64,000 nucleotides of DNA from Nocardioides sp. Lineage in GTDB: Bacteria > Actinomycetota > Actinomycetes > Propionibacteriales > Nocardioidaceae. Shown piece by piece: positions 1 through 64,000 of the stretch (within the stretch, counting starts at the first letter, position 1; every line of letters begins with the position of its first letter). Where the stretch lies: positions 1-64,000 of the forward strand of contig NZ_JASEEQ010000001.1 of the NCBI RefSeq assembly GCF_030019515.1, in the 5' to 3' direction. The translations under genes were made by a program, and so were the position numbers. The notes below the pieces were generated by a model. It was not told where the DNA came from, did not search any database, and worked only from the letters and a program-made list of their open reading frames with translations.

Positions 1-1664
1 AGCCTCGATCCACCGATGAGGTTGGTCGGATGAGCGCGTCGTGAAGTGAGAATGCCCTTACGTGCTGGGAAAATCTGTCTTCTCTAGGGACCGATTTCCA
101 CCATCACGAAGGGCATCTCGTAGATGCAACTTTGCCACACGTCTCGAGCGACCTCAGCGGTCTTCGACGATCCGAATCTCGTGTCGTCTGCCGGGTTGGT
201 CCCGGTGCTCGCGCTGGCCCGCACGGCAGGTCTGCACGAACTGGCCCAGAGGCACCTGAGTGTGCCGAGCGACAAGGGCGCGAACGCCGGGCTGAAGGTC
301 ACCTCTTTGGTGGCCGGGATGACCGCGGGCGCGGACAGCATCGATGACATGGCGCTGCTTCGACACGGCGGGATGGGCAAGGTCTTCGCAGGCGCCTACG
401 CGCCCTCGACGCTGGGTTCGTTCCTGCGGGCGTTCACCTTCGGCCACGTCCGCCAGCTCGACGCGGTCGCCGCCCGGTTCCTGACCGGCCTGGCTGCTCA
501 GGCCCCGCTGGTCGTCTCTACTCCTGGCTCCGCTGAGCGGGTGATGCTCGACATCGACGACACCATCATCGAGGTCCACGGCTATGCCAAGCAGGGCTCG
601 GGCTACGGCTACTCCGGCGTGCGTGGACTCAACGCTCTCCTCGCCACGGTGTCCACCAGCCAGTCGGCGCCGGTGGTCGTGGCCCAACGGCTCCGGAAGG
701 GATCGTGTGGCTCTCCGCGGGGCGCGGCCCGGCTGATCGCCGACGCATTGAATACCGTCAAGTCGCTGTCCTCAGCTACGCCGTTGGTGCGTGCCGACTC
801 CGCGTTCTACGGCCAGGCAGCCGTCCGCGCTGCGATCCGCGGTGGCGCCGATGTGTCGATCACCGTCCGGATGGATCCCAAGGTCAAGGCCGCGATCGCC
901 ACCATCGGTGACGATGCGTGGACTCCCATCGAGTACACCGACGCGGTCTTCGACGAGCAGACCCAGACCTGGGTCTCGCGCGCCGAGGTCGCCGAGATCG
1001 CGTTCACAGCGTTCACCTCGAAGAAGAAGACCGAGCAGGTCCCCGGGCGGCTCGTGGTGCGCCGGATCCCCGACCTCAACCCCAAGAGCAACCATGGCCA
1101 GGAGACGCTGTTCGACACCTGGCGCTTCCACGCGTTCTTCACCACCACCGACCCCGTTCTGGCCGACACCGTCGCTGCGGACAAGACCCATCGGGGTCAC
1201 GCGATCATCGAGCAGGTCCACGCCGACCTCAAGCACGCAGCGCTCGCGCACCTGCCCTCGGGCAAGTTCACCGCCAACGCCGCCTGGCTCGTGCTCGCGG
1301 TGATGGCGTTCAACCTGACCCGAGCCGCCGCCACCGTCACCGGCCCAGGACTCGCCAAGGCCACCACCGCAACCATCCGCCGCAAGCTGATCGCCGTGCC
1401 TGCCCGGGTTGCGTCCTCGGCGCGACGAGTGACCCTGCATCTCCCGGCGCACTGGCCCTGGGAGAGCGCCTGGAGCGACCTGTTCAACCGGGCCTGCGGA
1501 CCACCACCGGCACCGACGACCTGACCACCCCGCCGACACCGGCACGACGACCAACCTGGAACGACCTGGCAGCGAGGCCAGACGAACGGCCACGCCCCCA
1601 CACCCAAGAACTCCTCGTCAGCGACCGCGAGCAGTCAGCCCCTGATCATCGGTGGATCGAGGCT
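1..1664 (+). mobile_element. IS1380-family insertion sequence
   Basis: The first 19 bases (AGCCTCGATCCACCGATGA) are the exact reverse complement of bases 1646-1664, so these are the terminal inverted repeats. The element is 1664 bp and carries one DDE transposase gene, which fits the IS1380 family in size and layout. The left flank is outside the window, so a target duplication cannot be checked; the right flank begins TAGTGG. The window starting exactly at an IS end suggests an assembly contig boundary, which is an inference. Confidence 0.88.
124..1524 (+). CDS. IS1380-family DDE transposase
   Basis: This 466-residue transposase has the expected acidic triad. An Asp lies in DIDDTIIEVHG after about residue 140, a second Asp in VRADSAFYG near residue 222, and a Glu in RGHAIIEQVHADLKH near residue 360. 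The C-terminal part carries the usual helical region with basic residues. The frame is intact, so the element may be active. It fills almost the whole space between the two terminal repeats. The ATG at 124 was taken because it is the first in-frame start; no strong ribosome binding site is obvious there. Confidence 0.88.
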   Translation: MQLCHTSRATSAVFDDPNLVSSAGLVPVLALARTAGLHELAQRHLSVPSDKGANAGLKVTSLVAGMTAGADSIDDMALLRHGGMGKVFAGAYAPSTLGSFLRAFTFGHVRQLDAVAARFLTGLAAQAPLVVSTPGSAERVMLDIDDTIIEVHGYAKQGSGYGYSGVRGLNALLATVSTSQSAPVVVAQRLRKGSCGSPRGAARLIADALNTVKSLSSATPLVRADSAFYGQAAVRAAIRGGADVSITVRMDPKVKAAIATIGDDAWTPIEYTDAVFDEQTQTWVSRAEVAEIAFTAFTSKKKTEQVPGRLVVRRIPDLNPKSNHGQETLFDTWRFHAFFTTTDPVLADTVAADKTHRGHAIIEQVHADLKHAALAHLPSGKFTANAAWLVLAVMAFNLTRAAATVTGPGLAKATTATIRRKLIAVPARVASSARRVTLHLPAHWPWESAWSDLFNRACGPPPAPTT

Positions 1665-2412
1665 TAGTGGGACGACGGGTGAGTGGAGCCGCCCGAGACT
1701 ACGTACTCGGCTGCGGTGTGCAGTCCTGGCGGAAGCCCACGATGTTGCCGGCAAATTCGGATGTGGGACTAGACCGCGATCGTATGTGTTTTCCATTGAG
1801 ATCCAAGTACGAACTGCTGGGATTCATGTGGCTGATGGATGACGGCAACGTCTCGAGCGGTGAGATGCGGCTTGCCGTAGAGACCGCGCAGCGAATCGAA
1901 CAGTTGCTCATCTCGGATGCTCAATCCGAAGTTAGCACCGATGTCGAAGTCGAACCGCTGGTGCTTGCATTACTAGCGTCGGGGGTCGACGACCGGCGTC
2001 GAGCAGCCTCGGACCTTCGCGACATGGGGTTCTTCGCTCACGCAGCCGAGTTCAGTACCGTCGTGCTGCACGTCGAGCATGAGCAGCCACGTCGTCACGT
2101 GGACTCGACGACCAGCCTGGTCCGAAGAGCCTTGTCGGATGCGATGCGAGGCCGAACACGCGAGTCCTACGCCTACTCGGCGAAGGCGAACGAGTCCGTA
2201 CTGGTGATCGGGCACCGAGTTCCGCCCGGCGAATCAGAAGTGATGGCCATCGCCACAGGGATTCACGCTGAGATTGCACGTTCCGACCCCGCCTTCGCGC
2301 GTCTCTGTGCTCTCGGCATCGGTTCCAATGTTGGAGACCTGACCGAAGTCTCCGACGCGTTTGACCAGGCACGCGTTGCGGCTCGCATGGCCCGAGACCT
2401 CAATCAGGAGGT
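1665..2412 (+). pseudogene. PucR/CdaR-type transcriptional regulator, internal fragment
   Basis: The reading frame entering from the IS encodes about 250 residues without a plausible start of its own. The motif FPLRSKYELLGFMWLMDD followed by a helix resembles the GAF-like segment of PucR/CdaR regulators, and ALLASGVDDRRRAASDLRDMGF resembles the start of their GGDEF-like segment. The frame runs to about ARMARDL. It then enters the antisense of an acyl-CoA dehydrogenase, so the C-terminal helix-turn-helix is missing. The gene is therefore broken at the 5' side by the IS end and at the 3' side by a deletion or recombination junction near 2412-2427. The family call rests on pattern recognition only. 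Confidence 0.6.
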
Positions 2413-2426
2413 CTCCTCCTGGAGGA

Positions 2427-3055
2427 ACCTCCCGGGTCGGGGAGCCCTGGATGCCGAGCTTCTTCTCCTTGGCGCCGAAGGAGACGCCCTCGTCGGACTT
2501 CTCGACCACGAACGCCGAGATGCCCTTGGACCGCTTGTCGGGGTCGGTGACCGCCATGACGGTGTAGTACTCGGAGACCTCGGCGTTGGTGATCCACCGC
2601 TTGACGCCGTTGAGGACCCAGTGATCACCGTCGCGGACGGACTTGGTCTTCATGCTCACCGCGTCCCAGCCGGCGTCCGGCTCGGAGAGGCAGTAGGAGA
2701 AGCCGCCCTCACCGGCGGCGAGCTTGCCGAGGTACTTCTTCTTCAGGTCCTCGTCACCGGCGATCTGCACCGGGAGCGAGCCCAGCTTGTTGACCGCCGG
2801 GATCAGCGAGGACGACACGCACGCGCGGGCGACCTCCTCGATCACCAGCACGGTCGCGAGGGCGTCGGCACCGGCGCCGCCGTACTCCTCCGGCACGTGC
2901 GGGGCGTGGAAGTCGGCCGCCTCCTGGGGGTAGCGGGCGTTCTCGTCGACGTCGGCGGCGTACGGCGCGACCTTGGCGTCACACACCGCCCGCACCGCCT
3001 CGCGGATCGCCTGGTGTTCCTCCGAGAGGGCGTACATCGGGAAGTCGGAGCTCAT
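2427..3055 (-). pseudogene. Acyl-CoA dehydrogenase, C-terminally truncated
   Basis: The first 210 residues are a convincing acyl-CoA dehydrogenase: the N-terminal helical domain (YALSEEHQAIREAVRA) and the FAD-binding middle domain with YCLSEPDAGWDAVSMKT, WVLNGVKRWITNAE and LGIQGSPTREV. A family member has about 380 residues. After TREV, where the next strand should begin, the frame continues as unrelated antisense of the regulator fragment. The whole C-terminal helical domain, including the catalytic Glu, is lost, so the protein should be inactive. It starts 10 bases from the end of the hydroxyacyl-CoA dehydrogenase gene and was the last gene of that operon. Confidence 0.82.
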
Positions 3056-3065
3056 CTGTGTCCTT

Positions 3066-3914
3066 CTAGTAGGTGTAGAAGCCGCGGCCGGACTTGCGAC
3101 CGAGCAGGCCGGCGTCGACCATCCGGGCCAGCAGGGGTGGAGCAGCGTAGAGCGGTTCCTTGAACTCGCCGTACAGGGACTCGGCCACTGCCTTCGTGGT
3201 GTCCAGCCCGATCAGGTCCGCCAACGCGAGGGGGCCCTGGGGATGGGCCGCGCCGAGGACCAGGCCCCGGTCGATGTCCTCGGCGGTCGCAAAGCCGGAC
3301 TCGAGCATCCGGATCGCGGAGAGCACGAAGGGGATGAGCAGAGCGTTCACCACGAATCCGGCACGGTCCTGACAATCGATCGCCTGCTTGGACAGGGACC
3401 CTTCGACAAACGTTCGTGCCCTGTCGGTCGTATCGGGAGAGGTGAGCAGGGAGGGAACCAGCTCCACCAGCTGAAGTACCGGCACCGGGTTGAAGAAGTG
3501 GATGCCGATGACCTTCTCCGGCCGGGATGTCACGACCCCGAGCTTCATGATCGGGAACGACGACGTGTTCGACGCCAAGATCGCCTCCGGGTCGGCCACG
3601 ATGCGATCGAGCTCGGCGAAGAGAGAAGCTTTCGCGGACTCGTCCTCGACGATCGCCTCCACGACCAGCTGACGGTCTGACAGCTCCTCGAGATCAGCCA
3701 CGACCCGGATCCGGGCGAGCGCCGCCTCAGCGGAGTCGATCCTCCCCTTCGCCGCGGCGCGCTCCAGAGACTTGCGGAGCCGATCCCGCCCGGCGGTGGC
3801 CGCTGCCTCGGTGGACTCAGCGACCACGACGTCCAGCCCCTCGCGCGCGCACACCTCCGCAATGCCCGCGCCCATCAGGCCGCAGCCGACGACTCCTACC
3901 TTCGTGACAGTCAT
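3066..3914 (-). CDS. 3-hydroxyacyl-CoA (3-hydroxybutyryl-CoA) dehydrogenase
   Basis: This 282-residue cytosolic enzyme should oxidise 3-hydroxyacyl-CoA to 3-oxoacyl-CoA with NAD. It has the N-terminal dinucleotide fold VGVVGCGLMGAGIAEV and the active-site region ASNTSSFPI followed by GIHFFNPVPVLQLVELV, which contains the catalytic His. The C-terminal dimer domain ends GLLGRKSGRGFYTY, as is typical of the family. The start at 3914 was chosen because GAGGAG lies just upstream; a longer frame to 3944 has no better signal. The start overlaps the end of the BtuF-like gene (3911), so the two are probably translationally coupled. In this operon it likely serves branched-chain or short-chain acyl-CoA oxidation. 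Confidence 0.88.
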   Translation of the reverse strand: MTVTKVGVVGCGLMGAGIAEVCAREGLDVVVAESTEAAATAGRDRLRKSLERAAAKGRIDSAEAALARIRVVADLEELSDRQLVVEAIVEDESAKASLFAELDRIVADPEAILASNTSSFPIMKLGVVTSRPEKVIGIHFFNPVPVLQLVELVPSLLTSPDTTDRARTFVEGSLSKQAIDCQDRAGFVVNALLIPFVLSAIRMLESGFATAEDIDRGLVLGAAHPQGPLALADLIGLDTTKAVAESLYGEFKEPLYAAPPLLARMVDAGLLGRKSGRGFYTY

Positions 3915-4675
3915 GGGTTTCTCCTCGTGTCTTGATCGGCGCACATCTCGTGGGCCTTGATCAGTGATGGGCCGTACCAGGTGAGCAACCGGCCGCTGAC
4001 GAGCCGGGTCGGGGTTCGGCTGAACGCCTCAGGTCCGTTGCCGCGGGTGAACTCGTAAGGCTCGTCGGGCAGCAGCACGAGGTCGGCCCCGGACTTGTCG
4101 ATGTCGGCCACGTCGACGTGTGGGTAGCGGTCGGGGTGTTCGTCGTAGACGTTGCGCAGGCCGAGACGCCGTACGAGGTCGCCGGTGAAGGTGCGGCTCC
4201 CGACGACCATCCAGGGGTCGCGCCAGATCGGGATGGCGACGGTGTGTATGGGGTCGGGCAAGGGACCGCACCACAGGTCGCGGGCTTGGGCGAGCCAGTC
4301 GGGCCGCGGCCAGGTCAGTGCCTCGTCGAAGAGCCGCTCCAGCGATCCGATGGCCTGGGGCACGGTCTCGATGTCGGTGACCCACACGGGCACGCCGGAG
4401 GCGCGGAGACGGCGTACGTCGAGTTCGCGGTTCTCCTCCTTGTTGGCGACGACGAGGTCCGGCACGAGACGCACGATGGCGTCGCGGTCGGGGTTCTTGG
4501 TGCCTCGGACCCGGGCCACCTCGAGAGCTGGTGGGTGGGTGCACCACTCCGTTGCACCGACGACCGCCGCGGGGCGGACCGAGGCCAGGGCTTCGGTGAT
4601 CGAGGGCACGAGTGAGACCACCCGTTGGGCGGGTCCGTCGCCCTGGTGGGGATGACCGAGGTCGTCGCGGGTCAT
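3911..4675 (-). CDS. BtuF-like helical-backbone metal receptor without signal peptide
   Basis: The 254-residue protein has the two-lobed fold of vitamin B12 or siderophore binding proteins: RVVSLVPSITEAL at the N-terminus, VGATEWCTHPP, then LVPDLVVANKEENRELDVRRL, and a second lobe after about residue 145. Classical BtuF is exported, but no signal peptide or lipobox is present here, so the protein should be cytosolic. It overlaps the stop of icmF by four bases (ATGA) and is followed by a hydroxyacyl-CoA dehydrogenase. Being coupled to a B12-dependent mutase suggests a cobalamin-handling role, which is an inference. It could also be a degenerate paralogue. Confidence 0.72.
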   Translation of the reverse strand: MTRDDLGHPHQGDGPAQRVVSLVPSITEALASVRPAAVVGATEWCTHPPALEVARVRGTKNPDRDAIVRLVPDLVVANKEENRELDVRRLRASGVPVWVTDIETVPQAIGSLERLFDEALTWPRPDWLAQARDLWCGPLPDPIHTVAIPIWRDPWMVVGSRTFTGDLVRRLGLRNVYDEHPDRYPHVDVADIDKSGADLVLLPDEPYEFTRGNGPEAFSRTPTRLVSGRLLTWYGPSLIKAHEMCADQDTRRNP

Positions 4676-7600
4676 ACGTTGCGTCTGTACTGGCCGCCGA
4701 CCTCGAAGAAGGCCTCGGTCACCTCGCCGAGCGAGCAGACCCGGGCGGCGTCCATGAGCACCGCGAACACGTTGTCGCCGGCGGTCGCGGCCTGCTTGAG
4801 CCGGGCGATCGCGGCGGCGCTTTCGTCGGTGTGCTCGGCCTGGAACCCGCGGACCCGGTCGAGCTGGGACTCCTTCTCCGCGTCGGTGGCCCGGGCGAGC
4901 TCGATATGTACGGGGGCGCCACCATCGGTGTCGGGCTTGCGGAACGTGTTGACGCCGATGATGGGCAGCGAGCCGTCGTGCTTGCGGTGCTCGTAGAGCA
5001 TCGACTCATCCTGGATCCGGCCACGCTGGTAGCCGGTCTCCATGGCGCCGAGGACGCCACCGCGTTCGTTGATGGCGTCGAACTCGGCGAGCACGGCTGT
5101 CTCGACGAGGTCGGTGAGCTCGTCGATGATGAACGAGCCCTGGAGCGGGTTCTCGTTCATGGCCAGGCCCCACTCGCGGTTGATGATCATCTGGATCGCG
5201 AGCGCCCGGCGCACCGACTCCTCGCCGGGGGTGGTGACGGCCTCGTCGTAGGCGTTGGTGTGCAGCGAGTTGGCGTTGTCGTAGATCGCGATCAGCGCCT
5301 GCAGGGTGGTACGGATGTCGTTGAAGTCCATCTCCTGCGCGTGCAGGGACCGTCCGCTGGTCTGGACGTGGTACTTCAGCTTCTGGGAGCGCTCGCCGGC
5401 GCCGTACTTCTCCTTCATTGCCACCGCCCAGATCCGGCGCGCGACCCGGCCGATCACGGAGTACTCGGGGTCCATGCCGTTGGAGAAGAAGAAGGACAAG
5501 TTGGGGGCGAAGTCGTCGATGTCCATGCCGCGGGCGAGGTAGGCCTCGACGTAGGTGAACCCGTTGGCGAGGGTGAACGCGAGCTGGCTGATGGGGTTCG
5601 CCCCGGCCTCGGCGATGTGGTAGCCCGAGATGGACACCGAGTAGAAGTTGCGGACCTTCTGGGCGATGAACCACTCCTGGATGTCGGCCATCATCCGCAG
5701 CGAGAACTCGGTGGAGAACAGGCAGGTGTTCTGGCCCTGGTCCTCCTTGAGGATGTCGGCCTGCACCGTGCCGCGGACGTTGGCCAGGGCGTACGCCGCG
5801 AGCCCGGCGTGCTCGCTCGCGTTGGGGTCCCGGTCGTGCTCGGCACGGAACCTCTCCACCTGCTGGTCGATGACGGTGTTGAGGAAGAACGCCAGCACGG
5901 TCGGGGCCGGGCCGTTGATGGTCATCGACACGCTGGTGGTCGGGGAGACCAGGTCGAAGCCGTCGTAGAGCGCCTTCATGTCGTCAAGCGTCGCCACCGA
6001 GACGCCGGAGGTGCCGACCTTGCCGTAGACGTCGGGGCGGGGGTCGGGGTCGCGGCCGTAGAGGGTCACGGAGTCGAACGCGGTGGAGAGACGCTTGGCG
6101 TCGCCGTCGGCCGAGAGCAGCTTGAACCGGCGGTTGGTGCGGAACGGGTCGCCCTCGCCGGCGAACATCCGGGCGGGGTCCTCCCCGTCGCGCTTGAACG
6201 GGAACACCCCGGCGGTGAAGGGGAAGAAGCCCGGGAGGTTCTCGCGGCGCCAGAAGCGCACCAGCTCACCGTGATCGGTGAAGCGGGGGAGCGAGACGCG
6301 GGGGATCTTGTTGCCCGACAGGGACTCGCGGGTCAGCTCGGTGCGCAGCTCCCTGTCGCGGACCTTCACCACCAGCTCGTCGCCGGAGTAGGACTCCACG
6401 ACTGCCGGCCACGCCCGGAGCTGGTCGGCGACCTCGCGGGGCAACTCCTTGCTCGCCCTATCCAGCAGCGCGGGTACGTCGCCGTGATCGCCGTCCGCGA
6501 GCTCCTCGCTGACGGCGCTGAGGCGCTGCACCCGGCGGGCCGCCTCGGCCAGCTCCTCGGTGCGGGCGTGGTAGCCGCGGACGGTCTCGGTGATCTCCGC
6601 GAGGTAGCGCACCCGGTCGCTGGGCACGACCTGGCGGATGCCGGAGGAGTGGCGGACGTCGACCACGGGCAGCGTGCCCTCGGTCGTCTCGAGGCCGGCT
6701 CCGGCCAGCAGCTCGCGCAGGTGCTGGTAGAGCGCGGTGACGCCGTCGTCGTTGAAGGTGGCCGCCGAGGTGCCGAAGACCGGCATGTCGATCGGCTGCT
6801 TGCCGAACGCCTGGCGGTTGCGGACCAGCTGACGGCCGACGTCGCGCAGCGCGTCCTTGGCGCCGCGGCGCTCGAACTTGTTGATCGCGACGATGTCGGC
6901 GAAGTCGAGCATGTCGATCTTCTCCAGCTGCGAGGCCGCGCCGAACTCGGGTGTCATCACGTACATCGAGGTGTCGACGAAGGGCACGATCGCTGCGTCT
7001 CCCTGGCCGATGCCGGGAGTCTCGACGATCACGAGGTCGAACCCGGCGGCCTTCACGACGTCGATCACGTCGGCGAGGTGCTCGGGCAGCTCGTGGGCCC
7101 CGCGGGTGGCGAGGCTGCGGAAGAAGACGCGGTCCCTGTCGAGGGAGTTCATCCGGATCCGGTCACCCAATAGCGCTCCGCCGCCCTTGCGGCGGGTCGG
7201 GTCGACCGCGATGACCGCGATCCGGAGCTTGTCCTGCTGGTCGACCCGGAACCGGCGGACCAGCTCGTCGGTGAGGCTCGACTTGCCGGACCCGCCGGTG
7301 CCGGTGATCCCCAGCACCGGGGTGGCCCGGCCGACGTTCGCGGCGCGTAGCGAGTCGAGCACCTCGGCCGGGAGCTGACCCTGTTCGGCGGCGGTGATCG
7401 CGCGGGTGATCGCGAACCGGTCGCCGCTGATCACCTGGTCGGCGGCGACCTGTCGGGTGGACCAGAGGTCGAAGTCGCAGTCCTTCACGACAGAGTTGAT
7501 CATCCCGACCAGACCCATCCGCTGCCCGTCCTCGGGCGAGAAGATGGTGACCCCCGAGGCTCGGAGTCGGTCGATCTCGTCGCGCACGATCACACCACCA

Positions 7601-7896
7601 CCGCCGCCGACCACCTTCACGTGGTCCGCGCCCGCGGCGCGCAGCGACTCCACGAGGTACTCGAAGTACTCGATGTGACCGCCCTGGTAGGAGGAGACCG
7701 CGACGCCCTGCGCGTCCTCCTCGAGCGCCGCGTCCACGACCTCCTGGACCGACCGGTTGTGCCCCAGGTGGACGACCTCGCAGCCCTGGGACTGGAAGAT
7801 CCGCCGCATGATGTTGATCGAGGCGTCGTGGCCGTCGAACAGGCTCGAGGCGGTGACGAGGCGGACCGGGTGGACGGGGGTGTGGAGGTCAGGCAT
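4672..7896 (-). CDS. icmF: Fused isobutyryl-CoA mutase IcmF
   Basis: This 1074-residue protein has the three-part layout of IcmF. At the N-terminus is a B12-binding domain with DGHDASINIM (His23 would be the lower axial cobalt ligand). Next is a MeaI-type G-protein chaperone with P-loop GITGTGGSGKSS (about 197-207) and VETPGIGQGD. The C-terminal mutase barrel contains PDVYGKVGTSGVS and HVQTSGRSLHAQEMDFNDI. It interconverts isobutyryl-CoA and n-butyryl-CoA, linking valine or isobutyrate breakdown to straight-chain beta-oxidation. Related fused mutases act on pivalyl- or isovaleryl-CoA, so the exact substrate is not certain. A perfect 14-bp palindrome lies 21 bases upstream of the start. Confidence 0.93.
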   Translation of the reverse strand: MPDLHTPVHPVRLVTASSLFDGHDASINIMRRIFQSQGCEVVHLGHNRSVQEVVDAALEEDAQGVAVSSYQGGHIEYFEYLVESLRAAGADHVKVVGGGGGVIVRDEIDRLRASGVTIFSPEDGQRMGLVGMINSVVKDCDFDLWSTRQVAADQVISGDRFAITRAITAAEQGQLPAEVLDSLRAANVGRATPVLGITGTGGSGKSSLTDELVRRFRVDQQDKLRIAVIAVDPTRRKGGGALLGDRIRMNSLDRDRVFFRSLATRGAHELPEHLADVIDVVKAAGFDLVIVETPGIGQGDAAIVPFVDTSMYVMTPEFGAASQLEKIDMLDFADIVAINKFERRGAKDALRDVGRQLVRNRQAFGKQPIDMPVFGTSAATFNDDGVTALYQHLRELLAGAGLETTEGTLPVVDVRHSSGIRQVVPSDRVRYLAEITETVRGYHARTEELAEAARRVQRLSAVSEELADGDHGDVPALLDRASKELPREVADQLRAWPAVVESYSGDELVVKVRDRELRTELTRESLSGNKIPRVSLPRFTDHGELVRFWRRENLPGFFPFTAGVFPFKRDGEDPARMFAGEGDPFRTNRRFKLLSADGDAKRLSTAFDSVTLYGRDPDPRPDVYGKVGTSGVSVATLDDMKALYDGFDLVSPTTSVSMTINGPAPTVLAFFLNTVIDQQVERFRAEHDRDPNASEHAGLAAYALANVRGTVQADILKEDQGQNTCLFSTEFSLRMMADIQEWFIAQKVRNFYSVSISGYHIAEAGANPISQLAFTLANGFTYVEAYLARGMDIDDFAPNLSFFFSNGMDPEYSVIGRVARRIWAVAMKEKYGAGERSQKLKYHVQTSGRSLHAQEMDFNDIRTTLQALIAIYDNANSLHTNAYDEAVTTPGEESVRRALAIQMIINREWGLAMNENPLQGSFIIDELTDLVETAVLAEFDAINERGGVLGAMETGYQRGRIQDESMLYEHRKHDGSLPIIGVNTFRKPDTDGGAPVHIELARATDAEKESQLDRVRGFQAEHTDESAAAIARLKQAATAGDNVFAVLMDAARVCSLGEVTEAFFEVGGQYRRNV

Positions 7897-7916
7897 GGAA
7901 CCCTCAGATCGAGATG

Positions 7917-7955
7917 GTTGGACGTCCTAGCATTCTAGATACTAGGACGTCCAAC
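7917..7955. promoter_or_regulatory. Palindromic operator upstream of icmF
   Basis: Bases 7917-7930 (GTTGGACGTCCTAG) and 7942-7955 (CTAGGACGTCCAAC) form a perfect 14-bp inverted repeat with an 11-base spacer. The right half continues on the minus strand as TTGGACGTCCTAGTATC, which recurs with one change at 8504-8520 before marR. The site lies 21 bases before the icmF start, between marR and icmF. A MarR-type dimer is the obvious binder. Confidence 0.8.
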
Positions 7956-7970
7956 TAAATGAGGAAAGTC

Positions 7971-8480
7971 CTACGCTTCGGTAACCACGTCGCCGGCCGC
8001 CACCCGCAGCCGCGCCAGCAGGCCGGTGAGCTCGACCGTCTCGGCCTGCGCGAGTCCGGGGCTGTCGAACACGTCCCTGTTCAAGCCCTCGGTGGCGAGC
8101 TGCGCGACGTCGTGACCGCGGCTGGTGATCGAGGCGAGCACGACCCGCCGGTCCGTCTCGGGTCGGGAGCGTTGGACGAAGCCCTGGCGCTCCAGCCGCG
8201 CGACCGCGCTGGTCACGCTGGTGGGATGCACCTGGAGCAGCGAGCCCAGGCGAGTCATCGGCATGGCCCCAGCCGACGAGAACGACAGGAGCATGAGGAC
8301 CTCGTACCTAGCGAAGGACAGGTCCAGTGGCCGCAGGACAGCGTTGATCCGCTCCATGAGCAGCTGCTGGACGCGGAAGATCGAGGTCACCATCGCCATC
8401 CCGTCGGCGGCGTCACTCCAGCCGTGTTTGGCCCATTGACTCCGGGCCTCACGGATCGGGTCGCGCTCTCGATCGCTCAT
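7971..8480 (-). CDS. MarR-family transcriptional regulator
   Basis: This 169-residue regulator has the MarR layout: dimerisation helices at both ends and a central winged helix with FARYEVLMLLSF, then MTRLGSLLQVHPTSVTSAVARLERQGFVQRSRPETDRRVVLASIT. The wing DRR motif is present. The start at 8480 (MSDRERD) was preferred to 8528 because the operator-like sequence at 8504-8520 would otherwise fall inside the coding region. It sits directly upstream of icmF on the same strand with a strong palindrome in between, so it probably represses itself and the icmF operon. An acyl-CoA ligand would suit the context but is not shown by the sequence. Confidence 0.86.
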   Translation of the reverse strand: MSDRERDPIREARSQWAKHGWSDAADGMAMVTSIFRVQQLLMERINAVLRPLDLSFARYEVLMLLSFSSAGAMPMTRLGSLLQVHPTSVTSAVARLERQGFVQRSRPETDRRVVLASITSRGHDVAQLATEGLNRDVFDSPGLAQAETVELTGLLARLRVAAGDVVTEA

Positions 8481-8503
8481 GGGGACAGCGTAGTGAAACT
8501 TAC

Positions 8504-8520
8504 TTGGACATCCTAGTATC
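8504..8520 (+). promoter_or_regulatory. Second copy of the icmF operator half, before marR
   Basis: TTGGACATCCTAGTATC matches 16 of 17 bases of the site at 7938-7954 on the opposite strand. It lies 24 bases upstream of marR and just before the divergent thiolase remnant at 8534, so it would have controlled both directions. Confidence 0.68.
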
Positions 8521-8533
8521 GAGGCCATCAGTG

Positions 8534-8742
8534 ATGAGCGGATCGTTGTTCGTGGACGGGGCGCGGACCCCGGTGGGCAGCTTCGGGGGAGTCTTCAAGG
8601 ACCTGCCGGGCCATGCGCGATCGCCGCGCGCGCCGCGCTGGAGCGGTCCGGCGTCGCGGCGGCAAACATAGAAAAGTCGTGATGGGCTGTATCGGCCAGG
8701 TGGGCCGACGCCTACAACGCCCGCCGGGTCGCGATCGGGGCC
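8534..8742 (+). pseudogene. Thiolase N-terminal remnant with frameshifts
   Basis: The first frame reads [19 protein letters not shown] followed by VFKDLPGH, a typical thiolase N-terminus. It then breaks, and the reading resumes in another frame as [20 protein letters not shown]. After a further one-base slip it continues as [10 protein letters not shown] and then [13 protein letters not shown]. All of this aligns with the first 70 or so residues of an acetyl-CoA acetyltransferase of about 390. At least three frameshifts or small deletions separate the pieces, and the active-site cysteine region is not reached. It is divergent from marR and shares its operator region. Confidence 0.75.
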
Positions 8743-8892
8743 GGGTCATGGACACGCCGCTGGCCGAGTCCGGGATCGTCGGCACCGCAATCGGGCTGGC
8801 GCTGCGCGGTTACCGTCCCGTCTGCGGGATTCAGTTCGATGGATTCGTCTATCCGGCCTTCGACCAGGTCGTTAGCCAGCTCGCCAAGATGC
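8742..8892 (+). pseudogene. 2-oxoacid dehydrogenase E1-beta fragment
   Basis: The reading [20 protein letters not shown] continuing [20 protein letters not shown] and [10 protein letters not shown] is the transketolase-like core of branched-chain 2-oxoacid dehydrogenase E1-beta, about 50 of 325 residues. Neither end of the gene is present. It is joined directly to the thiolase piece at about 8742 and to an E2 piece at about 8893, so two deletions must have occurred. In intact operons E1-beta precedes E2, and that order is kept here. Confidence 0.78.
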
Positions 8893-9218
8893 GAGATGAA
8901 GCGCCTCGTCGAGATTGCTCGTGCGGGCAAGACCCAGCCCGAGAACGTGGTTTCGGGGGACGATCACGATCACCGACATCGGGGCCTGGGGGGTCGACGC
9001 GGGCACCCCAAATCCTGACCCCCGGCGAATCGGCGATCCTGGCCTTCGGAGCCGTGAGGGACCTGCCGTGGGTCGCCAACGGCGACGTGGTGCCTCGGAA
9101 GGTGGCGCACCTCGCGATGTCATTCGACCACCGACTTGTGGACGGCGAGCTCGGATCACGGGTCCTGGCCGAGGTCGGACGTCTGCTGAACGATCCGGCA
9201 GACGCCTTCCTGCGCTAG
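8893..9218 (+). pseudogene. Dihydrolipoyl acyltransferase (E2) C-terminal remnant
   Basis: Three frames must be combined. [20 protein letters not shown] comes first, then [17 protein letters not shown], then [20 protein letters not shown] through [20 protein letters not shown] to the stop at 9216-9218. This is the last 110 or so residues of an E2 acyltransferase and includes the catalytic motif HRLVDG. Two frameshifts, near 8943 and 9010, make it non-functional. Its stop TAG shares the bases CTAG with the stop of the convergent enolase-like gene. Confidence 0.8.
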
Positions 9219-10528
9219 GAGAGCATGGTTCGACCGGGCGCGAGTTGGGGCCGGAGGAGTGCGTCGGCCCCGGCGAAACGGAGCCGCCGCGAGCTGAGCG
9301 CCTCGATCTCGAGCAACCTGTTCCACTTGGCGGTTCGCTCGGACCTCATGGTCGAGCCAACCTTGATCTGCCCGGCGCCCCAACCGACGGCCAGATCGGC
9401 CAGCCAGGTGTCCTCGGTGTCGCCGGAGCGTGCGCTGACCACGGTGGCGTACCCGTGGCTCTGGGCGAGCCGCAACACGTCCCGGGCCCGAGACACGGTC
9501 CCTGCCTGGTTGACCTTCACCAGGACGGCGTTGGCGACGCCGGCCGCGACGCCGCGTGCGAGGCGTTGCGCGTTGGTGGCGAACAGGTCGTCACCGAGGA
9601 GTTGTCGGTCGCGGCCGATGCGCGCCGTGGCCTCGCCCCAGCTCGTCCAGTCGTCGTCCGTGAACGGGTCCTCGACCGAGATGATGGGAAAGGCGTTGCA
9701 CCACTCCTCGAGGGTGTCCAGCCACTGCGAGGGGTCGAGGGTGCGGTCCTCGACGGCGAGTCGGTACCCGTCGCCGTCCCAGAGCTGGTTGGCGGCCACG
9801 TCGACAGCCAGGGCCGCGTCGACGCCCGGAGTCAGCCCGGCGGCGGCTATCCCATCAGTGACGATCTCTAGGCCTTCCCGGTTGGTCGTCAGGTTCGCGG
9901 CCAACCCGCCCTCGTCCGCCACGAGCGTGACGCCATGGCCACGACGGTCCATGAGTTGGGCGGTGGCACGCCGTACCCGGTCGGCCCATTCGATCGCCTC
10001 GGCGAAGCTCTCGGCGCCCAACGGCACGACCAGGACGTCCTGGATGTCGATGGTGCGTCCGGCGTGCGCGCCTCCGGAGAAGATGTTGACCATCGGCGTC
10101 GGCAGCAGGGCTTCCGCGTCGCCGGCAAGGTGCCGCCAGAGCTGGCCATCCCCGTGTGCGCCGCCAGCGACGGCAACGGCCAGCGATACGGCGAGCACGG
10201 CGTTCGCGCCGAGGTTGGACAGCTCCGGGGTGCCATCGGCTGCTTCCATGGCCCGGTCGACCTCGTGCTGGTCTTCGGCGTCCATCCCGACCACCGCATG
10301 TGCCAGGGTCTCGTTCACCGACCGGACCGCGCGGCGGGTCCCGTAGCCGTCGTAGCGGTCATCATGGTCGCGCAGCTCGTGCGCTTCGTACTGTCCCGTC
10401 GACGCGCCGGAGGGAACGATCGCCCTCCCGTGCTGGCCGCTCGCGAGCCGGACGACGCAACCGACGGTGGGGCGTCCTCGTGAGTCGAGTGCCTCGAAGG
10501 CCCGGACAGAGCGGATCTCGCAGGTCAT
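9215..10528 (-). CDS. Enolase-family protein with altered active site
   Basis: This 437-residue protein is enolase-like along its whole length. Metal ligands Asp243, Glu286 and Asp313/314 are present, as are Glu206 (in ADEGG), Lys338 (in VKVNQAGT), Lys389 and His155 (in GGAHAG). Two residues that are conserved in enolases are changed: the Glu of QEF is Asp164 (DIQDV), and the His of SHRSGET is Ala366 (SARSGDT). It may be a divergent phosphopyruvate hydratase or act on another 2-phospho-3-hydroxy acid. It overlaps the upstream APH-type kinase by four bases (ATGA), which suggests the kinase makes its substrate. It is the last gene of the leftward arm of the catabolic locus. Confidence 0.82.
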
Positions 10529-11562
10529 GGGCGGGTCTTCCTTCGCAGAGCGGACAGCGAGCTCAGGGAATCTCCCTGTCCCCGGAGGAGCGCGGTGCCA
10601 AGCGACTCGGCGTGTCCGCGCTCGGCGTCACTGAGGTACTCCGCGGGCGACTTGCCGTGCACACGCGCGAGCAACAGGGCACCGACATGACGCAGCAACC
10701 ACGCACAGTCGGGGTGCAGGTCGTCAGGAACGGCGCCCACGTAGGCGTCCAGGAAGGCACCGCTGAGGGCGTCGATCCGTTCGGCTTCGGCCGCGAGGTG
10801 GATGGCCTTCAGGGTCAGGTGGGAGAGGAGGAAGGCGAGGTCGAACTCGGGATCACCGAGGTGCGCGACCTCGAAGTCGATCACCAGGATGCTGGTGGCA
10901 TCGGGACTGACGAGCACGTTCTTGGGTGAGAAGTCCCCGTGGACCAAGCAACGTCGCCGTGAGCTCAACCGCGAGATCACCCGCTCGACCTCGGGACCGA
11001 TGCTGGGCATCACCGAAGCGAGGGTCCGAAAGTACGGGTCGATGCGCAACGCCTCGAACGCGGTCGGGTCTGACATGCGGGAGGTGATGCCCTCACCGCT
11101 TGTCGTCCCCGCGTGCCAGGCGCCAAGGGTGCGACCCAGCTCGAGTCCCACGCCAGCCTCGACCGAGCCGCTCATCAGCGCGGTCTTCCAGTCCGTCCAG
11201 TCGTCCGGCGCTCGCTCGATGCACAGGACAAATCGGTCGGGGTCGACGTCCAGGACTCGCGGCGCCCTCGCTGGCGTCATGCTGGCGCACAGCGTGAGGG
11301 CCTCCGCCTCGGTGAGGATCCGGTCCTGCGGCGCCGACCAGGAGGCCTCAACACGGAGTCGAGGAAGCGACTGCTTCACGACCAGCGGGGAGGGCCCATC
11401 GATGGCGAGGACGACGTTGCTGACCCCGCCGCCGAGCTGCCGGGCTGTGGCGTCGGGGCTGTAGACGCGGTTGCGTTCACGCAGGTAGGGCACGACGGTG
11501 TCGATTTCCAGGAGGACGGGCTCGGCGATCATCCGAGGCCCGTCAGTACGTCGCACGTCCAC
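10525..11562 (-). CDS. APH-family small-molecule kinase
   Basis: The protein has up to 345 residues and is built like the aminoglycoside/choline kinase superfamily. The catalytic motif is LVHGDFSPKNVLV (His208, Asp210) and the metal-binding Asp is in LVIDFEVAHLGDPEFDLAF (Asp229). An alternative start at 11532 (MIAEP) removes ten residues and avoids overlap with the SDR stop at 11543; neither start has a strong ribosome binding site. Substrates of this family are hydroxylated metabolites. Being translationally coupled to the enolase-like gene, it may phosphorylate a glycerate-like hydroxy acid to give a 2-phospho acid. Antibiotic resistance is unlikely in this setting. Confidence 0.78.
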   Translation of the reverse strand: MDVRRTDGPRMIAEPVLLEIDTVVPYLRERNRVYSPDATARQLGGGVSNVVLAIDGPSPLVVKQSLPRLRVEASWSAPQDRILTEAEALTLCASMTPARAPRVLDVDPDRFVLCIERAPDDWTDWKTALMSGSVEAGVGLELGRTLGAWHAGTTSGEGITSRMSDPTAFEALRIDPYFRTLASVMPSIGPEVERVISRLSSRRRCLVHGDFSPKNVLVSPDATSILVIDFEVAHLGDPEFDLAFLLSHLTLKAIHLAAEAERIDALSGAFLDAYVGAVPDDLHPDCAWLLRHVGALLLARVHGKSPAEYLSDAERGHAESLGTALLRGQGDSLSSLSALRRKTRP

Positions 11563-12298
11563 CGGAGAGGTCGAAGGTGAAACCAGTGGTGAAGCTGCAC
11601 GCGGGTGAGATCATCCATGCCAGCATGGTCGCCACCTCTTCCAGCGTCCCCGTCCGTCCCATCGGGATCCGCGACGTCATGTAGTCGACCACCTGCTGCG
11701 GCTGGGTGTCGAGGAACGGTGTCCGGATCACTGCGGGCGCCAGCGCGTTGACGGTGATGCCATCCTGGGCGTACTCCTTCGCCTGACCCTTGACCATCCC
11801 GATCAGGCCCGCCTTGGTGCTCGAGTACCCCACCATGTTCGGATTGCCCTCCTTGCCCGCGATCGACGACACCATGGCGATGCGGCCGTACTGGTGCTCG
11901 AGCATGTGCGGAAGCACGGCGCGGGACAGCAGGAACGCACCCCGAAGGTTGACCGCGTAGGTCTTGTCCAACTCCTCTGGAGCGACCTCATGGCTGCGCT
12001 TGCCCAGCGGGCCGGAGATCCCGGCGCAGTTCACGAGGGCGTGGATCCGGCCCCATCGGTTGAGCGCGTGCTCGACGAGAGCGGTTGTCGACTCCTCGTT
12101 CGTGACGTCGGTCTGGACCGCGGACATGGTCTCGGCCGCGTGCGTGGCGGTCAGCTGCGCAGCGTCCGCGTCGACGTCCGCGCAGACGACGTGAGCGCCC
12201 AGCGCGGCGAAGTACTTGGCGGCGGCCTGTCCGATGCCCGACGCCGCTCCGACCACGATCACGGTGTGTCCGACTATTGAGCACGGGTCGCCGTTCAT
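11543..12298 (-). CDS. SDR-family dehydrogenase
   Basis: This 251-residue short-chain dehydrogenase has the cofactor motif GAASGIG, the NAG-type motif as NCAGISG, a catalytic Ser in MVSSIAG and the YSSTK pair (Tyr and Lys). The acidic residue after the second strand (CADVD) points to NAD rather than NADP. It overlaps the FAH-family gene by four bases. SDR plus FAH-family hydrolase is the pair used in the diketo-acid routes for L-fucose and L-rhamnose, where 2-keto-3-deoxy sugar acids are oxidised at C4 and then hydrolysed. That role is a hypothesis here. Confidence 0.85.
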   Translation of the reverse strand: MNGDPCSIVGHTVIVVGAASGIGQAAAKYFAALGAHVVCADVDADAAQLTATHAAETMSAVQTDVTNEESTTALVEHALNRWGRIHALVNCAGISGPLGKRSHEVAPEELDKTYAVNLRGAFLLSRAVLPHMLEHQYGRIAMVSSIAGKEGNPNMVGYSSTKAGLIGMVKGQAKEYAQDGITVNALAPAVIRTPFLDTQPQQVVDYMTSRIPMGRTGTLEEVATMLAWMISPACSFTTGFTFDLSGGRATY

Positions 12299-13164
12299 CG
12301 GTCCCCCCTGTGTGCTGGCTCGAACCGGTGACGCTGCTGTCCGAGACCGGCGATCGAGAGCTCCACCACGTCGCCGTCCCGGAGAAACCGTGGAGGGTCG
12401 AACCCTGCGCCGACACCGGCAGGGGTCCCCGTGTTGATGATGTCGCCGGGGAGCAACGTCATGAACTGGCTGATGTACCAGACCAGATGGCGGACCGGGA
12501 AGATCATGTCGCTCGTGTTCGACTGCTGGCGGACCTCACCGTTGACCGACAGTGCGAGGTCCAGCGCCTGCGGATCGGCAACCTCGTCGGAGGTCACGAA
12601 CCAAGGACCGAGAGGGTTGAATCCTTCGCAGTTCTTGCCCTTGTCCCACTGCCCGCCGCGCTCGAGCTGGAAGGCGCGCTCCGAGACGTCATCGCTGATG
12701 GTGTAGCCCGCGACATAGCTGAGCGCGTCGTCGTCGGGGTCGAGGTAGCGAGCCACCTTGCCGATGACGACGGCGAGCTCGACCTCGTAGTCGGTCTTGA
12801 GGCTGCCCGGCGGGATCGGGACGGCGTCGTCCGGTCCTTCGAGCGTGTACGGCGCCTTCATGAACAGGATCGGCTCCTCCGGGATGGGCAACCCGGCTTC
12901 TGCGGCATGCAGCCGGTAGTTCAGGCCCACGCAGATGATCTTCCCGGGGCCGGCGATCGGCGGCCCGAACCGGATGGCAGCGCCGTCCAGGTTCGGGGGC
13001 GCGCCGCCGTCCCCGTTCACGACGGAGCGGAGGGAGTCGAGTCCGTCGGTGATGGTGCCGGGTCCGATCTCGGCGACGATGTCGCTCACGTCCAGCAGCC
13101 TCCCGTCGGGATGCAGCAGCGCTGGGCGCTCCTGTCCCCGAGCGCCTACACGGGCAAGTCTCAT
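12295..13164 (-). CDS. Fumarylacetoacetate hydrolase-family protein
   Basis: This 289-residue FAH-fold enzyme has the usual short N-terminal domain and metal site: Glu127 and Glu129 in DYEVELAVVIG and Asp158 in YTISDD. His86 in GLNYRLHAAE matches the family's general base. The C-terminal part contains LLPGDIINTGTPAGVG. Members cleave C-C bonds in diketo acids or isomerise them. Overlap with the SDR gene suggests the two act in sequence, for example oxidation to a 2,4-diketo acid followed by hydrolysis to pyruvate and a hydroxy acid. The substrate cannot be fixed from sequence. Confidence 0.85.
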   Translation of the reverse strand: MRLARVGARGQERPALLHPDGRLLDVSDIVAEIGPGTITDGLDSLRSVVNGDGGAPPNLDGAAIRFGPPIAGPGKIICVGLNYRLHAAEAGLPIPEEPILFMKAPYTLEGPDDAVPIPPGSLKTDYEVELAVVIGKVARYLDPDDDALSYVAGYTISDDVSERAFQLERGGQWDKGKNCEGFNPLGPWFVTSDEVADPQALDLALSVNGEVRQQSNTSDMIFPVRHLVWYISQFMTLLPGDIINTGTPAGVGAGFDPPRFLRDGDVVELSIAGLGQQRHRFEPAHRGDR

Positions 13165-13182
13165 CTGCTTGTGTTCCCTTTC

Positions 13183-13371
13183 TCATGAGCTGCTGACCGC
13201 CCGGACGTAGGCGGCGAGGAGAGGCTGGTCGGGCCCCTGGAAGAAGCTGAGGTCCGCGAAGATGCCAGGCATCCGGGTTGGAGTGGACGGTGAAGGCTCG
13301 AGGTGGACCGTGGTGCGGGCGATGAGTAGGGGTTGGTCACATACGGGCTTCGCCGGGTCGCGGTACGCCAT
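13183..13371 (-). CDS. Small hypothetical protein between FAH and FAD-subunit genes
   Basis: A 62-residue frame starts at MAYRDPAKPV and ends AAYVRAVSSS. It overlaps the end of the FAD-subunit gene by about 35 bases and ends 18 bases before the FAH-family start, filling what would otherwise be a gap of about 170 bases in a tightly packed operon. The stretch GIFADLSFFQGPDQPLLAAY looks protein-like, but I recognise no family. It could be a remnant or a chance frame. Confidence 0.3.
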   Translation of the reverse strand: MAYRDPAKPVCDQPLLIARTTVHLEPSPSTPTRMPGIFADLSFFQGPDQPLLAAYVRAVSSS

Positions 13372-14224
13372 CAGGACCAAGACGGGCAGCGGCGAGCAGC
13401 GTCCTGCGCACCGCCACGGGCGCGATCAGCTGACGGTACGAGGCAGTGGCCTCGTCATCCTCCAGGAACGACTTGCCGGTGATCTTGACGTACTCCAGAA
13501 CCTCTCGAATCGTCTCTTCCGACGGGTCGGCCCCCAGCAGGGCCGATTCGATCGCGGGCAGTCGCGTTGGGCGCTCGAAGAGCGAGCCGACCGCGACGCG
13601 AGCCTCCTGGATCTCCCCCTTTTCGAGGCGCAGGACCGTTGAGACCGTGGCGATGGAGAAGTCCATGCCTCGGCGACTGAGCTTGAGGGTCGCGCCGGTC
13701 CAGCCCTGGCCGGACGGCAAGTCGTGGGTGACCCGCGCAATCAGGTCCTCGGTCTTGAAGCCCGACTCCACGACCTGACCGATGGGGAGTGTCCGGCCGT
13801 CACTGAAGTGCACCGTGGCGTCGAGCGCGAGCAGTGCCGGGACGAGGTCGGCCTGCGGGAAGCCGGAGGCAAGGTTGCCACCGACCGTGGCGAGTGAACG
13901 CACACTCGGCCCGGCGGTGACCGACGCAGCCATGGTCAGCGCTCGCTGCGCGCCCAGCATCGGGCCACGCTCCACGCGTCGCAAGGTCGCCAGTGCGCCC
14001 ACGGAGCCGTCACGGACCTCGTCGTGATCCGTGATGCGGTGCAGGCTGATGAGGTGCTCCGGCATCGGTTCTCCGAGCGCCGCTCTCCACATCAGGTAGG
14101 TGGCGCCACCAGCCACGGTGGCATCCGAGGAGTGCTCGGACATGAGGGCGCTCGCCGCGCTCCATGAGGTCGGGGCGTGGAACGACTGCCCGACTCGGCC
14201 GGCGTGTGTCTGGATCGTGAACAA
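13337..14224 (-). CDS. Molybdenum hydroxylase FAD subunit (CoxM/XdhB-like)
   Basis: This 295-residue protein is the medium subunit of a xanthine dehydrogenase/CO dehydrogenase-type enzyme. It has the FAD loops AGGATYLMW (usually AGGTDL) and TVGGNLASGFPQADL, and a C-terminal CoxM-type domain from about residue 185. It passes electrons from the 2Fe-2S subunit to FAD and on to an acceptor. Unusually, it lies in the opposite arm to its partner subunits (coxS/coxL-like at 15639 and 16117), so the enzyme is encoded from both sides of the divergent promoter. No separate complete set of subunits is seen in the window. Confidence 0.86.
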   Translation of the reverse strand: MFTIQTHAGRVGQSFHAPTSWSAASALMSEHSSDATVAGGATYLMWRAALGEPMPEHLISLHRITDHDEVRDGSVGALATLRRVERGPMLGAQRALTMAASVTAGPSVRSLATVGGNLASGFPQADLVPALLALDATVHFSDGRTLPIGQVVESGFKTEDLIARVTHDLPSGQGWTGATLKLSRRGMDFSIATVSTVLRLEKGEIQEARVAVGSLFERPTRLPAIESALLGADPSEETIREVLEYVKITGKSFLEDDEATASYRQLIAPVAVRRTLLAAARLGPDGVPRPGEARM

Positions 14225-14275
14225 ACTGACTCCTGAGGCGCTTGAGGTGACTTCGGCTGACGAGAGGAAAGGGGA

Positions 14276-15043
14276 TCAGAAACGGTTGAGGCGCCAACCG
14301 CCGTCGACCGGGATCACCGCGCCGTTGAGCATGTCGAACGGTGGCGTGCACAGCGATGCCACGATCTCGGCGACCTCCGCACGGGTCACCAGGCGGCCGG
14401 AAGGGGTGCGGGCCACGGCACGTTCCACGAAGGTCGGGTCGATGTCCTCGATGTCTTCGGCGCTCTCCGCGATTTGCCCCGGTGCGACGGCGTTGACGTT
14501 GATCTCGGGCCCCAGCTCAAGGGCGAGTGACTCCGTGAGCGTGCCCAGGGCCGTCTTTGCCAGGCCGTAGACCGAGTGGTTGCGCAGGTAGGCCGATCCG
14601 GCCGACAGGTTGACGATGCGACCCCAGCCCGCCTCGCGCATCCCGGGCACGACGCGCTGCACCGCACGGAGGGCAACGGTGAAGTTTCCGTCCATCACCG
14701 TTCCCAGCTCGGCGGCGGGAATGAGGTGCAAGGGCGTCATCGAGAACGGACCGTGATTGTTCACCAGAAGCTCCAAGGGCCCCCTCACCGCCTCGTGGGC
14801 GGCATCGACCATCGCGTCCACGCCGTCGGGGGAGGACAGGTCCGCGCCCACGGCGTGGTGGTCGCGCCCCGTCTCCTCGCGCAGCTCCTCGATGAGTGCC
14901 TCGGCGAGCCCCGGCGAGGCGTGATAGGTGACCACCAAGATTGCTCCCCGTCGGGCGAGCGAGCGGGCGATCTGCGCACCCAGGTTGCGCGACGAGCCGG
15001 TCACGAGGGCGCGGCGGCCTTCCAGCGGCAGCGTGCTGCTCAT
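14276..15043 (-). CDS. SDR-family oxidoreductase
   Basis: The protein has 255 residues when started at MSSTLPLEGR, where the ATG overlaps the stop of the upstream NTF2-like gene (ATGA). It has the SDR cofactor motif TGSSRNLG, the motif VNNHGPFS in place of NNAG, Ser in VNLSAGSAY, and the catalytic pair in YGLAK. The C-terminus PVDGGWRLNRF is typical. Having Arg after the Ser-Ser of the glycine loop suggests NADP use. The substrate is unknown; it belongs to the leftward arm of the catabolic locus. Confidence 0.82.
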   Translation of the reverse strand: MSSTLPLEGRRALVTGSSRNLGAQIARSLARRGAILVVTYHASPGLAEALIEELREETGRDHHAVGADLSSPDGVDAMVDAAHEAVRGPLELLVNNHGPFSMTPLHLIPAAELGTVMDGNFTVALRAVQRVVPGMREAGWGRIVNLSAGSAYLRNHSVYGLAKTALGTLTESLALELGPEINVNAVAPGQIAESAEDIEDIDPTFVERAVARTPSGRLVTRAEVAEIVASLCTPPFDMLNGAVIPVDGGWRLNRF

Positions 15044-15432
15044 GAGCGCGTACGGCACAGGCTCGGGTGGGCCGTGACGTCGACGTACGTGCGCCCCTCC
15101 ACCACCTTGCCGCCCGAGAGCTCGACCACCGTGGTCAGGGGTATCGACGGCGTGCCGTCGTCGGCGGCAGCCGAGAGCATCTCGACCACGCCGCGGGTGC
15201 CCTGGTCATTCACGATCAACGCGGTGATCTCGACCGGCGGTACGACGTCCTGCAGCAGTGCGTCGAGATGAATACTCAGCTCATCTGCTCCCTCGAGGTG
15301 CTCCGAGGCGAGCGGTGTCCACCAGCGCACGGCCGGACGACAGACGTCGGCCACCGCGGGGCGGCTGCCGGCGAGCCAGCCGGACACGAAGCGTTGCAGG
15401 CAGCGGCGCGCCTCGGCGTGTGCGTCGTCCAT
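15040..15432 (-). CDS. SnoaL/NTF2-like protein
   Basis: This 130-residue protein begins MDDAHAEARR, preceded by a strong GAGGAG. The length and pattern (N-terminal helices RCLQRFVSGWLAGSR, then VRWWTPLASEHLEGADEL and strands ending VVELSGGKVVEGRTYVDV) match the SnoaL-like NTF2 fold. Members are small cone-shaped proteins that act as isomerases, cyclases or hydratases, or simply bind ligands. It is the first gene of the leftward arm, next to the divergent promoter. A second NTF2-like gene lies at 22069 in the other arm. Confidence 0.7.
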   Translation of the reverse strand: MDDAHAEARRCLQRFVSGWLAGSRPAVADVCRPAVRWWTPLASEHLEGADELSIHLDALLQDVVPPVEITALIVNDQGTRGVVEMLSAAADDGTPSIPLTTVVELSGGKVVEGRTYVDVTAHPSLCRTRS

Positions 15433-15488
15433 GGAACTCCTCTTCAGCAGTCGGGGGCGAAGATCGGCCGCCGAGTTGCCGCAAAGGC

Positions 15489-15548
15489 TTGCACACTCGG
15501 ACCACCCGCGGCTAGTGTTTCGCAACGTTATTGCACAGAGCGCAACGA
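15489..15548 (+). promoter_or_regulatory. Promoter and operator-like block before the Mo-hydroxylase arm
   Basis: A -35 like TTGCAC (15489-15494) and a -10 like TAGTGT (15513-15518) are followed directly by a 31-base block at 15518-15548. The block reads TTTCGCAACG, three bases, TTGC, five bases, GCGCAACGA. The same block with 23 of 31 identical bases sits in the same place in front of the ABC transporter at 26223. It contains alternating GCAA and TTGC half-sites. A repressor here would cover the start site, and the IclR protein at 31848 is the best candidate. Confidence 0.65.
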
Positions 15549-15638
15549 CCGATGCGGGGCTCGTCCTCGCGGGTCGCTCCCACCGCTCTGAGGTGATTCC
15601 GGGCCAGGGCAAACAGGTTCGCAGAGGGGATCAGCAGT

Positions 15639-16124
15639 ATGGCAACGCTGAGTTGGAACGGCCGGAACGTGGAGGTGGGTTCGATGCCCACCGTTCCGCT
15701 CCTTGACGTGCTTCGCGAGGAACTGGGCGACAAGAGTCCCAAGCCCGGATGTCATGAGGGCCGCTGTGGATCGTGCACCGTCCTGTTGGACGGCGAGCCC
15801 GTGCTGAGCTGCCTGGTCCCGCTGGGCCGCGCACTGGACGGCAAAGTGACCACACTGGTCGCTGCCTCCCAAGGGGCTCCGGAAGCCGAGGGGATCGCCG
15901 AGGTCCAGACGGCGTTCGCCCGCGCCGGTGCGGTCCAGTGCGGCGTTTGTTCGCCGGGGATGATCCTGGCGACACGGGCACTGCTCGACGAGCACCCCCA
16001 CGCCACCAGCGAGCAGACCCTCGAGGCGCTCGTGAACAACCTGTGCCGATGCACGGGCTACCAGAAGATCTTGGAGGCCGTGGCCACGCTCGCCACCGAC
16101 GGTTCGGAGGACAACGATGGGTGA
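15639..16124 (+). CDS. Molybdenum hydroxylase 2Fe-2S subunit (CoxS/XdhC-like)
   Basis: This 161-residue protein has both iron-sulfur clusters of the small subunit. The plant-ferredoxin-type cluster uses Cys38, Cys43, Cys46 and Cys58. The second uses Cys101 and Cys104 (QCGVCSPGM) with Cys136 and Cys138 (LCRCTGY). It carries electrons from the Mo centre to FAD. It overlaps the Mo subunit start by eight bases, and it opens the rightward arm behind the shared promoter block. Length and motifs are standard for the family. Confidence 0.92.
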   Translation: MATLSWNGRNVEVGSMPTVPLLDVLREELGDKSPKPGCHEGRCGSCTVLLDGEPVLSCLVPLGRALDGKVTTLVAASQGAPEAEGIAEVQTAFARAGAVQCGVCSPGMILATRALLDEHPHATSEQTLEALVNNLCRCTGYQKILEAVATLATDGSEDNDG

Positions 16125-18399
16125 GCCGTTCTACCGGTCCGACGCCCAGGCCAAGGTTCGCGGTCTGGCCGTCTACGGGGTTGACCTCGAGGCGCCGAGG
16201 ATGCTGGTCGGCCGCGTCGTCAGGTCGGATGTGCCCTGTGGGCGCATCCGGCGGCTCGACGTGTCGCAGGCCGCGGCGATCCCGGGTGTCACGGTGATCA
16301 CCGCCGACGACCTGCCGACGCCGCGCTACGGCATGGTCATCAAGGACCAACCGCCGCTGGCCAGCGATGTCGTGCGGTTCTCCGGAGAGCCGTTGGCGGC
16401 GGTCGCGGCGCCAGACGCGGAAACTCTCGCGCGCGCGGTCGCGGCGGTGCGTATCGAGATCGACCGTGAGCCGGGCGTCTTCGACCTTGTCGAAGCGCTC
16501 GAACCGGGGGCGCAGCCGGTGCATCCAGGTCTGGCCGACTACGAGCTGAGCTTCGAGACTGAGCGGGAGGGCAACATCTGCGGCCGGACCCTCGTCACGT
16601 CCGGCGACGTGGAGGGCGCGTTCGCCGAGGCCCACCTGGTGGTCGAGGGCGAGTACTCCACTCCCCGGGTGCATCAGGGCTACATCGAACCGCGGGCCTG
16701 CCTGGCGGTCGAGGATGACGGGGGAGGGTTCAGTGTCACGACCAGCACCCAGAACCCGTTCGGCGTGCGCGGGACCCTGTGTGCCGTGCTCGACCTGCCC
16801 GAGTCCCGGGTGCGGGTCTCCACGTCGACTGTCGGTGGCGGATTCGGTGGCAAGCTGGACGTGACCCTCGAGCACTTCGCCTGCCTCCTGGCGCGCAAGT
16901 CCGGCAGGCCCGTCAAGATGGTGTGCTCTCGTGCCGAGGAGCTGGCCACGGCCAACCCCCGGGAGAACTCCGTCGTCCGGATCCGGAGCGCGATCGACGA
17001 GAGCGGCATCATCATCGGCCGCGAGGTGGAATGCCTCCTCGACGCCGGCGCCTACGCGCACGACACGCCCTTCATCGGGGCCGTCGCGTCGCTCCAGGCG
17101 ACCGGCCCCTACCGGATCGAGAACGTCCGCTCGACCGCGCTGTCGGTCTACACCAACACCCAGCCCACCGGCGCCTACCGCGGGCCGTCGGGGCCGCAGA
17201 TGGTGCTGGCCGTCGAGGCGCACATGGAGGAAGTCGCCCGCAGGCTGGGGGAGTCGTCGATCGACCTGCGAAGGCGACACTTCTTCCGCCACGGCGACGT
17301 CGCCTTCAACGGGCAGGTCATCGAGCGGCCCAGCGCCGAGGAGTGCATGGACAAGGTGCTGGCGGCGATCGACTACGACGCGCCGCGGCCGGAAGGCCGG
17401 GCGGTGGGACTGGCCTGTGCCTGGTGGACGACCACCGCGGGCGCGGCCGCCGCCACCACGAGGCTCGAGGGCGACGGCACCGTCGCTGTCATCACCGGCG
17501 CCACCGAGATCGGGTCCGGCGCGCTCGCCGCGGGAGTGGTCAGCCTGACCGCGCGCGCGCTCGGGGTAGACGAGGAGCACGTGCGATTCGTCTCCACCGC
17601 CGACACCGCCACGGGCGCCTACGACTTCGGCGCCCAGGGGAGCCGCACGACCTTCAATGTGGGCAACGCCGTGCTGGGGGCCTGCGACGACATGCGCGGC
17701 CAGATCTTCGAGGAGGCGGCGCACCTGTTGGAGGCGGCGCCGGAAGACCTCGAGCTGGACAACGGTTCGGTCCGGGTGCGAGGCGTCGAGGGCGCGGCCG
17801 TGACCCTCCGGGAGGTCTCGGGATCCGCAACGGCGAGAAGTGGGCAGATCCACGCATCGTCGCGCTACGTGGCGCCCCCCACGCCGTACGACCTCTCCTG
17901 TGTGGGGGCGCAGCACTTCTACCCGACGTTCAACTCGCCGAGCTTCCACTGCCACGCCGTCGAGGTCGAGGTCGACCGGGAAACGGGCCGGGTGGTCGTG
18001 CACCGGTACGTCGTCGCCCAGGACGTCGGCAAGGCGCTCGTGCCGCCGGCGATCGAAGGACAGATCCAGGGCGGCGTGCTGCAGGGCATCGGCATGGCCT
18101 TGTTCGAGGAGGAGCTGTTGCGCGACGGCGTGATCAGCAACACCGGCCTCGACACCTACAAGCTGCCCACGGTCATGGAGGCCCCCGTGGTGGAGTGCCT
18201 GCTGGTGGAGACGCCGTCGGCCGACGGCCCCGAGGGCGCACGCGGAGTCGGCGAGCCGCCGATCATCGTCCCAGCCGCCGCACTGCACAACGCAGTGACC
18301 GCCGCAACCGGGAGCCCCTTGGGGCGCCTGCCGATGACGCCCGAGCGTGTCCTGAGGCACCTCGCCGCGCATGGCTCCGCCCAGGAGGCATCCCGATGA
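16117..18399 (+). CDS. Molybdenum hydroxylase large subunit (XDH/CoxL-like)
   Basis: This 760-residue catalytic subunit binds the molybdopterin cofactor. Visible motifs are GGGFGGKLD, AYRGPSGPQ and the catalytic Glu713 in GARGVGEPP. The AYRG motif lacks the Cys loop of true CO dehydrogenase, so it belongs with xanthine- and aldehyde-oxidising enzymes. Such enzymes hydroxylate N-heterocycles or aldehydes with water as oxygen donor. The stop overlaps the DUF917 start (ATGA). Coupling with ring-opening proteins downstream suggests that it turns a cyclic imine or heterocycle into a lactam or imide, which is an inference. Confidence 0.9.
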   Translation: MGEPFYRSDAQAKVRGLAVYGVDLEAPRMLVGRVVRSDVPCGRIRRLDVSQAAAIPGVTVITADDLPTPRYGMVIKDQPPLASDVVRFSGEPLAAVAAPDAETLARAVAAVRIEIDREPGVFDLVEALEPGAQPVHPGLADYELSFETEREGNICGRTLVTSGDVEGAFAEAHLVVEGEYSTPRVHQGYIEPRACLAVEDDGGGFSVTTSTQNPFGVRGTLCAVLDLPESRVRVSTSTVGGGFGGKLDVTLEHFACLLARKSGRPVKMVCSRAEELATANPRENSVVRIRSAIDESGIIIGREVECLLDAGAYAHDTPFIGAVASLQATGPYRIENVRSTALSVYTNTQPTGAYRGPSGPQMVLAVEAHMEEVARRLGESSIDLRRRHFFRHGDVAFNGQVIERPSAEECMDKVLAAIDYDAPRPEGRAVGLACAWWTTTAGAAAATTRLEGDGTVAVITGATEIGSGALAAGVVSLTARALGVDEEHVRFVSTADTATGAYDFGAQGSRTTFNVGNAVLGACDDMRGQIFEEAAHLLEAAPEDLELDNGSVRVRGVEGAAVTLREVSGSATARSGQIHASSRYVAPPTPYDLSCVGAQHFYPTFNSPSFHCHAVEVEVDRETGRVVVHRYVVAQDVGKALVPPAIEGQIQGGVLQGIGMALFEEELLRDGVISNTGLDTYKLPTVMEAPVVECLLVETPSADGPEGARGVGEPPIIVPAAALHNAVTAATGSPLGRLPMTPERVLRHLAAHGSAQEASR

Positions 18400-19508
18400 G
18401 CGTGACCGCCATGCCCCATCTCCCGCTGGTGGAGGAGATCGACGAGGCGACGGTCTCGGACCTGGCCCTCGGCGCCACGCTGCTCGGCACGGGCGGGGGT
18501 GGTGATCCCCGCGTCGGTGCGCTGATGGCGCAGGCTGCCATCCGGGAGTTCGGCCCGGTCCGGGTCGTCGACCCGCAGGCTGTCGGCGACGACGGCGTGG
18601 TGGTTCCGGTGGCGATGATCGGCGCCCCGACGGTGATTCTCGAACGGATCCCCGGGGGACACGAGCTGGACCTTGCCATGCAGGGCTTCGAGCGCCTGCA
18701 GGGCCGGCCGGTCATCGCCACCATGCCCATCGAGGCAGGGGGGATCAACTCGACGATCCCGCTGGTGCTCGCGGCCCGCCGGGGCCTGCCGCTGGTCGAC
18801 GCCGACGGGATGGGGCGCGCGTTCCCCGAGGTCCAGATGGTCACCCTCGGCGCCGGCGGGGCCAAGGCCTGGCCTCTGGTCCTCGCCGACGAGTCCGCGA
18901 ACGTCGTCTCCATCTCCGGCGCCCGGGACAACGCCTCCGCAGAGCGGCTCGCGCGGGCCGCGGTGGTGGCGATGGGAGGATCCGCGGTCGTCGCCCACTA
19001 CGCGGTGGACGCCCAGTTGCTCCGCGAGTGGGCGGTGCCGCACAGCGTGTCACTGGCGGTCGCGATCGGCCGGGCGCTCCGTGAGGCCCGTGCCCACGGG
19101 GACGACCCGATCGCGGCCATTGCGCCGGTGTGCGGTGCCCGGAGGCTCTTCAGCGGCCAGGTCGTGGATGTCCAGCGGTCCACGGTGGCCGGTTTCGTGC
19201 GCGGCCGGTTGACCCTCAAGGGGCTCGACGTCGATGCCGGCGGTCGCGCGGAGGTCGACTTCCAGAACGAGAACCTCATTGTGCGGTCCGAGGAAGGAGT
19301 CCTCGCGGCGGTGCCCGATCTGATCAGCCTCGTCGAGGCGGAGAGCGGCCAGCCACTCACGACCGAGGGCATGCGGTTCGGCCTGCGGGTGCACGTCATC
19401 GGCATCCCTGCCTCCCCCCTGTGGTGGCGCCCCGAGGCGTTGCCTCTCGTCGACCCGCGCGCGTTCGGCTACGACATCGACCCCATCCGGATGGAGGACC
19501 CACGATGA
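18396..19508 (+). CDS. DUF917-family protein
   Basis: This 370-residue protein starts MSVTAMPHLP at an ATG overlapping the previous stop. The glycine-rich segment LGTGGGGDPRVG, then GRPVIATMPIEAGGINSTIP and LPLVDADGMGRAFPEVQM, are typical of DUF917, a family found next to hydantoinase/oxoprolinase genes. One described member removes sulfur from a thiohydantoin. It overlaps the HyuA-type gene at both reading frame and function level (ATGA), so the two probably form one complex or consecutive steps in ring opening. Confidence 0.86.
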   Translation: MSVTAMPHLPLVEEIDEATVSDLALGATLLGTGGGGDPRVGALMAQAAIREFGPVRVVDPQAVGDDGVVVPVAMIGAPTVILERIPGGHELDLAMQGFERLQGRPVIATMPIEAGGINSTIPLVLAARRGLPLVDADGMGRAFPEVQMVTLGAGGAKAWPLVLADESANVVSISGARDNASAERLARAAVVAMGGSAVVAHYAVDAQLLREWAVPHSVSLAVAIGRALREARAHGDDPIAAIAPVCGARRLFSGQVVDVQRSTVAGFVRGRLTLKGLDVDAGGRAEVDFQNENLIVRSEEGVLAAVPDLISLVEAESGQPLTTEGMRFGLRVHVIGIPASPLWWRPEALPLVDPRAFGYDIDPIRMEDPR

Positions 19509-21091
19509 GCGCCCGTATCGGGATCGACGTCGGTGGTACGAACACCGACGCGGTGCTGCTCGCCGAGGACCGGACCATCCTTGCCTCGGTCAAGCGGCCG
19601 ACCACGCCTGACATCGAGTCTGGTGTGCGAGCCGCCCTCGAGGCGGTGCTCGAGGGACAGGATCCGGGTGCCGTCAAGCTGGCGATGCTGGGCACCACGC
19701 AGTGCACGAACGCCATCGTGGAACGACGGGGTCTGCGCCGCGTCGGCGTGCTGCGTCTCGGCGCGCCCGCGACCACCGCCATCCCTCCGCTCGCTGATTG
19801 GCCTGCCGACCTGCGGGACGTCGTGCTCGCCGAAGCCCGCATCGTGGGGGGCGGGCACCACTTCGACGGCCGGGAGATCGCGCCGCTCGACGTCGCCGCC
19901 GTGCGGCAGGCCGCCTCGGACTGGCAGGGCGAGGTCGATGCGGTCGCGATCACCGGGGTCTTCTCGCCGGCGAGCTTCATGCACGAGGAGATGGCCCGCG
20001 ACCTGGTACGCGATAAACTGAACGTTCCGGTCTCGATCAGCTGCGAAATCGGTTCCCTCGGCCTGCTCGAGCGGGAAAACGCCACCGTCATGAACGCAGC
20101 CCTCACCGGGGTGGCAGAACGCGCGACCGGTGGGTTCATCCAGGCCCTGCGAGCGGTCGGCGTCAGCGCGACTCCGTACCTGAGCCAGAATGACGGCACG
20201 CTGATGACCCTGGGTCACGCAGCGGAGTACCCCGTGCTGACGGTCGCGTCGGGCCCGACCAACAGCCTGCGCGGCGGCGCACTGCTCTCGGGACGCATGG
20301 ACGCCGTCGTCATCGACGTCGGTGGGACGACGGCCGACCTCGGCGCTCTTCGCGATGGTTTCCCCCGAGAGTCCGGCATCGCGGTCGAGATCGGTGGCGT
20401 GCTCACCAACTTCCGGATGCCCGACCTCGTGTCGGTCGCCCTGGGCGGGGGCACGATCGTGCGTCGTACGAGTGCCGGAGTGGAGATCGGGCCCGATAGC
20501 GTCGGGCACGACATCACCCGTCGGGCACTGTGCTTCGGTGGCGACACGCTGACGCTCACGGACGTGGCCGTGCTCGGTGGGCTGGGTCTCGGTGACCCGG
20601 GCGCCGTCCGGCACGCGCTCAACGCCGCCGATGCCCGCGAGGTCAACGCCGTCGCGCTGCGGGTCCTCGACGCGGCCCTGGACCGCATGCGGACCAGCGC
20701 CGAGCCGGTCACCGTGGTTGCTGTCGGCGGAGGATCCTTCCTGGTACCGGACGACCTCGCGGGTGCGGTCGAGGTGCTGCGGCCGTCGCACCACGAGGTC
20801 GCGAACGCCGTCGGGGCCGCTGTTGCCGAGGTGAGCGGCGAGATCGACCGCATCTACCACCTCGATGGCAAGCCGAGAAGCACCCTCATCGAGGAGGCCC
20901 GACAGGAAGCCCGGCAGCGGGCCGTCGACGCCGGCGCCGACGCCGACGAGGTGCGAGACCTCGAGCTCGAGGAGATCCAGCTCGCGTACCTGCCCGGCGA
21001 CGCCGTGCGGATCCGGGCGAGGGCGGCCGGCCCTCTGTCGGGCCACGAACTCCTCCCCGGCGGCATCGAGAGGGCGTCGGCTCATGGCTGA
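19505..21091 (+). CDS. Hydantoinase/oxoprolinase HyuA-type protein
   Basis: The protein has 528 residues. It has the N-terminal ASKHA ATP-binding segment RIGIDVGGTNTDAVLL, the second phosphate loop VVIDVGGTTADLGAL, and VALGGGTIV and VVAVGGGSFLV in the C-terminal half. Family members use ATP to open lactams such as 5-oxoproline or N-methylhydantoin, often together with a HyuB partner. No HyuB is present, and DUF917 takes the neighbouring position. It overlaps the sugar kinase gene by eight bases. The likely job is hydrolysis of a lactam made by the Mo hydroxylase. Confidence 0.86.
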   Translation: MSARIGIDVGGTNTDAVLLAEDRTILASVKRPTTPDIESGVRAALEAVLEGQDPGAVKLAMLGTTQCTNAIVERRGLRRVGVLRLGAPATTAIPPLADWPADLRDVVLAEARIVGGGHHFDGREIAPLDVAAVRQAASDWQGEVDAVAITGVFSPASFMHEEMARDLVRDKLNVPVSISCEIGSLGLLERENATVMNAALTGVAERATGGFIQALRAVGVSATPYLSQNDGTLMTLGHAAEYPVLTVASGPTNSLRGGALLSGRMDAVVIDVGGTTADLGALRDGFPRESGIAVEIGGVLTNFRMPDLVSVALGGGTIVRRTSAGVEIGPDSVGHDITRRALCFGGDTLTLTDVAVLGGLGLGDPGAVRHALNAADAREVNAVALRVLDAALDRMRTSAEPVTVVAVGGGSFLVPDDLAGAVEVLRPSHHEVANAVGAAVAEVSGEIDRIYHLDGKPRSTLIEEARQEARQRAVDAGADADEVRDLELEEIQLAYLPGDAVRIRARAAGPLSGHELLPGGIERASAHG

Positions 21092-22058
21092 CGTGCGCCC
21101 GGATGTCGTTGCCATCGGCGAGATGATGGGTCTGCTGGATCCCGACGCTGACGGGCCCCTGGAGGACGTCCCCGGCTACCGGTTGCGCATTGCGGGTGCG
21201 GAAGGCAACGTCCTCATCAATCTGGCCCATCTCGGCCACCGGACCGCCTTCGTCTCCGCGGTGGGCGTGGACCCGTTCGGTCGTCTCGTGACCCGGACGC
21301 TGAGCGAGCAGGGCGTCAACACCGATCACGTTGTCGTCGACCCGGCGGCGCCGACCGGCGTCTTCTTCAAGGAGCGCCTCGGCGACGGGCAGCGACGTGT
21401 CTACTACTACCGCGGCCGGTCGGCGGCCGCTCGGCTGACACCGGCGGACGTCGACCTGGAGCGTCTCGGGCTCCCCAGGGTGCTGGCGGTCTCGGGTGTC
21501 ACGCTGGGACTCGGCGACGGAGGGGGCTTGTCGGACGTGGCGCGTACGGCGATGTCGTGGGCGGCCGCCTCCCGGGACTGCGTGGTGGTCTTCGACCCCA
21601 ATCTCAGGCCGTCTCTGTGGGACGGTCCGCGAGCCGCCGCAGAGTTCGGCGACATACTGCCGCTCATCGACGTGTTGCTAGCGGGTCGGGACGAGCTCGC
21701 CACGCTGATGCCTGACCTCGAGACCGACGATGCCGCTCAGCACCTGTCTTGCTCCGGAGTCGATGCGGTGGTGCTGAAGGACGGTGCCCGTGGTGCCGTC
21801 GTCCACCAAGCCGGAGAGGTCACCACCATCAGCCCGTTCCTGATTGAGCGGGTCGTTGACTCGGTGGGAGCGGGCGACGCCTTTGCTGCCGGAGTCATCA
21901 GTGGGCTCCTGCACGGGTGGTCGGTCCAGGACGGCGCCCGACTCGGCGCTGTGCTCGGGGCGAGAGCCGTGACCGTGTCGGGTGACTGGGAGGGCATCGG
22001 CGCCGGCGAGGACGCCCGGCACCTCCTCGAGGAGTACAGGTCGGTGAACGTCCAGTGA
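21084..22058 (+). CDS. PfkB-family kinase, KdgK-like
   Basis: This 324-residue ribokinase-fold enzyme starts at MADVRPDVVAIGEMM. It has the N-terminal substrate region GAEGNVLINLAHLG, a KdgK-like tract RVYYYRGRSAAARL, and the C-terminal anion-hole motif SVGAGDAFAAG with the catalytic Asp. The YYYRxxSAA tract is characteristic of 2-keto-3-deoxygluconate kinases. It would supply a 6-phospho-2-keto-3-deoxy acid to the aldolase encoded at 24675. It overlaps the HyuA-type gene by eight bases. Other keto-deoxy acids are possible substrates. Confidence 0.82.
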   Translation: MADVRPDVVAIGEMMGLLDPDADGPLEDVPGYRLRIAGAEGNVLINLAHLGHRTAFVSAVGVDPFGRLVTRTLSEQGVNTDHVVVDPAAPTGVFFKERLGDGQRRVYYYRGRSAAARLTPADVDLERLGLPRVLAVSGVTLGLGDGGGLSDVARTAMSWAAASRDCVVVFDPNLRPSLWDGPRAAAEFGDILPLIDVLLAGRDELATLMPDLETDDAAQHLSCSGVDAVVLKDGARGAVVHQAGEVTTISPFLIERVVDSVGAGDAFAAGVISGLLHGWSVQDGARLGAVLGARAVTVSGDWEGIGAGEDARHLLEEYRSVNVQ

Positions 22059-22068
22059 GGTGGCAGTG

Positions 22069-22473
22069 ATGGCAGGAACCCGAGAAGTGGCTGAGTCGAT
22101 GTACCGGGCATTCCTGGCCGGTGACAAGGACGGCATGCTCGCCCTCATGTCCGAGGACGTGGAGGTTCGGTTCCTCGGGCAGGTCCAGCTGCGTGGCAAG
22201 GAGGAGGCGTCCCGCTTCTTCGACTTCGCTGGTGGACTGCTCCGTGACGTCGACTTCACGCTGGAGGAGATCGTGGTGCACGGAGACACCGCCGCTGGCA
22301 TCTGGCACGAGACCGCGACCACCACGGGCGGACGCCTCTGGGAGAACCACGGTGTGGACGTCATCCACGTCCGGAGAGGCCAGGTGGTCGCTCTGCACGA
22401 GAACAATGACGTGCGGAAGGTCCATGAGCACTTCCCGCCCTACGAGCCCGGCTTTGACAACAGCGGTCGATGA
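22069..22473 (+). CDS. SnoaL/NTF2-like protein
   Basis: This 134-residue protein has the NTF2 pattern: REVAESMYRAFLAGDKDGML, then LMSEDVEVRFLG, and a C-terminal run WENHGVDVIHVRRGQVVALHE. The ATG at 22069 was chosen over the GTG at 22060 because GAGG lies at a good distance. It ends in an ATGA overlap with the LLM flavoprotein. Function is unknown; a small isomerase or hydratase in the pathway would fit. Confidence 0.75.
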   Translation: MAGTREVAESMYRAFLAGDKDGMLALMSEDVEVRFLGQVQLRGKEEASRFFDFAGGLLRDVDFTLEEIVVHGDTAAGIWHETATTTGGRLWENHGVDVIHVRRGQVVALHENNDVRKVHEHFPPYEPGFDNSGR

Positions 22474-23534
22474 CCGCGATCGCGACAGGAGATCACGTGT
22501 TGGTTGCGCATTCGGTGGGACTGGTTCTGGGCAGCGAGATCGCTCCGGAGCAACTGCGGCCCATGGTCGTGGCAGCGGAGCAGGCAGGATTCGGGGAGAT
22601 CTGGCTCTCCGAGGACTGCTTCTTCAGTGGTGGCGTCTCGGGTGCGGCCATCGCCCTCGGCGCGACGGAGCGCATTCCCGTCGGCCTCGGCGTGGTCTCC
22701 GCAGTCACCAGACACCCCGCCCTGCTCGCGATGGAGATCGCGACCCTCGACCGCGCGTTCCCGGGCCGGCTCATGCCCGCCATCGGGCTGGGTGTGCCGG
22801 CATGGCTGTCCCAGATGGGCCTCAAGCCGGCCTCGGCGCTCGGCGCGGTGCGTGACTGCGTCACGATGCTCGACGAGCTGTTGTCGGGGGAGCAGGCGAC
22901 CTCGACCACGACCTTCCAGGCGGAGAACATCCGCCTGGTCCACCCGCCCGAGCGCAGGATCCCGCTGCAGACCGGCGTGGCTGGCCCCAAGATGCTCCAG
23001 CTGTCCGGCGAGATCGCGCAAGGCACGCTGCTCTCGGTCCTGGCTGGGACGGACTACGTGCGTTGGGCGCGCGAGCAGATCGACGCAGGTGGGGCGCGCG
23101 CCGCATCCGCTCCCGAACCCCACCGGGTCACGGCGTTCGCACTCTGCGCCGTGGACGAGGATCGAGCGGTCGCGAAGGCCAACGCCCGCAAGGCCGTCGC
23201 TTTCTACCTCGCAGCGGGTGGTCCGAACGCGATCACCGAGGCCTACGGCATCAGCGAGGAGCTTCGGACGCTGATCGCCGACGGCGGCTTCGAGAGGGTC
23301 TTGCAGGAGATGCCCGACTCCTGGGTCGAGGACCTCGCCGTGGCCGGTGACCCGGACGAGTGCGTCAGCAAGATCCGGGCGCTGTTCGACGCCGGTGCTG
23401 ACCGCGTCGCGCTGTTCCCCACCCCGGCGGAGAACGCTGCTGCCACGGTGAATGCCCTGGCCGCCCACGTGCTCCCGCACTTCATCAACGCCGAAGACAG
23501 GACTGAGGAGCCCCGGCATGCCCCTTCCCGCTGA
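22470..23534 (+). CDS. Luciferase-like (LLM) flavin/F420-dependent oxidoreductase
   Basis: This 354-residue protein is an LLM TIM barrel: LVAHSVGLVLGSEIAPEQL, EQAGFGEIWLSED, then GLGVVSAVTRHPALLAMEIATLD and GRLMPAIGLGVPAWL. The C-terminus has the usual AVAGDPDECVSKIRALFDAGADRVAL. The family uses F420 or FMN to oxidise or reduce substrates; the pattern resembles F420-dependent members such as methylene-H4MPT reductase-like enzymes. It lies inside the rightward arm and overlaps the aminotransferase start by 17 bases. Its place in the pathway is unclear. Confidence 0.84.
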   Translation: MTAIATGDHVLVAHSVGLVLGSEIAPEQLRPMVVAAEQAGFGEIWLSEDCFFSGGVSGAAIALGATERIPVGLGVVSAVTRHPALLAMEIATLDRAFPGRLMPAIGLGVPAWLSQMGLKPASALGAVRDCVTMLDELLSGEQATSTTTFQAENIRLVHPPERRIPLQTGVAGPKMLQLSGEIAQGTLLSVLAGTDYVRWAREQIDAGGARAASAPEPHRVTAFALCAVDEDRAVAKANARKAVAFYLAAGGPNAITEAYGISEELRTLIADGGFERVLQEMPDSWVEDLAVAGDPDECVSKIRALFDAGADRVALFPTPAENAAATVNALAAHVLPHFINAEDRTEEPRHAPSR

Positions 23535-24678
23535 ACGCATTCGCCTCATGAAGCGGTCCGGCATCCGCGAGATCATGGATCTCGCCTCCGGTCGTGACGA
23601 CGTCCTCCATCTCGAGGTCGGTCAGCCCGATTTCGCCACCCCCCACCACATCGTGGAAGCGGGCTGCCGTGCGGCGCGCTCCGGATTCACCACCTACACC
23701 GCCAACAAGGGACTCGTGGAGGTACGCGAGAGCATCGTCGCGAAGCTCGATCGGGTGAACGGCATCGCTGCGGAACCCGAGGACGTCGTCATCACCGCGG
23801 GGGCGGTCAACGCGCTCGTGGAGTGCCTGGCGACGCTCGTCTCGCCCGGGGACGCGATCTTGATTCCAGACCCGGGCTGGCCGAACTACCAGATGATGGC
23901 CGACGTCTTGTCGGCGCGCACCGTGCACTACCCGCTGGTGCCCGAGCAGCAGTTCGTTCCCGACCTGGTCCGTCTCGAGGAGCTGGCGAGGACGTCGGGG
24001 GCCAAGGTGCTCCTGGTCAACAGCCCCGGCAATCCCACGGGTGCGGTCTTCCCCCGGTGGGTTGTCGAACGCCTCGTGGAGATCACGGAGCGGCACGGCA
24101 TGTACCTCGTGTCTGACGAGTGCTACGAGCAGATCGTCTTCGACGACGAGCACGTCAGCCCCGCATCGATCCAGGGCGCGCAGCACGTGCTCAGCGTGTT
24201 CAGTCTCTCCAAGAGCTATGCCATGACGGGCTGGCGCATGGGTTACGTCACCGGTCCGCGCGAGACGATCGATCTCGTCGCCAAGGTGCAGGAGCCGATG
24301 ATCAGCTGCGCGACGGCGATCGCGCAGAAGGCCGGGCAGGCGGCGCTCGACGGGGACCAGGCATGCGTCACCGAGATGGTCGGGGCCTACCAGGCGCGCC
24401 GCGACCTGGTCGTGGACATCCTCCGTCAGGGCAAGCTGCTCATCTCCGTGCCTCGCGGCGCGTTCTACATCATGGCCGACGTCTCCGCGGTCGGGAGCGA
24501 CTCCTACGCCTTCGCACGTCGCCTGATCCAGGACAGAGCAGTCGCCGTCGCACCGGGGGAGACCTTTGGCCCGTCCGGCGCGGGCAAGGTCAGACTGTCC
24601 CTGGCCACGGCGACACCCGAGCTGTGCGAGGGCGCCCAACGGCTCGTGGACGCGGTCGCGCAGTGGCGGGCCTCATGA
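23518..24678 (+). CDS. Class I/II PLP-dependent aminotransferase
   Basis: This 386-residue aminotransferase begins at MPLPAERIRL after GAGGAG. It has the fold-type I signature residues: Asn172 in NSPGNPTG, Asp200 in VSDECYE, the PLP Lys232 in SLSKSYAMTGWR, and Arg240 nearby. A carboxylate-binding Arg is expected in KVRLSLA near the end. It should convert an amino acid to a 2-oxo acid. It overlaps the aldolase start by four bases (ATGA), which suggests that its product is the aldolase substrate or is close to it. Confidence 0.88.
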   Translation: MPLPAERIRLMKRSGIREIMDLASGRDDVLHLEVGQPDFATPHHIVEAGCRAARSGFTTYTANKGLVEVRESIVAKLDRVNGIAAEPEDVVITAGAVNALVECLATLVSPGDAILIPDPGWPNYQMMADVLSARTVHYPLVPEQQFVPDLVRLEELARTSGAKVLLVNSPGNPTGAVFPRWVVERLVEITERHGMYLVSDECYEQIVFDDEHVSPASIQGAQHVLSVFSLSKSYAMTGWRMGYVTGPRETIDLVAKVQEPMISCATAIAQKAGQAALDGDQACVTEMVGAYQARRDLVVDILRQGKLLISVPRGAFYIMADVSAVGSDSYAFARRLIQDRAVAVAPGETFGPSGAGKVRLSLATATPELCEGAQRLVDAVAQWRAS

Positions 24679-25310
24679 GCGCCGAGGAGCACGTGCGTGC
24701 CGGTCGGCTCGTCGCGATCATCCGAGTCCCGCGGCTCACGCCGGACGACGCCATTGCGCTGACTGAGGTTCTGGTTGACAGCGGAGTGCGCGCACTGGAG
24801 TTCACGCTGACCAGCCGTGGGGCCCTCGCGGCAGTCGCGGCTGCAGTCGCGACGGCGAAGGACCGGGCGACCGTCGGTGCCGGAACGGTGCTTGCTGAGG
24901 ATGACGTCCGCGCCGCAGCGGATGCCGGCGCTCAGTTCGTTGTCTCACCGAATGTCTCACCGCCGGTGATCAGACGGGCCGAGGAGCTCGGGTTGTTGGC
25001 ACTGCCGGGCGCCTACACGCCGACAGAGATCCTGACGGCAGTCGACAGCGGCGCGCGCCTGGTGAAACTCTTTCCCGCCCAACCCGCGGGTGTCACCTAC
25101 CTTCGTGCCCTGCTGGGGCCGTTGCCCGACGTTGGGTTCGTCCCTACCGGCGGCGTCGGCCTCGCAGATGTCCCGGGCTTCCTCGAGGCTGGGGCGGTCG
25201 CGGTGGCGTTGGGGTCGTCGCTGGTGAAGTCGACCGGCGATCTCGACGGTCTGCGACTGCGTGCCCGAGGGGCCGTGCAAGCGGCATGTCGGTCCGGGGA
25301 TGCCCACTAG
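24675..25310 (+). CDS. KDPG/KHG-type aldolase
   Basis: This 211-residue class I aldolase shows the family motifs LVAIIRVP, Glu42 in LEFTLTS, VGAGTVL, and the Schiff-base Lys131 in RLVKLFPA, followed by FVPTGGVGL and ALGSSLV. It cleaves 2-keto-3-deoxy-6-phosphogluconate to pyruvate and glyceraldehyde 3-phosphate, or 4-hydroxy-2-oxoglutarate to pyruvate and glyoxylate. A KdgK-like kinase in the same operon favours the first, and the adjacent aminotransferase would also fit the second. It is coupled to the aminotransferase by overlap. Confidence 0.86.
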   Translation: MSAEEHVRAGRLVAIIRVPRLTPDDAIALTEVLVDSGVRALEFTLTSRGALAAVAAAVATAKDRATVGAGTVLAEDDVRAAADAGAQFVVSPNVSPPVIRRAEELGLLALPGAYTPTEILTAVDSGARLVKLFPAQPAGVTYLRALLGPLPDVGFVPTGGVGLADVPGFLEAGAVAVALGSSLVKSTGDLDGLRLRARGAVQAACRSGDAH

Positions 25311-25378
25311 GAGCCAACGCGCGCAGCCCGGCCCCGCGGCCGGTCTTAGCAAGCACTCACGACATCGGAGGAGCAGCA

Positions 25379-26176
25379 GTGGATCTCGAGCTTGACGGCA
25401 AGCGCGCCCTGGTAACGGGAGCGAGCAAGGGCATCGGACTGTCGCTGACGCGAGCGCTCGCGGAGCACGGCGTGCACGTCGTGGCCGCGAGCCGGTCCCG
25501 GACCAGGGAGCTCGCTGACCTCGTGGATGGGCTCGGCGTCGTCCACCAAGAGGTCGACCTCGGCTCCGAGGGGGGTGCGGCCCGGGCCGTGCAGCGCGTC
25601 GTGGACGAGTTCGGAGGGATCGACATCCTCATCAACAACGTCGGGTCGAGTGCGCCCGGAGCCGGGTTCCTGAGCCTCTCGGACGACGACTGGAATGCTG
25701 CCTGGGAGATCAACTTCCTCAGTGCGGTTCGAGCCTGTCGTTCCGCGGTCCCACTCATGGTGGATGCCGGCGGCGGGTCCATCGTCAACATCACCTCGCT
25801 GAACTCCCGGCAGCCTCATCCCATGGTCGTCGACTACGGGGTCACCAAGGCGGCACTCACCAACTTCACCAAGGCACTCTCGGAGGAGTTCGCGCCGCGT
25901 GGTGTCCGAGTCAACGCCATCGCGCCGGGCTTCGTGCGCACCCCGATGTGGACCGCGCCCGGAGGGTTCGGCGACCGTGTCGCCGAACTGACCGGCTCGC
26001 GGGACGCCTCCGACGCGATCGAGAAGGCCGCACCGGAAATGCTCGGAATCACGGTCGGTCGGTTCGCCGAGCCCGAGGAGCTGTGCGGGCTCGCCCTTCT
26101 CCTGGCCTCCGACCGCGGCGCCATGATGACCGGCTCGGAGTACCTCGTCGATGGAGGAGCGTCCAAGACGCTCTAG
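25379..26176 (+). CDS. SDR-family dehydrogenase
   Basis: This 265-residue SDR starts at a GTG (MDLELDGKRALVTG) seven bases after GGAGGAG. It has TGASKGIG, NNVGSSA, Ser in ITSLNS, the pair Tyr/Lys in YGVTKAAL, and the C-terminal YLVDGGASKTL. It is the last gene before the transporter promoter and lies 68 bases after the aldolase. Its substrate is unknown; gluconate-type or 3-oxoacyl-type reductases look similar. Confidence 0.84.
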   Translation: MDLELDGKRALVTGASKGIGLSLTRALAEHGVHVVAASRSRTRELADLVDGLGVVHQEVDLGSEGGAARAVQRVVDEFGGIDILINNVGSSAPGAGFLSLSDDDWNAAWEINFLSAVRACRSAVPLMVDAGGGSIVNITSLNSRQPHPMVVDYGVTKAALTNFTKALSEEFAPRGVRVNAIAPGFVRTPMWTAPGGFGDRVAELTGSRDASDAIEKAAPEMLGITVGRFAEPEELCGLALLLASDRGAMMTGSEYLVDGGASKTL

Positions 26177-26194
26177 AGAACCACGGACAGGCCC

Positions 26195-26253
26195 TTGACA
26201 CGGCCGAACACCAGCATGATGCTTTCACAACGCCGTTGCCAATTGCGCAACGA
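26195..26253 (+). promoter_or_regulatory. Promoter and operator-like block before the ABC transporter
   Basis: A consensus -35 TTGACA (26195-26200) is spaced 17 bases from a weak -10 (GATGCT, 26218-26223). It is followed by a 31-base block at 26223-26253 reading TTTCACAACG, three bases, TTGC, five bases, GCGCAACGA. The block matches the one at 15518-15548 in spacing and in 23 of 31 bases. The distance from -35 to block is 28 bases here and 29 there. Confidence 0.68.
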
Positions 26254-26269
26254 GGGATCGGAGGACCGC

Positions 26270-27901
26270 ATGAAGAAGAAAGCAAGGAGAGTCCGGGGAC
26301 TCGGACTCATGTCCCTGGTGTTGACCGGCGCCCTGGTGGCCGGCTGTTCCGCCACGGACCCGAATTCGTCGCCCGGCACGGGCGACGGACAGGCCGACCC
26401 GGACGCGGTGGTGAACGTCGCGCTCGGATCGGACATCGACCTTCTCGACCCGCACATGTTCCGGACCGATGCGGCCTACGTGGTCACCGCGAACGTCTAC
26501 GCCCCGCTGCTGCGCCAGCAGTTCGAGGAGGTTGACGGCGCGCTCCAGGGCACCGACGAGTACGAAGGTGGCCTCGCCGAGACCTGGGAGATCAGCGAGG
26601 ACGGACGGGAGGCGGTGTTCAACCTCCGCACCGACGCCGAGTTCGCGGACGGCACTCCTGTGACTTCCGCGGACGTCAAGTACACCTTCGAGCGCGCGAT
26701 GCTCGGCCCCGGCTACATCACGGCGCTCCTGCCGTTCGTGGGGATCGACAAGCCGGAGCAGATTGAGACTCCGGACGACCACACCGTGGTCCTGCGTCCC
26801 TCGTTCAAGAGCCCCCTGTTCGAGCGGTTCATGACTTTCCAGGTCTTCGGCGCGATCAACTCCGCCGAGGCCGAAAAGCACGCCACCGAGGACGACCCGT
26901 GGGCCACCGAGTGGATGAAGGACAACGTCACCCCCTCCGACGCCTACCAGGTCGCCGAGGTGGCTCGCGGTCGCGAGACCGTGCTCGAGCCCAACCCGAA
27001 CTACTGGGGGGCCGACGAGGTGAAGAACGGCGGCGTGCGGCTGCGCGTCGTGCCTGACCCGGACCAGCGGGTCCTGCTCCTGCGCAGTGGCGACGTCGAC
27101 CTCGTGGACAGCATCCCGCCGCGGCTAGTCCCGCAGCTGGAGGAGGACCCCGCGCTCAACGTGTTCCGGTTGCCCTCAAGCCGTATTACCTACCTCGGCA
27201 TGAACAACAAGATCGCGCCGTTCGACGACGAGCGCGTCCGCCAGGCGATCTCCTACGCCATCCCCTACCAGGACATCATCGACAAGGTGCAGTACGGCTA
27301 CGCGTCGTTGGCCAAGGGCCCGGTGCCGCCGGCGATGAGCTCCTCGGCCGGCGAGGAGCTGTGGCCCTACGAGACCAACGTCGAGAAGGCCAAGGAGCTC
27401 CTCGCGGAGGCCGGCGCGACGAACCTCAGCACCGAGTTCGTCGTCCGCCAGGCCATCCCTCAGGATGCCGAAGCGGCGGTCTTCATCCAGGACGCCCTGC
27501 GCGAGATCGGCATCGACGTGACGATCGAGCGCGTTCCCGACGCGGTCTACTTCCAGAGGCTCAACGAGCACTCCCTGCCGATGTTCCTGCACGACTGGTT
27601 CTCGTGGGGTGAGGATCCCTTCTTCCAGATGAGCTTCCTGCTGAAGAGCGGTGCGTTCACCAACTACGCCGACTACAGCAACCCCGAGTTCGACGCGCTC
27701 CTCGAGGAGGGCACCTTCGAACTCGACCCCGAGAAGCGTGCGGAGATCTCACGGCAGGCGCAGGAGATTGCGATCGAGGAGGCCCCGTGGGCGTTCCTCT
27801 ACTCGGCCGACTACATCGTGGCCGCGCGGCAGGGCGTCACCGGCGTGACCAGGCCGTTCGACCAGACCTTGCGCTTCGAACACCTCAGCAAGTCCGAGTG
27901 A
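26270..27901 (+). CDS. ABC transporter substrate-binding lipoprotein (peptide/opine type)
   Basis: This 543-residue family 5 solute-binding protein carries a lipoprotein signal: basic MKKKARRVRG, hydrophobic core, and lipobox ALVAGC with Cys26. Then come VNVALGSDIDLLDPHM, YAPLLRQQFEE, GLAETWEISEDGREAVFNLR and the domain I/II hinge. GGAGG precedes the ATG at 26270. Proteins of this group bind peptides, opines, nickel chelates or other nitrogenous solutes. It should deliver the locus substrate to the permeases encoded next. Confidence 0.92.
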   Translation: MKKKARRVRGLGLMSLVLTGALVAGCSATDPNSSPGTGDGQADPDAVVNVALGSDIDLLDPHMFRTDAAYVVTANVYAPLLRQQFEEVDGALQGTDEYEGGLAETWEISEDGREAVFNLRTDAEFADGTPVTSADVKYTFERAMLGPGYITALLPFVGIDKPEQIETPDDHTVVLRPSFKSPLFERFMTFQVFGAINSAEAEKHATEDDPWATEWMKDNVTPSDAYQVAEVARGRETVLEPNPNYWGADEVKNGGVRLRVVPDPDQRVLLLRSGDVDLVDSIPPRLVPQLEEDPALNVFRLPSSRITYLGMNNKIAPFDDERVRQAISYAIPYQDIIDKVQYGYASLAKGPVPPAMSSSAGEELWPYETNVEKAKELLAEAGATNLSTEFVVRQAIPQDAEAAVFIQDALREIGIDVTIERVPDAVYFQRLNEHSLPMFLHDWFSWGEDPFFQMSFLLKSGAFTNYADYSNPEFDALLEEGTFELDPEKRAEISRQAQEIAIEEAPWAFLYSADYIVAARQGVTGVTRPFDQTLRFEHLSKSE

Positions 27902-27907
27902 CCGCCG

Positions 27908-27945
27908 CTCCGGGCTGCCCGTCGAATTCGGCGCGCAGCCCGGAG
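27908..27945 (+). terminator. Hairpin between binding protein and permease genes
   Basis: CTCCGGGCTGC (27908-27918) pairs perfectly with GCAGCCCGGAG (27935-27945) across a 16-base loop. It has no T-tract. It may stabilise the binding-protein message or lower expression of the permease genes, as is common in such operons. Confidence 0.6.
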
Positions 27946-27984
27946 CCCTCGGTCACCCGTTAGACGGCAACACTGGAGGAAGCC

Positions 27985-29010
27985 ATGACTCGATACCTGA
28001 CTCGCCGGGCGGCAACGACGGCGCTGACGTTGTTCGGCATCGTCGTTGTGGTCTTCTTCGTCGTGCGGATCCTTCCCGGGGACGCAGCCGTGCTCAGGGC
28101 CGGACCGTACGCCGACGCGGCGCGCCTGGCCGAGGTTCGCGAGCAGTACGGCCTCAATGACTCACTGCTCGAGCAGTTCTGGACGTACCTGTCCGGCGTG
28201 ATCCAGGGCGACCTCGGCACGTCGACCGTCTCAAACGGATCGGTGACTGCGGAACTCCTTCAGCGGCTCCCTGCTTCGCTCGAGCTGGGTCTCTACGCCG
28301 TCTTCCTGGCGTGCCTGATCGGCATCCCGATGGGGATCGTCGCTGCGTCGCGCCAAGGCGGGTGGATCGACCGGTTCACGCGCGCCGGGGTGATCATGGG
28401 CTCCTCCATGGCGCTGTTCTGGCTGGGGCTGCTGCTGATCTACTTCTTCTACTCGCGGCTGGGCTGGTTCCCGGCCCCCATCGACCGGCTGCCGGTCGCT
28501 GCGGAGCCGCCGCCGCACCTCACTGGGCTGTTCACCGTCGACGCTCTGCTGACCGGGCAGCCCGACCTGGCGTGGACCGCGGCCCGTTCCCTTATGCTGC
28601 CGGTCCTGACTCTCACCGTCGTCCTGGTGGCGCCGGTGATGAAGATGGTGCGCCAGTCGATGATCGAGACGTTGCGCTCGGACTACGTGAGGACCGCCCG
28701 GGCCATGGGCATAAAGGAGCGCGACGTCCTGGTCCGCGACGGCTTCCGCAACGCGATGCTGCCGGTGATCACCGCGATCGGGATCGTCTTCGGCTACATG
28801 CTCGGAGGCAACATCATCGTTGAGACGTTGTTCGCCTGGCCGGGGATCGGGCGCTATGCCTACCAGTCGATCCAGAACAACGACCTCGAGGCACTGCAGG
28901 GGTTCGTGATCCTCGTCGGGGTCCTCTATGTGCTGCTGAACGTACTGATCGACGTGCTGTACGGGCTCGTCGACCCACGGATACGTATTGGAGCGAGAGC
29001 CAAGTCATGA
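27985..29010 (+). CDS. ABC transporter permease (DppB-like)
   Basis: This 341-residue inner-membrane protein has six predicted membrane spans, starting with TALTLFGIVVVVFFVVRILP. The cytoplasmic EAA loop reads RTARAMGIKERDVLVRDGFR, followed by NAMLPVITAIG and GGNIIVETLFAWPGIGRY, all typical of DppB. A GGAGG lies before the ATG. It pairs with the next gene to form the channel of a Dpp-type importer and overlaps it by four bases. Confidence 0.92.
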   Translation: MTRYLTRRAATTALTLFGIVVVVFFVVRILPGDAAVLRAGPYADAARLAEVREQYGLNDSLLEQFWTYLSGVIQGDLGTSTVSNGSVTAELLQRLPASLELGLYAVFLACLIGIPMGIVAASRQGGWIDRFTRAGVIMGSSMALFWLGLLLIYFFYSRLGWFPAPIDRLPVAAEPPPHLTGLFTVDALLTGQPDLAWTAARSLMLPVLTLTVVLVAPVMKMVRQSMIETLRSDYVRTARAMGIKERDVLVRDGFRNAMLPVITAIGIVFGYMLGGNIIVETLFAWPGIGRYAYQSIQNNDLEALQGFVILVGVLYVLLNVLIDVLYGLVDPRIRIGARAKS

Positions 29011-29873
29011 GTTCTCCAGTTGTCGCCGCGGCCAGCGTCTCCCGGCCACGGGGAAGAAACGCGCAGGTGCTCTCGCTCCTCCGGCGCTACCCGATGGCCA
29101 GCATCGGGGTCGTGATCATGTCGGTCTACGCGCTGACGGCGATCTTCGGCCCGCTGTTCGTGGGTGACCCGCTGAGCACGTCCCCGAGTGACGCGCTCGC
29201 CCCGCCCAGCTCCGAGCACTACTTCGGCACCGACCGTTTCGGGCGGGACGTGTTCACCAGGGCAGTGATCGCCGCCCGGCTCGACGTCGTCGTAGGCATC
29301 GTGATCGCCCTCATCGCGGCCATCGCCGGATCCCTCATCGGGGTGGTCGCGGGCTACTTCGGCGGGGCCTTCGACGAGGTGGTCATGCGAGTCACCGACG
29401 TCGTTCTCGCCTTCCCCGGCTTCGTCCTGGCGCTGATCCTGGTCGCCGCACTCGGCGACAGCATCCCGAACGTCGTGATCGCTGTGGCGATCGCGTACAC
29501 GCCGTACTTCATCCGACTGGTCCGAGCGCGGGCTCTCGCCGAGCGGGAGCGCGAGTACGTCGACGCGGCGACGCTCGCCGGCAACGGCCGATGGCAGATT
29601 GCCTTCCGCCACGTGCTGCCCAACAGCCTGACACCGGCGTACACGCAGGCCGCGCTGGTGGCTGGGTGGGCCGTCCTCGACGTGGCCGGCCTGGCTTTCC
29701 TGGGAATCGGGATCCAACCCCCGACCGCGGAGTGGGGAGTCATGGTCGCCGAGGGCGCCAACGACGTCATGACCGGAGCCTGGTGGACCGCGCTCTTCCC
29801 CGGCGCCCTCATCGTGGCGCTGGCGCTGGCCTTCCAGCTGATCGGCGACGACCTGCAGGGAGAGAAGCGATGA
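29007..29873 (+). CDS. ABC transporter permease (DppC-like)
   Basis: This 288-residue membrane protein has a short cytoplasmic N-terminus, a first span from about residue 32, and the DppC signature HYFGTDRFGRDVFTRAVIAA. The EAA loop reads YVDAATLAGNGRWQIAFRHV. It overlaps both neighbours by four bases (ATGA). With the DppB-like protein it forms the translocation path. Confidence 0.92.
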   Translation: MSSPVVAAASVSRPRGRNAQVLSLLRRYPMASIGVVIMSVYALTAIFGPLFVGDPLSTSPSDALAPPSSEHYFGTDRFGRDVFTRAVIAARLDVVVGIVIALIAAIAGSLIGVVAGYFGGAFDEVVMRVTDVVLAFPGFVLALILVAALGDSIPNVVIAVAIAYTPYFIRLVRARALAEREREYVDAATLAGNGRWQIAFRHVLPNSLTPAYTQAALVAGWAVLDVAGLAFLGIGIQPPTAEWGVMVAEGANDVMTGAWWTALFPGALIVALALAFQLIGDDLQGEKR

Positions 29874-30844
29874 GTCTCCTCGACGTCCGTGGTCTGAGCG
29901 TCGGCATCGCCGGCAAGGAGGAACTGCTGCTTCGCGACGTGACGCTGTCCCTGCAACCTGGCGAGATCCAGGGCGTGGTCGGGGAGTCCGGCTCCGGCAA
30001 GACCATGGCCTCGCTGGCGCTGCTCGGGCTGCTCCCGCCGTCGGTCGAGCTGCGCGGCGGGACGGCCGCGATCGGGGGCCGGACGGTGTTGGACGCCAGC
30101 CGTCGCGGAGTGACGCGACAGGTCGGTGACCTCACGATGGTCTTCCAGAACCCCCGGGGCGCGCTGAACCCGACGATGAAGGTCGGCCATCAGGTTCGCC
30201 GAGTGCTGACCAAGGTCCGCGGCAAGTCGAAGGGCGAGGCGACGACGGAGACGGTTGCCCTGCTGCGCAGGGTCGGCATCCCCGGCGCCGAGCGAGTCGC
30301 AGGTTCCTATCCTCACCAGCTCTCCGGTGGCATGTGCCAGCGAGTTGTGATCGCCATGGCGCTCGCGTACCGGCCGCGCGTGCTCATCGCCGACGAGCCG
30401 ACCACCGGGCTCGACGTCACCGTGCAGGCCCAGATCTTCGACCTGCTGCGGGAACTGGTCGAGGAGACGAATTGCGGGGTCTTGTTCATCACGCACGATC
30501 TCGGCGCGGTGGCGGAGATGTGTGACCGCGTCTCGGTGCTGTACGCCGGGCAGCTCATGGAGACCGGGACCACGATCGAGACCTTCGAGCAACCGCGTCA
30601 TCCCTACACCCGGTTCCTCCTGGAGTCTCTCAGCCCGCAGGAGAGCAGCCGGCTGACCAGCACGGAGGAGGCGGGCGTTGACTTCTCGCTCCCGGGTTGC
30701 CGGTTCGCGCACCGGTGCGCGCACGCCTTCGAGCGCTGTTCCGACTTCCCGCAACTCTTCCAGGCAGGACCCCAGCACCTCTACTCATGTTTCCTCGGTG
30801 AGGAGGAAGACGATGTCGCTGCTCAGCGTTCGCAACTTGCATAA
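29870..30844 (+). CDS. ABC transporter ATPase (DppD-like)
   Basis: This 324-residue ATPase has Walker A GESGSGKTM, a Q-loop in VFQNPRGALNP, the signature LSGGMCQRV (usually LSGGMRQRV), Walker B VLIADEPTTGLD, and the H-loop FITHDLG. The C-terminal oligopeptide-transporter domain has the Cys-rich segment CRFAHRCAHAFERC, which in relatives binds an iron-sulfur cluster. It overlaps the next ATPase gene by 32 bases. Confidence 0.92.
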   Translation: MSLLDVRGLSVGIAGKEELLLRDVTLSLQPGEIQGVVGESGSGKTMASLALLGLLPPSVELRGGTAAIGGRTVLDASRRGVTRQVGDLTMVFQNPRGALNPTMKVGHQVRRVLTKVRGKSKGEATTETVALLRRVGIPGAERVAGSYPHQLSGGMCQRVVIAMALAYRPRVLIADEPTTGLDVTVQAQIFDLLRELVEETNCGVLFITHDLGAVAEMCDRVSVLYAGQLMETGTTIETFEQPRHPYTRFLLESLSPQESSRLTSTEEAGVDFSLPGCRFAHRCAHAFERCSDFPQLFQAGPQHLYSCFLGEEEDDVAAQRSQLA

Positions 30845-31787
30845 GACCTACGGATCCGGAGCCCGCGCCCTCCCGGCGGTCCGAGGGGTCAGTCTTGACG
30901 TGGCGGCAGGCGAGACCCTGGCCCTGGTCGGAGAGTCGGGATGCGGCAAGTCGTCGACCGCCCGCATCGTGGTGGGGCTTGCTCAGCCGACCAGCGGGTC
31001 CGTCAGCCTGGCCGGCGAGGACCTGCACGCCCGGGTGCACGACCGTGAGGTCCGCCGACGGGCCCAGATGGTGTTCCAGCACCCGGACCAGTCGCTCAAC
31101 CCGCACTTCACCGTTGCCAGGACGGTCGCCGAGCCCGCGCGCCTCCTCGTTGGCGGGCGCGACATCGAGGACCGTGTGGTCGAGGCGCTGAGGACCGTCG
31201 GGCTCGGGCCGGAGTACCGCGCGCGACGCCCGCGTGAGCTCTCGGGCGGCCAGCAGCAGCGGGTCGCCATCGCACGTGCCCTGATCTGCGACCCCGAGCT
31301 CGTCGTCCTGGACGAGCCGACGGCCAGCCTCGACCAGTCGGTGCGGTCGCGCGTGGTGGCGCTGCTGGAACGAGTGCAACAGGAACGGCAGGTGGGCTAC
31401 CTCTTCATCAGCCACGACCTCACCACGGTGCGGCGGATCGCTCACCGGGTGGCGGTGATGTACCTCGGGAGGATCGTCGAGGTCGCGCCCACCGAAGAGC
31501 TGTTCGAGAACCCGCAGCACCCCTACACGAGGGCGCTGCTTGCTGCGGCGCCGGTCCCGGACCCGCGGCGGCGCAAGCGTGTCGTACCCCTGCGGGGCGA
31601 GACTCCCAGCGCGTCGGACTTGCCCACCGGGTGCTCGTTCCAGAGCCGGTGCCCGCTCGTGCACGACCGGTGCCGCACGACGCAGCCTCAGCTGGAGCCA
31701 CTGGCTCCCGACCACGCTGCCGAATGCTTCGCGGTGGCGTCGCGCCCTGAGCACTTGGGAGTCGTCGGTTCCGACGGACGTCCCTAA
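30813..31787 (+). CDS. ABC transporter ATPase (DppF-like)
   Basis: This 324-residue ATPase has Walker [11 protein letters not shown]-loop [11 protein letters not shown], signature LSGGQQQRV, Walker [13 protein letters not shown] and H-loop FISHDLT. The C-terminal extension contains [21 protein letters not shown] precedes the ATG at 30813, inside the end of the DppD-like gene. The two ATPases should form a heterodimer driving import. Confidence 0.92.
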
Positions 31788-31847
31788 CAGCGGCTCGGTG
31801 CTCCGCCTGGCCAGTACACTTGTGCGACGTCGATGGGAGGTTGTCAT

Positions 31848-32594
31848 TTGAGTCAGAGCTTGGAGCGCGCAGTGCTCCTCATCGAGGAGCTCTCGAAGCG
31901 GCCGCAGCGCCTGGGGGAGCTGGCTGAAGTGCTTGGCACGCACAAGTCGACTGTCCTCCGCACGCTGCAGTTGCTCGAAAGGTACGGTTGGGTGCGCCGC
32001 GAGGGGGACCTCCCGGTGTTCTCCCTCGGCCTGCGGCTCGTCGGGCTCTCGAACTCGATCCTGGACGACCTCGATATCCGGAAGGTGGCCCGTCCCCAGC
32101 TGGACCGGCTCGGCTCCGGAACCAAGGAGACGGTGCACCTCGGGGTGATGGACGGTACCGAGATGGTGTATCTCGACAAGGTCGAGAGCGTGCACCCGGT
32201 GCGGATGTACTCGCGCATCGGGGCGCGGGCGCCGCTGCATTGCACCGGAGTGGGAAAGGTGCTGCTGGCGTACACACCCGTCGAGGACTGGCCCGCTCTT
32301 GAGCTGCGGCGATTCACCGACCGGACCATTGTCGACCGTGAAGACTTGGTCGATGCGGGTGCGGACATCCGGGGTCGGGGCTGGGGCTGGGACGAGGAGG
32401 AGCACGAAGATGGTGTGCGGTGCATCGCCGCGCCCGTGTTCGGGCCTGACCACGAGATCATGGCGGCGGTCAGTGTGTCGGTCCCGACCAGCAGGCTCAG
32501 CGCCAAGCAGCTCCGGTCCCACGTCAGCCTCCTGCTCGACGTCACCGGCCGGATCAGCGCGAGTTTGGGCGGCGCCGCTCCAGTCAGCGTTTGA
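31848..32594 (+). CDS. IclR-family transcriptional regulator
   Basis: This 248-residue regulator uses a TTG start (31848) placed seven bases after GGGAGG; the ATG at 31833 would leave no room for a ribosome binding site. It has the N-terminal winged helix (LGELAEVLGTHKSTVLRTLQ, then YGWVRREGD) and the C-terminal effector domain with YSRIGARAPLHCTGVGKVLLAY and DEEEHEDGVRCIAAPVFG. IclR proteins sense small acids or related metabolites. Being the only regulator in the locus, it is the likely binder of the shared block at 15518 and 26223. A possible own -10 is TACACT at 31814-31819. Confidence 0.9.
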   Translation: MSQSLERAVLLIEELSKRPQRLGELAEVLGTHKSTVLRTLQLLERYGWVRREGDLPVFSLGLRLVGLSNSILDDLDIRKVARPQLDRLGSGTKETVHLGVMDGTEMVYLDKVESVHPVRMYSRIGARAPLHCTGVGKVLLAYTPVEDWPALELRRFTDRTIVDREDLVDAGADIRGRGWGWDEEEHEDGVRCIAAPVFGPDHEIMAAVSVSVPTSRLSAKQLRSHVSLLLDVTGRISASLGGAAPVSV

Positions 32595-33151
32595 CGCTCC
32601 GGCGTAGAGCGTTCGGTCCCAGTGGGACGTGGACGGACCCCTGTGGTGAGAGGCTCCCAGGCGCGCGGCGCAGGCGAGTGAGACGGGGGCTCGGCTGCGG
32701 GATTGGATCCGCGTCCATTTACGGTCCACAAACACTCAGAACCCATTCGGCAGCCGACGGGTCTCCTGAGGTCTGGAAGCAAGGGCGATTCCCTTGTCAC
32801 ATCGAGGTATTCGGCAGTTTCCGTGTCTTGCCAATAGCATTCGCGACCCTCGAGGGCGTCCAGAGGGTTCCGGTTCAAATCCCCGGCGCGTATCGATCCG
32901 ACTCCGCCGTGTGAACTGAGACTGGGGGAGTGCTTCTGCGTCTCGGATCAGTACGGGATATACCTGCGCGGGGGAGAATCATCGGACGGCCTTGTGGGAC
33001 CTGTTGGAGGGACGAAGTCCCTGACCTGGACCGTCGTCAATCGAGGTTCCTCCTGCGAACGTCAGAATGCTTGATATGAGCGGGCGCAGCACCTCGCCGA
33101 GAAGCCGCGCCTCCGGACGACTCTCGGGGCACGGGGTCACAATGAAGGGAG
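32595..33151. other. Non-coding stretch after the IclR gene
   Basis: I see no supported gene in these 557 bases. A small hairpin (CAAGGG at 32780-32785 with CCCTTG at 32791-32796) could end the IclR transcript. GGTTCAAATCC near 32870-32882 resembles a tRNA T-loop, but the flanking bases do not pair as a T-stem. The base composition is lower in GC than its neighbours, which fits island DNA next to an IS. Confidence 0.5.
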
Positions 33152-33206
33152 TGTCGCTGACGCTCGGAAAGTGAGCACTTTCGACGCTCGAAAAGTGAGC
33201 AGGTCT

Positions 33207-34016
33207 TCAGTGTGCCGTGTTCTCGGCTCGTGCTGAGGGCAGGGTGTCGATCCCGGTGTTTCGGAGCCGGTGGGATGAGCCCTTGAGGGTGATGACCTCG
33301 GCGTGGTGGACGATGCGGTCGATCATGGCTGCGGCGACGACCTGGTCTCCGAACACGTCGCCCCAGCGGGCGAAGGGCAGGTTGCTGGTCAGGATCAGCG
33401 AGGCGTGTTCGTAGCGGGACGAGACGAGCTGGAAGAACAGGTTCGCGGCGTCTTGCTCGAAGGGGATGTAGCCGACCTCGTCGACGATGAGGAGTCCGTA
33501 GCGGCTGAGCCGGGTGAGCTCCTCGGCCAGGCGGCCGTCGTGGTGGGCGGTTTGCAACCGGGTGACCCACTCAGTGGCGGTGGCGAACAGGACCCGGTGT
33601 CCTGCTTGGGCGGCTTTGATGCCGAGCCCGATCGCGAGGTGGGTCTTGCCCGTCCCGGGTGGTCCGAGCAGGACCACGTTCTCGGCCTTGGTCAGGAACG
33701 TGCCGGTGGCCAGATGCGCGATGAGGTCGCGCTTGAGCCCTGGCTGGTGGTCGAAGACGAAGTCCTCGATCGTCTTGGCCGTCCCGAACCCTGCCGCACT
33801 GGTCCGCAACTGTGCACCGGAGGCGTCACGGGCGGATACCTCGCGGTCCAACACCGCGGCCAGGTACTCCTCATGAGACCAGCCTGCGTCGCGGGCCTGG
33901 TCACCGAGCCGGGTTGCTGCCTCCCGGATCCGGGGTGCCTTCAACGCCCGGGCGAGGAAGTCGATCTGCTTGGTGATCCTCTCGGCGTCCTTGGTCGCCT
34001 TCGCGGTGGGTGTCAT
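33207..34016 (-). CDS. istB: IS21 helper ATPase IstB
   Basis: This 269-residue AAA+ protein has Walker A LLGPPGTGKTHLA, Walker B GLLIVDEVGYIPF, and the sensor region ILTSNLPFARWGDVF. It assists the IstA transposase in target selection. The start overlaps the istA stop by four bases, as in other IS21 elements. The frame appears intact. Confidence 0.92.
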   Translation of the reverse strand: MTPTAKATKDAERITKQIDFLARALKAPRIREAATRLGDQARDAGWSHEEYLAAVLDREVSARDASGAQLRTSAAGFGTAKTIEDFVFDHQPGLKRDLIAHLATGTFLTKAENVVLLGPPGTGKTHLAIGLGIKAAQAGHRVLFATATEWVTRLQTAHHDGRLAEELTRLSRYGLLIVDEVGYIPFEQDAANLFFQLVSSRYEHASLILTSNLPFARWGDVFGDQVVAAAMIDRIVHHAEVITLKGSSHRLRNTGIDTLPSARAENTAH

Positions 34017-35230
34017 GACGCAACCTCGATGTTGACGCCGAACGCGGAGTCATAGTCGGCGAGGTCTCGCAGCACCACAGCCGCCTCAGTCGGCATCCCT
34101 CGAGGTGTTTGGAAGGCGTCCCGCAGCCTGGCTGCTGCGCTGACATGGTCGGGGTCGGTGATCGTCAAGGCGGTGCCCCATGCGCGTGGATGGTCGGCGA
34201 TGACACGACCTTCGAGCCGGACGATGACCAGATCCAAGTCGGCGACCACGTCGACCATCCGCCCGATCGCGGTGGGATGGACGGAGTAGTCGTTGCCGAA
34301 GACCCGGACGTAGTAATCCCGGGGCAACCGGACCCGAGCAGCGAACCCATGGGCCGGCGCGACCGGAGGCAGCGCGAGCATTGCAGCCTTGTCGATACCC
34401 AGCAGGTCCACCGGGCGGGCCTTGAGCGCCCGGACGGTGCGGGAGTTGGCTCTGGGCAACCAGATACCCATCTGGGTGTTGAAGTCGCCCGGCGACTCGA
34501 AGTCCCGGCCGGGCAGGAACGAGGTCTCAAAGTAGCCGTTCATCCGTTCGACCCCGCCCTTGGACTCCGGGTCATACGCCTTGAGCTGGTGGATCTTGGT
34601 CGCCAACGCCCCAGCGAACCCACCGACCCCGGCCGCGAGCCGGTTGCGGCGACCGATGCCGGTCTCGTTGTCCCAGATCAACCGGCGCGGGACCGCACCC
34701 AGCTGCTGGGACAGCAAAGCCCACATCCCGGCAAGCAGGTCCGCGGTCGTCCGGGACGGGATCATCACCGCGGTGATGAACTTGGAGAACGACGTGACCA
34801 TCACCAGCACCGGCAACATCACCAGGCTGCCCTCGACCGGGATCCGTGGTTCGGGAAACCACAGGTCGCACTGGACCTGGTCGCCGGGGTGATAGACGAT
34901 CCGATCGGCTGGATCGGTCGGCGCATAGTCAGGCCGGATCAATGCGACGTTCTGACGGAACCACGTCGCTGACCCTGCCCAGCCGACCCGCTCGGCCAAC
35001 ACCGTCGCCGGCATCGAGGGCGTCGCCTTGAGCAACTGTCGGACCTGGACCTCGAACGGTTCAAAGCTCGTCGTCACCGGTGCCCGCGAGTACTCCGGCG
35101 GATCCACCGACGCGATCGCCTTGGCGACCGTGTTCCTCGAGATCCCGAGCTCCCTGGCGATCTGCGCCTTCGGCAACTTCTCACTCACATGCAGCCTGCG
35201 GATCAATGCCCAGTCTTCCAAAGTGATCAC
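34013..35230 (-). CDS. istA: IS21 transposase IstA
   Basis: This 405-residue DDE transposase has an N-terminal helix-turn-helix (KAQIARELGISRNTVAKAIA), then the catalytic core with QCDLWFPE, a second Asp in LIWDNETGIG and Glu in SKGGVERMNGYFE. The C-terminal domain contains YYVRVFGNDYSVHP. It is complete and coupled to istB. Confidence 0.92.
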   Translation of the reverse strand: MITLEDWALIRRLHVSEKLPKAQIARELGISRNTVAKAIASVDPPEYSRAPVTTSFEPFEVQVRQLLKATPSMPATVLAERVGWAGSATWFRQNVALIRPDYAPTDPADRIVYHPGDQVQCDLWFPEPRIPVEGSLVMLPVLVMVTSFSKFITAVMIPSRTTADLLAGMWALLSQQLGAVPRRLIWDNETGIGRRNRLAAGVGGFAGALATKIHQLKAYDPESKGGVERMNGYFETSFLPGRDFESPGDFNTQMGIWLPRANSRTVRALKARPVDLLGIDKAAMLALPPVAPAHGFAARVRLPRDYYVRVFGNDYSVHPTAIGRMVDVVADLDLVIVRLEGRVIADHPRAWGTALTITDPDHVSAAARLRDAFQTPRGMPTEAAVVLRDLADYDSAFGVNIEVAS

Positions 35231-35298
35231 TTTCCCATCGTGGGTTGGTGCTCACTTTTCGAGCGTCACATCTGCTCAGTTTTCAACCGTCATCGACA

Positions 35299-35736
35299 CG
35301 AACACGAAGATTCAACGAGCGTGGTCGGTTGGCAACTCGAGTGGCAACTCGAGCTCGTGACGACCCGGTGCGTATGTCTGGGCCGAAGTGACGCTGTCGA
35401 TCACGGACCGCCGGGCGTTCGGCCGGGTCGATCCCGCTCGCACCAGGCGCTGTTAGGTTGTCAGATGGTGGAAGAGTCGGGGAGTGCGACCAGAGTCGCG
35501 TCCGAACATCCACGCTGTCCGTTCTGCGATCGTCGTAGATCTCGTCGAAATGGGTCGTCGTTTGGTGTGCTGTGGGGCGCAGATGCGTGCCGCACATATT
35601 CCCCATTTATTCGGTCAGAAGTTCGCTCTCGAGGTCAAGTTCGAGCAAGATCCGGATCGCTTCGACCAGGTGTTTGCGCAGGTCAGCGCATGTTTCTGCA
35701 AACGACGGCAGGTCTGTCGTTGCCTCTGGGCATGGA
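35299..35736. other. Gene-free end of the accessory region
   Basis: These 438 bases between the IS21 end and the tRNA fragment hold no frame I can support. Two perfect tandem copies of TGGCAACTCGAG occupy 35330-35353. Short frames that read through the tRNA fragment give the well-known spurious endings GVAGSNPVSP and GSQVQILSARP and should not be annotated. The stretch probably includes the last remnant of the integrated element, but no integrase is left in the window. Confidence 0.5.
35330..35353 (+). repeat. Tandem 12-bp direct repeat
   Basis: TGGCAACTCGAG occurs twice in direct succession. Paired short repeats near an attachment site can be arm-type binding sites of a tyrosine integrase, but nothing here proves it. 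Confidence 0.55.
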
Positions 35737-35770
35737 CAAGGGGTCGCAGGTTCAAATCCTGTCAGCCCGA
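35737..35770 (+). other. tRNA 3'-end fragment, probable attachment site (attR-like)
   Basis: CAAGGGGTCGCAGG followed by TTCAAAT and CCTGTCAGCCCGA is the variable loop, T-arm, acceptor 3' strand (CAGCCCG) and discriminator A of a tRNA. From memory it best fits tRNA-Pro, probably the GGG isoacceptor, whose 5' strand would be CGGGCTG. No CGGGCTG, D-arm or anticodon arm precedes it, so only the 3' part is present. Integrases commonly duplicate a tRNA 3' end, and the copy without a tRNA body marks the far end of the element. The native tRNA terminator follows directly, so the chromosome lies to the right and the island to the left. Confidence 0.72.
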
Positions 35771-35795
35771 CCGTGTGATGTCTCAGGACATCGGC

Positions 35796-35829
35796 GACAC
35801 CCGGACCTGCGAATGCAGGTCCGGGTGTC
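35796..35829 (+). terminator. Strong hairpin terminator after the tRNA fragment
   Basis: GACACCCGGACCTGC (35796-35810) and GCAGGTCCGGGTGTC (35815-35829) form a perfect 15-bp stem with the loop GAAT, followed by GTTCATTT. It has the form of a tRNA terminator and is likely the original one of the tRNA whose 3' end is duplicated here. Confidence 0.85.
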
Positions 35830-36183
35830 GTTCATTTCGAGGGTCTGTTGGTGGGTCCGTTGGGTGCTCGGGGTCGGTTCCGGTCGGCTCACGGGCCAGT
35901 CGCCCGCGCCCGGCGGGAAGTGCGGTGCCTGGGAGCGACCTGGCTCATCCCCAGCACCGCACTTCTCGCTCGGCTCGCCGCGGCAGGCCGATCCCCGGAT
36001 CGTCGGGCGTGGCCTCGCACCAGACCTGCCACCGGGCGGGCCGCGTACCGGCAGAGGTGCTCCTGGACGCGTTGGCACGGCTGCGCGATCCGTTCGACGT
36101 CGCCGCGGAGCCGGACGCCGCCGGCTCCGCTCTGCGGAGAGCGGGGTCGGTACCGGCGTGCCGGTGGGCGTCCGCGGGACGCG
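35830..36183. other. Spacer with an inverted repeat, no gene seen
   Basis: No convincing coding frame is present before the AIM24 gene. GAAGTGCGGTGC (35917-35928) and GCACCGCACTTC (35954-35965) form a perfect 12-bp inverted repeat with a 25-base loop. It could act as a terminator for the leftward AIM24 transcript, though it lies about 220 bases beyond that gene's stop. Confidence 0.5.
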
Positions 36184-36915
36184 TCAGCCGCCGAGCAGGC
36201 CGCCCAGCCCGCCGCCGCTGCTCTTGCCGGCGGCCGCCTGGTGGCCGCCGGTGACCACGGACTCGCTCGGCTGGACGACGACGTACCCCTGTCCGCCGAA
36301 CGCCATCTGGAAGGTCTCGCCGGTGCCCCCGCGGACCAGCGACTTCATGCCGCCGGTGTCGACCCGGATGTCCATGGACACCCCGGAGGTCCACAGCACG
36401 ACCGCCTGCGCGTCGGCGAAGGTGGGCGCGCTCGCGACGTCGAGGGCCACCGGCTCGCCGCTCGTGGTGACCGCGACGTAGCCGGTTCCGCGCAGCGACA
36501 CGTTGTAGAGCCCGCCGGTCATCGCGGCGCCCCGGGCCTGCACCCGGTGGATCTCCCACTCGATGGAGGAGGAGAAGGCGAGCACGCTGGCCCCGTTGAC
36601 CGACACCAGGTCGTTCTCGAGGTAGAGGATCTGGACGTCGGAGGCGAAGTCGGCGACGAACAGCTCACCGGTGCCGGTGCACTGCATCATGTCGACGCCC
36701 TCGCCGGTCACCGCCTGCTTCAACATCTTGCCCAGACCGCCGGACCCCTTGTTCTCGAACCGGACGTCGCCCTGGTAGGCGACCATGGAGCCGGTCTTGG
36801 CCCACACCGGGCCGTAGCCCATGTCGATCTTCAGAAGCTTCTTGTTCTGCAGGGAGAACGGGTCGGTCGACGACTTCTCCTCGAACTCCTCCAGCAGGGT
36901 TCCGTGCAGCGGCAT
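36184..36915 (-). CDS. AIM24-family protein
   Basis: This 243-residue protein has the double beta-roll pattern of AIM24/DUF124: LLKIDMGYGPVWAKTGSMVAYQGDVRFE, then a middle ELFVADFASDVQILYLENDLVSVNG, and VALDVASAPTFADAQAVVLWTSGVSMDIRVD (read in pieces). It ends in a glycine-rich tail. Bacterial members are of uncertain function; yeast Aim24 supports mitochondrial inner-membrane organisation. It is the first gene on the chromosomal side and is divergent from the small protein at 37042. Confidence 0.85.
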   Translation of the reverse strand: MPLHGTLLEEFEEKSSTDPFSLQNKKLLKIDMGYGPVWAKTGSMVAYQGDVRFENKGSGGLGKMLKQAVTGEGVDMMQCTGTGELFVADFASDVQILYLENDLVSVNGASVLAFSSSIEWEIHRVQARGAAMTGGLYNVSLRGTGYVAVTTSGEPVALDVASAPTFADAQAVVLWTSGVSMDIRVDTGGMKSLVRGGTGETFQMAFGGQGYVVVQPSESVVTGGHQAAAGKSSGGGLGGLLGG

Positions 36916-37041
36916 CTCGACTCCTTCTGAGGCCGTCGGCTTCGCGCCGGCGACGTCCTGTTTCGCACTCTACGAGCGCCGTCCGGCGTACGCTGCCGAA
37001 CGGGGGAGCACCCCGACGAAGGGCTCAGGGAGGGCACCGAG

Positions 37042-37440
37042 ATGGGATTCCTGGACAAGGCGAAGGCGGCGGCCAACGAGCTCGCCGCGAAGGCCGACAC
37101 GGCGCTGGCGAACTCGGGCCTCGGCGGCCCCGGCGCGGCGGTCTCGCCGGAGAGGCTGCTCCGTGATCTGGGGGTCGTCGCCTATCTCGAGGCCGCAGGC
37201 CGACCGGCGCCGGAGGGTGAGCGGGACCGGCTGGTGGCCGCGCTGGGCGAGCACGAACGGGCCGGGACCCTGCCGGCGCTGGTGCTGCAGACCACGCCGC
37301 CGCCCGCGGCCGCCACGACGCCGCCCCCGAGTGGGGTGACGCCGGCTGCGCCGTCGGGCCCGGCCGAGACGCAGTCCGGCACGCCCGTGGTACCGCCTCC
37401 TCCGCCGCCGTCGTGGCTGAACAAGGCCGAGGACAGTTGA
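37042..37440 (+). CDS. Hypothetical protein with proline-rich tail
   Basis: This 132-residue protein starts MGFLDKAKAAANELAAKAD after GGAGGG-type spacing. An amphipathic N-terminal helix of about 30 residues is followed by a short globular part (ERLLRDLGVVAYLEAAGR). A long tail is rich in Pro, Thr and Ala and includes a run of Pro. No family is recognised. Divergence from AIM24 with 126 bases between them suggests a shared promoter region. Confidence 0.65.
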   Translation: MGFLDKAKAAANELAAKADTALANSGLGGPGAAVSPERLLRDLGVVAYLEAAGRPAPEGERDRLVAALGEHERAGTLPALVLQTTPPPAAATTPPPSGVTPAAPSGPAETQSGTPVVPPPPPPSWLNKAEDS

Positions 37441-37510
37441 CGCTGACCGGGGCGCAGTGGCGGCGCGAGGTCGCCGACCCGCGTTGGTCGCGCGGTCGTA
37501 GCCTTCGCCG

Positions 37511-38230
37511 GTGACCGACCTGCTGCTGGTCGCCGGCGTCGCGGCGGCCGTGTTCGTGCTGGCGGCGATGGCGCAGGCGATCACCGGCTTCGGATCGGCG
37601 CTGGTCGCCGTACCGCTCCTGACGCTGGTGGTGCACCCGATCGCGGCGGTGGTCGCCGCGACGGCCGTCAGCCTGGTGCTGACCAGCGGTGCGGCCTGGC
37701 GGGAGCGGTCGTACGTCGACCTCGCCTCCGCACGCACCCTGACGCTGACCGGCGTCCTGGGGATGCCGCTCGGGCTGGTCCTCCTGGCCCTGGCCGACGA
37801 GTCGCGGCTCCAGGCGTGGATCGCGGGGTCGATGCTGGTGATGGTGCTGCTCGTGGCGGCCGGGGTCCGGATCGGGGCCCGCGGACTGCCGGTGGCCGGA
37901 CTGCTCAGTGGCGCGCTGCTCACCTCGACCGGCATGAACGGGCCGCCCCTGGTGATGGCGCTGATGGACCGCGAGCGCCGCGGCTACCGAGCCACGCTGC
38001 AGGGTGTGTTCGCCGTCCAGGACGTGGTGGCGGTCGCGGCGTTCCTCGTGCTCGGGTACGTCGACCGCGAGGTCGCGCTCCTGATCGCCTCGGGCGTCGT
38101 GGGACTCCCGGCCGGCTGGCGGCTGGGCGACGCGGTGTTCCACCGGATCCCGGCCGCCCGGCTGCGGCCCGTGATCGTGGGCGGGTTGGTGCTCACCGCG
38201 GCCTCGGTGCTCCTGGCTGCGGTCACCTAG
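37511..38230 (+). CDS. TauE/SafE-family membrane protein
   Basis: This 239-residue membrane protein starts at a GTG. It has about seven to eight hydrophobic spans and the family's first motif QAITGFGSALVAVPLL, then a repeat-related motif LLTSTGMNGPPLVMALMD in the second half. Members move sulfite, sulfonates or other organic anions. No neighbouring enzyme points to a substrate. Confidence 0.82.
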   Translation: MTDLLLVAGVAAAVFVLAAMAQAITGFGSALVAVPLLTLVVHPIAAVVAATAVSLVLTSGAAWRERSYVDLASARTLTLTGVLGMPLGLVLLALADESRLQAWIAGSMLVMVLLVAAGVRIGARGLPVAGLLSGALLTSTGMNGPPLVMALMDRERRGYRATLQGVFAVQDVVAVAAFLVLGYVDREVALLIASGVVGLPAGWRLGDAVFHRIPAARLRPVIVGGLVLTAASVLLAAVT

Positions 38231-38268
38231 TCGACGGCGGGATGCGGAATAGGGCGTGGTTCGATATA

Positions 38269-38282
38269 GTTGACATATCAAC
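38269..38282. promoter_or_regulatory. Possible operator/promoter before the SDR gene
   Basis: GTTGA and TCAAC flank CATA, giving a 5-bp inverted repeat that contains a TTGACA -35-like element. It lies about 135 bases before the SDR start. Confidence 0.35.
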
Positions 38283-38360
38283 AACATCGCGGAGCGACGA
38301 CCACCACCCACCCGTGGACCGGGCGGACGGCGGCCGAGGCGGGAGGGACCGCCCGCTCAC

Positions 38361-38390
38361 GACACCGATCGACACCGATCGACACCGACG
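38361..38390 (+). repeat. Three tandem 10-bp repeats in the SDR leader
   Basis: GACACCGATC occurs twice and is followed by a third copy with two changes (GACACCGACG). It lies 28 bases upstream of the SDR start, in the untranslated leader or promoter. Confidence 0.7.
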
Positions 38391-38417
38391 TACCGAACTC
38401 ACAGAAGGGTGCAGATC

Positions 38418-39170
38418 ATGAGGAGACTGGAGGGTCGCGTCGCGATCGTCACCGGCGCAGCGAGCGGGATCGGCAAGGAGACCGCGAAGCGCCTGGCCGA
38501 GGAGGGTGCGGCCGTGCTGATCACCGACATCCAGGTCGAGGCCGGCGAGGCCACGGTCAAGGAGATCGAGGAGGCCGGGGGGCGCGCCGCGTTCATCCGC
38601 CACGACGTCACCAGCGAGGCCGACTGGGAGGCCGCGATGGCCAAGGCGTCCGAGGACCTCGGTGGCGTCGACATCCTCGTCAACAACGCGGGCATGGGCG
38701 ACATCAAGCCGATCGAGGAGACCACCCTGGCCGAGTGGGACCGGACGGTCGCCATCGACCAGACCGGCGTCTTCTTGGGCATGAAGATCGCCGCGCCGTA
38801 CCTCAAGCGGTCCGAGCACGCCTCGGTCATCAACATCAGCTCGATCTTCGGCACCAGCGGCGGGTTCGGCGTCTCGCCGGCCTACCACGCGGCCAAGGGC
38901 GCGGTGCGGACGCTGACGAAGAACGTCGCGCTGCACTGGGCGACCGAGGGCGTCCGGGTGAACTCGATCCACCCCGGCTTCATCGCCACCCCGATCCTCG
39001 AGGAGTCCCGCGACACCCCGATCTGGGACGGCATGGTGCAGCTGACCCCGATGGCCCGGCTCGGCCGCCCCGAGGACATCGCGGCCGGCGTGGCGTACCT
39101 GGCCAGCGACGACGCCGCGTTCGTCACCGGGCTCGAGCTCTACATCGACGGCGGGTACATGGCCCGCTGA
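38418..39170 (+). CDS. SDR-family dehydrogenase (hydroxysteroid/alcohol type)
   Basis: This 250-residue SDR starts at MRRLEGRVAIVTG; the ATG at 38418 is preferred to a GTG at 38409 because of spacing from AGAAGG. It has TGAASGIG, an acidic residue after strand two (TDIQ) for NAD, NNAGMGD, Ser in ISSIFG, and the pair in YHAAK. The profile is close to 3-alpha/20-beta-hydroxysteroid and secondary alcohol dehydrogenases, which suits a steroid-degrading strain. The substrate is not established. Confidence 0.85.
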   Translation: MRRLEGRVAIVTGAASGIGKETAKRLAEEGAAVLITDIQVEAGEATVKEIEEAGGRAAFIRHDVTSEADWEAAMAKASEDLGGVDILVNNAGMGDIKPIEETTLAEWDRTVAIDQTGVFLGMKIAAPYLKRSEHASVINISSIFGTSGGFGVSPAYHAAKGAVRTLTKNVALHWATEGVRVNSIHPGFIATPILEESRDTPIWDGMVQLTPMARLGRPEDIAAGVAYLASDDAAFVTGLELYIDGGYMAR

Positions 39171-39236
39171 CGCTGGCCCGCCGGTCCGGCACCCGCGGCC
39201 AGGGGCCTGCTCGCAGACACCTATGCTGGTCTGCCC

Positions 39237-40724
39237 ATGAGCGGGATCCTGGTCGCGGGCACGAGCTCGGACGCCGGCAAGAGCGTCGTCACCACCGGAC
39301 TGTGCCGCTCGCTGGCGCGGGCGGGAGTCAAGGTCGCGCCGTTCAAGGCGCAGAACCTGTCGAACAACTCGATGGTCTGCGCCGACGGCGCGGAGATCGG
39401 GCGGGCGCAGTGGGTGCAGGCCGTCGCCGCGAGCACCGAGCCAGAGGCCGCGATGAACCCGGTGCTCCTGAAGCCCGGGAGCGACCTGCGCAGCCACGTC
39501 GTCGTGATGGGCCGTCCCGCCGGCACGCTGGGCGCGGACGACTTCGCCGACGGCCGGGAGCCGCTGGCGCACACGGCGTACGCCGCCTTCGACGACCTGG
39601 CGTCGCGGTACGACGTCGTGGTCGCCGAGGGCGCCGGCAGCCCGGCGGAGGTCAACCTGCGGGCCGGCGACTTCGTGAACATGGGGCTCGCGCGGCATGC
39701 CGGCCTGCCCACCGTGGTGGTCGGGGACATCGACCGCGGCGGTCTGCTCGCCGCGATGTTCGGCACCGTCGCGCTGCTCGAGCCGGCCGACCAGCGGCTG
39801 CTCGCGGGATTCGTCGTCAACAAGTTCCGCGGCGACCTCGACCTGCTGCGGCCGGGCCTCGAGGAGCTGGAGCGGCTCACCGGCCGGCAGGTGTACGGCG
39901 TGCTGCCGTGGCACCCCGACCTGTGGCTGGACTCCGAGGGCACCCTCGACCTCGCCGGCCGGCGGGCCCGCGACGGCCGGGCCGCGCTCAAGGTCGCGGT
40001 CGTCCGGCTGCCGCGGATCAGCAACGTGACCGACGTCGACGCGCTGGGGATCGAGCCCGGCCTCGACGTCGTCCTCGCCACCGACCCGCGGTCACTCGCG
40101 GACGCCGACCTGGTCGTGCTGCCCGGCACCCGGGCGACCATCGCGGACCTCGCCTGGCTGCGCGAGCGGGGGCTGGACCGGGCGATCCACGCGCACGCCG
40201 CGGCGGGCCGGCCGGTGCTCGGGATCTGCGGAGGCCTCCAGATGCTCGGCCGGTCGGTGTCGGACCCGGGCGGCGTGGAGGGTGAGCCGGGCGCCCAGGT
40301 CGAGGGCCTGGGGCTGCTCGACGTACGCACGGACTTCGCGTCGCAGAAGGTGCTCCGGCTCTCGCGCGGCCTCGCGCTCGACTCGTCGACGTCCGGCTAC
40401 GAGATCCACCACGGGGTCGTCAGCCGAGGCGCCGACGCGGAGGAGTTCCTCGGCGGGGCACGCAGCGGCCACGTGCTGGGCACGATGTGGCACGGCAGCC
40501 TCGAGGGCGACGCGTTCCGGACCGCGTTCCTCACCGAGGTGGCGCGGCTGACCGGTCACCTGTGGGAGCCTTCCGGCGTGAGCTTCGCAGCGGCCCGGGA
40601 GACGCGGTTGGAGCTGCTCGCCGACCTCGTCGAGGAGCACCTCGACGTCACCGCGATCGCCTCGCTGGCCACGGACGGCGCGCCGCACGGCCTGCCGGTG
40701 CTGCCGCCGGGCGCCGACCGGTGA
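39237..40724 (+). CDS. cobQ: Adenosylcobyric acid synthase
   Basis: This 495-residue enzyme amidates adenosylcobyrinic a,c-diamide four times with glutamine in late cobalamin synthesis. It has the N-terminal ATP-binding segment GTSSDAGKSVVTTGLCR, then PFKAQNLSNNS and AEGAGSPAEVNLR. The C-terminal glutamine amidotransferase domain has the nucleophile Cys in GICGGLQMLG and His in MWHGSLEG. It overlaps cobU by four bases. It belongs to a cobalamin nucleotide-loop set and would serve B12-dependent enzymes such as IcmF. Confidence 0.93.
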   Translation: MSGILVAGTSSDAGKSVVTTGLCRSLARAGVKVAPFKAQNLSNNSMVCADGAEIGRAQWVQAVAASTEPEAAMNPVLLKPGSDLRSHVVVMGRPAGTLGADDFADGREPLAHTAYAAFDDLASRYDVVVAEGAGSPAEVNLRAGDFVNMGLARHAGLPTVVVGDIDRGGLLAAMFGTVALLEPADQRLLAGFVVNKFRGDLDLLRPGLEELERLTGRQVYGVLPWHPDLWLDSEGTLDLAGRRARDGRAALKVAVVRLPRISNVTDVDALGIEPGLDVVLATDPRSLADADLVVLPGTRATIADLAWLRERGLDRAIHAHAAAGRPVLGICGGLQMLGRSVSDPGGVEGEPGAQVEGLGLLDVRTDFASQKVLRLSRGLALDSSTSGYEIHHGVVSRGADAEEFLGGARSGHVLGTMWHGSLEGDAFRTAFLTEVARLTGHLWEPSGVSFAAARETRLELLADLVEEHLDVTAIASLATDGAPHGLPVLPPGADR

Positions 40725-41242
40725 GGGTCCTGGTCACCGGCGGGGTCCGCTCCGGCAAGTCCACCCACGCCGAGGCGCTGCTCCGCGGCGAGCCCGCCGT
40801 CACGTACGTCGCCCCGGGGCCGGTGCGCGACGACGCCGACTGGGCCGCGCGGGTCGCCGCCCACCGCGCCCGCCGTCCCGCGGCGTGGACCACGCTCGAG
40901 ACGGGCGACCTCGCCGCCGCGCTGCGCACCCCCGGCCCGGTGCTGGTGGACTGCCTCGGCACCTGGCTGACCCGGCAGGTGGACGAGGCCGGGCTCTGGG
41001 AGGCCGAGTCCGACGTGGTGTCGGCGTACGTCGACGCCCGGGTGACCGACGCGCTCGCCGCCCTGGTCGAGCCCCGGGACGGCACGGTGGTGCTCGTCAC
41101 CAACGAGGTTGGCCTCGGCATCGTCCCCGAGCACCGCTCCGGGCGCGTGTTCCGCGACCTCCTCGGGGTCGTGAACCAGCGCTTCGGCCGCGCCTGCGAC
41201 GAGGTCCACCTCGTCGTCGCCGGGCGCGTCCTCGTCCTCTAG
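40721..41242 (+). CDS. cobU: Adenosylcobinamide kinase/guanylyltransferase
   Basis: This 173-residue enzyme begins at a GTG overlapping the cobQ stop (MRVLVTGGVRSGKSTHAE). The P-loop GGVRSGKST, the conserved VDCLGTWLT and VTNEVGLGIVPEHRSGRVFRD (in pieces) are diagnostic. It phosphorylates adenosylcobinamide and transfers GMP to give the GDP form. It ends two bases before the convergent cobS stop. Confidence 0.92.
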   Translation: MRVLVTGGVRSGKSTHAEALLRGEPAVTYVAPGPVRDDADWAARVAAHRARRPAAWTTLETGDLAAALRTPGPVLVDCLGTWLTRQVDEAGLWEAESDVVSAYVDARVTDALAALVEPRDGTVVLVTNEVGLGIVPEHRSGRVFRDLLGVVNQRFGRACDEVHLVVAGRVLVL

Positions 41243-41244
41243 CC

Positions 41245-41934
41245 CTAACCGGCCGCCCAGACGAGCAGCGTCGTCGCGAGCGCCAGCTCGACGGCGGCCC
41301 CCATCACGTCGCCGGTCACGCCGCCGAACCGGCGTCCGGCACGGTGGACGAGCACGAGGACGACCAGGCCACCGAGCACCGAGAGCAGGAGCCCGCCGAG
41401 GACGGCGACGGGGACCGGGACGGTGCGGGCGACGTCGGCACCCAGACCGTCCGCCCGCGCCGCCGGCACCCGCGTGCAGCACACGATCCACAGCGCGCAG
41501 CGGGACAGGCACACCAGCGCGCCGGCGAGGAGCGGCCGATCCAGGTACGCCGTGAGCGCCGTCGCCTGCACACCGGCCACCACGACGGTCGCCAGCACGC
41601 CCGCCGGGCCGCTGGTGCCCGACCGCATCACCGCGAGCGAGCGGACCGGGTCGTACGACGCCGTGAGGCCGTCCACCGTGTCGGAGAGCCCGTCCCAGTG
41701 CAGCGCGCGGGAGCCGGCGGCCAGCGCCCCCACCGTCAGGAGGCCGACCGCGAGCGGCGGCACCTCGAGCGTCCGCCCGGCCACCAGGACCAGGGCCACG
41801 AGCAGCCCGAGGGGGACGGCCGCCACCGGCGCCAGGAGCATCGCGCGGCGCGCGGTGGTCCGGTCGACCCGCTCGGGCGGGCGCACCGGCAGGGCGGTCA
41901 GGGTGCCGACGGCGAGCCGCCAGGCGTCACGCAT
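41245..41934 (-). CDS. cobS: Cobalamin 5'-phosphate synthase
   Basis: This 229-residue membrane protein joins adenosylcobinamide-GDP with alpha-ribazole. The start MRDAWRLAVGTLTALPV was chosen because it begins the conserved N-terminus and overlaps cobT by only eight bases. HWDGLSDTVDGLTAS and the following RSGTSGPAGVLA form the conserved catalytic region. Five or more hydrophobic spans follow. Confidence 0.92.
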   Translation of the reverse strand: MRDAWRLAVGTLTALPVRPPERVDRTTARRAMLLAPVAAVPLGLLVALVLVAGRTLEVPPLAVGLLTVGALAAGSRALHWDGLSDTVDGLTASYDPVRSLAVMRSGTSGPAGVLATVVVAGVQATALTAYLDRPLLAGALVCLSRCALWIVCCTRVPAARADGLGADVARTVPVPVAVLGGLLLSVLGGLVVLVLVHRAGRRFGGVTGDVMGAAVELALATTLLVWAAG

Positions 41935-42946
41935 CGAGCTCGCTGAGCAGCGCCACCTCGCGCAGCAGGGCGACCGCGCTGCGCAGTACCGGCACGGCCG
42001 CGACCGCGCCACTGCCCTCGCCGAGCCGCAGCCCGAGGTCGAGCGCCGGCTCCAGGCCGAACTTGGCCAGCGCGAGCGACTGGGCCGGCTCGGTGGAGCG
42101 GTGGCCCGCGGCGTACCAGGCGGCGGCCCCCGGCTCGAGCCGGTCCGCAGTGAGCGCGCAGGCCACCGCCATCAGCCCGTCGAGGAGCGCCGGCACCCCC
42201 TGGCGCGCCGCCTCGAGGAGGTACCCGGTGCTGGCGGCGAGGTCCGCGCTGCCGAGCGCGGTGAGCGCCTCGACGGGGTCGTCCACGCGGGCTCCGGCGC
42301 GGTGGAGGGCCTGGTCGATCAGCGTCTGCTTGTGCTCGAGGGTGGGCACGTCGACGCCGGTGCCCCGCCCGGTGACCTCGCTGGCAGGCAGGCCCAGCCC
42401 GGCCGCCACCAGCGCCGCGGCCGGCGTGGTGTTGCCGATCCCCATGTCGCCGCTCAGCAGCAGCTGGGCGCCGGCGGCGATCTCCTCGCGGGCCACGGCG
42501 GCGCCGGCGTCGAGCGCGGCCAGGGTCTGCTCGGCGGTCAGCGCGTCCTCGAGGTGGATCGCGCCCGAGGAGCGCCGGACCTTGAACCGTCGTACGTCGT
42601 CGGGGACGCCGGCCAGGTCGTCGTCGACGCCCAGGTCGAGGACCCGGACCGCGACCCCGTGGGCGGCGGCGAGCGCGTTGACCCCCGCCCGGCCCGCGAC
42701 GAACGTCCGCACCATGGCGGCGGTGATCGCGGGCGGGTACGCCGAGACGCCGTGGCGCGCGACGCCGTGGTCACCGGCGAAGATCACCAGCCGCACCCGG
42801 TCCAGCTCCCGTGGTGGCACCTCGCCCTGGCAGGCCGACAGCCAGACCCCGAGGTCGCCGAGCCGACCGAGTGCTCCGGGCGGTGTGGCCAGGTCGGAGA
42901 GGCGGGCGGCGGCCAGGGCCGCGGCCTCTGGGGACGGTGCGCGCAT
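41927..42946 (-). CDS. cobT: Nicotinate-nucleotide:dimethylbenzimidazole phosphoribosyltransferase
   Basis: This 339-residue enzyme makes alpha-ribazole 5'-phosphate for the lower loop of cobalamin. The region IFAGDHGVARHGVSAYP, then LLLSGDMGIGNTTPAAAL and the catalytic Glu in LRLGEGSGAV are as expected. The start MRAPSPEAA at 42946 gives the usual length. It is upstream of and overlaps cobS. Confidence 0.92.
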   Translation of the reverse strand: MRAPSPEAAALAAARLSDLATPPGALGRLGDLGVWLSACQGEVPPRELDRVRLVIFAGDHGVARHGVSAYPPAITAAMVRTFVAGRAGVNALAAAHGVAVRVLDLGVDDDLAGVPDDVRRFKVRRSSGAIHLEDALTAEQTLAALDAGAAVAREEIAAGAQLLLSGDMGIGNTTPAAALVAAGLGLPASEVTGRGTGVDVPTLEHKQTLIDQALHRAGARVDDPVEALTALGSADLAASTGYLLEAARQGVPALLDGLMAVACALTADRLEPGAAAWYAAGHRSTEPAQSLALAKFGLEPALDLGLRLGEGSGAVAAVPVLRSAVALLREVALLSELDA

Positions 42947-42951
42947 GGCCG

Positions 42952-43512
42952 TCAGGCTAACGGCGCGATCACGTCCCGGACCCAGCGGTCGACCTCGCCC
43001 CGGGTGCGCAGCCGTACGACGGGCAGGTCGGGCCGGGCCGCGGCCACCGCCCGGACCCGCCCGTCGTACAGGTGCCGGGTGCTGATCGACCACCGCACGA
43101 TGTGCTCGCGGTCGGTGACGAAGCCGAGCAGCGGGCCCTCCTGGTTGCCGTTCCACAGCTGCTCGCGGCGCACGCGGCGTCGGACCGTGCGGCGCACCAC
43201 CCGGCTCAGCGTCACCCGGAACGGCAGGTCCACCCAGACCATCAGGTCGGCCTGCTCGGCCAGCAGGGGTCGCGCCCCGTCGTACTGCCACTCGGTCACC
43301 CAGCGGCCCGCGGCGAGGAACGCCGCCACGTCGGACTCGAACGCAGGCCGCGGCGTCCAGCCGGCGCCGTGGTACAGGCCGTCGATCTCGGTGTACGGCA
43401 GGCCCAGCACGGCGGCGACCTGGCGCGCCAGCGTGCTCTTGCCGGAGCCCGACACACCGGCGACCGCGATCCGCGCGGGCCGGTAGGGGAGCGGGTCGGA
43501 CGCGCTGAGCAC
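42952..43512 (-). CDS. P-loop adenylate kinase-like protein
   Basis: This 186-residue protein has the P-loop [16 protein letters not shown], an aromatic acidic segment TEIDGLYHGAGWTPRP, and an Arg-rich lid VVRRTVRRRVRREQLWNG. It matches the FlaR/topology-modulation type of adenylate kinase-like proteins, whose role is poorly known. It starts 22 bases from a divergent gene and sits five bases upstream of cobT, so it may be co-transcribed with cobTS. Confidence 0.78.
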   Translation of the reverse strand: MLSASDPLPYRPARIAVAGVSGSGKSTLARQVAAVLGLPYTEIDGLYHGAGWTPRPAFESDVAAFLAAGRWVTEWQYDGARPLLAEQADLMVWVDLPFRVTLSRVVRRTVRRRVRREQLWNGNQEGPLLGFVTDREHIVRWSISTRHLYDGRVRAVAAARPDLPVVRLRTRGEVDRWVRDVIAPLA

Positions 43513-43534
43513 CGCGGCATCGTACGGTGCGGGC

Positions 43535-44323
43535 GTGGAGGCCTGCGAGATCGTGCCGGGGGACCGGCCGGCGACGTTCGTGCTGCGCCTGTCCGGCAGG
43601 AGCCAGTCGCACGTGGACCTCGACGACCCGACCCGGCTGGCCTTCGACTACGTACGCCGGATCGCCGATGTCGTCGACGCCGCAGCCCCGCCCGGGGCGC
43701 CGGTGCGGGTGGTGCACGTCGGCGGCGCGGCGATGACGCTGCCGCGGTACGTCGCCGCCACCCGGCCGGGCTCGGCCCAGGTCGTCCTGGAGCCGGCGAC
43801 CGAGGTCACCGAGCTGGTCCGCCGGGAGCTCCCGCTGCCGCGCCGCAGCGGGATCAAGGTCCGGGGCGTGGACGGTCGGCGCGGCGTCGCCGAGCTCCGC
43901 GACGGGTACGCGGAGCTGGTCCTGCTCGACGCGTTCTCCGACGGCCGGGTGCCGGCCGAGCTCGTCACGGTGGAGTTCTTCGAGGACGTCGCGCGGGCGC
44001 TCGACGGGGGCGGGCTCCTGGTGCTCAACCTGACCGACCGGGCGCCGTTCGGGTGGACCCGGCGGGTGGTCGCCGGCCTGCGGCAGGTGTTCGGGTCGGT
44101 GGCCCTGGGAGTCGAGCCCGCGACCCTGCGGGCCCGCCGGCTCGGCAACCTCGTGGTGGTCGCCTCGCGCGGCAGCGTCCCGGCCGACGCGCTGGCGGCC
44201 CGGGCGGCGAGCGCGGCCGCGCCGTACCGGGTGCTGGACGGCCGGCAGGTCAGCGACGGCTTCGGCGGCGGCACCGCCTTCACCGATGCCGACTCCGCGC
44301 CGTCCCCGGCCCCGGACGGCTGA
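43535..44323 (+). CDS. Spermidine synthase-like methyltransferase-fold protein
   Basis: This 262-residue protein starts at a GTG (MEACEIVPGDRP). The Rossmann-type segment VRVVHVGGAAMTLPRYVAAT, then VVLEPATEVTELV and YAELVLLDAFSDGRVPAELVT match spermidine synthase-like proteins. The HVGGG glycine motif is reduced to HVGGAA, and the polyamine-site residues are not obvious, so true spermidine synthase activity is doubtful. Confidence 0.78.
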   Translation: MEACEIVPGDRPATFVLRLSGRSQSHVDLDDPTRLAFDYVRRIADVVDAAAPPGAPVRVVHVGGAAMTLPRYVAATRPGSAQVVLEPATEVTELVRRELPLPRRSGIKVRGVDGRRGVAELRDGYAELVLLDAFSDGRVPAELVTVEFFEDVARALDGGGLLVLNLTDRAPFGWTRRVVAGLRQVFGSVALGVEPATLRARRLGNLVVVASRGSVPADALAARAASAAAPYRVLDGRQVSDGFGGGTAFTDADSAPSPAPDG

Positions 44324-44346
44324 GCATCGCGGGAGCCGTTCCCGGT

Positions 44347-44460
44347 GAGTCGGCGCGTCTTGCCCGGCTGTGCGGGTCGAGTCGGCGCATCTTGCCCGGC
44401 TTCGCGTACAAGATGCGCCGACTCGACGTTGCTGAGCGGGCAGTTTGCGCCGACTCGACG
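44347..44460. repeat. Nested palindromic repeat between convergent genes
   Basis: GTCGAGTCGGCGCATCTT (44376-44393) pairs perfectly with 44410-44427 across a 16-base loop. A further copy of GAGTCGGCGCGTCTTGCCCG starts at 44347, and a second inverted copy GCGCCGACTCGACG ends at 44460, so the unit occurs as two copies in each orientation. It lies between convergent stops (44323 and 44462) and can act as a bidirectional terminator. The doubled arrangement resembles REP-type or mobile palindromic elements. Confidence 0.82.
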
Positions 44461-44461
44461 G

Positions 44462-45574
44462 TCAGGCGGGGTCGGCGGCCAGGGCCCGTCCGACGGTGAG
44501 CGCCTGCTCGGTCGAGCCGCCGTGGAGGAACTCGAAGCGCTTGGCGCTGGTGAAGTAGCGGTGCGCCTCGCCGTCGAGGTCGATGCCGACGCCGCCGTGC
44601 AAGTGCACGGTGGTGTGCGCGAGCCGGTGCCCGGCGTCGGCCGCCCAGAGCTTCGCGATCGCGACCTCGGTCTCCGCCGGGAGCCCCTCCTCGAGACGCC
44701 AGGCGGCCTGCCACAGGGTGAGCCGCTGGCCGAGCACGTCGATGTAGCCGTCGGCCAGGCGCTGGGAGACCGCCTGGAAGGTGCCGATCGGCCGCCCGAA
44801 CTGCTCGCGCGTCTTCGCGTACGTCGAGGTGAGCCGAAGCGCGCCCTCGGTGATGCCCAGCTGCTCGGCGCTCGCGGCGAGCAGCAGCAGCTGACGCAGC
44901 CGGCGGTCGGTCGACCCGTCGGCCGCGCCGACCGCGCGGTCCGGCCCGACGGCGACGCCGTCCAGGTCGAGGCGCGCCACGCCGTCGCCGTCGGAGAACC
45001 GCTGGGCGACGACGGTGACGCCCGGATCGCCGGGCTCGACCAGGTAGACGCCGGTGCCGGTCGGGGTCTCCGCCGGCACGAGGAAGGCGTCGGCGTACGG
45101 TCCCGCCGGCACGATCGCCTTGCTGCCGGTGAGCCGGTGGCCGTCCCCGTCGGGCGTGGCCCGGGTCGTGGGGCGGCTCGGGGCGAAGGCACGCTCCTCG
45201 GCGACCGCGGCGGTCAGGACGTGCGCGCCGGTGGCGGCGCCGGGCAGCCAGCGCTCCTGCAGGGCCGCCGGCCCGGCCTCGGCGAGCAGCCGCGCCGCCG
45301 GGCCGTGGGCCGCGAGCGGCAGCGGCGCCACGGTGCGGCCGACCTCGACGAGCACCCGGCACAGCTCGACCAGCCCGAGCCCCGCGCCGTCGTACCGCTC
45401 GGGCAGCGCGAGGCCGAGCAGCCCGGCCGCACCCAGCTCGGCCCACAGGTCGCGGTCGAAACGGTCGCCGCCGGCCTCGACGGCCTTGAGCCGGTCATTG
45501 TTCGTGCGGTCCCGCAGGATGCTGGCCGCGAGCTCCGCGGCCTCGTCCTGCTCGGGGGTGAAGGTGAAGTCCAT
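44462..45574 (-). CDS. Acyl-CoA dehydrogenase, likely non-catalytic subunit
   Basis: This 370-residue protein has the acyl-CoA dehydrogenase fold: FTPEQDEAAELAASIL, ALPERYDGAGLGLVELC, then the C-terminal REQFGRPIGTFQAVSQRLAD and HLHGGVGID. At the position of the Glu in ER found in isovaleryl-CoA dehydrogenase-like enzymes it has RRLRQLLLL, and near the C-terminus FLHGGSTEQ lacks the medium-chain type Glu. It lies three bases after its partner gene. Steroid-degrading actinobacteria use paired, heterotetrameric dehydrogenases in which only one subunit carries the base. Confidence 0.87.
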   Translation of the reverse strand: MDFTFTPEQDEAAELAASILRDRTNNDRLKAVEAGGDRFDRDLWAELGAAGLLGLALPERYDGAGLGLVELCRVLVEVGRTVAPLPLAAHGPAARLLAEAGPAALQERWLPGAATGAHVLTAAVAEERAFAPSRPTTRATPDGDGHRLTGSKAIVPAGPYADAFLVPAETPTGTGVYLVEPGDPGVTVVAQRFSDGDGVARLDLDGVAVGPDRAVGAADGSTDRRLRQLLLLAASAEQLGITEGALRLTSTYAKTREQFGRPIGTFQAVSQRLADGYIDVLGQRLTLWQAAWRLEEGLPAETEVAIAKLWAADAGHRLAHTTVHLHGGVGIDLDGEAHRYFTSAKRFEFLHGGSTEQALTVGRALAADPA

Positions 45575-45577
45575 GGT

Positions 45578-46765
45578 CTACCTCTTCGCTGCGGGCAGTC
45601 CGAGCCCGACGTAGCCGATGATGTCGCGCTGGATCTCGTTGGTGCCGCCGCCGAAGGTCATCACCAGCGCCGAGCGGTAGTAGCGCTCGAGCCGACCCGC
45701 CAGCACGGCGCCGTCGGAGTCGCCGGTGACCCCGGCGTTCGGGCCGACGATCTCCATCAACGACCGGTAGACCTCGGTGGCCAGCTCCGAACCGTAGATC
45801 TTGGTCGCCGAGGCCTCGGCGGGGGAGAGGTCGATGCCCGCGTCGGCGTCGGCCGCGAGCTTCCAGTTGATCAGGGAGAGGGCCTCGGTGCGCGCGTGCG
45901 CGCGGCCGAGAGCGATCTGCACCCACTCGACGTCGATGACTCGCTGGCCGTCGGGGTTCTTCGTCTCCTGCGCCCACCTGCGGACCAGGTCGATCGACTG
46001 GGTGAGCGGTGCGGACGAGGTGAGCGCGACGCGCTCGTGGTTGAGCTGGTTCGTCATCAGCGACCAGCCGCCGTTCAGCTCGCCGACCAGGTTGGCGTAG
46101 GGGACGCGGACGTCCTCGTAGTACGTCGCGCTCGTGCTCACGCCCGCGACGGTGTGGACCGGGGTGTAGGAGAACCCCGGCGCGTCCGCGGGCACCATGA
46201 TCATCGAGAGGCCCTTGTGCCGGGGCAGGTCCGGGTCGGTGCGGCAGGCCAGCCAGATCCAGTCGGCGTACTGGATCAGCGAGGTCCACATCTTCTGCCC
46301 GTTGATCACCCACTCGTCGCCCTCGCGGACCGCCTTGGTCTTGAGCGAGGCGAGGTCGGTGCCGGAGCCGGGCTCGGAGTAGCCGATCGAGAAGTGCAGG
46401 TCGCCGGCCAGGATCCGGGGCAGGAAGTACTCCTTCTGCTCGGCGGTGCCGTAGCGCATGATCGTCGGCCCGACCGTGTTGAGCGTCAGGTACGGGATCG
46501 GCACCCCGGCGACGGCGGCGGCGTCGGTGAAGATCAGCTGCTCGATCATCGAGCGCGCCTGCCCGCCGTACTCCGTCGGCCAGCCGATGCCGAGCCAGCC
46601 GTCGGCGCCGAGGGTGCGGATGACGTCCTTGTAGACGCCCGCCTCCCCGAACTCGCCGGTCGCCGACGCGAGGCCGGCCTTGACCTCGGGGGTGACGAGG
46701 GCGGCGAAGTACTCGCGAAGCTCCTCGCGGAGCCGCTCCTGCTCGGGTGTGAGGGCGATGTGCAT
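45578..46765 (-). CDS. Acyl-CoA dehydrogenase, likely catalytic subunit
   Basis: This 395-residue protein begins MHIALTPEQERLREEL. It has GWPTEYGGQ, the FAD motif SIGYSEPGSGTDLASLKT, WVINGQKMWTS, and LNHERVALTSSAP, where the Glu fits the isovaleryl-type catalytic base. The end reads MTFGGGTNEIQRDIIG. With the adjacent partner it should form an alpha2-beta2 dehydrogenase for a side-chain or ring-derived CoA ester. It is divergent from kshA, with a KstR-like site between. Confidence 0.89.
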   Translation of the reverse strand: MHIALTPEQERLREELREYFAALVTPEVKAGLASATGEFGEAGVYKDVIRTLGADGWLGIGWPTEYGGQARSMIEQLIFTDAAAVAGVPIPYLTLNTVGPTIMRYGTAEQKEYFLPRILAGDLHFSIGYSEPGSGTDLASLKTKAVREGDEWVINGQKMWTSLIQYADWIWLACRTDPDLPRHKGLSMIMVPADAPGFSYTPVHTVAGVSTSATYYEDVRVPYANLVGELNGGWSLMTNQLNHERVALTSSAPLTQSIDLVRRWAQETKNPDGQRVIDVEWVQIALGRAHARTEALSLINWKLAADADAGIDLSPAEASATKIYGSELATEVYRSLMEIVGPNAGVTGDSDGAVLAGRLERYYRSALVMTFGGGTNEIQRDIIGYVGLGLPAAKR

Positions 46766-46834
46766 GGCGGGGACTCCCGTAGGGACAGCTGGCGGTGGGA
46801 AGGTGGGTGCTGCTGGCAACCGCGACCTAAAAAC

Positions 46835-46848
46835 TATAACCTGTTCTC
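46835..46848. promoter_or_regulatory. KstR-like operator between acyl-CoA dehydrogenase and kshA
   Basis: TATAACCTGTTCTC fits the KstR core pattern T-N-N-AAC-N-N-GTT-N-N-A with only the last base different. KstR represses cholesterol genes in mycobacteria and relatives. It lies 30 bases before kshA and 70 before the divergent gene. Confidence 0.62.
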
Positions 46849-46877
46849 GTTTTGGTCCACCTGTCTGGAGGCACGCC

Positions 46878-48059
46878 ATGAGCCCCACCCCGTCCAGCGC
46901 CCGAGCTCTCGACCGCGGCACCCCGCCGGAGCGGTTCGCTCGCGGCTGGCACTGCCTGGGCCTCGCGTCGGCCTTCGCCGACGGCAAGCCGCACGGCGTG
47001 GAGGCGTTCGGCGGCAAGCTGGTGGTGTGGCAGGACACCCGGGGCGAGATCAACGCCCTGGACGGCTATTGCCGGCACATGGGCGGTGACCTCACCCAGG
47101 GCACGATCAAGGGCGACGAGGTCGCGTGCCCCTTCCACGACTGGCGCTGGGGTGGGGACGGCAAGTGCAAGGCGATCCCGTACGCCCGCCGGGTGCCGCT
47201 GCGGGCGCGCACCGAGCGCTACCCGGTCGTGGTCCGCAACGGCCAGGTGCTGGTCTGGCACGACGTGGAGGGCTCCGAACCCGACCTGGACGTGCTCCCG
47301 CCGGAGCTGCCCGGCGTCGGCACCGACGAGTACACCGACTGGACCTGGGAGGTCCTCGACGTCCCCAACGCGCACTGCCGCGAGATCATCGACAACGTCG
47401 TGGACATGGCGCACTTCTTCTACATCCACTTCGCGTTCCCGACCAGCTTCCGCAACGTGTTCGAGGGACACGTCGCGACCCAGTTCATGGAGTCGACCGG
47501 CCGTCCGGACGTGGGCGGTGCCGGGTACGGCGACGAGGGGCTGATGCTGAAGTCGGAGGCCTCGTACTACGGGCCGTCGTACATGATCAACTGGATCAAC
47601 GTCGACTACAAGGGCTTCGAGACCGAGGTCATCCTGATTAACTGCCACGTGCCGACCTCGCAGAACTCCTTCAAGCTGCAGTACGGCCTGTGCGTCAAGA
47701 AGCCCGAGGGCGTGGACGACGCCACCGCCGAGTACATCGGCAAGCGCTACTCCGAGACGTTCAAGGAGGGCTTCGAGCAGGACGTCGCGATCTGGCTCAG
47801 CAAGGCGCCGGTGCAGAACCCGCTGCTGTGCGAGGAGGACGGTCCGGTCTACCAGCTGCGCCGGTGGTACGAGCAGTTCTACGTCGACCGGGAGGACGTC
47901 ACCTCGGAGATGACCGAGCGGTTCGAGTTCGAGGTCGACACCACCAAGGCCAACGAGCACTGGCGCGCCGAGGTGGAGGAGAACCTCGCCCGGAAGAGCG
48001 CCGAGGACGCGGAGGCGCAGGACGCCGACGCCACCCCGCCGATCATGACGGGCACCTGA
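46878..48059 (+). CDS. kshA: 3-ketosteroid 9-alpha-hydroxylase oxygenase component
   Basis: This 393-residue Rieske oxygenase adds a 9-alpha hydroxyl to androstenedione-type steroids, leading to opening of ring B. The Rieske centre is Cys65, His67, Cys84 and His87 (CRHMGGD and CPFHDW). The mononuclear iron site lies in DNVVDMAHFFYIHF with His179 and His184. GGAGG precedes the ATG. It overlaps the next small gene by one base and is followed by its reductase, kshB. Confidence 0.9.
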   Translation: MSPTPSSARALDRGTPPERFARGWHCLGLASAFADGKPHGVEAFGGKLVVWQDTRGEINALDGYCRHMGGDLTQGTIKGDEVACPFHDWRWGGDGKCKAIPYARRVPLRARTERYPVVVRNGQVLVWHDVEGSEPDLDVLPPELPGVGTDEYTDWTWEVLDVPNAHCREIIDNVVDMAHFFYIHFAFPTSFRNVFEGHVATQFMESTGRPDVGGAGYGDEGLMLKSEASYYGPSYMINWINVDYKGFETEVILINCHVPTSQNSFKLQYGLCVKKPEGVDDATAEYIGKRYSETFKEGFEQDVAIWLSKAPVQNPLLCEEDGPVYQLRRWYEQFYVDREDVTSEMTERFEFEVDTTKANEHWRAEVEENLARKSAEDAEAQDADATPPIMTGT

Positions 48060-48361
48060 TGGCGTCCTTCGTCCCCTCCAGCCCGGCCACGCTGGAGGAC
48101 CAGCGGCTCTACACCCGGGCCCGGCTGGTCGAGGTGGCCTGCCTGGACTGCCTCGCGACCGTCGGGGTGAAGAAGAACAGCGAGCACCACACCTCCATCC
48201 AGTGGTCGGACCAGGCTCTCGGGCACTGCCAGGAGTTCGCGAGAATGGCGACCCAGCCCGGCGGGCGGCCGGTGCACGCCGGTTGCCCGCGGCTCGCGGC
48301 CAGCATCGATGCGGCCGCGCGCGAGGGCCGGATCCCCATCGGAGCCGAGGACGGTTACTGA
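48059..48361 (+). CDS. Small Cys-containing protein between kshA and kshB
   Basis: This 100-residue protein (MASFVPSSPATLEDQRLYTR) contains a CLDC motif, a later CQEF and a C-terminal AGCPRL. The pattern RARLVEVACLDCLATVGVKK then SIQWSDQALGHCQEFAR suggests a compact metal-binding or electron-transfer helper, but no known family is certain. It shares the ATG with the end of kshA and ends four bases before kshB, so it is co-expressed with the hydroxylase. Confidence 0.78.
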   Translation: MASFVPSSPATLEDQRLYTRARLVEVACLDCLATVGVKKNSEHHTSIQWSDQALGHCQEFARMATQPGGRPVHAGCPRLAASIDAAAREGRIPIGAEDGY

Positions 48362-48365
48362 GCCG

Positions 48366-49469
48366 ATGACCGAAGAGTCGTTCGAGCTGAAGGTCGTGGA
48401 CGTGGTCGAGGAGACCGCGGACGCGCACTCCATCTCCTTCGAGGTGCCCGCCGGCGCCGAGGAGCGGTTCGCGTACAAGCCCGGGCAGTTCCTCACCCTC
48501 GCCGTCCCGAGCGATCAGACCGGCGTCGCGGCCCGGTGCTACTCGCTGTCCAGCAGCCCGGTCGGCGGCGGGCCGCTGACGATCACCGTCAAGCGCACCG
48601 CCGACGGCTTCGCATCGAACTGGATCTGCGACAACGTGCGCGAGGGCGACACCGTCCGGGCGCTGCCGCCCAGCGGCATCTTCACGCCGGCCTCGTTGAG
48701 CGCAGACCTGCTGCTGTTCGCCGCCGGCAGCGGGATCACCCCGATCATGTCGATCACCCGAGCCGCGCTGGGGCAGGGGACCGGACGGATCGTGCTCCTG
48801 TACGCCAACCGCGACGAGCGGTCGGTGATCTTCGCCGAGGAGCTCACGCGGCTCTCCGCAGAGCACCCCGACCGGCTGGTCGTGCTGCACTGGCTGGAGT
48901 CCGTGCAGGGCCTGCCCGGCCAGGAGCAGGTGAAGGCCTTCGCCGGGGGATACCTCTCCTACGACGCCTTCGTGTGCGGTCCCGCCCCGTTCATGAAGCT
49001 CGTCGTCGGCGCGCTCAAGGAGCTGGAGTTCCCGCGCGAGCGCCGGCACCAGGAGAAGTTCATCTCGCTGGGCGGCAACCCGTTCGGCGACCTGCTCGAC
49101 CAGGAGACCGCGCAGCAGGAGATCGAGGACGCCGAGACCGACCCCGACGACCTCGGCGGTGCCGCCGGCGCCGACACGGGGCAGCCGCAGGGCCCGGTGC
49201 GGCTCGAGGTCGAGCTCGACGGCGAGCAGTACGCGTTCGACGACTGGGCGCCCGGTACCAAGCTGCTCGAGCACCTGGAGTCGAAGGGCATCAAGGCGCC
49301 GTACTCGTGCCGCGAGGGGGAGTGCTCGGCGTGCGCCGTACGCCTCGTCGAGGGCGAGGTGAAGATGCTCCACAACGACGTCCTCGACGCCGACGACATC
49401 GCCGACGGCATCCGGCTCGGGTGCCAGGCGGTGCCGGTGACCGACGTCGTCAAGGTCACCTACCACTGA
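48366..49469 (+). CDS. kshB: 3-ketosteroid 9-alpha-hydroxylase reductase component
   Basis: This 367-residue flavoprotein has an FAD-binding domain (RCYSLSSSPV), an NAD domain (LLFAAGSGITPIMSI, and VCGPAPFM), and a C-terminal plant-type 2Fe-2S ferredoxin domain (CREGECSACAVRL with a later Cys in LGCQAVP). It carries electrons from NADH to KshA. A linker rich in Asp, Glu and Ala of about 25 residues joins the domains. Confidence 0.9.
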   Translation: MTEESFELKVVDVVEETADAHSISFEVPAGAEERFAYKPGQFLTLAVPSDQTGVAARCYSLSSSPVGGGPLTITVKRTADGFASNWICDNVREGDTVRALPPSGIFTPASLSADLLLFAAGSGITPIMSITRAALGQGTGRIVLLYANRDERSVIFAEELTRLSAEHPDRLVVLHWLESVQGLPGQEQVKAFAGGYLSYDAFVCGPAPFMKLVVGALKELEFPRERRHQEKFISLGGNPFGDLLDQETAQQEIEDAETDPDDLGGAAGADTGQPQGPVRLEVELDGEQYAFDDWAPGTKLLEHLESKGIKAPYSCREGECSACAVRLVEGEVKMLHNDVLDADDIADGIRLGCQAVPVTDVVKVTYH

Positions 49470-49635
49470 CCTGCCCCGGCTGCGTGGTCCGAGCGTGACG
49501 GAGGCTGCGCCCGACGGGTGTGGTCTAGCCCGCGGGTGCGCATGTGGCGCCGCACCGTAACGCCGGCCCGGGGCCGTGAGTTGCCCTCACAACCACGATC
49601 TCCGCCGCCCGGAGTCCGGAAATGAGGGATGCGCC

Positions 49636-50241
49636 ATGTCGCTCGGACCGAGCCTGTTCTGCCTGACCTGCCTCGGGTTGCTCCTCGCCGCCGCCACCGC
49701 CCGCCCGGCGGCGCCCCGGGACCGCCGGCGCGACCTGGCCCGGCGGCGCCGCCAGCTGCGTCGCCATCCCGGGCGCGTGAACCTGCTCGACGTCGAGCGC
49801 CTGCTGGTCGAGGGCGGTCAGGCCCCACGCACCGTGGAGCGGGTGCTGCGCCGGGCCCGGGCCCGGCACGTGTGCGCCCGCACGATGTGGCGCTGGGCGA
49901 CCGTCCACGGCGCGGACCGGCTCGTGCTCGTCATGGACGCCGGTCTCGCCGAGGACACGATGCTCGACCACCTCGACGCCGGGACGCTCCCGCGGTGGGA
50001 GTCGCTGCGGATCTTCGCGGGCCTCAGCACCGACGACCTGCCGGCCGGCATGCCGCTCGCGGAGCTCGTCGACCTCGACTCGATCCCCACGTTCGACGAG
50101 CTCACGTTCCCGACCGGGCTCGCCGACTGGGCCACGGACCGGACGGTCGACCGACAGACCGACCGACCGGGCGAACAGTGGACCGGCACGGTGCCGGACG
50201 ACCTGAGCGGCTTCGGGGACTGGCCGCACGTCGCGTTCTGA
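49636..50241 (+). CDS. Hypothetical protein with N-terminal membrane anchor
   Basis: This 201-residue protein starts MSLGPSLFCLTCLGLLLAAA, a hydrophobic segment that could be a membrane anchor. An Arg-rich stretch (RDRRRDLARRRRQLRRH) follows, then a helical part (DVERLLVEGGQAPRTVERVL) and an acidic C-terminal half. I recognise no family. The ATG is preceded by GAGGGA. Confidence 0.55.
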   Translation: MSLGPSLFCLTCLGLLLAAATARPAAPRDRRRDLARRRRQLRRHPGRVNLLDVERLLVEGGQAPRTVERVLRRARARHVCARTMWRWATVHGADRLVLVMDAGLAEDTMLDHLDAGTLPRWESLRIFAGLSTDDLPAGMPLAELVDLDSIPTFDELTFPTGLADWATDRTVDRQTDRPGEQWTGTVPDDLSGFGDWPHVAF

Positions 50242-50271
50242 GCAGCCGGCGCTCAGGACGGGCGCCCGGAC

Positions 50272-50958
50272 TCACCAGCCGCGCGAGCGCCACTCGCCGA
50301 GGTGCGGTCGCTCGGCGCCGATGGTGGAGTCGTCGCCGTGGCCGGGATAGAACCAGGTCTCGTCGGGGAGCCGATGGAAGATCTTCGACTCGACGTCGTC
50401 GACGAGCTGCGCGAAGGCCGCCTCGTCACCGAAGGTGTTGCCGACCCCGCCCGGGAACAGGGAGTCGCCGGTGAACAGGTGCGGGTGGCCGTCGGGGTCG
50501 TCGTACAGCAGCGCGACGGAGCCGGGGGTGTGCCCCGCCAGGGCGATCACCTCGAGGGTGCACGCGCCGACGGCGACGGTGTCGCCCTGGGCGACGGTCC
50601 GGGTCACCGGGACACCGGTCTGCTCGGTGACGGCGGCGGCGTCGGGCGCCCCGACGATGACCGCCGCGTGGGTGGCCGCGACGACGTCGGCCAGCGCGCG
50701 ATGGTGGTCCCAGTGCTGGTGGGTCGTCACGACGGCTGTCAGCCCGGCGTCCCCGACGAGGGGGAGCAGGGTGCCGGGCTCGGCGGCCGCGTCGACGAGC
50801 AGCTGCGCCCCGGTCTCCCGGCACCGCAGCAGGTAGCAGTTGTTCGACATCTGCTCGTCGACCGAGACCTTCGTGATCGTCAGGTGGGTCAGCTCGCGCA
50901 CGGCCGCCGGGCCGCCGGGCCGCACCGCCCCGGTGTACTGCGGCGAGTTCTCGGCCAT
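50272..50958 (-). CDS. Metallo-beta-lactamase-fold hydrolase
   Basis: This 228-residue protein has the metal-binding motif THQHWDHH, then AGHTPGSVALL, FTGDSLFPGGVGNTFG and a final His in YPGHGDDSTIG. This is the glyoxalase II-like branch of MBL hydrolases, acting on thioesters or similar. It starts in an ATGA overlap with the upstream MDMPI-type gene. A mycothiol thioester substrate is possible in this lineage. Confidence 0.85.
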   Translation of the reverse strand: MAENSPQYTGAVRPGGPAAVRELTHLTITKVSVDEQMSNNCYLLRCRETGAQLLVDAAAEPGTLLPLVGDAGLTAVVTTHQHWDHHRALADVVAATHAAVIVGAPDAAAVTEQTGVPVTRTVAQGDTVAVGACTLEVIALAGHTPGSVALLYDDPDGHPHLFTGDSLFPGGVGNTFGDEAAFAQLVDDVESKIFHRLPDETWFYPGHGDDSTIGAERPHLGEWRSRGW

Positions 50959-51686
50959 CACCACTCCTCGATCCGCGGCAGCTCGCCGCCGTCGCACGCC
51001 AGGCCCTCGCCCGACCCTCGGCCGGTGAGCCACCAGGCCAGGTCCGCGGCGGCGCCGGACGCCGTCGGCCCGCCGCCCGCCGGGTCGCCGAAGGCCCACG
51101 AGCGGCCCAGGTCGGTGGCGTGGACGGCGAAGGCGGCGCCGCCCCGGCCGCGCGTCTCGGCGGTGTCGAGGACGTGGATCGTGAGCTCCGGGGACCAGCC
51201 GGACCGGTCGTAGCCCGCGGCCAGGTCGACGTGGTGGATCTCCACCTCGCGCAGCCGCATCCCGGGCACGGCCGAGGCGGGGAAGCTCGGCCCGCCGGGG
51301 GTCCGCTCGATCCTGGTGTCCCACGCGTCGTCCGGGACGGCCGTGATGGCGTCGGCCAGGTCGGTGCAGGCGCCGAGCAGCCGGGTCCGGATCGCCGCGG
51401 GCGCCTTGCCGGCGAGCTCCTCGATGTCGGCGTCGCGCGCCTCCGGCGACGCGTACATCGGCACCCGGCGGCCCTTCACGATGCCCGCGAGCGCGCCGGC
51501 CAGGCCCTCGGCGTTGAGCGCGAGGTGGGCCAGCACGTGGGCGCGGGTCCAGCCGGGCAGCGAGCTGGCGGCGGCGTACTCGGACTCCTCGAGCCCGTCG
51601 GTGGTGCGGATCAGGCTGCGGGTCGCCTCGGGGAGCAGCACCTCGGCGAAGGTGGCTGGTTCCGGGCTGGTGCGGGCGTCGGCCAT
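50958..51686 (-). CDS. Maleylpyruvate isomerase (MDMPI/DinB)-family protein
   Basis: This 242-residue protein has the DinB-like four-helix pattern of mycothiol-dependent maleylpyruvate isomerase: LPGWTRAHVLAHLALNAEGLAG, then LREVEIHHVDLAAGYD with the metal-binding His residues, and a C-terminal sterol-carrier-like domain. The start MADARTSPEPA at 51686 was chosen for normal length. It is coupled to the MBL hydrolase. Confidence 0.83.
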   Translation of the reverse strand: MADARTSPEPATFAEVLLPEATRSLIRTTDGLEESEYAAASSLPGWTRAHVLAHLALNAEGLAGALAGIVKGRRVPMYASPEARDADIEELAGKAPAAIRTRLLGACTDLADAITAVPDDAWDTRIERTPGGPSFPASAVPGMRLREVEIHHVDLAAGYDRSGWSPELTIHVLDTAETRGRGGAAFAVHATDLGRSWAFGDPAGGGPTASGAAADLAWWLTGRGSGEGLACDGGELPRIEEW

Positions 51687-51787
51687 GCGCCCATCCTGCC
51701 CGAGGCCCGGCTGTCGGTGGGCCGTGAGATCGTGGGGAACAGCCGCGCGCCGGGGTTCGTTATGACTGGCCGGCAGGACTACGATGA

Positions 51788-51801
51788 CGAACACCTGTTC
51801 G
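51788..51801. promoter_or_regulatory. LexA SOS box upstream of uvrA
   Basis: CGAACACCTGTTCG is a perfect match to the actinobacterial SOS box CGAAC-N4-GTTCG. It lies 27 bases before the GTG start of uvrA, which supports that start over the upstream ATG at 51784. Confidence 0.85.
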
Positions 51802-51828
51802 AAGACGAGGGGACCAGGGGACAACGCA

Positions 51829-54888
<3,060 letters not shown>

Positions 54889-54982
54889 GGTCGGGACACG
54901 GGGGCCGGCCGGTGAACCGGTCGGCGTTGGTCCGCGTTTGTACCGTGAGGATTCAACTACCGCCCGTCGAGAGGACGACCAC

Positions 54983-55399
54983 GTGAGCAGGGGCATCAGC
55001 CGACGTCAGACACTGACCGGGGCAGCCGCGGTGGGGGTCGGCGTACCCCTGCTCGCCGCCTGCGGCGGGGGCACGGGCGCGAGCCCGAGCGGCGGTCCCA
55101 CCGTGGGCTCCGGGGAGGAGCTCGGCCCCGCCTCGGACGTGCCGGTCGGCGGCGGGAGGATCTACGCCGACCAGAAGGTCGTTGTGACCCAGCCCTCGGC
55201 GGGGGAGTTCCGCGGGTTCTCCTCGATCTGCACCCACCAGGGCTGCCCGGTGACCTCGGTCCGCGCCGGCACGATCAACTGCACCTGCCACGGCAGCAGG
55301 TTCTCGATCGAGGACGGCTCGGTGTCCAATGGACCGGCGACCAAGCCGTTGCCGAGCGTGCCGGTGACGGTGGAGCACGGGCAGGTCACCACGGCCTGA
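54983..55399 (+). CDS. Rieske 2Fe-2S Tat lipoprotein
   Basis: This 138-residue protein starts at a GTG after GAGAGG. A twin-arginine signal (SRRQTLTG) leads to a lipobox PLLAAC, so it should be exported folded and lipid-anchored. The Rieske ligands are CTHQGC and CTCHGSRF. Such proteins are common in actinobacteria and may act as small electron carriers near the membrane. It stands between uvrA and uvrC without an obvious link to either. Confidence 0.88.
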   Translation: MSRGISRRQTLTGAAAVGVGVPLLAACGGGTGASPSGGPTVGSGEELGPASDVPVGGGRIYADQKVVVTQPSAGEFRGFSSICTHQGCPVTSVRAGTINCTCHGSRFSIEDGSVSNGPATKPLPSVPVTVEHGQVTTA

Positions 55400-55443
55400 C
55401 CGATCCGGGCCGAGCCGTCCGTGCCGACCCGTAGGGTTGCGGT

Positions 55444-57444
55444 GTGCCTCCTGCTCGACCGTCCCGCTCCAGCCGAGGCCCGCTGTCCTACCGGCCCGAG
55501 CCCGGCTCGATCCCGACCCAGCCGGGGGTCTACCGGTTCCGCGACGCCGGCGGCCGGGTGGTCTACGTCGGCAAGGCGAAGAACCTGCGCGCGCGGCTCT
55601 CGTCGTACTTCCAGGACGTCGCCCACCTGCACCCGCGCACCGCCACGATGGTGACGACCGCGGCCAGCGTCGAGTGGACGGTCGTGAAGACGGAGGTCGA
55701 GGCCCTCCAGCTGGAGTACTCCTGGATCAAGGAGTTCGACCCGCGGTTCAACGTGAAGTACCGCGACGACAAGTCGTATCCATGGCTCGCGGTCACCGTG
55801 GGCGAGGAGTTCCCGCGCGTCATGGTCGGCCGCGGCGCCAAGCGCAAGGGCACCCGATACTTCGGGCCGTACAGCCACGCGTGGGCGATCCGGGAGACCG
55901 TCGACCTGCTGCTGCGGGTGTTCCCGATGCGCTCGTGCAGCAACGGCGTCTTCAAGCGGTCGGCCCAGATCGGCCGGCCGTGCCTGCTGGGCTACATCGA
56001 CAAGTGCGCCGCGCCGTGCGTCGGCAACGTGACCGCCGAGGAGCACCGGGCGATCGTCGACGACTTCTGTGACTTCATGGCGGGCCACACGACGGCATTC
56101 GTGAAGCGGGTCGAGCGGGAGATGTACGCCGCCTCGGACGCGCTCGACTTCGAGAAGGCGGCGCGGCTGCGCGATGACCTCGGGGCCCTCAACAAGGCGC
56201 TGGAGAAGCAGGCCGTGGTCCTCGGCGAGGGCACCGACGCGGACGTCATCGCGCTCGCGGAGGACCCGCTCGAGGTCGCCGTGCAGATCTTCTACGTGCG
56301 GGGCGGGCGGATCCGCGGCCAGCGCGGCTGGGTGGCCGATCGAGTGGACGAGGGCGGCACCGCCGAGCTGGTCGACGACTTCCTGCTCCAGCTGTACGCC
56401 GGCGCCGGCCGCGACGAGATCCCGCGCGAGATCCTGGTCCCGGCGCTGCCGCCCGACGTCGCGACGTACGAGTCCCTCCTCAGCGACCTGCGCGGGTCGA
56501 AGGTGGCGATCCGGGTGCCGCAGCGCGGCGACAAGAGGAACCTCCAGGAGACGGTCGCCCAGAACGCGAGCCAGGCGCTGGCGCTGCACAAGACCAAGCG
56601 GGCGAGCGACCTCACCACCCGCAACCGGGCGCTGGAGGAGATCCAGGACGCCCTCGGCCTGGACGAGGTCCCGCTGCGGATCGAGTGCTATGACGTGTCC
56701 AACCTCCAGGGTACCGAGGTGGTCGCGTCGATGGTCGTCTTCGAGGACGGGCTCGCGCGCAAGAGCGAGTACCGCCGCTTCGTGATCCGTGGCGTGGACG
56801 GCCAGAACGACGTCGCCTCGATGGACGAGGTGATCACGCGCCGGTTCCGACGGCTGCTGGACGAGCAGGGAGCGAGCGAGTCCGTGGTCACCGAGAGCGG
56901 CCCGATGCTCGTGGACCCGGAGACCGGCCGGCCGCGCAAGTTCGCCTACGCGCCCGGGCTCGTGGTCGTCGACGGCGGGCCGCCCCAGGTGGCCGCGGCG
57001 CAGCGGGCGCTGAGTGAGCTCGGGATCGTCGACATCCCCGTGTGCGGGCTGGCCAAGCGGTTGGAGGAGGTGTGGCTCCCGGGACAGGAGGACCCGGTGA
57101 TCCTGCCCCGCTCCAGCGAGGGGCTCTACCTGCTGCAGCGGATCCGCGACGAGGCGCACCGCTTCGCGATCACCCACCACCGCTCCCGGCGCTCGAAGTC
57201 GATGGTGGAGAGCCTGCTCGACGACGTGCCGGGCCTGGGCGAGGTGCGGCGCAAGACCCTGCTCAAGCACTTCGGCTCGCTCAAGCGGCTGCGTGAGGCC
57301 AGCGTCGAGGAGATCGCCCTGGTCCCGGGCATCGGACCGCGCACGGCCGATGCCATCAAGGATGCGGTCGCCCGGGCCCGCCGCGAGACTGGACCTGCGA
57401 TCGTCAGCGTCAACACCGCCACCGGCGAGATCGAGGAGGGCTGA
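55444..57444 (+). CDS. uvrC: Excinuclease ABC subunit C
   Basis: This 666-residue nuclease makes both cuts in nucleotide excision repair. It has the N-terminal GIY-YIG domain ([20 protein letters not shown]), a UVR motif near residue 205, the RNase H-like half with [15 protein letters not shown] and [13 protein letters not shown], and C-terminal helix-hairpin-helix motifs [12 protein letters not shown] and [12 protein letters not shown]. It starts at a GTG. Confidence 0.95.
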
Positions 57445-57448
57445 GGCC

Positions 57449-58378
57449 GTGCCCAGCAACACGTCGAGCGACAGGTCGAGCGACGGGTCGAGCGAGGGCT
57501 CGACCCCGGTCCCCGACGGCAGCCCCGGCGAGCTGGTCGTCGTGACCGGCATGACCGGAGCCGGTCGGAGCACCGCTGCCAAGGAGCTCGAGGACCTCGG
57601 CTACTACGTCGTGGACAACCTGCCGCCGAACCTGCTGCGCGACGTGGTCCGCCTCGTCGACGACACTCGCGGCACCGCACAGCCGATCGCCGTCGTCGTC
57701 GACGTGCGCTCCGGCTCCTTCTTCCAGACCCTGCAGGCCAACCTCGCCCAGGGCGCGACCGGCCGGCACGCGACGCTGGTCTTCCTCGAGGCGGGCGACG
57801 ACGTCCTCGTCCGCCGCCAGGAGGCCGCCCGGCGGCCGCACCCGCTCCAGGGCGGCGGCCGGCTGATCGACGGCCTGACCCGCGAGCGCACGGTGCTCGC
57901 CGACCTGCGCAGCGACGCGGACCTGGTGATCGACACGACCGCACTGAACGTCCATCAGCTCACCGACCGGATCGCTGAGGCGTTCGGCACGCCGGACACC
58001 GTCCGTCTCAAGGTCACCGTCATCAGCTTCGGGTTCAAGTACGGCATCCCCGTCGACGCCGACTTCGTGGCCGACATGCGCTTCCTGCCCAACCCGCACT
58101 GGATCCCCGAGCTGCGTCCCCGCACCGGGCGGGACGCCGCCGTCGCCGACTACGTGATGGCGCAGCCAGGCGCCGCGGAGTTCCTCGACGCCTACGTGCC
58201 CGTGCTCGAGGGCGTCGCGAGCGGGTACTTGCGGGAGGGCAAGCGGTTCATGACGATCGCGATCGGCTGCACCGGCGGCAAGCACCGCAGCGTCGCGATG
58301 ACCGAGGAGATCTCCCGCCGCCTCGGCGAGGCCGGCTACGAGGTCCGGGCCACGCACCGCGACCTCGGGCGTGAGTGA
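57449..58378 (+). CDS. rapZ: RapZ/YvcJ-family nucleotide-binding protein
   Basis: This 309-residue protein starts at a GTG four bases after the uvrC stop. A Ser-rich N-terminus precedes the P-loop GMTGAGRSTAAK, then YYVVDNLPPNLL, and the C-terminal domain has SFGFKYGIPVDAD and AIGCTGGKHRSVAMTE. In other bacteria the family regulates small RNA decay or cell-wall precursor synthesis. It overlaps the next gene by eight bases in the conserved order rapZ-yvcK-whiA. Confidence 0.93.
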   Translation: MPSNTSSDRSSDGSSEGSTPVPDGSPGELVVVTGMTGAGRSTAAKELEDLGYYVVDNLPPNLLRDVVRLVDDTRGTAQPIAVVVDVRSGSFFQTLQANLAQGATGRHATLVFLEAGDDVLVRRQEAARRPHPLQGGGRLIDGLTRERTVLADLRSDADLVIDTTALNVHQLTDRIAEAFGTPDTVRLKVTVISFGFKYGIPVDADFVADMRFLPNPHWIPELRPRTGRDAAVADYVMAQPGAAEFLDAYVPVLEGVASGYLREGKRFMTIAIGCTGGKHRSVAMTEEISRRLGEAGYEVRATHRDLGRE

Positions 58379-59381
58379 TGACCCGATGAGGCTGGACCGC
58401 GCGCAGGCGGTGGTCGCGTTCGGCGGTGGCCACGGCCTGGCCGCCTCGCTCCAGGCCCTCCGGGTCCTCGTCGACGAGCTGGTGGTCGACGACCTCACTG
58501 CGGTGGTCACCGTCGCCGACAACGGCGGCTCCTCCGGCCGGCTCCGCTCGGAGTTCGGGGTGCTGCCGCCCGGCGACCTCCGGATGGCGCTCGCGGCGCT
58601 GTGCGGCGCCAACCAGTGGGGCGACACCTGGGCCCGCGTGCTCCAGCACCGCTTCTCCGGTCAGGGAGACATGCGCGGTCACGTGATTGGCAACCTCCTG
58701 ATCGTCGGTCTCTGGGAGCAGCTCGGCGACCCGGTCGCGGCCCTGGACTGGGTCGGGCGCCTCCTGGGCACCTCCGGGCGGGTACTGCCGATGGCGCTCA
58801 CCCCGCTGGACATCACCGCGGAGGTCCGCGGACTGGCCGGCGACCGCGGCGGCCTCACGACCGTCCGCGGCCAGGTCGAGATCGCCACCACCGAGGGCGT
58901 GATCGCCGCGATCGCGCTCGACCCGCCGGATCCCGAGCCGTGCCCCGAGGCGCTCGCCGCGGTGTACGCCGCCGACTGGCTGGTGCTCGGCCCCGGCTCG
59001 TGGTTCACCTCGGTGATCCCACACCTGATGGTCCCTGCCCTGCACGACGCGATCGTCTCCAGTGACGCCCGGGTCGTGGTGACGCTGAACCTCGCCGAGC
59101 AGGCGGGGGAGACACCGGGGTTCGCGGCCGCCGATCATCTCGCGGTGCTCGCCGAGCACGCGCCGGACCTGCGGATCGACACCGTGCTCGCCGACGAGCG
59201 GAGCGTCCGCGACGGTCTTCACGACCTGCGTGAGGTCGTGGACGCGACCGGGGCCCAGCTGGTCGTGGCCGACGTCGCCTGCGACGACGGCACCGCGCGG
59301 CACGACCCCGCGAAGCTGGCGACGTCGTACGCCCGGATCCTCGGTGCCGGAGACCTCGACCGCACCCCCACCGGTCGTTGA
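58371..59381 (+). CDS. yvcK: YvcK/CofD-like gluconeogenesis factor
   Basis: This protein of about 336 residues starts at GTG 58371 or ATG 58386. It has [32 protein letters not shown], and [15 protein letters not shown], which are the signature segments of the YvcK family. It binds UDP-sugars in other species and influences carbon metabolism and morphology. It is followed by whiA. Confidence 0.92.
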
Positions 59382-59403
59382 CGGGCGTGAAAGGATCGGC
59401 GGC

Positions 59404-60390
59404 ATGGCGATGACGGCACAGGTGAAGGCGGAGCTGGCCAGCACCCAGGTCACGAAGACGTGCTGCCGCAAGGCCGAGGTGGCCTCCATGTTGCGGTTCG
59501 CGGGCGGTCTGCACATCGTCAGCGGCCGGATCGTGGTCGAGGCGGAGTTCGACACCGGCGCGGCCGCTCGTCGACTGCGCACCAACATCGCTGAGGTCTA
59601 CGGCCACCAGTCCGACGTGGTCATGGTGCAGGGCAACGGGATCCGCAAGGGCAGCCGCTACATCGTGCGGGTCGTCAAGGACGGCGAGGCGCTCGCGCGG
59701 CAGACCGGCCTGCTGGACCAGCGCGGCCGACCGGTGCGCGGGCTGCCCCCGGCGGTCGTCTCCGGCGGCGGCTGCGACGCGGTGGCTGCCTGGCGCGGGG
59801 CCTTCCTCGCGCACGGGTCGCTGACCGAGCCGGGCCGGTCCTCGGCGCTCGAGGTGACCTGCCCCGGGCCGGAGGCGGCGCTCGCGCTCGTCGGCGTCGC
59901 GCGCCGGCTCGGCATCCACGCGAAGGCGCGCGAGGTCCGTGGGGTCGACCGGGTCGTGATCCGCGACGGTGACGCGATCGGCCAGCTGCTCACCCGGCTC
60001 GGCGCCCACGAGTCGCTGATGGCGTGGGAGGAGCGCCGGATGCGGCGCGAGGTCCGGGCCACCGCGAACCGGCTGGCCAACTTCGACGATGCCAACCTGC
60101 GCCGCTCCGCCCGCGCGGCCGTGGCCGCGGGTGCCCGCGTCGACCGGGCGATGGAGATCCTGGGCGAGGACGTCCCCGACCATCTCCGGATGGCCGGTGA
60201 GCTGCGCCTCGAGCACAAGCAGGCCTCGTTGGAGGAGCTCGGCCAGCTGCACGACCCGGTGCTCACCAAGGACGCCATCGCCGGCCGGATCCGGCGGCTG
60301 CTGGCGATGGCCGACAAGCGCGCGGAGGAGCTCGGGATCCCCGACACCGAGGCCTCGCTCACCCCGGAGATGCTTGCCGACGAGGGGTAA
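59404..60390 (+). CDS. whiA: Sporulation/cell-division regulator WhiA
   Basis: This 328-residue protein has the N-terminal degenerate LAGLIDADG homing-endonuclease-like domain ([39 protein letters not shown]) and a C-terminal helix-turn-helix ending [10 protein letters not shown]-type ([22 protein letters not shown], in pieces). It is a transcription factor conserved in Gram-positive bacteria, best known in Streptomyces development. Confidence 0.95.
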
Positions 60391-60395
60391 CTTAG

Positions 60396-61553
<1,158 letters not shown>

Positions 61554-61555
61554 CC

Positions 61556-62755
61556 GTGGCCGCCTACGACGGACTCGGTGAGGTCGCGGGCAGGCGGGTG
61601 CTGGTCCGCTCCGACCTCAACGTCCCGCTCGACGGGACGACCATCACCGACGACGGCCGGATCCGTGCGAGTGTGCCGACCATCAAGGCGCTGGCCGACG
61701 CCGGCGCCCGGGTGATCGTGACCGCCCACCTCGGGCGCCCCAAGGGGGCGCCCGAGGAGCGGTACTCCCTGCGGCCGGTCGTCACCCGGTTGGGCGAGCT
61801 GCTCGGCCAGGACGTGGCCTTCGCCGCGGACACGGTGGGCGAGAGCGCGCAGGCGACTGTCGCAGCGCTCCAGGACGGGCAGGTCGCCGTGCTGGAGAAC
61901 GTCCGCTTCAACGCCGGCGAGACGAGCAAGGACGAGGCCGAGCGTGGTGCCTTCGCGGACCAGCTCGCCGCGCTCGCCGACGCGTTCGTCTCCGACGGGT
62001 TCGGTGTCGTGCACCGCAAGCAGGCGTCGGTCTACGACGTCGCCCAGCGGCTCCCGCACGCCATGGGCGCGCTGGTCGCCAAGGAGACCGAGGTCCTGCG
62101 TCGGCTCACCGTGGCTCCCGAGCGGCCCTACGTCGTCGTGCTCGGGGGCTCCAAGGTCTCCGACAAGCTGGGCGTCATCGACAACCTGCTCGACAAGGCC
62201 GACAAGCTGCTGATCGGCGGCGGCATGGTGTTCACGTTCCTCAAGGCGCAGGGGCACGAGGTCGGCAGGAGCCTCCTCGAGGAGGACCAGCTCGACACCT
62301 GCCGCTCCTACCTGGAGCGCGCGGAGCAGGCCGGGGTCGAGATCCTGCTGCCGACCGACATCGTCGTGGACACCGAGTTCCCCTCGGGGGACCGCAGCCC
62401 GGAGCCGCGCGTCGTACCGGCCTCGGAGATCCCCGCGGACGCACTCGGCCTCGACATCGGTCCCGATTCGGCGGCGGCGTTCGCCGCGGCGCTCGCCGAC
62501 GCCCGGACGGTCTTCTGGAACGGCCCGATGGGCGTCTTCGAGACCGACGCGTTCGCCGGCGGCACCCGGGCCGTCGCGGAGGCACTCACCCGGGTCGATG
62601 GCCTGTCCGTGGTGGGCGGTGGCGACTCCGCCGCCGCGGTCCGCAAGCTCGGCTTCGACCAGGCGGCCTTCGGGCACATCTCCACGGGTGGCGGCGCCAG
62701 CCTGGAGTTCCTCGAGGGCAAGGAGCTGCCCGGCATCAAGGTCCTGGAGGACTGA
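61556..62755 (+). CDS. pgk: Phosphoglycerate kinase
   Basis: This 399-residue enzyme starts at a GTG two bases after the gap stop ([20 protein letters not shown]), with no clear ribosome binding site of its own, so it is probably translated by coupling. [10 protein letters not shown], the hinge region, [22 protein letters not shown] and GGGDSAAAV are all present. Confidence 0.96.
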
Positions 62756-62823
62756 CCCGCGGGGGTCCACCCCGCGCCCACCCCGCTGGGGCCACCCAGC
62801 TCCCACTACACGCCGAGGATGGC

Positions 62824-63618
62824 ATGGCCGACAACCGCACCCCGCTGATGGCGGGCAACTGGAAGATGAACCTCAACCACCAAGAGGCGGTGGTGCTGGT
62901 CCAGAAGCTCGCCTGGACGCTCGCCGACAAGAAGCACGACTACACGCGAGCCGAGGTCGTCGTGGTCCCGCCGTTCACCGACCTGCGCTCTGTGCAGACC
63001 CTGGTGGACGGCGACCGACTGCTGGTGAAGTACGCCGCCCAGGACGTCTCGACGCACGACGCCGGCGCGTTCACCGGCGAGATCTCGGCCGGCATGCTGG
63101 CCAAGCTCGGCTGCTCCTACGTCGTGGTGGGGCACAGCGAGCGCCGCGAGTACCACACCGAGGACGACCAGGAGGTCAACGCCAAGGCCCACCAGGCCCT
63201 GGGCGCGGGCATGGTCCCGATCGTGTGCGTGGGCGAGGGCCTCCAGGTGCGCCAAGCCGGGGCCCACGTGGCTCACTGTCTGGCTCAGGTCGACGGCTCG
63301 CTCGCCGGGTTCACCGCTGAGCAGGTCGCCGGCCTGGTGATCGCCTACGAGCCGATCTGGGCGATCGGCACCGGCGAGGTGGCCACCCCGAACGACGCAC
63401 AGGAGGTCTGCGCGGCGATCCGGGAGCGGATCCGCGAGGTACACGGCGACGACGCGGCGGACGGCGTACGCGTCCTGTACGGCGGGTCGGTGAAGGCGTC
63501 GAACGTGGCCGGCATCATGGCCAAGGACGACGTCGACGGCTGCCTGGTCGGTGGCGCCAGCCTCCAGGCGGACGAGTTCGGGGGCATCTGCCGGTTCTAC
63601 GACATGCCGGTCATCTGA
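62824..63618 (+). CDS. tpiA: Triosephosphate isomerase
   Basis: This 264-residue TIM barrel interconverts dihydroxyacetone phosphate and glyceraldehyde 3-phosphate. Catalytic residues are Lys in GNWKMN, His in VGHSERR and Glu in [11 protein letters not shown], with the phosphate loop [13 protein letters not shown] precedes the ATG. Confidence 0.96.
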
Positions 63619-63649
63619 TCGTCCACGGTCTGACGTAGGCTAGGCGACC

Positions 63650-63880
63650 GTGACCCTGCTCTTCACCATCCTGCTCATGACCTCGAGCGCGCTGATGATC
63701 CTGCTCGTGCTGCTCCACAAGGGCCGCGGGGGCGGCCTCTCGGACATGTTCGGCGGCGGCGTCTCCAGTTCGCTGGGTGGCTCCTCGGTGGCCGAGCGCA
63801 ACCTGGACCGGTTCACGGTCGGGATCGGCATCATCTGGTTCGCCTGTGTAGTGGCCCTCGGGCTCCTGCTCGCCTACTGA
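63650..63880 (+). CDS. secG: Preprotein translocase subunit SecG
   Basis: This 76-residue membrane protein starts at a GTG. It has two hydrophobic segments (LLFTILLMTSSALMILLVLL and IIWFACVVALGLLLAY) joined by the conserved loop HKGRGGGLSDMFGGG. SecG commonly follows tpiA in this phylum. Confidence 0.93.
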   Translation: MTLLFTILLMTSSALMILLVLLHKGRGGGLSDMFGGGVSSSLGGSSVAERNLDRFTVGIGIIWFACVVALGLLLAY

Positions 63881-63905
63881 GTACTTCGAGAAAGGGATCC
63901 GTTCC

Positions 63906-64000
63906 GTGGCTGGTGGAGGAAACGCTATTCGCGGGAGCCGGGTGGGGGCCGGCCCGATGGGCGAGGCGGAGCGCGGCGAGGCCGCGCCGCGGCAGGCCGT
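63906..64000 (+). CDS. rbpA: RNA polymerase-binding protein RbpA (5' part)
   Basis: The GTG at 63906 opens a frame reading VAGGGNAIRGSRVGAGPMGE and continuing AERGEAAPRQAV to the window end. This is the conserved N-terminus of RbpA, an actinobacterial protein that stabilises open promoter complexes. The rest lies outside the window. AAAGGGA precedes the start. Confidence 0.88.
   Translation, partial: MAGGGNAIRGSRVGAGPMGEAERGEAAPRQA

Follow-up and report, generated by a model that had tools for sequence, protein, structure and literature searches.

The proline tRNA fragment and its intact counterpart

The window analyzed here comprises the initial 64 kb of C11, a 496,574-bp contig in the 35-contig, 4.6-Mb draft assembly of a Nocardioides genome, hereafter G000. 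It begins at the left end of the contig, inside an insertion sequence (IS), and contains catabolic genes, a second IS, a 37-nt copy of the 3' end of tRNA-Pro(GGG) and a strong hairpin, in that order (Table 1). An intact tRNA-Pro(GGG) on another contig (C16:29303-29378) contains the matching 37 nt. ARAGORN and Rfam (gathering thresholds) called no tRNA in the window, complete or otherwise, so the tRNA body is missing at the half site; the Rfam scan of the whole window found nothing. A 28-nt core of the fragment occurs once in the window and was matched in 0 of 100 shuffles; genome-wide, with up to three mismatches allowed, it is present exactly in the window and on C16, with a single mismatch in tRNA-Pro(CGG) on C33, and nowhere else.

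A preliminary description of this DNA had proposed a tRNA 3' end, probably of tRNA-Pro, lacking its body, and the 37-nt identity bears this out. It had further placed the intact tRNA beyond the window to the left; such a tRNA exists, with an integrase gene beside it, but on C16, not upstream on the same contig. The ISs, gene wrecks and catabolic genes reported to the left were likewise seen, the wrecks as at least one wrecked gene.

Table 1. Positions of the principal features, in window coordinates
Feature	Position	Strand	Basis
IS at contig left end	1-1664	+	Pfam DDE_Tnp_1_4; DDE transposase 124-1524
Cargo	1665-33150		Pfam, NCBIfam, composition
IS21-family IS	33151-35299	-	Pfam IstB_IS21, rve / Mu-transpos_C_2; inverted ends
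Remaining right terminus, IS21-family copy to att	35300-35736		Arm repeats; repeat ends
Right-arm direct repeats, candidate integrase arm sites	35587-35616	+	Position with respect to att shared with G062, G155, G175
Right-arm motif GCGCAGGTCAGCGC	35676-35689	+	Alignment of right arms
attR core, 37-nt copy of tRNA-Pro(GGG) 3' end	35737-35773	+	Exact match to C16:29343-29379
Displaced hairpin (putative terminator) of host tRNA-Pro	35796-35829	+	Fold z -8.4; like hairpin after tRNA in G032
Chromosome right of island	35774-51428		Collinear with G032, 86-90% identity

An empty site in a related genome

In the related genome G032, one intact tRNA-Pro(GGG) joins the flank found on C16 to the flank found on C11, i.e. 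it presents an empty site. C16 matches G032 as far as the tRNA 3' end (L034:14380), and C11 matches from position 35734 onward; collinearity was followed to 51428, the end of the sequence compared, and the AIM24 protein of G032 is 96% identical to that of G000. The earlier view that core chromosome lies to the right of the half tRNA is thus upheld, and the comparison it called for, with a relative lacking the island, shows the chromosome running across the junction through an intact tRNA-Pro. Base composition also changes at this point, mean GC3 being 0.860 in 27 genes to the left and 0.949 in 17 genes to the right (Mann-Whitney p 1.5e-7), for a hand-chosen set of 44 genes; left out as short, broken or doubtful were 4 of the 30 ORFs picked automatically to the left and 8 of the 25 to the right. 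The half tRNA is confirmed as attR and defines precisely where a large mobile island in a proline tRNA gene ends on the right.

Host and element hairpins

The hairpin behind the half tRNA has a perfect stem of 15 bp, in which 35796-35810 pairs with 35815-35829 around a GAAT loop, and the folding energy of 35774-35840 is -46.1 kcal/mol (z -8.4). A like hairpin, complete with a small upstream stem, also stands behind the uninterrupted tRNA-Pro of G032; the one in the window can therefore be assigned to the host as its displaced terminator, and the possibility that it is part of the element is rejected on the same ground. The perfect 15-bp stem reported in the preliminary description therefore stands, with its ownership refined: it is the host tRNA's, not the island's. 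Half sites in G009, G062 and G022 also have a host-type hairpin behind them; those in G155, G170, G175, G118, G141, G165 and G071 are followed by other sequences, including several element-type hairpins, as expected with neighboring elements.

A different hairpin now lies behind the tRNA on C16 (-34.2 kcal/mol, z -7.9, for a 60-nt stretch). In an alignment of 14 such element hairpins from 13 genomes, 96.4% of cells are paired and both sides have changed in 9 of 18 pairs. The covariation score is 0.269, reached by 0 of 500 shuffles (0.110, sd 0.017), shuffle-based scores of this type being inflated by the relatedness of the sequences; controls in which the alignment was slid gave at most 0.044. 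It appears that the element supplies its own hairpin behind the repaired tRNA, the terminator function of these hairpins being putative. Displacement of a tRNA terminator by tRNA-integrated ICEs has already been published (described in the available part of PMC13023037).

The integrase and the element arms

Adjoining the intact tRNA on C16, and convergent to it, is an ORF for a tyrosine integrase of 425 residues (C16:29487-30764, minus strand; Phage_integrase, E 7e-20). It is overlapped by an ORF with an HTH_17/excisionase domain, after which the contig ends. The closest named relatives of the integrase are mostly from Nocardioides. A known phage or plasmid source was rejected, the best integrase identities among the listed matches being 42% and 38%, with none of 60% or more; the 42% match is the best phage integrase, and phage structural families were absent from the window cargo ORFs scanned.

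The left arms of nine elements have TATTC repeats spaced 11 bp apart, three in G000, G210, G062, G080, G155 and G071, two in G175 and G170, and one in G141. Among seven right ends, those of G000, G062, G155 and G175 carry two repeats, at -147/-148 and -136/-137 from the core, and G170 and G141 carry one each; the repeats are absent from the G071 right end used, which perhaps belongs to another element of a tandem array. The stretch holding the repeats in G000 is unique within the window. Nearer the core, GCAGGTCA, within the longer right-arm motif, is invariant in all seven aligned right arms. From this anatomy, shared between left and right ends, the right end in the window looks like the partner of the C16 integrase, and the repeats are candidate arm sites at which the integrase may bind.

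Cargo of the window

The IS at the contig left end, which we take to be of the IS1380 family, has copies 84-85% identical in G071, and the IS21-family copy near the att site encodes an IstA-like protein (34013-35230) and IstB (33207-34016). Between them lie icmF, acyl-CoA genes, a molybdenum hydroxylase, a broken hydantoinase, a peptide-type ABC transporter and an IclR regulator. Neither conjugation genes nor an FtsK/SpoIIIE-type Tra protein were found among the window cargo ORFs scanned (28 of 30 picks plus three others). When cargo common to related elements was sought, the ORFs matched only transposases and, weakly, one ABC-ATPase; against pieces of related elements from six genomes, none of the 30 ORFs of the window gave a match (E 1e-10, 40% of length).

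The region from 11.5 to 32.5 kb has a collinear counterpart of about 21 kb in G209 (72-78% identity), the only long match among the matches listed for 146 other genomes. At L241:6153-6857 (G209:C522), this relative of the cargo block starts some 0.6 kb from a tRNA-Lys gene, and the block may use another tRNA site in G209. At 8613-9218 of the window there is a fused gene wreck, composed of transketolase-like and 2-oxoacid dehydrogenase acyltransferase pieces, the two parts of which match places about 1.7 kb apart in G209; these counterparts come after the cargo block in G209, the wreck before it in G000.

The icmF gene of the cargo (4672-7896) is full length and matches the icmF gene of G032 at 82-88%. 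Its GC3 of 0.96 is chromosome-like, which counts against an island origin, and icmF appears near-universal in the genus among the matches listed, 24 of the 215 genomes being unscored. The gene was nevertheless rejected as an argument for a left half made of native core, because the host has a separate, G032-like icmF 3' remnant on C35 (L225, G000:C35:90762-91232), 93% identical to the G032 gene over 475 bp.

Proposed origin and mechanism

Window positions 1-35773 are, with high confidence, the right part of an integrative element that inserted at the 3' end of tRNA-Pro(GGG) and most likely descends from an ICE. This reading draws on the att sites at both ends, which carry the tRNA 3' end as a direct repeat, the empty site in G032, the shared arm anatomy, the integrase and excisionase-like genes, the covariation of the element hairpins, the host-type hairpins in G032 and behind three half sites, the tRNA-Pro att of all 21 closest integrase loci and the GC3 shift; we infer that C16 and C11 flank one element today. 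Counting against it are the half sites of seven genomes with no host-type hairpin behind them, the G071 right end, which is devoid of arm repeats, and the lack of conjugation genes among the window cargo ORFs scanned. Int1 would join attP and attB within the 37-bp identity, such that the tRNA body would stay on the left and regain a 3' end and hairpin from the element; the host's own 3' end and terminator would be pushed to the right end, giving attR and the hairpin behind it. Excision with Xis would restore the state seen in G032, and conjugation, if any, would proceed from the T4SS block described below.

The contig gap and a second integrase

The last 55 bp of C16 are the end of an IS, a full copy of which is present at C33:84390-86926; it is called IS21-like on the basis of the 35% identity of one of its genes to the window IstB. 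Inward of this copy, C33 has a half site of tRNA-Met, which comes with a hairpin of its own, and genes for an excisionase-like protein, a second integrase and T4SS components. In six relatives (G062, G080, G118, G153, G154, G157) the order is tRNA-Pro, int1, xis1, Met half site, xis2, int2, followed in five of the six by at least a coupling-protein gene. T4SS genes in these relatives include those for the coupling protein and VirB4-like and VirB6-like proteins; there are none in the compared piece of G153, and in G154 and G080 the only conjugation genes seen are those for the coupling protein and an ArdC-like protein. Positions C16:144001-145999 of G062 were left out of the comparison.

These six genomes were picked for having the Met half site, and the frequency of the arrangement is to be taken solely from 7 of 20 other close integrase loci, which have a second integrase/excisionase pair beside the first, a floor in that most loci were viewed only ~1.5 kb beyond int1. 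Six of the seven dual-pair loci have a tRNA-Met half site, five of these with conjugation-type genes nearby; no exact Met half site was found in the seventh, G210. The 104.6-kb element of G118 has one Met half site in all, as expected for an unused attP. G000 also has a second T4SS coupling-protein gene (C2:27172-27528), in a different conjugation-like region.

The IS flank on C16 ends in CTCGGC, which is also the start of the inner flank on C33, i.e. a 6-bp target duplication, and the two flanks, with the IS omitted, align with the unbroken spacer of the relatives. On the strength of the duplication and the alignment, an IS21-like copy most likely once stood between xis1, now on C16, and the Met half site, now on C33. 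The element probably once carried the second integrase with its tRNA-Met attP and the T4SS block. One element, some 124 kb or more in length, accounts for this most simply, an IS-driven split being less probable; against one continuous element is the placement of attL and attR on different contigs, with an IS-bounded gap between them.

As to where the block is today, we lean slightly towards an island that still holds it whole, the path of C33 through the IS21-like copy being a misjoin. The order would then be C16, the IS21-like copy, C33 (from 84.4 kb down to 1), an IS, and C11. CTCGGC is common to the C16 flank and the inner C33 flank and is lacking from the outer flank, which ends in ACCGAG; together with the alignment to the unbroken spacers, this argues for such an order, as does the agreement of the resulting gene order with that of the six relatives. 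From int2 on, moreover, the C33 proteins are mostly 85-97% identical to those of the tRNA-Pro element of G118, and the first 55 bp of C33 come from the right end of the IS found at the C11 left edge. Less easily accommodated are the continuation of C33 through the IS21-like copy into other low-GC3 DNA and the presence of chromosome-like genes from about 98.5 kb; the IS also meets C33 and C11 at the same (right) end, so that at least one extra IS copy or segment is needed.

Removal of the T4SS block from the island by recombination between IS21 copies, leaving a cut-down, non-conjugative catabolic remnant, is a less probable but still serious explanation. It takes the assembled C33, which links the block to other DNA across the IS21-like copy, at face value, and C16 does end 55 bp into that IS, but an assembly misjoin at a repeated IS gives the same picture.

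The preliminary description had the whole left half arriving by tRNA-targeted integration. Integration at the tRNA stands; a single event for all of it is not established, and the IS copies, the fused gene wreck and an icmF distinct from that of the host suggest that the cargo is composite. Piecemeal growth, in which a small element entered at tRNA-Pro and the catabolic genes were added later by IS-driven events, is a reading that we hold as tentative. The IS copies flank the cargo on both sides, the wreck and the dissimilarity of icmF to the host's remnant fit with it, and the G000 element shares no cargo with the related elements compared; the collinear block of ~21 kb in G209, however, suggests joint transfer of that part.

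A match by chance, decay of a duplicated tRNA or chimeric assembly, in favor of which there is only the partial nature of the half tRNA, is very improbable and was rejected in view of the exact 37-nt identity, the shuffles, the empty site in G032, the conserved offsets of the arm repeats and the presence of the host terminator directly behind the half tRNA.

Relation to known elements

As a tRNA island, that of G000 is ordinary, an element of a known kind; it is the dual-attachment head of its relatives that is unusual. In a survey of 275 actinobacterial genomes, 17 putative ICEs of T4SS type were counted, compared with 144 of FtsK/SpoIIIE type (PMC3218068, as given in the part available). The T4SS-type ICEs, as described there, also have a tyrosine integrase at a tRNA 3' end, and the T4SS genes in relatives of the G000 element are a further likeness; by contrast, the T4SS block of G000 is on another contig, and in the relatives there is an additional integrase pair along with a half site of tRNA-Met. 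With pSAM2 and other AICEs the G000 element has in common an Int/Xis pair and insertion at the 3' end of a tRNA, but AICEs transfer by one FtsK/SpoIIIE-like protein according to the same account, whereas relatives of the G000 element have T4SS genes. ICEKp1, in the sections of PMC13023037 that treat it, likewise shifts the terminator of the host tRNA to its distal end; its int is, however, co-directional with the tRNA and uses the tRNA promoter, whereas that of G000 is convergent, with a covarying hairpin between tRNA and int. The ICEclc-like catabolic ICEs, as outlined in PMC8704644, are also integrative elements with degradation cargo, in a different host group. Among the Nocardioides matches listed in the open-licence literature there is no report of the G000 element.

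The tripartite ICE3 of Mesorhizobium likewise has more than one integrase/RDF/attP set per element; as described in the available text of PMC5882170, it has three integrase/att sets and three dispersed parts, whereas the relatives of the G000 element have two adjacent sets and, at the loci compared, do not appear tripartite in that sense. It is conceivable, though rather unlikely, that int1-xis1 (tRNA-Pro) and xis2-int2 (tRNA-Met) form a dual-targeting head in a Nocardioides ICE lineage, whose members could enter either tRNA or bridge both in a bipartite state. Each attP would carry a tRNA 3' half with its own hairpin terminator, and the host tRNA would always be given a new terminator.

Specialist interest lies in these attP-borne hairpins and the dual-attachment head of the relatives, which together offer a testable system for the choice of tRNA target by ICEs and bear on how tRNA transcription is spared during their integration. 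For G000 itself, a tRNA fragment is pinned as one end of a mobile catabolic island with an exact att site, candidate arm sites and the terminator anatomy are supplied, and the strong hairpin proves to be a host part; the contig split illustrates how an ICE may escape notice in a draft assembly because of IS copies.

tRNA-Pro as an integration hotspot

In at least 33 of 118 genomes of the genus, G000 among them, the 28-nt core is present three or more times with at most one mismatch among the matches listed, by a hand count in which two copies are expected with one GGG and one CGG tRNA, as in G000. The 21 closest integrase loci (G000 included) are at an intact tRNA-Pro(GGG) in 17 cases and at a Pro half site in four, whereas nine more distant integrases (55-56% identity) lie at tRNA-Met (seven), a Met half site (one) or tRNA-Pro (one). 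pSAM2 integrates at a tRNA-Pro. In G165, G022, G170, G175, G118 and G062, sites follow one another on a single contig at distances of 4 to 119 kb. In G071, C1:167959-297907 has four consecutive tRNA-Pro 3' ends, the first being the intact tRNA, with spacings of 50, 26 and 54 kb, and is probably a tandem array of elements. A 67.5-kb relative element in G175 (C8:34299-101868; L217-L220) encodes a TrwC relaxase, together with Baseplate_J and phage-tail domain proteins that perhaps constitute a contractile injection cluster.
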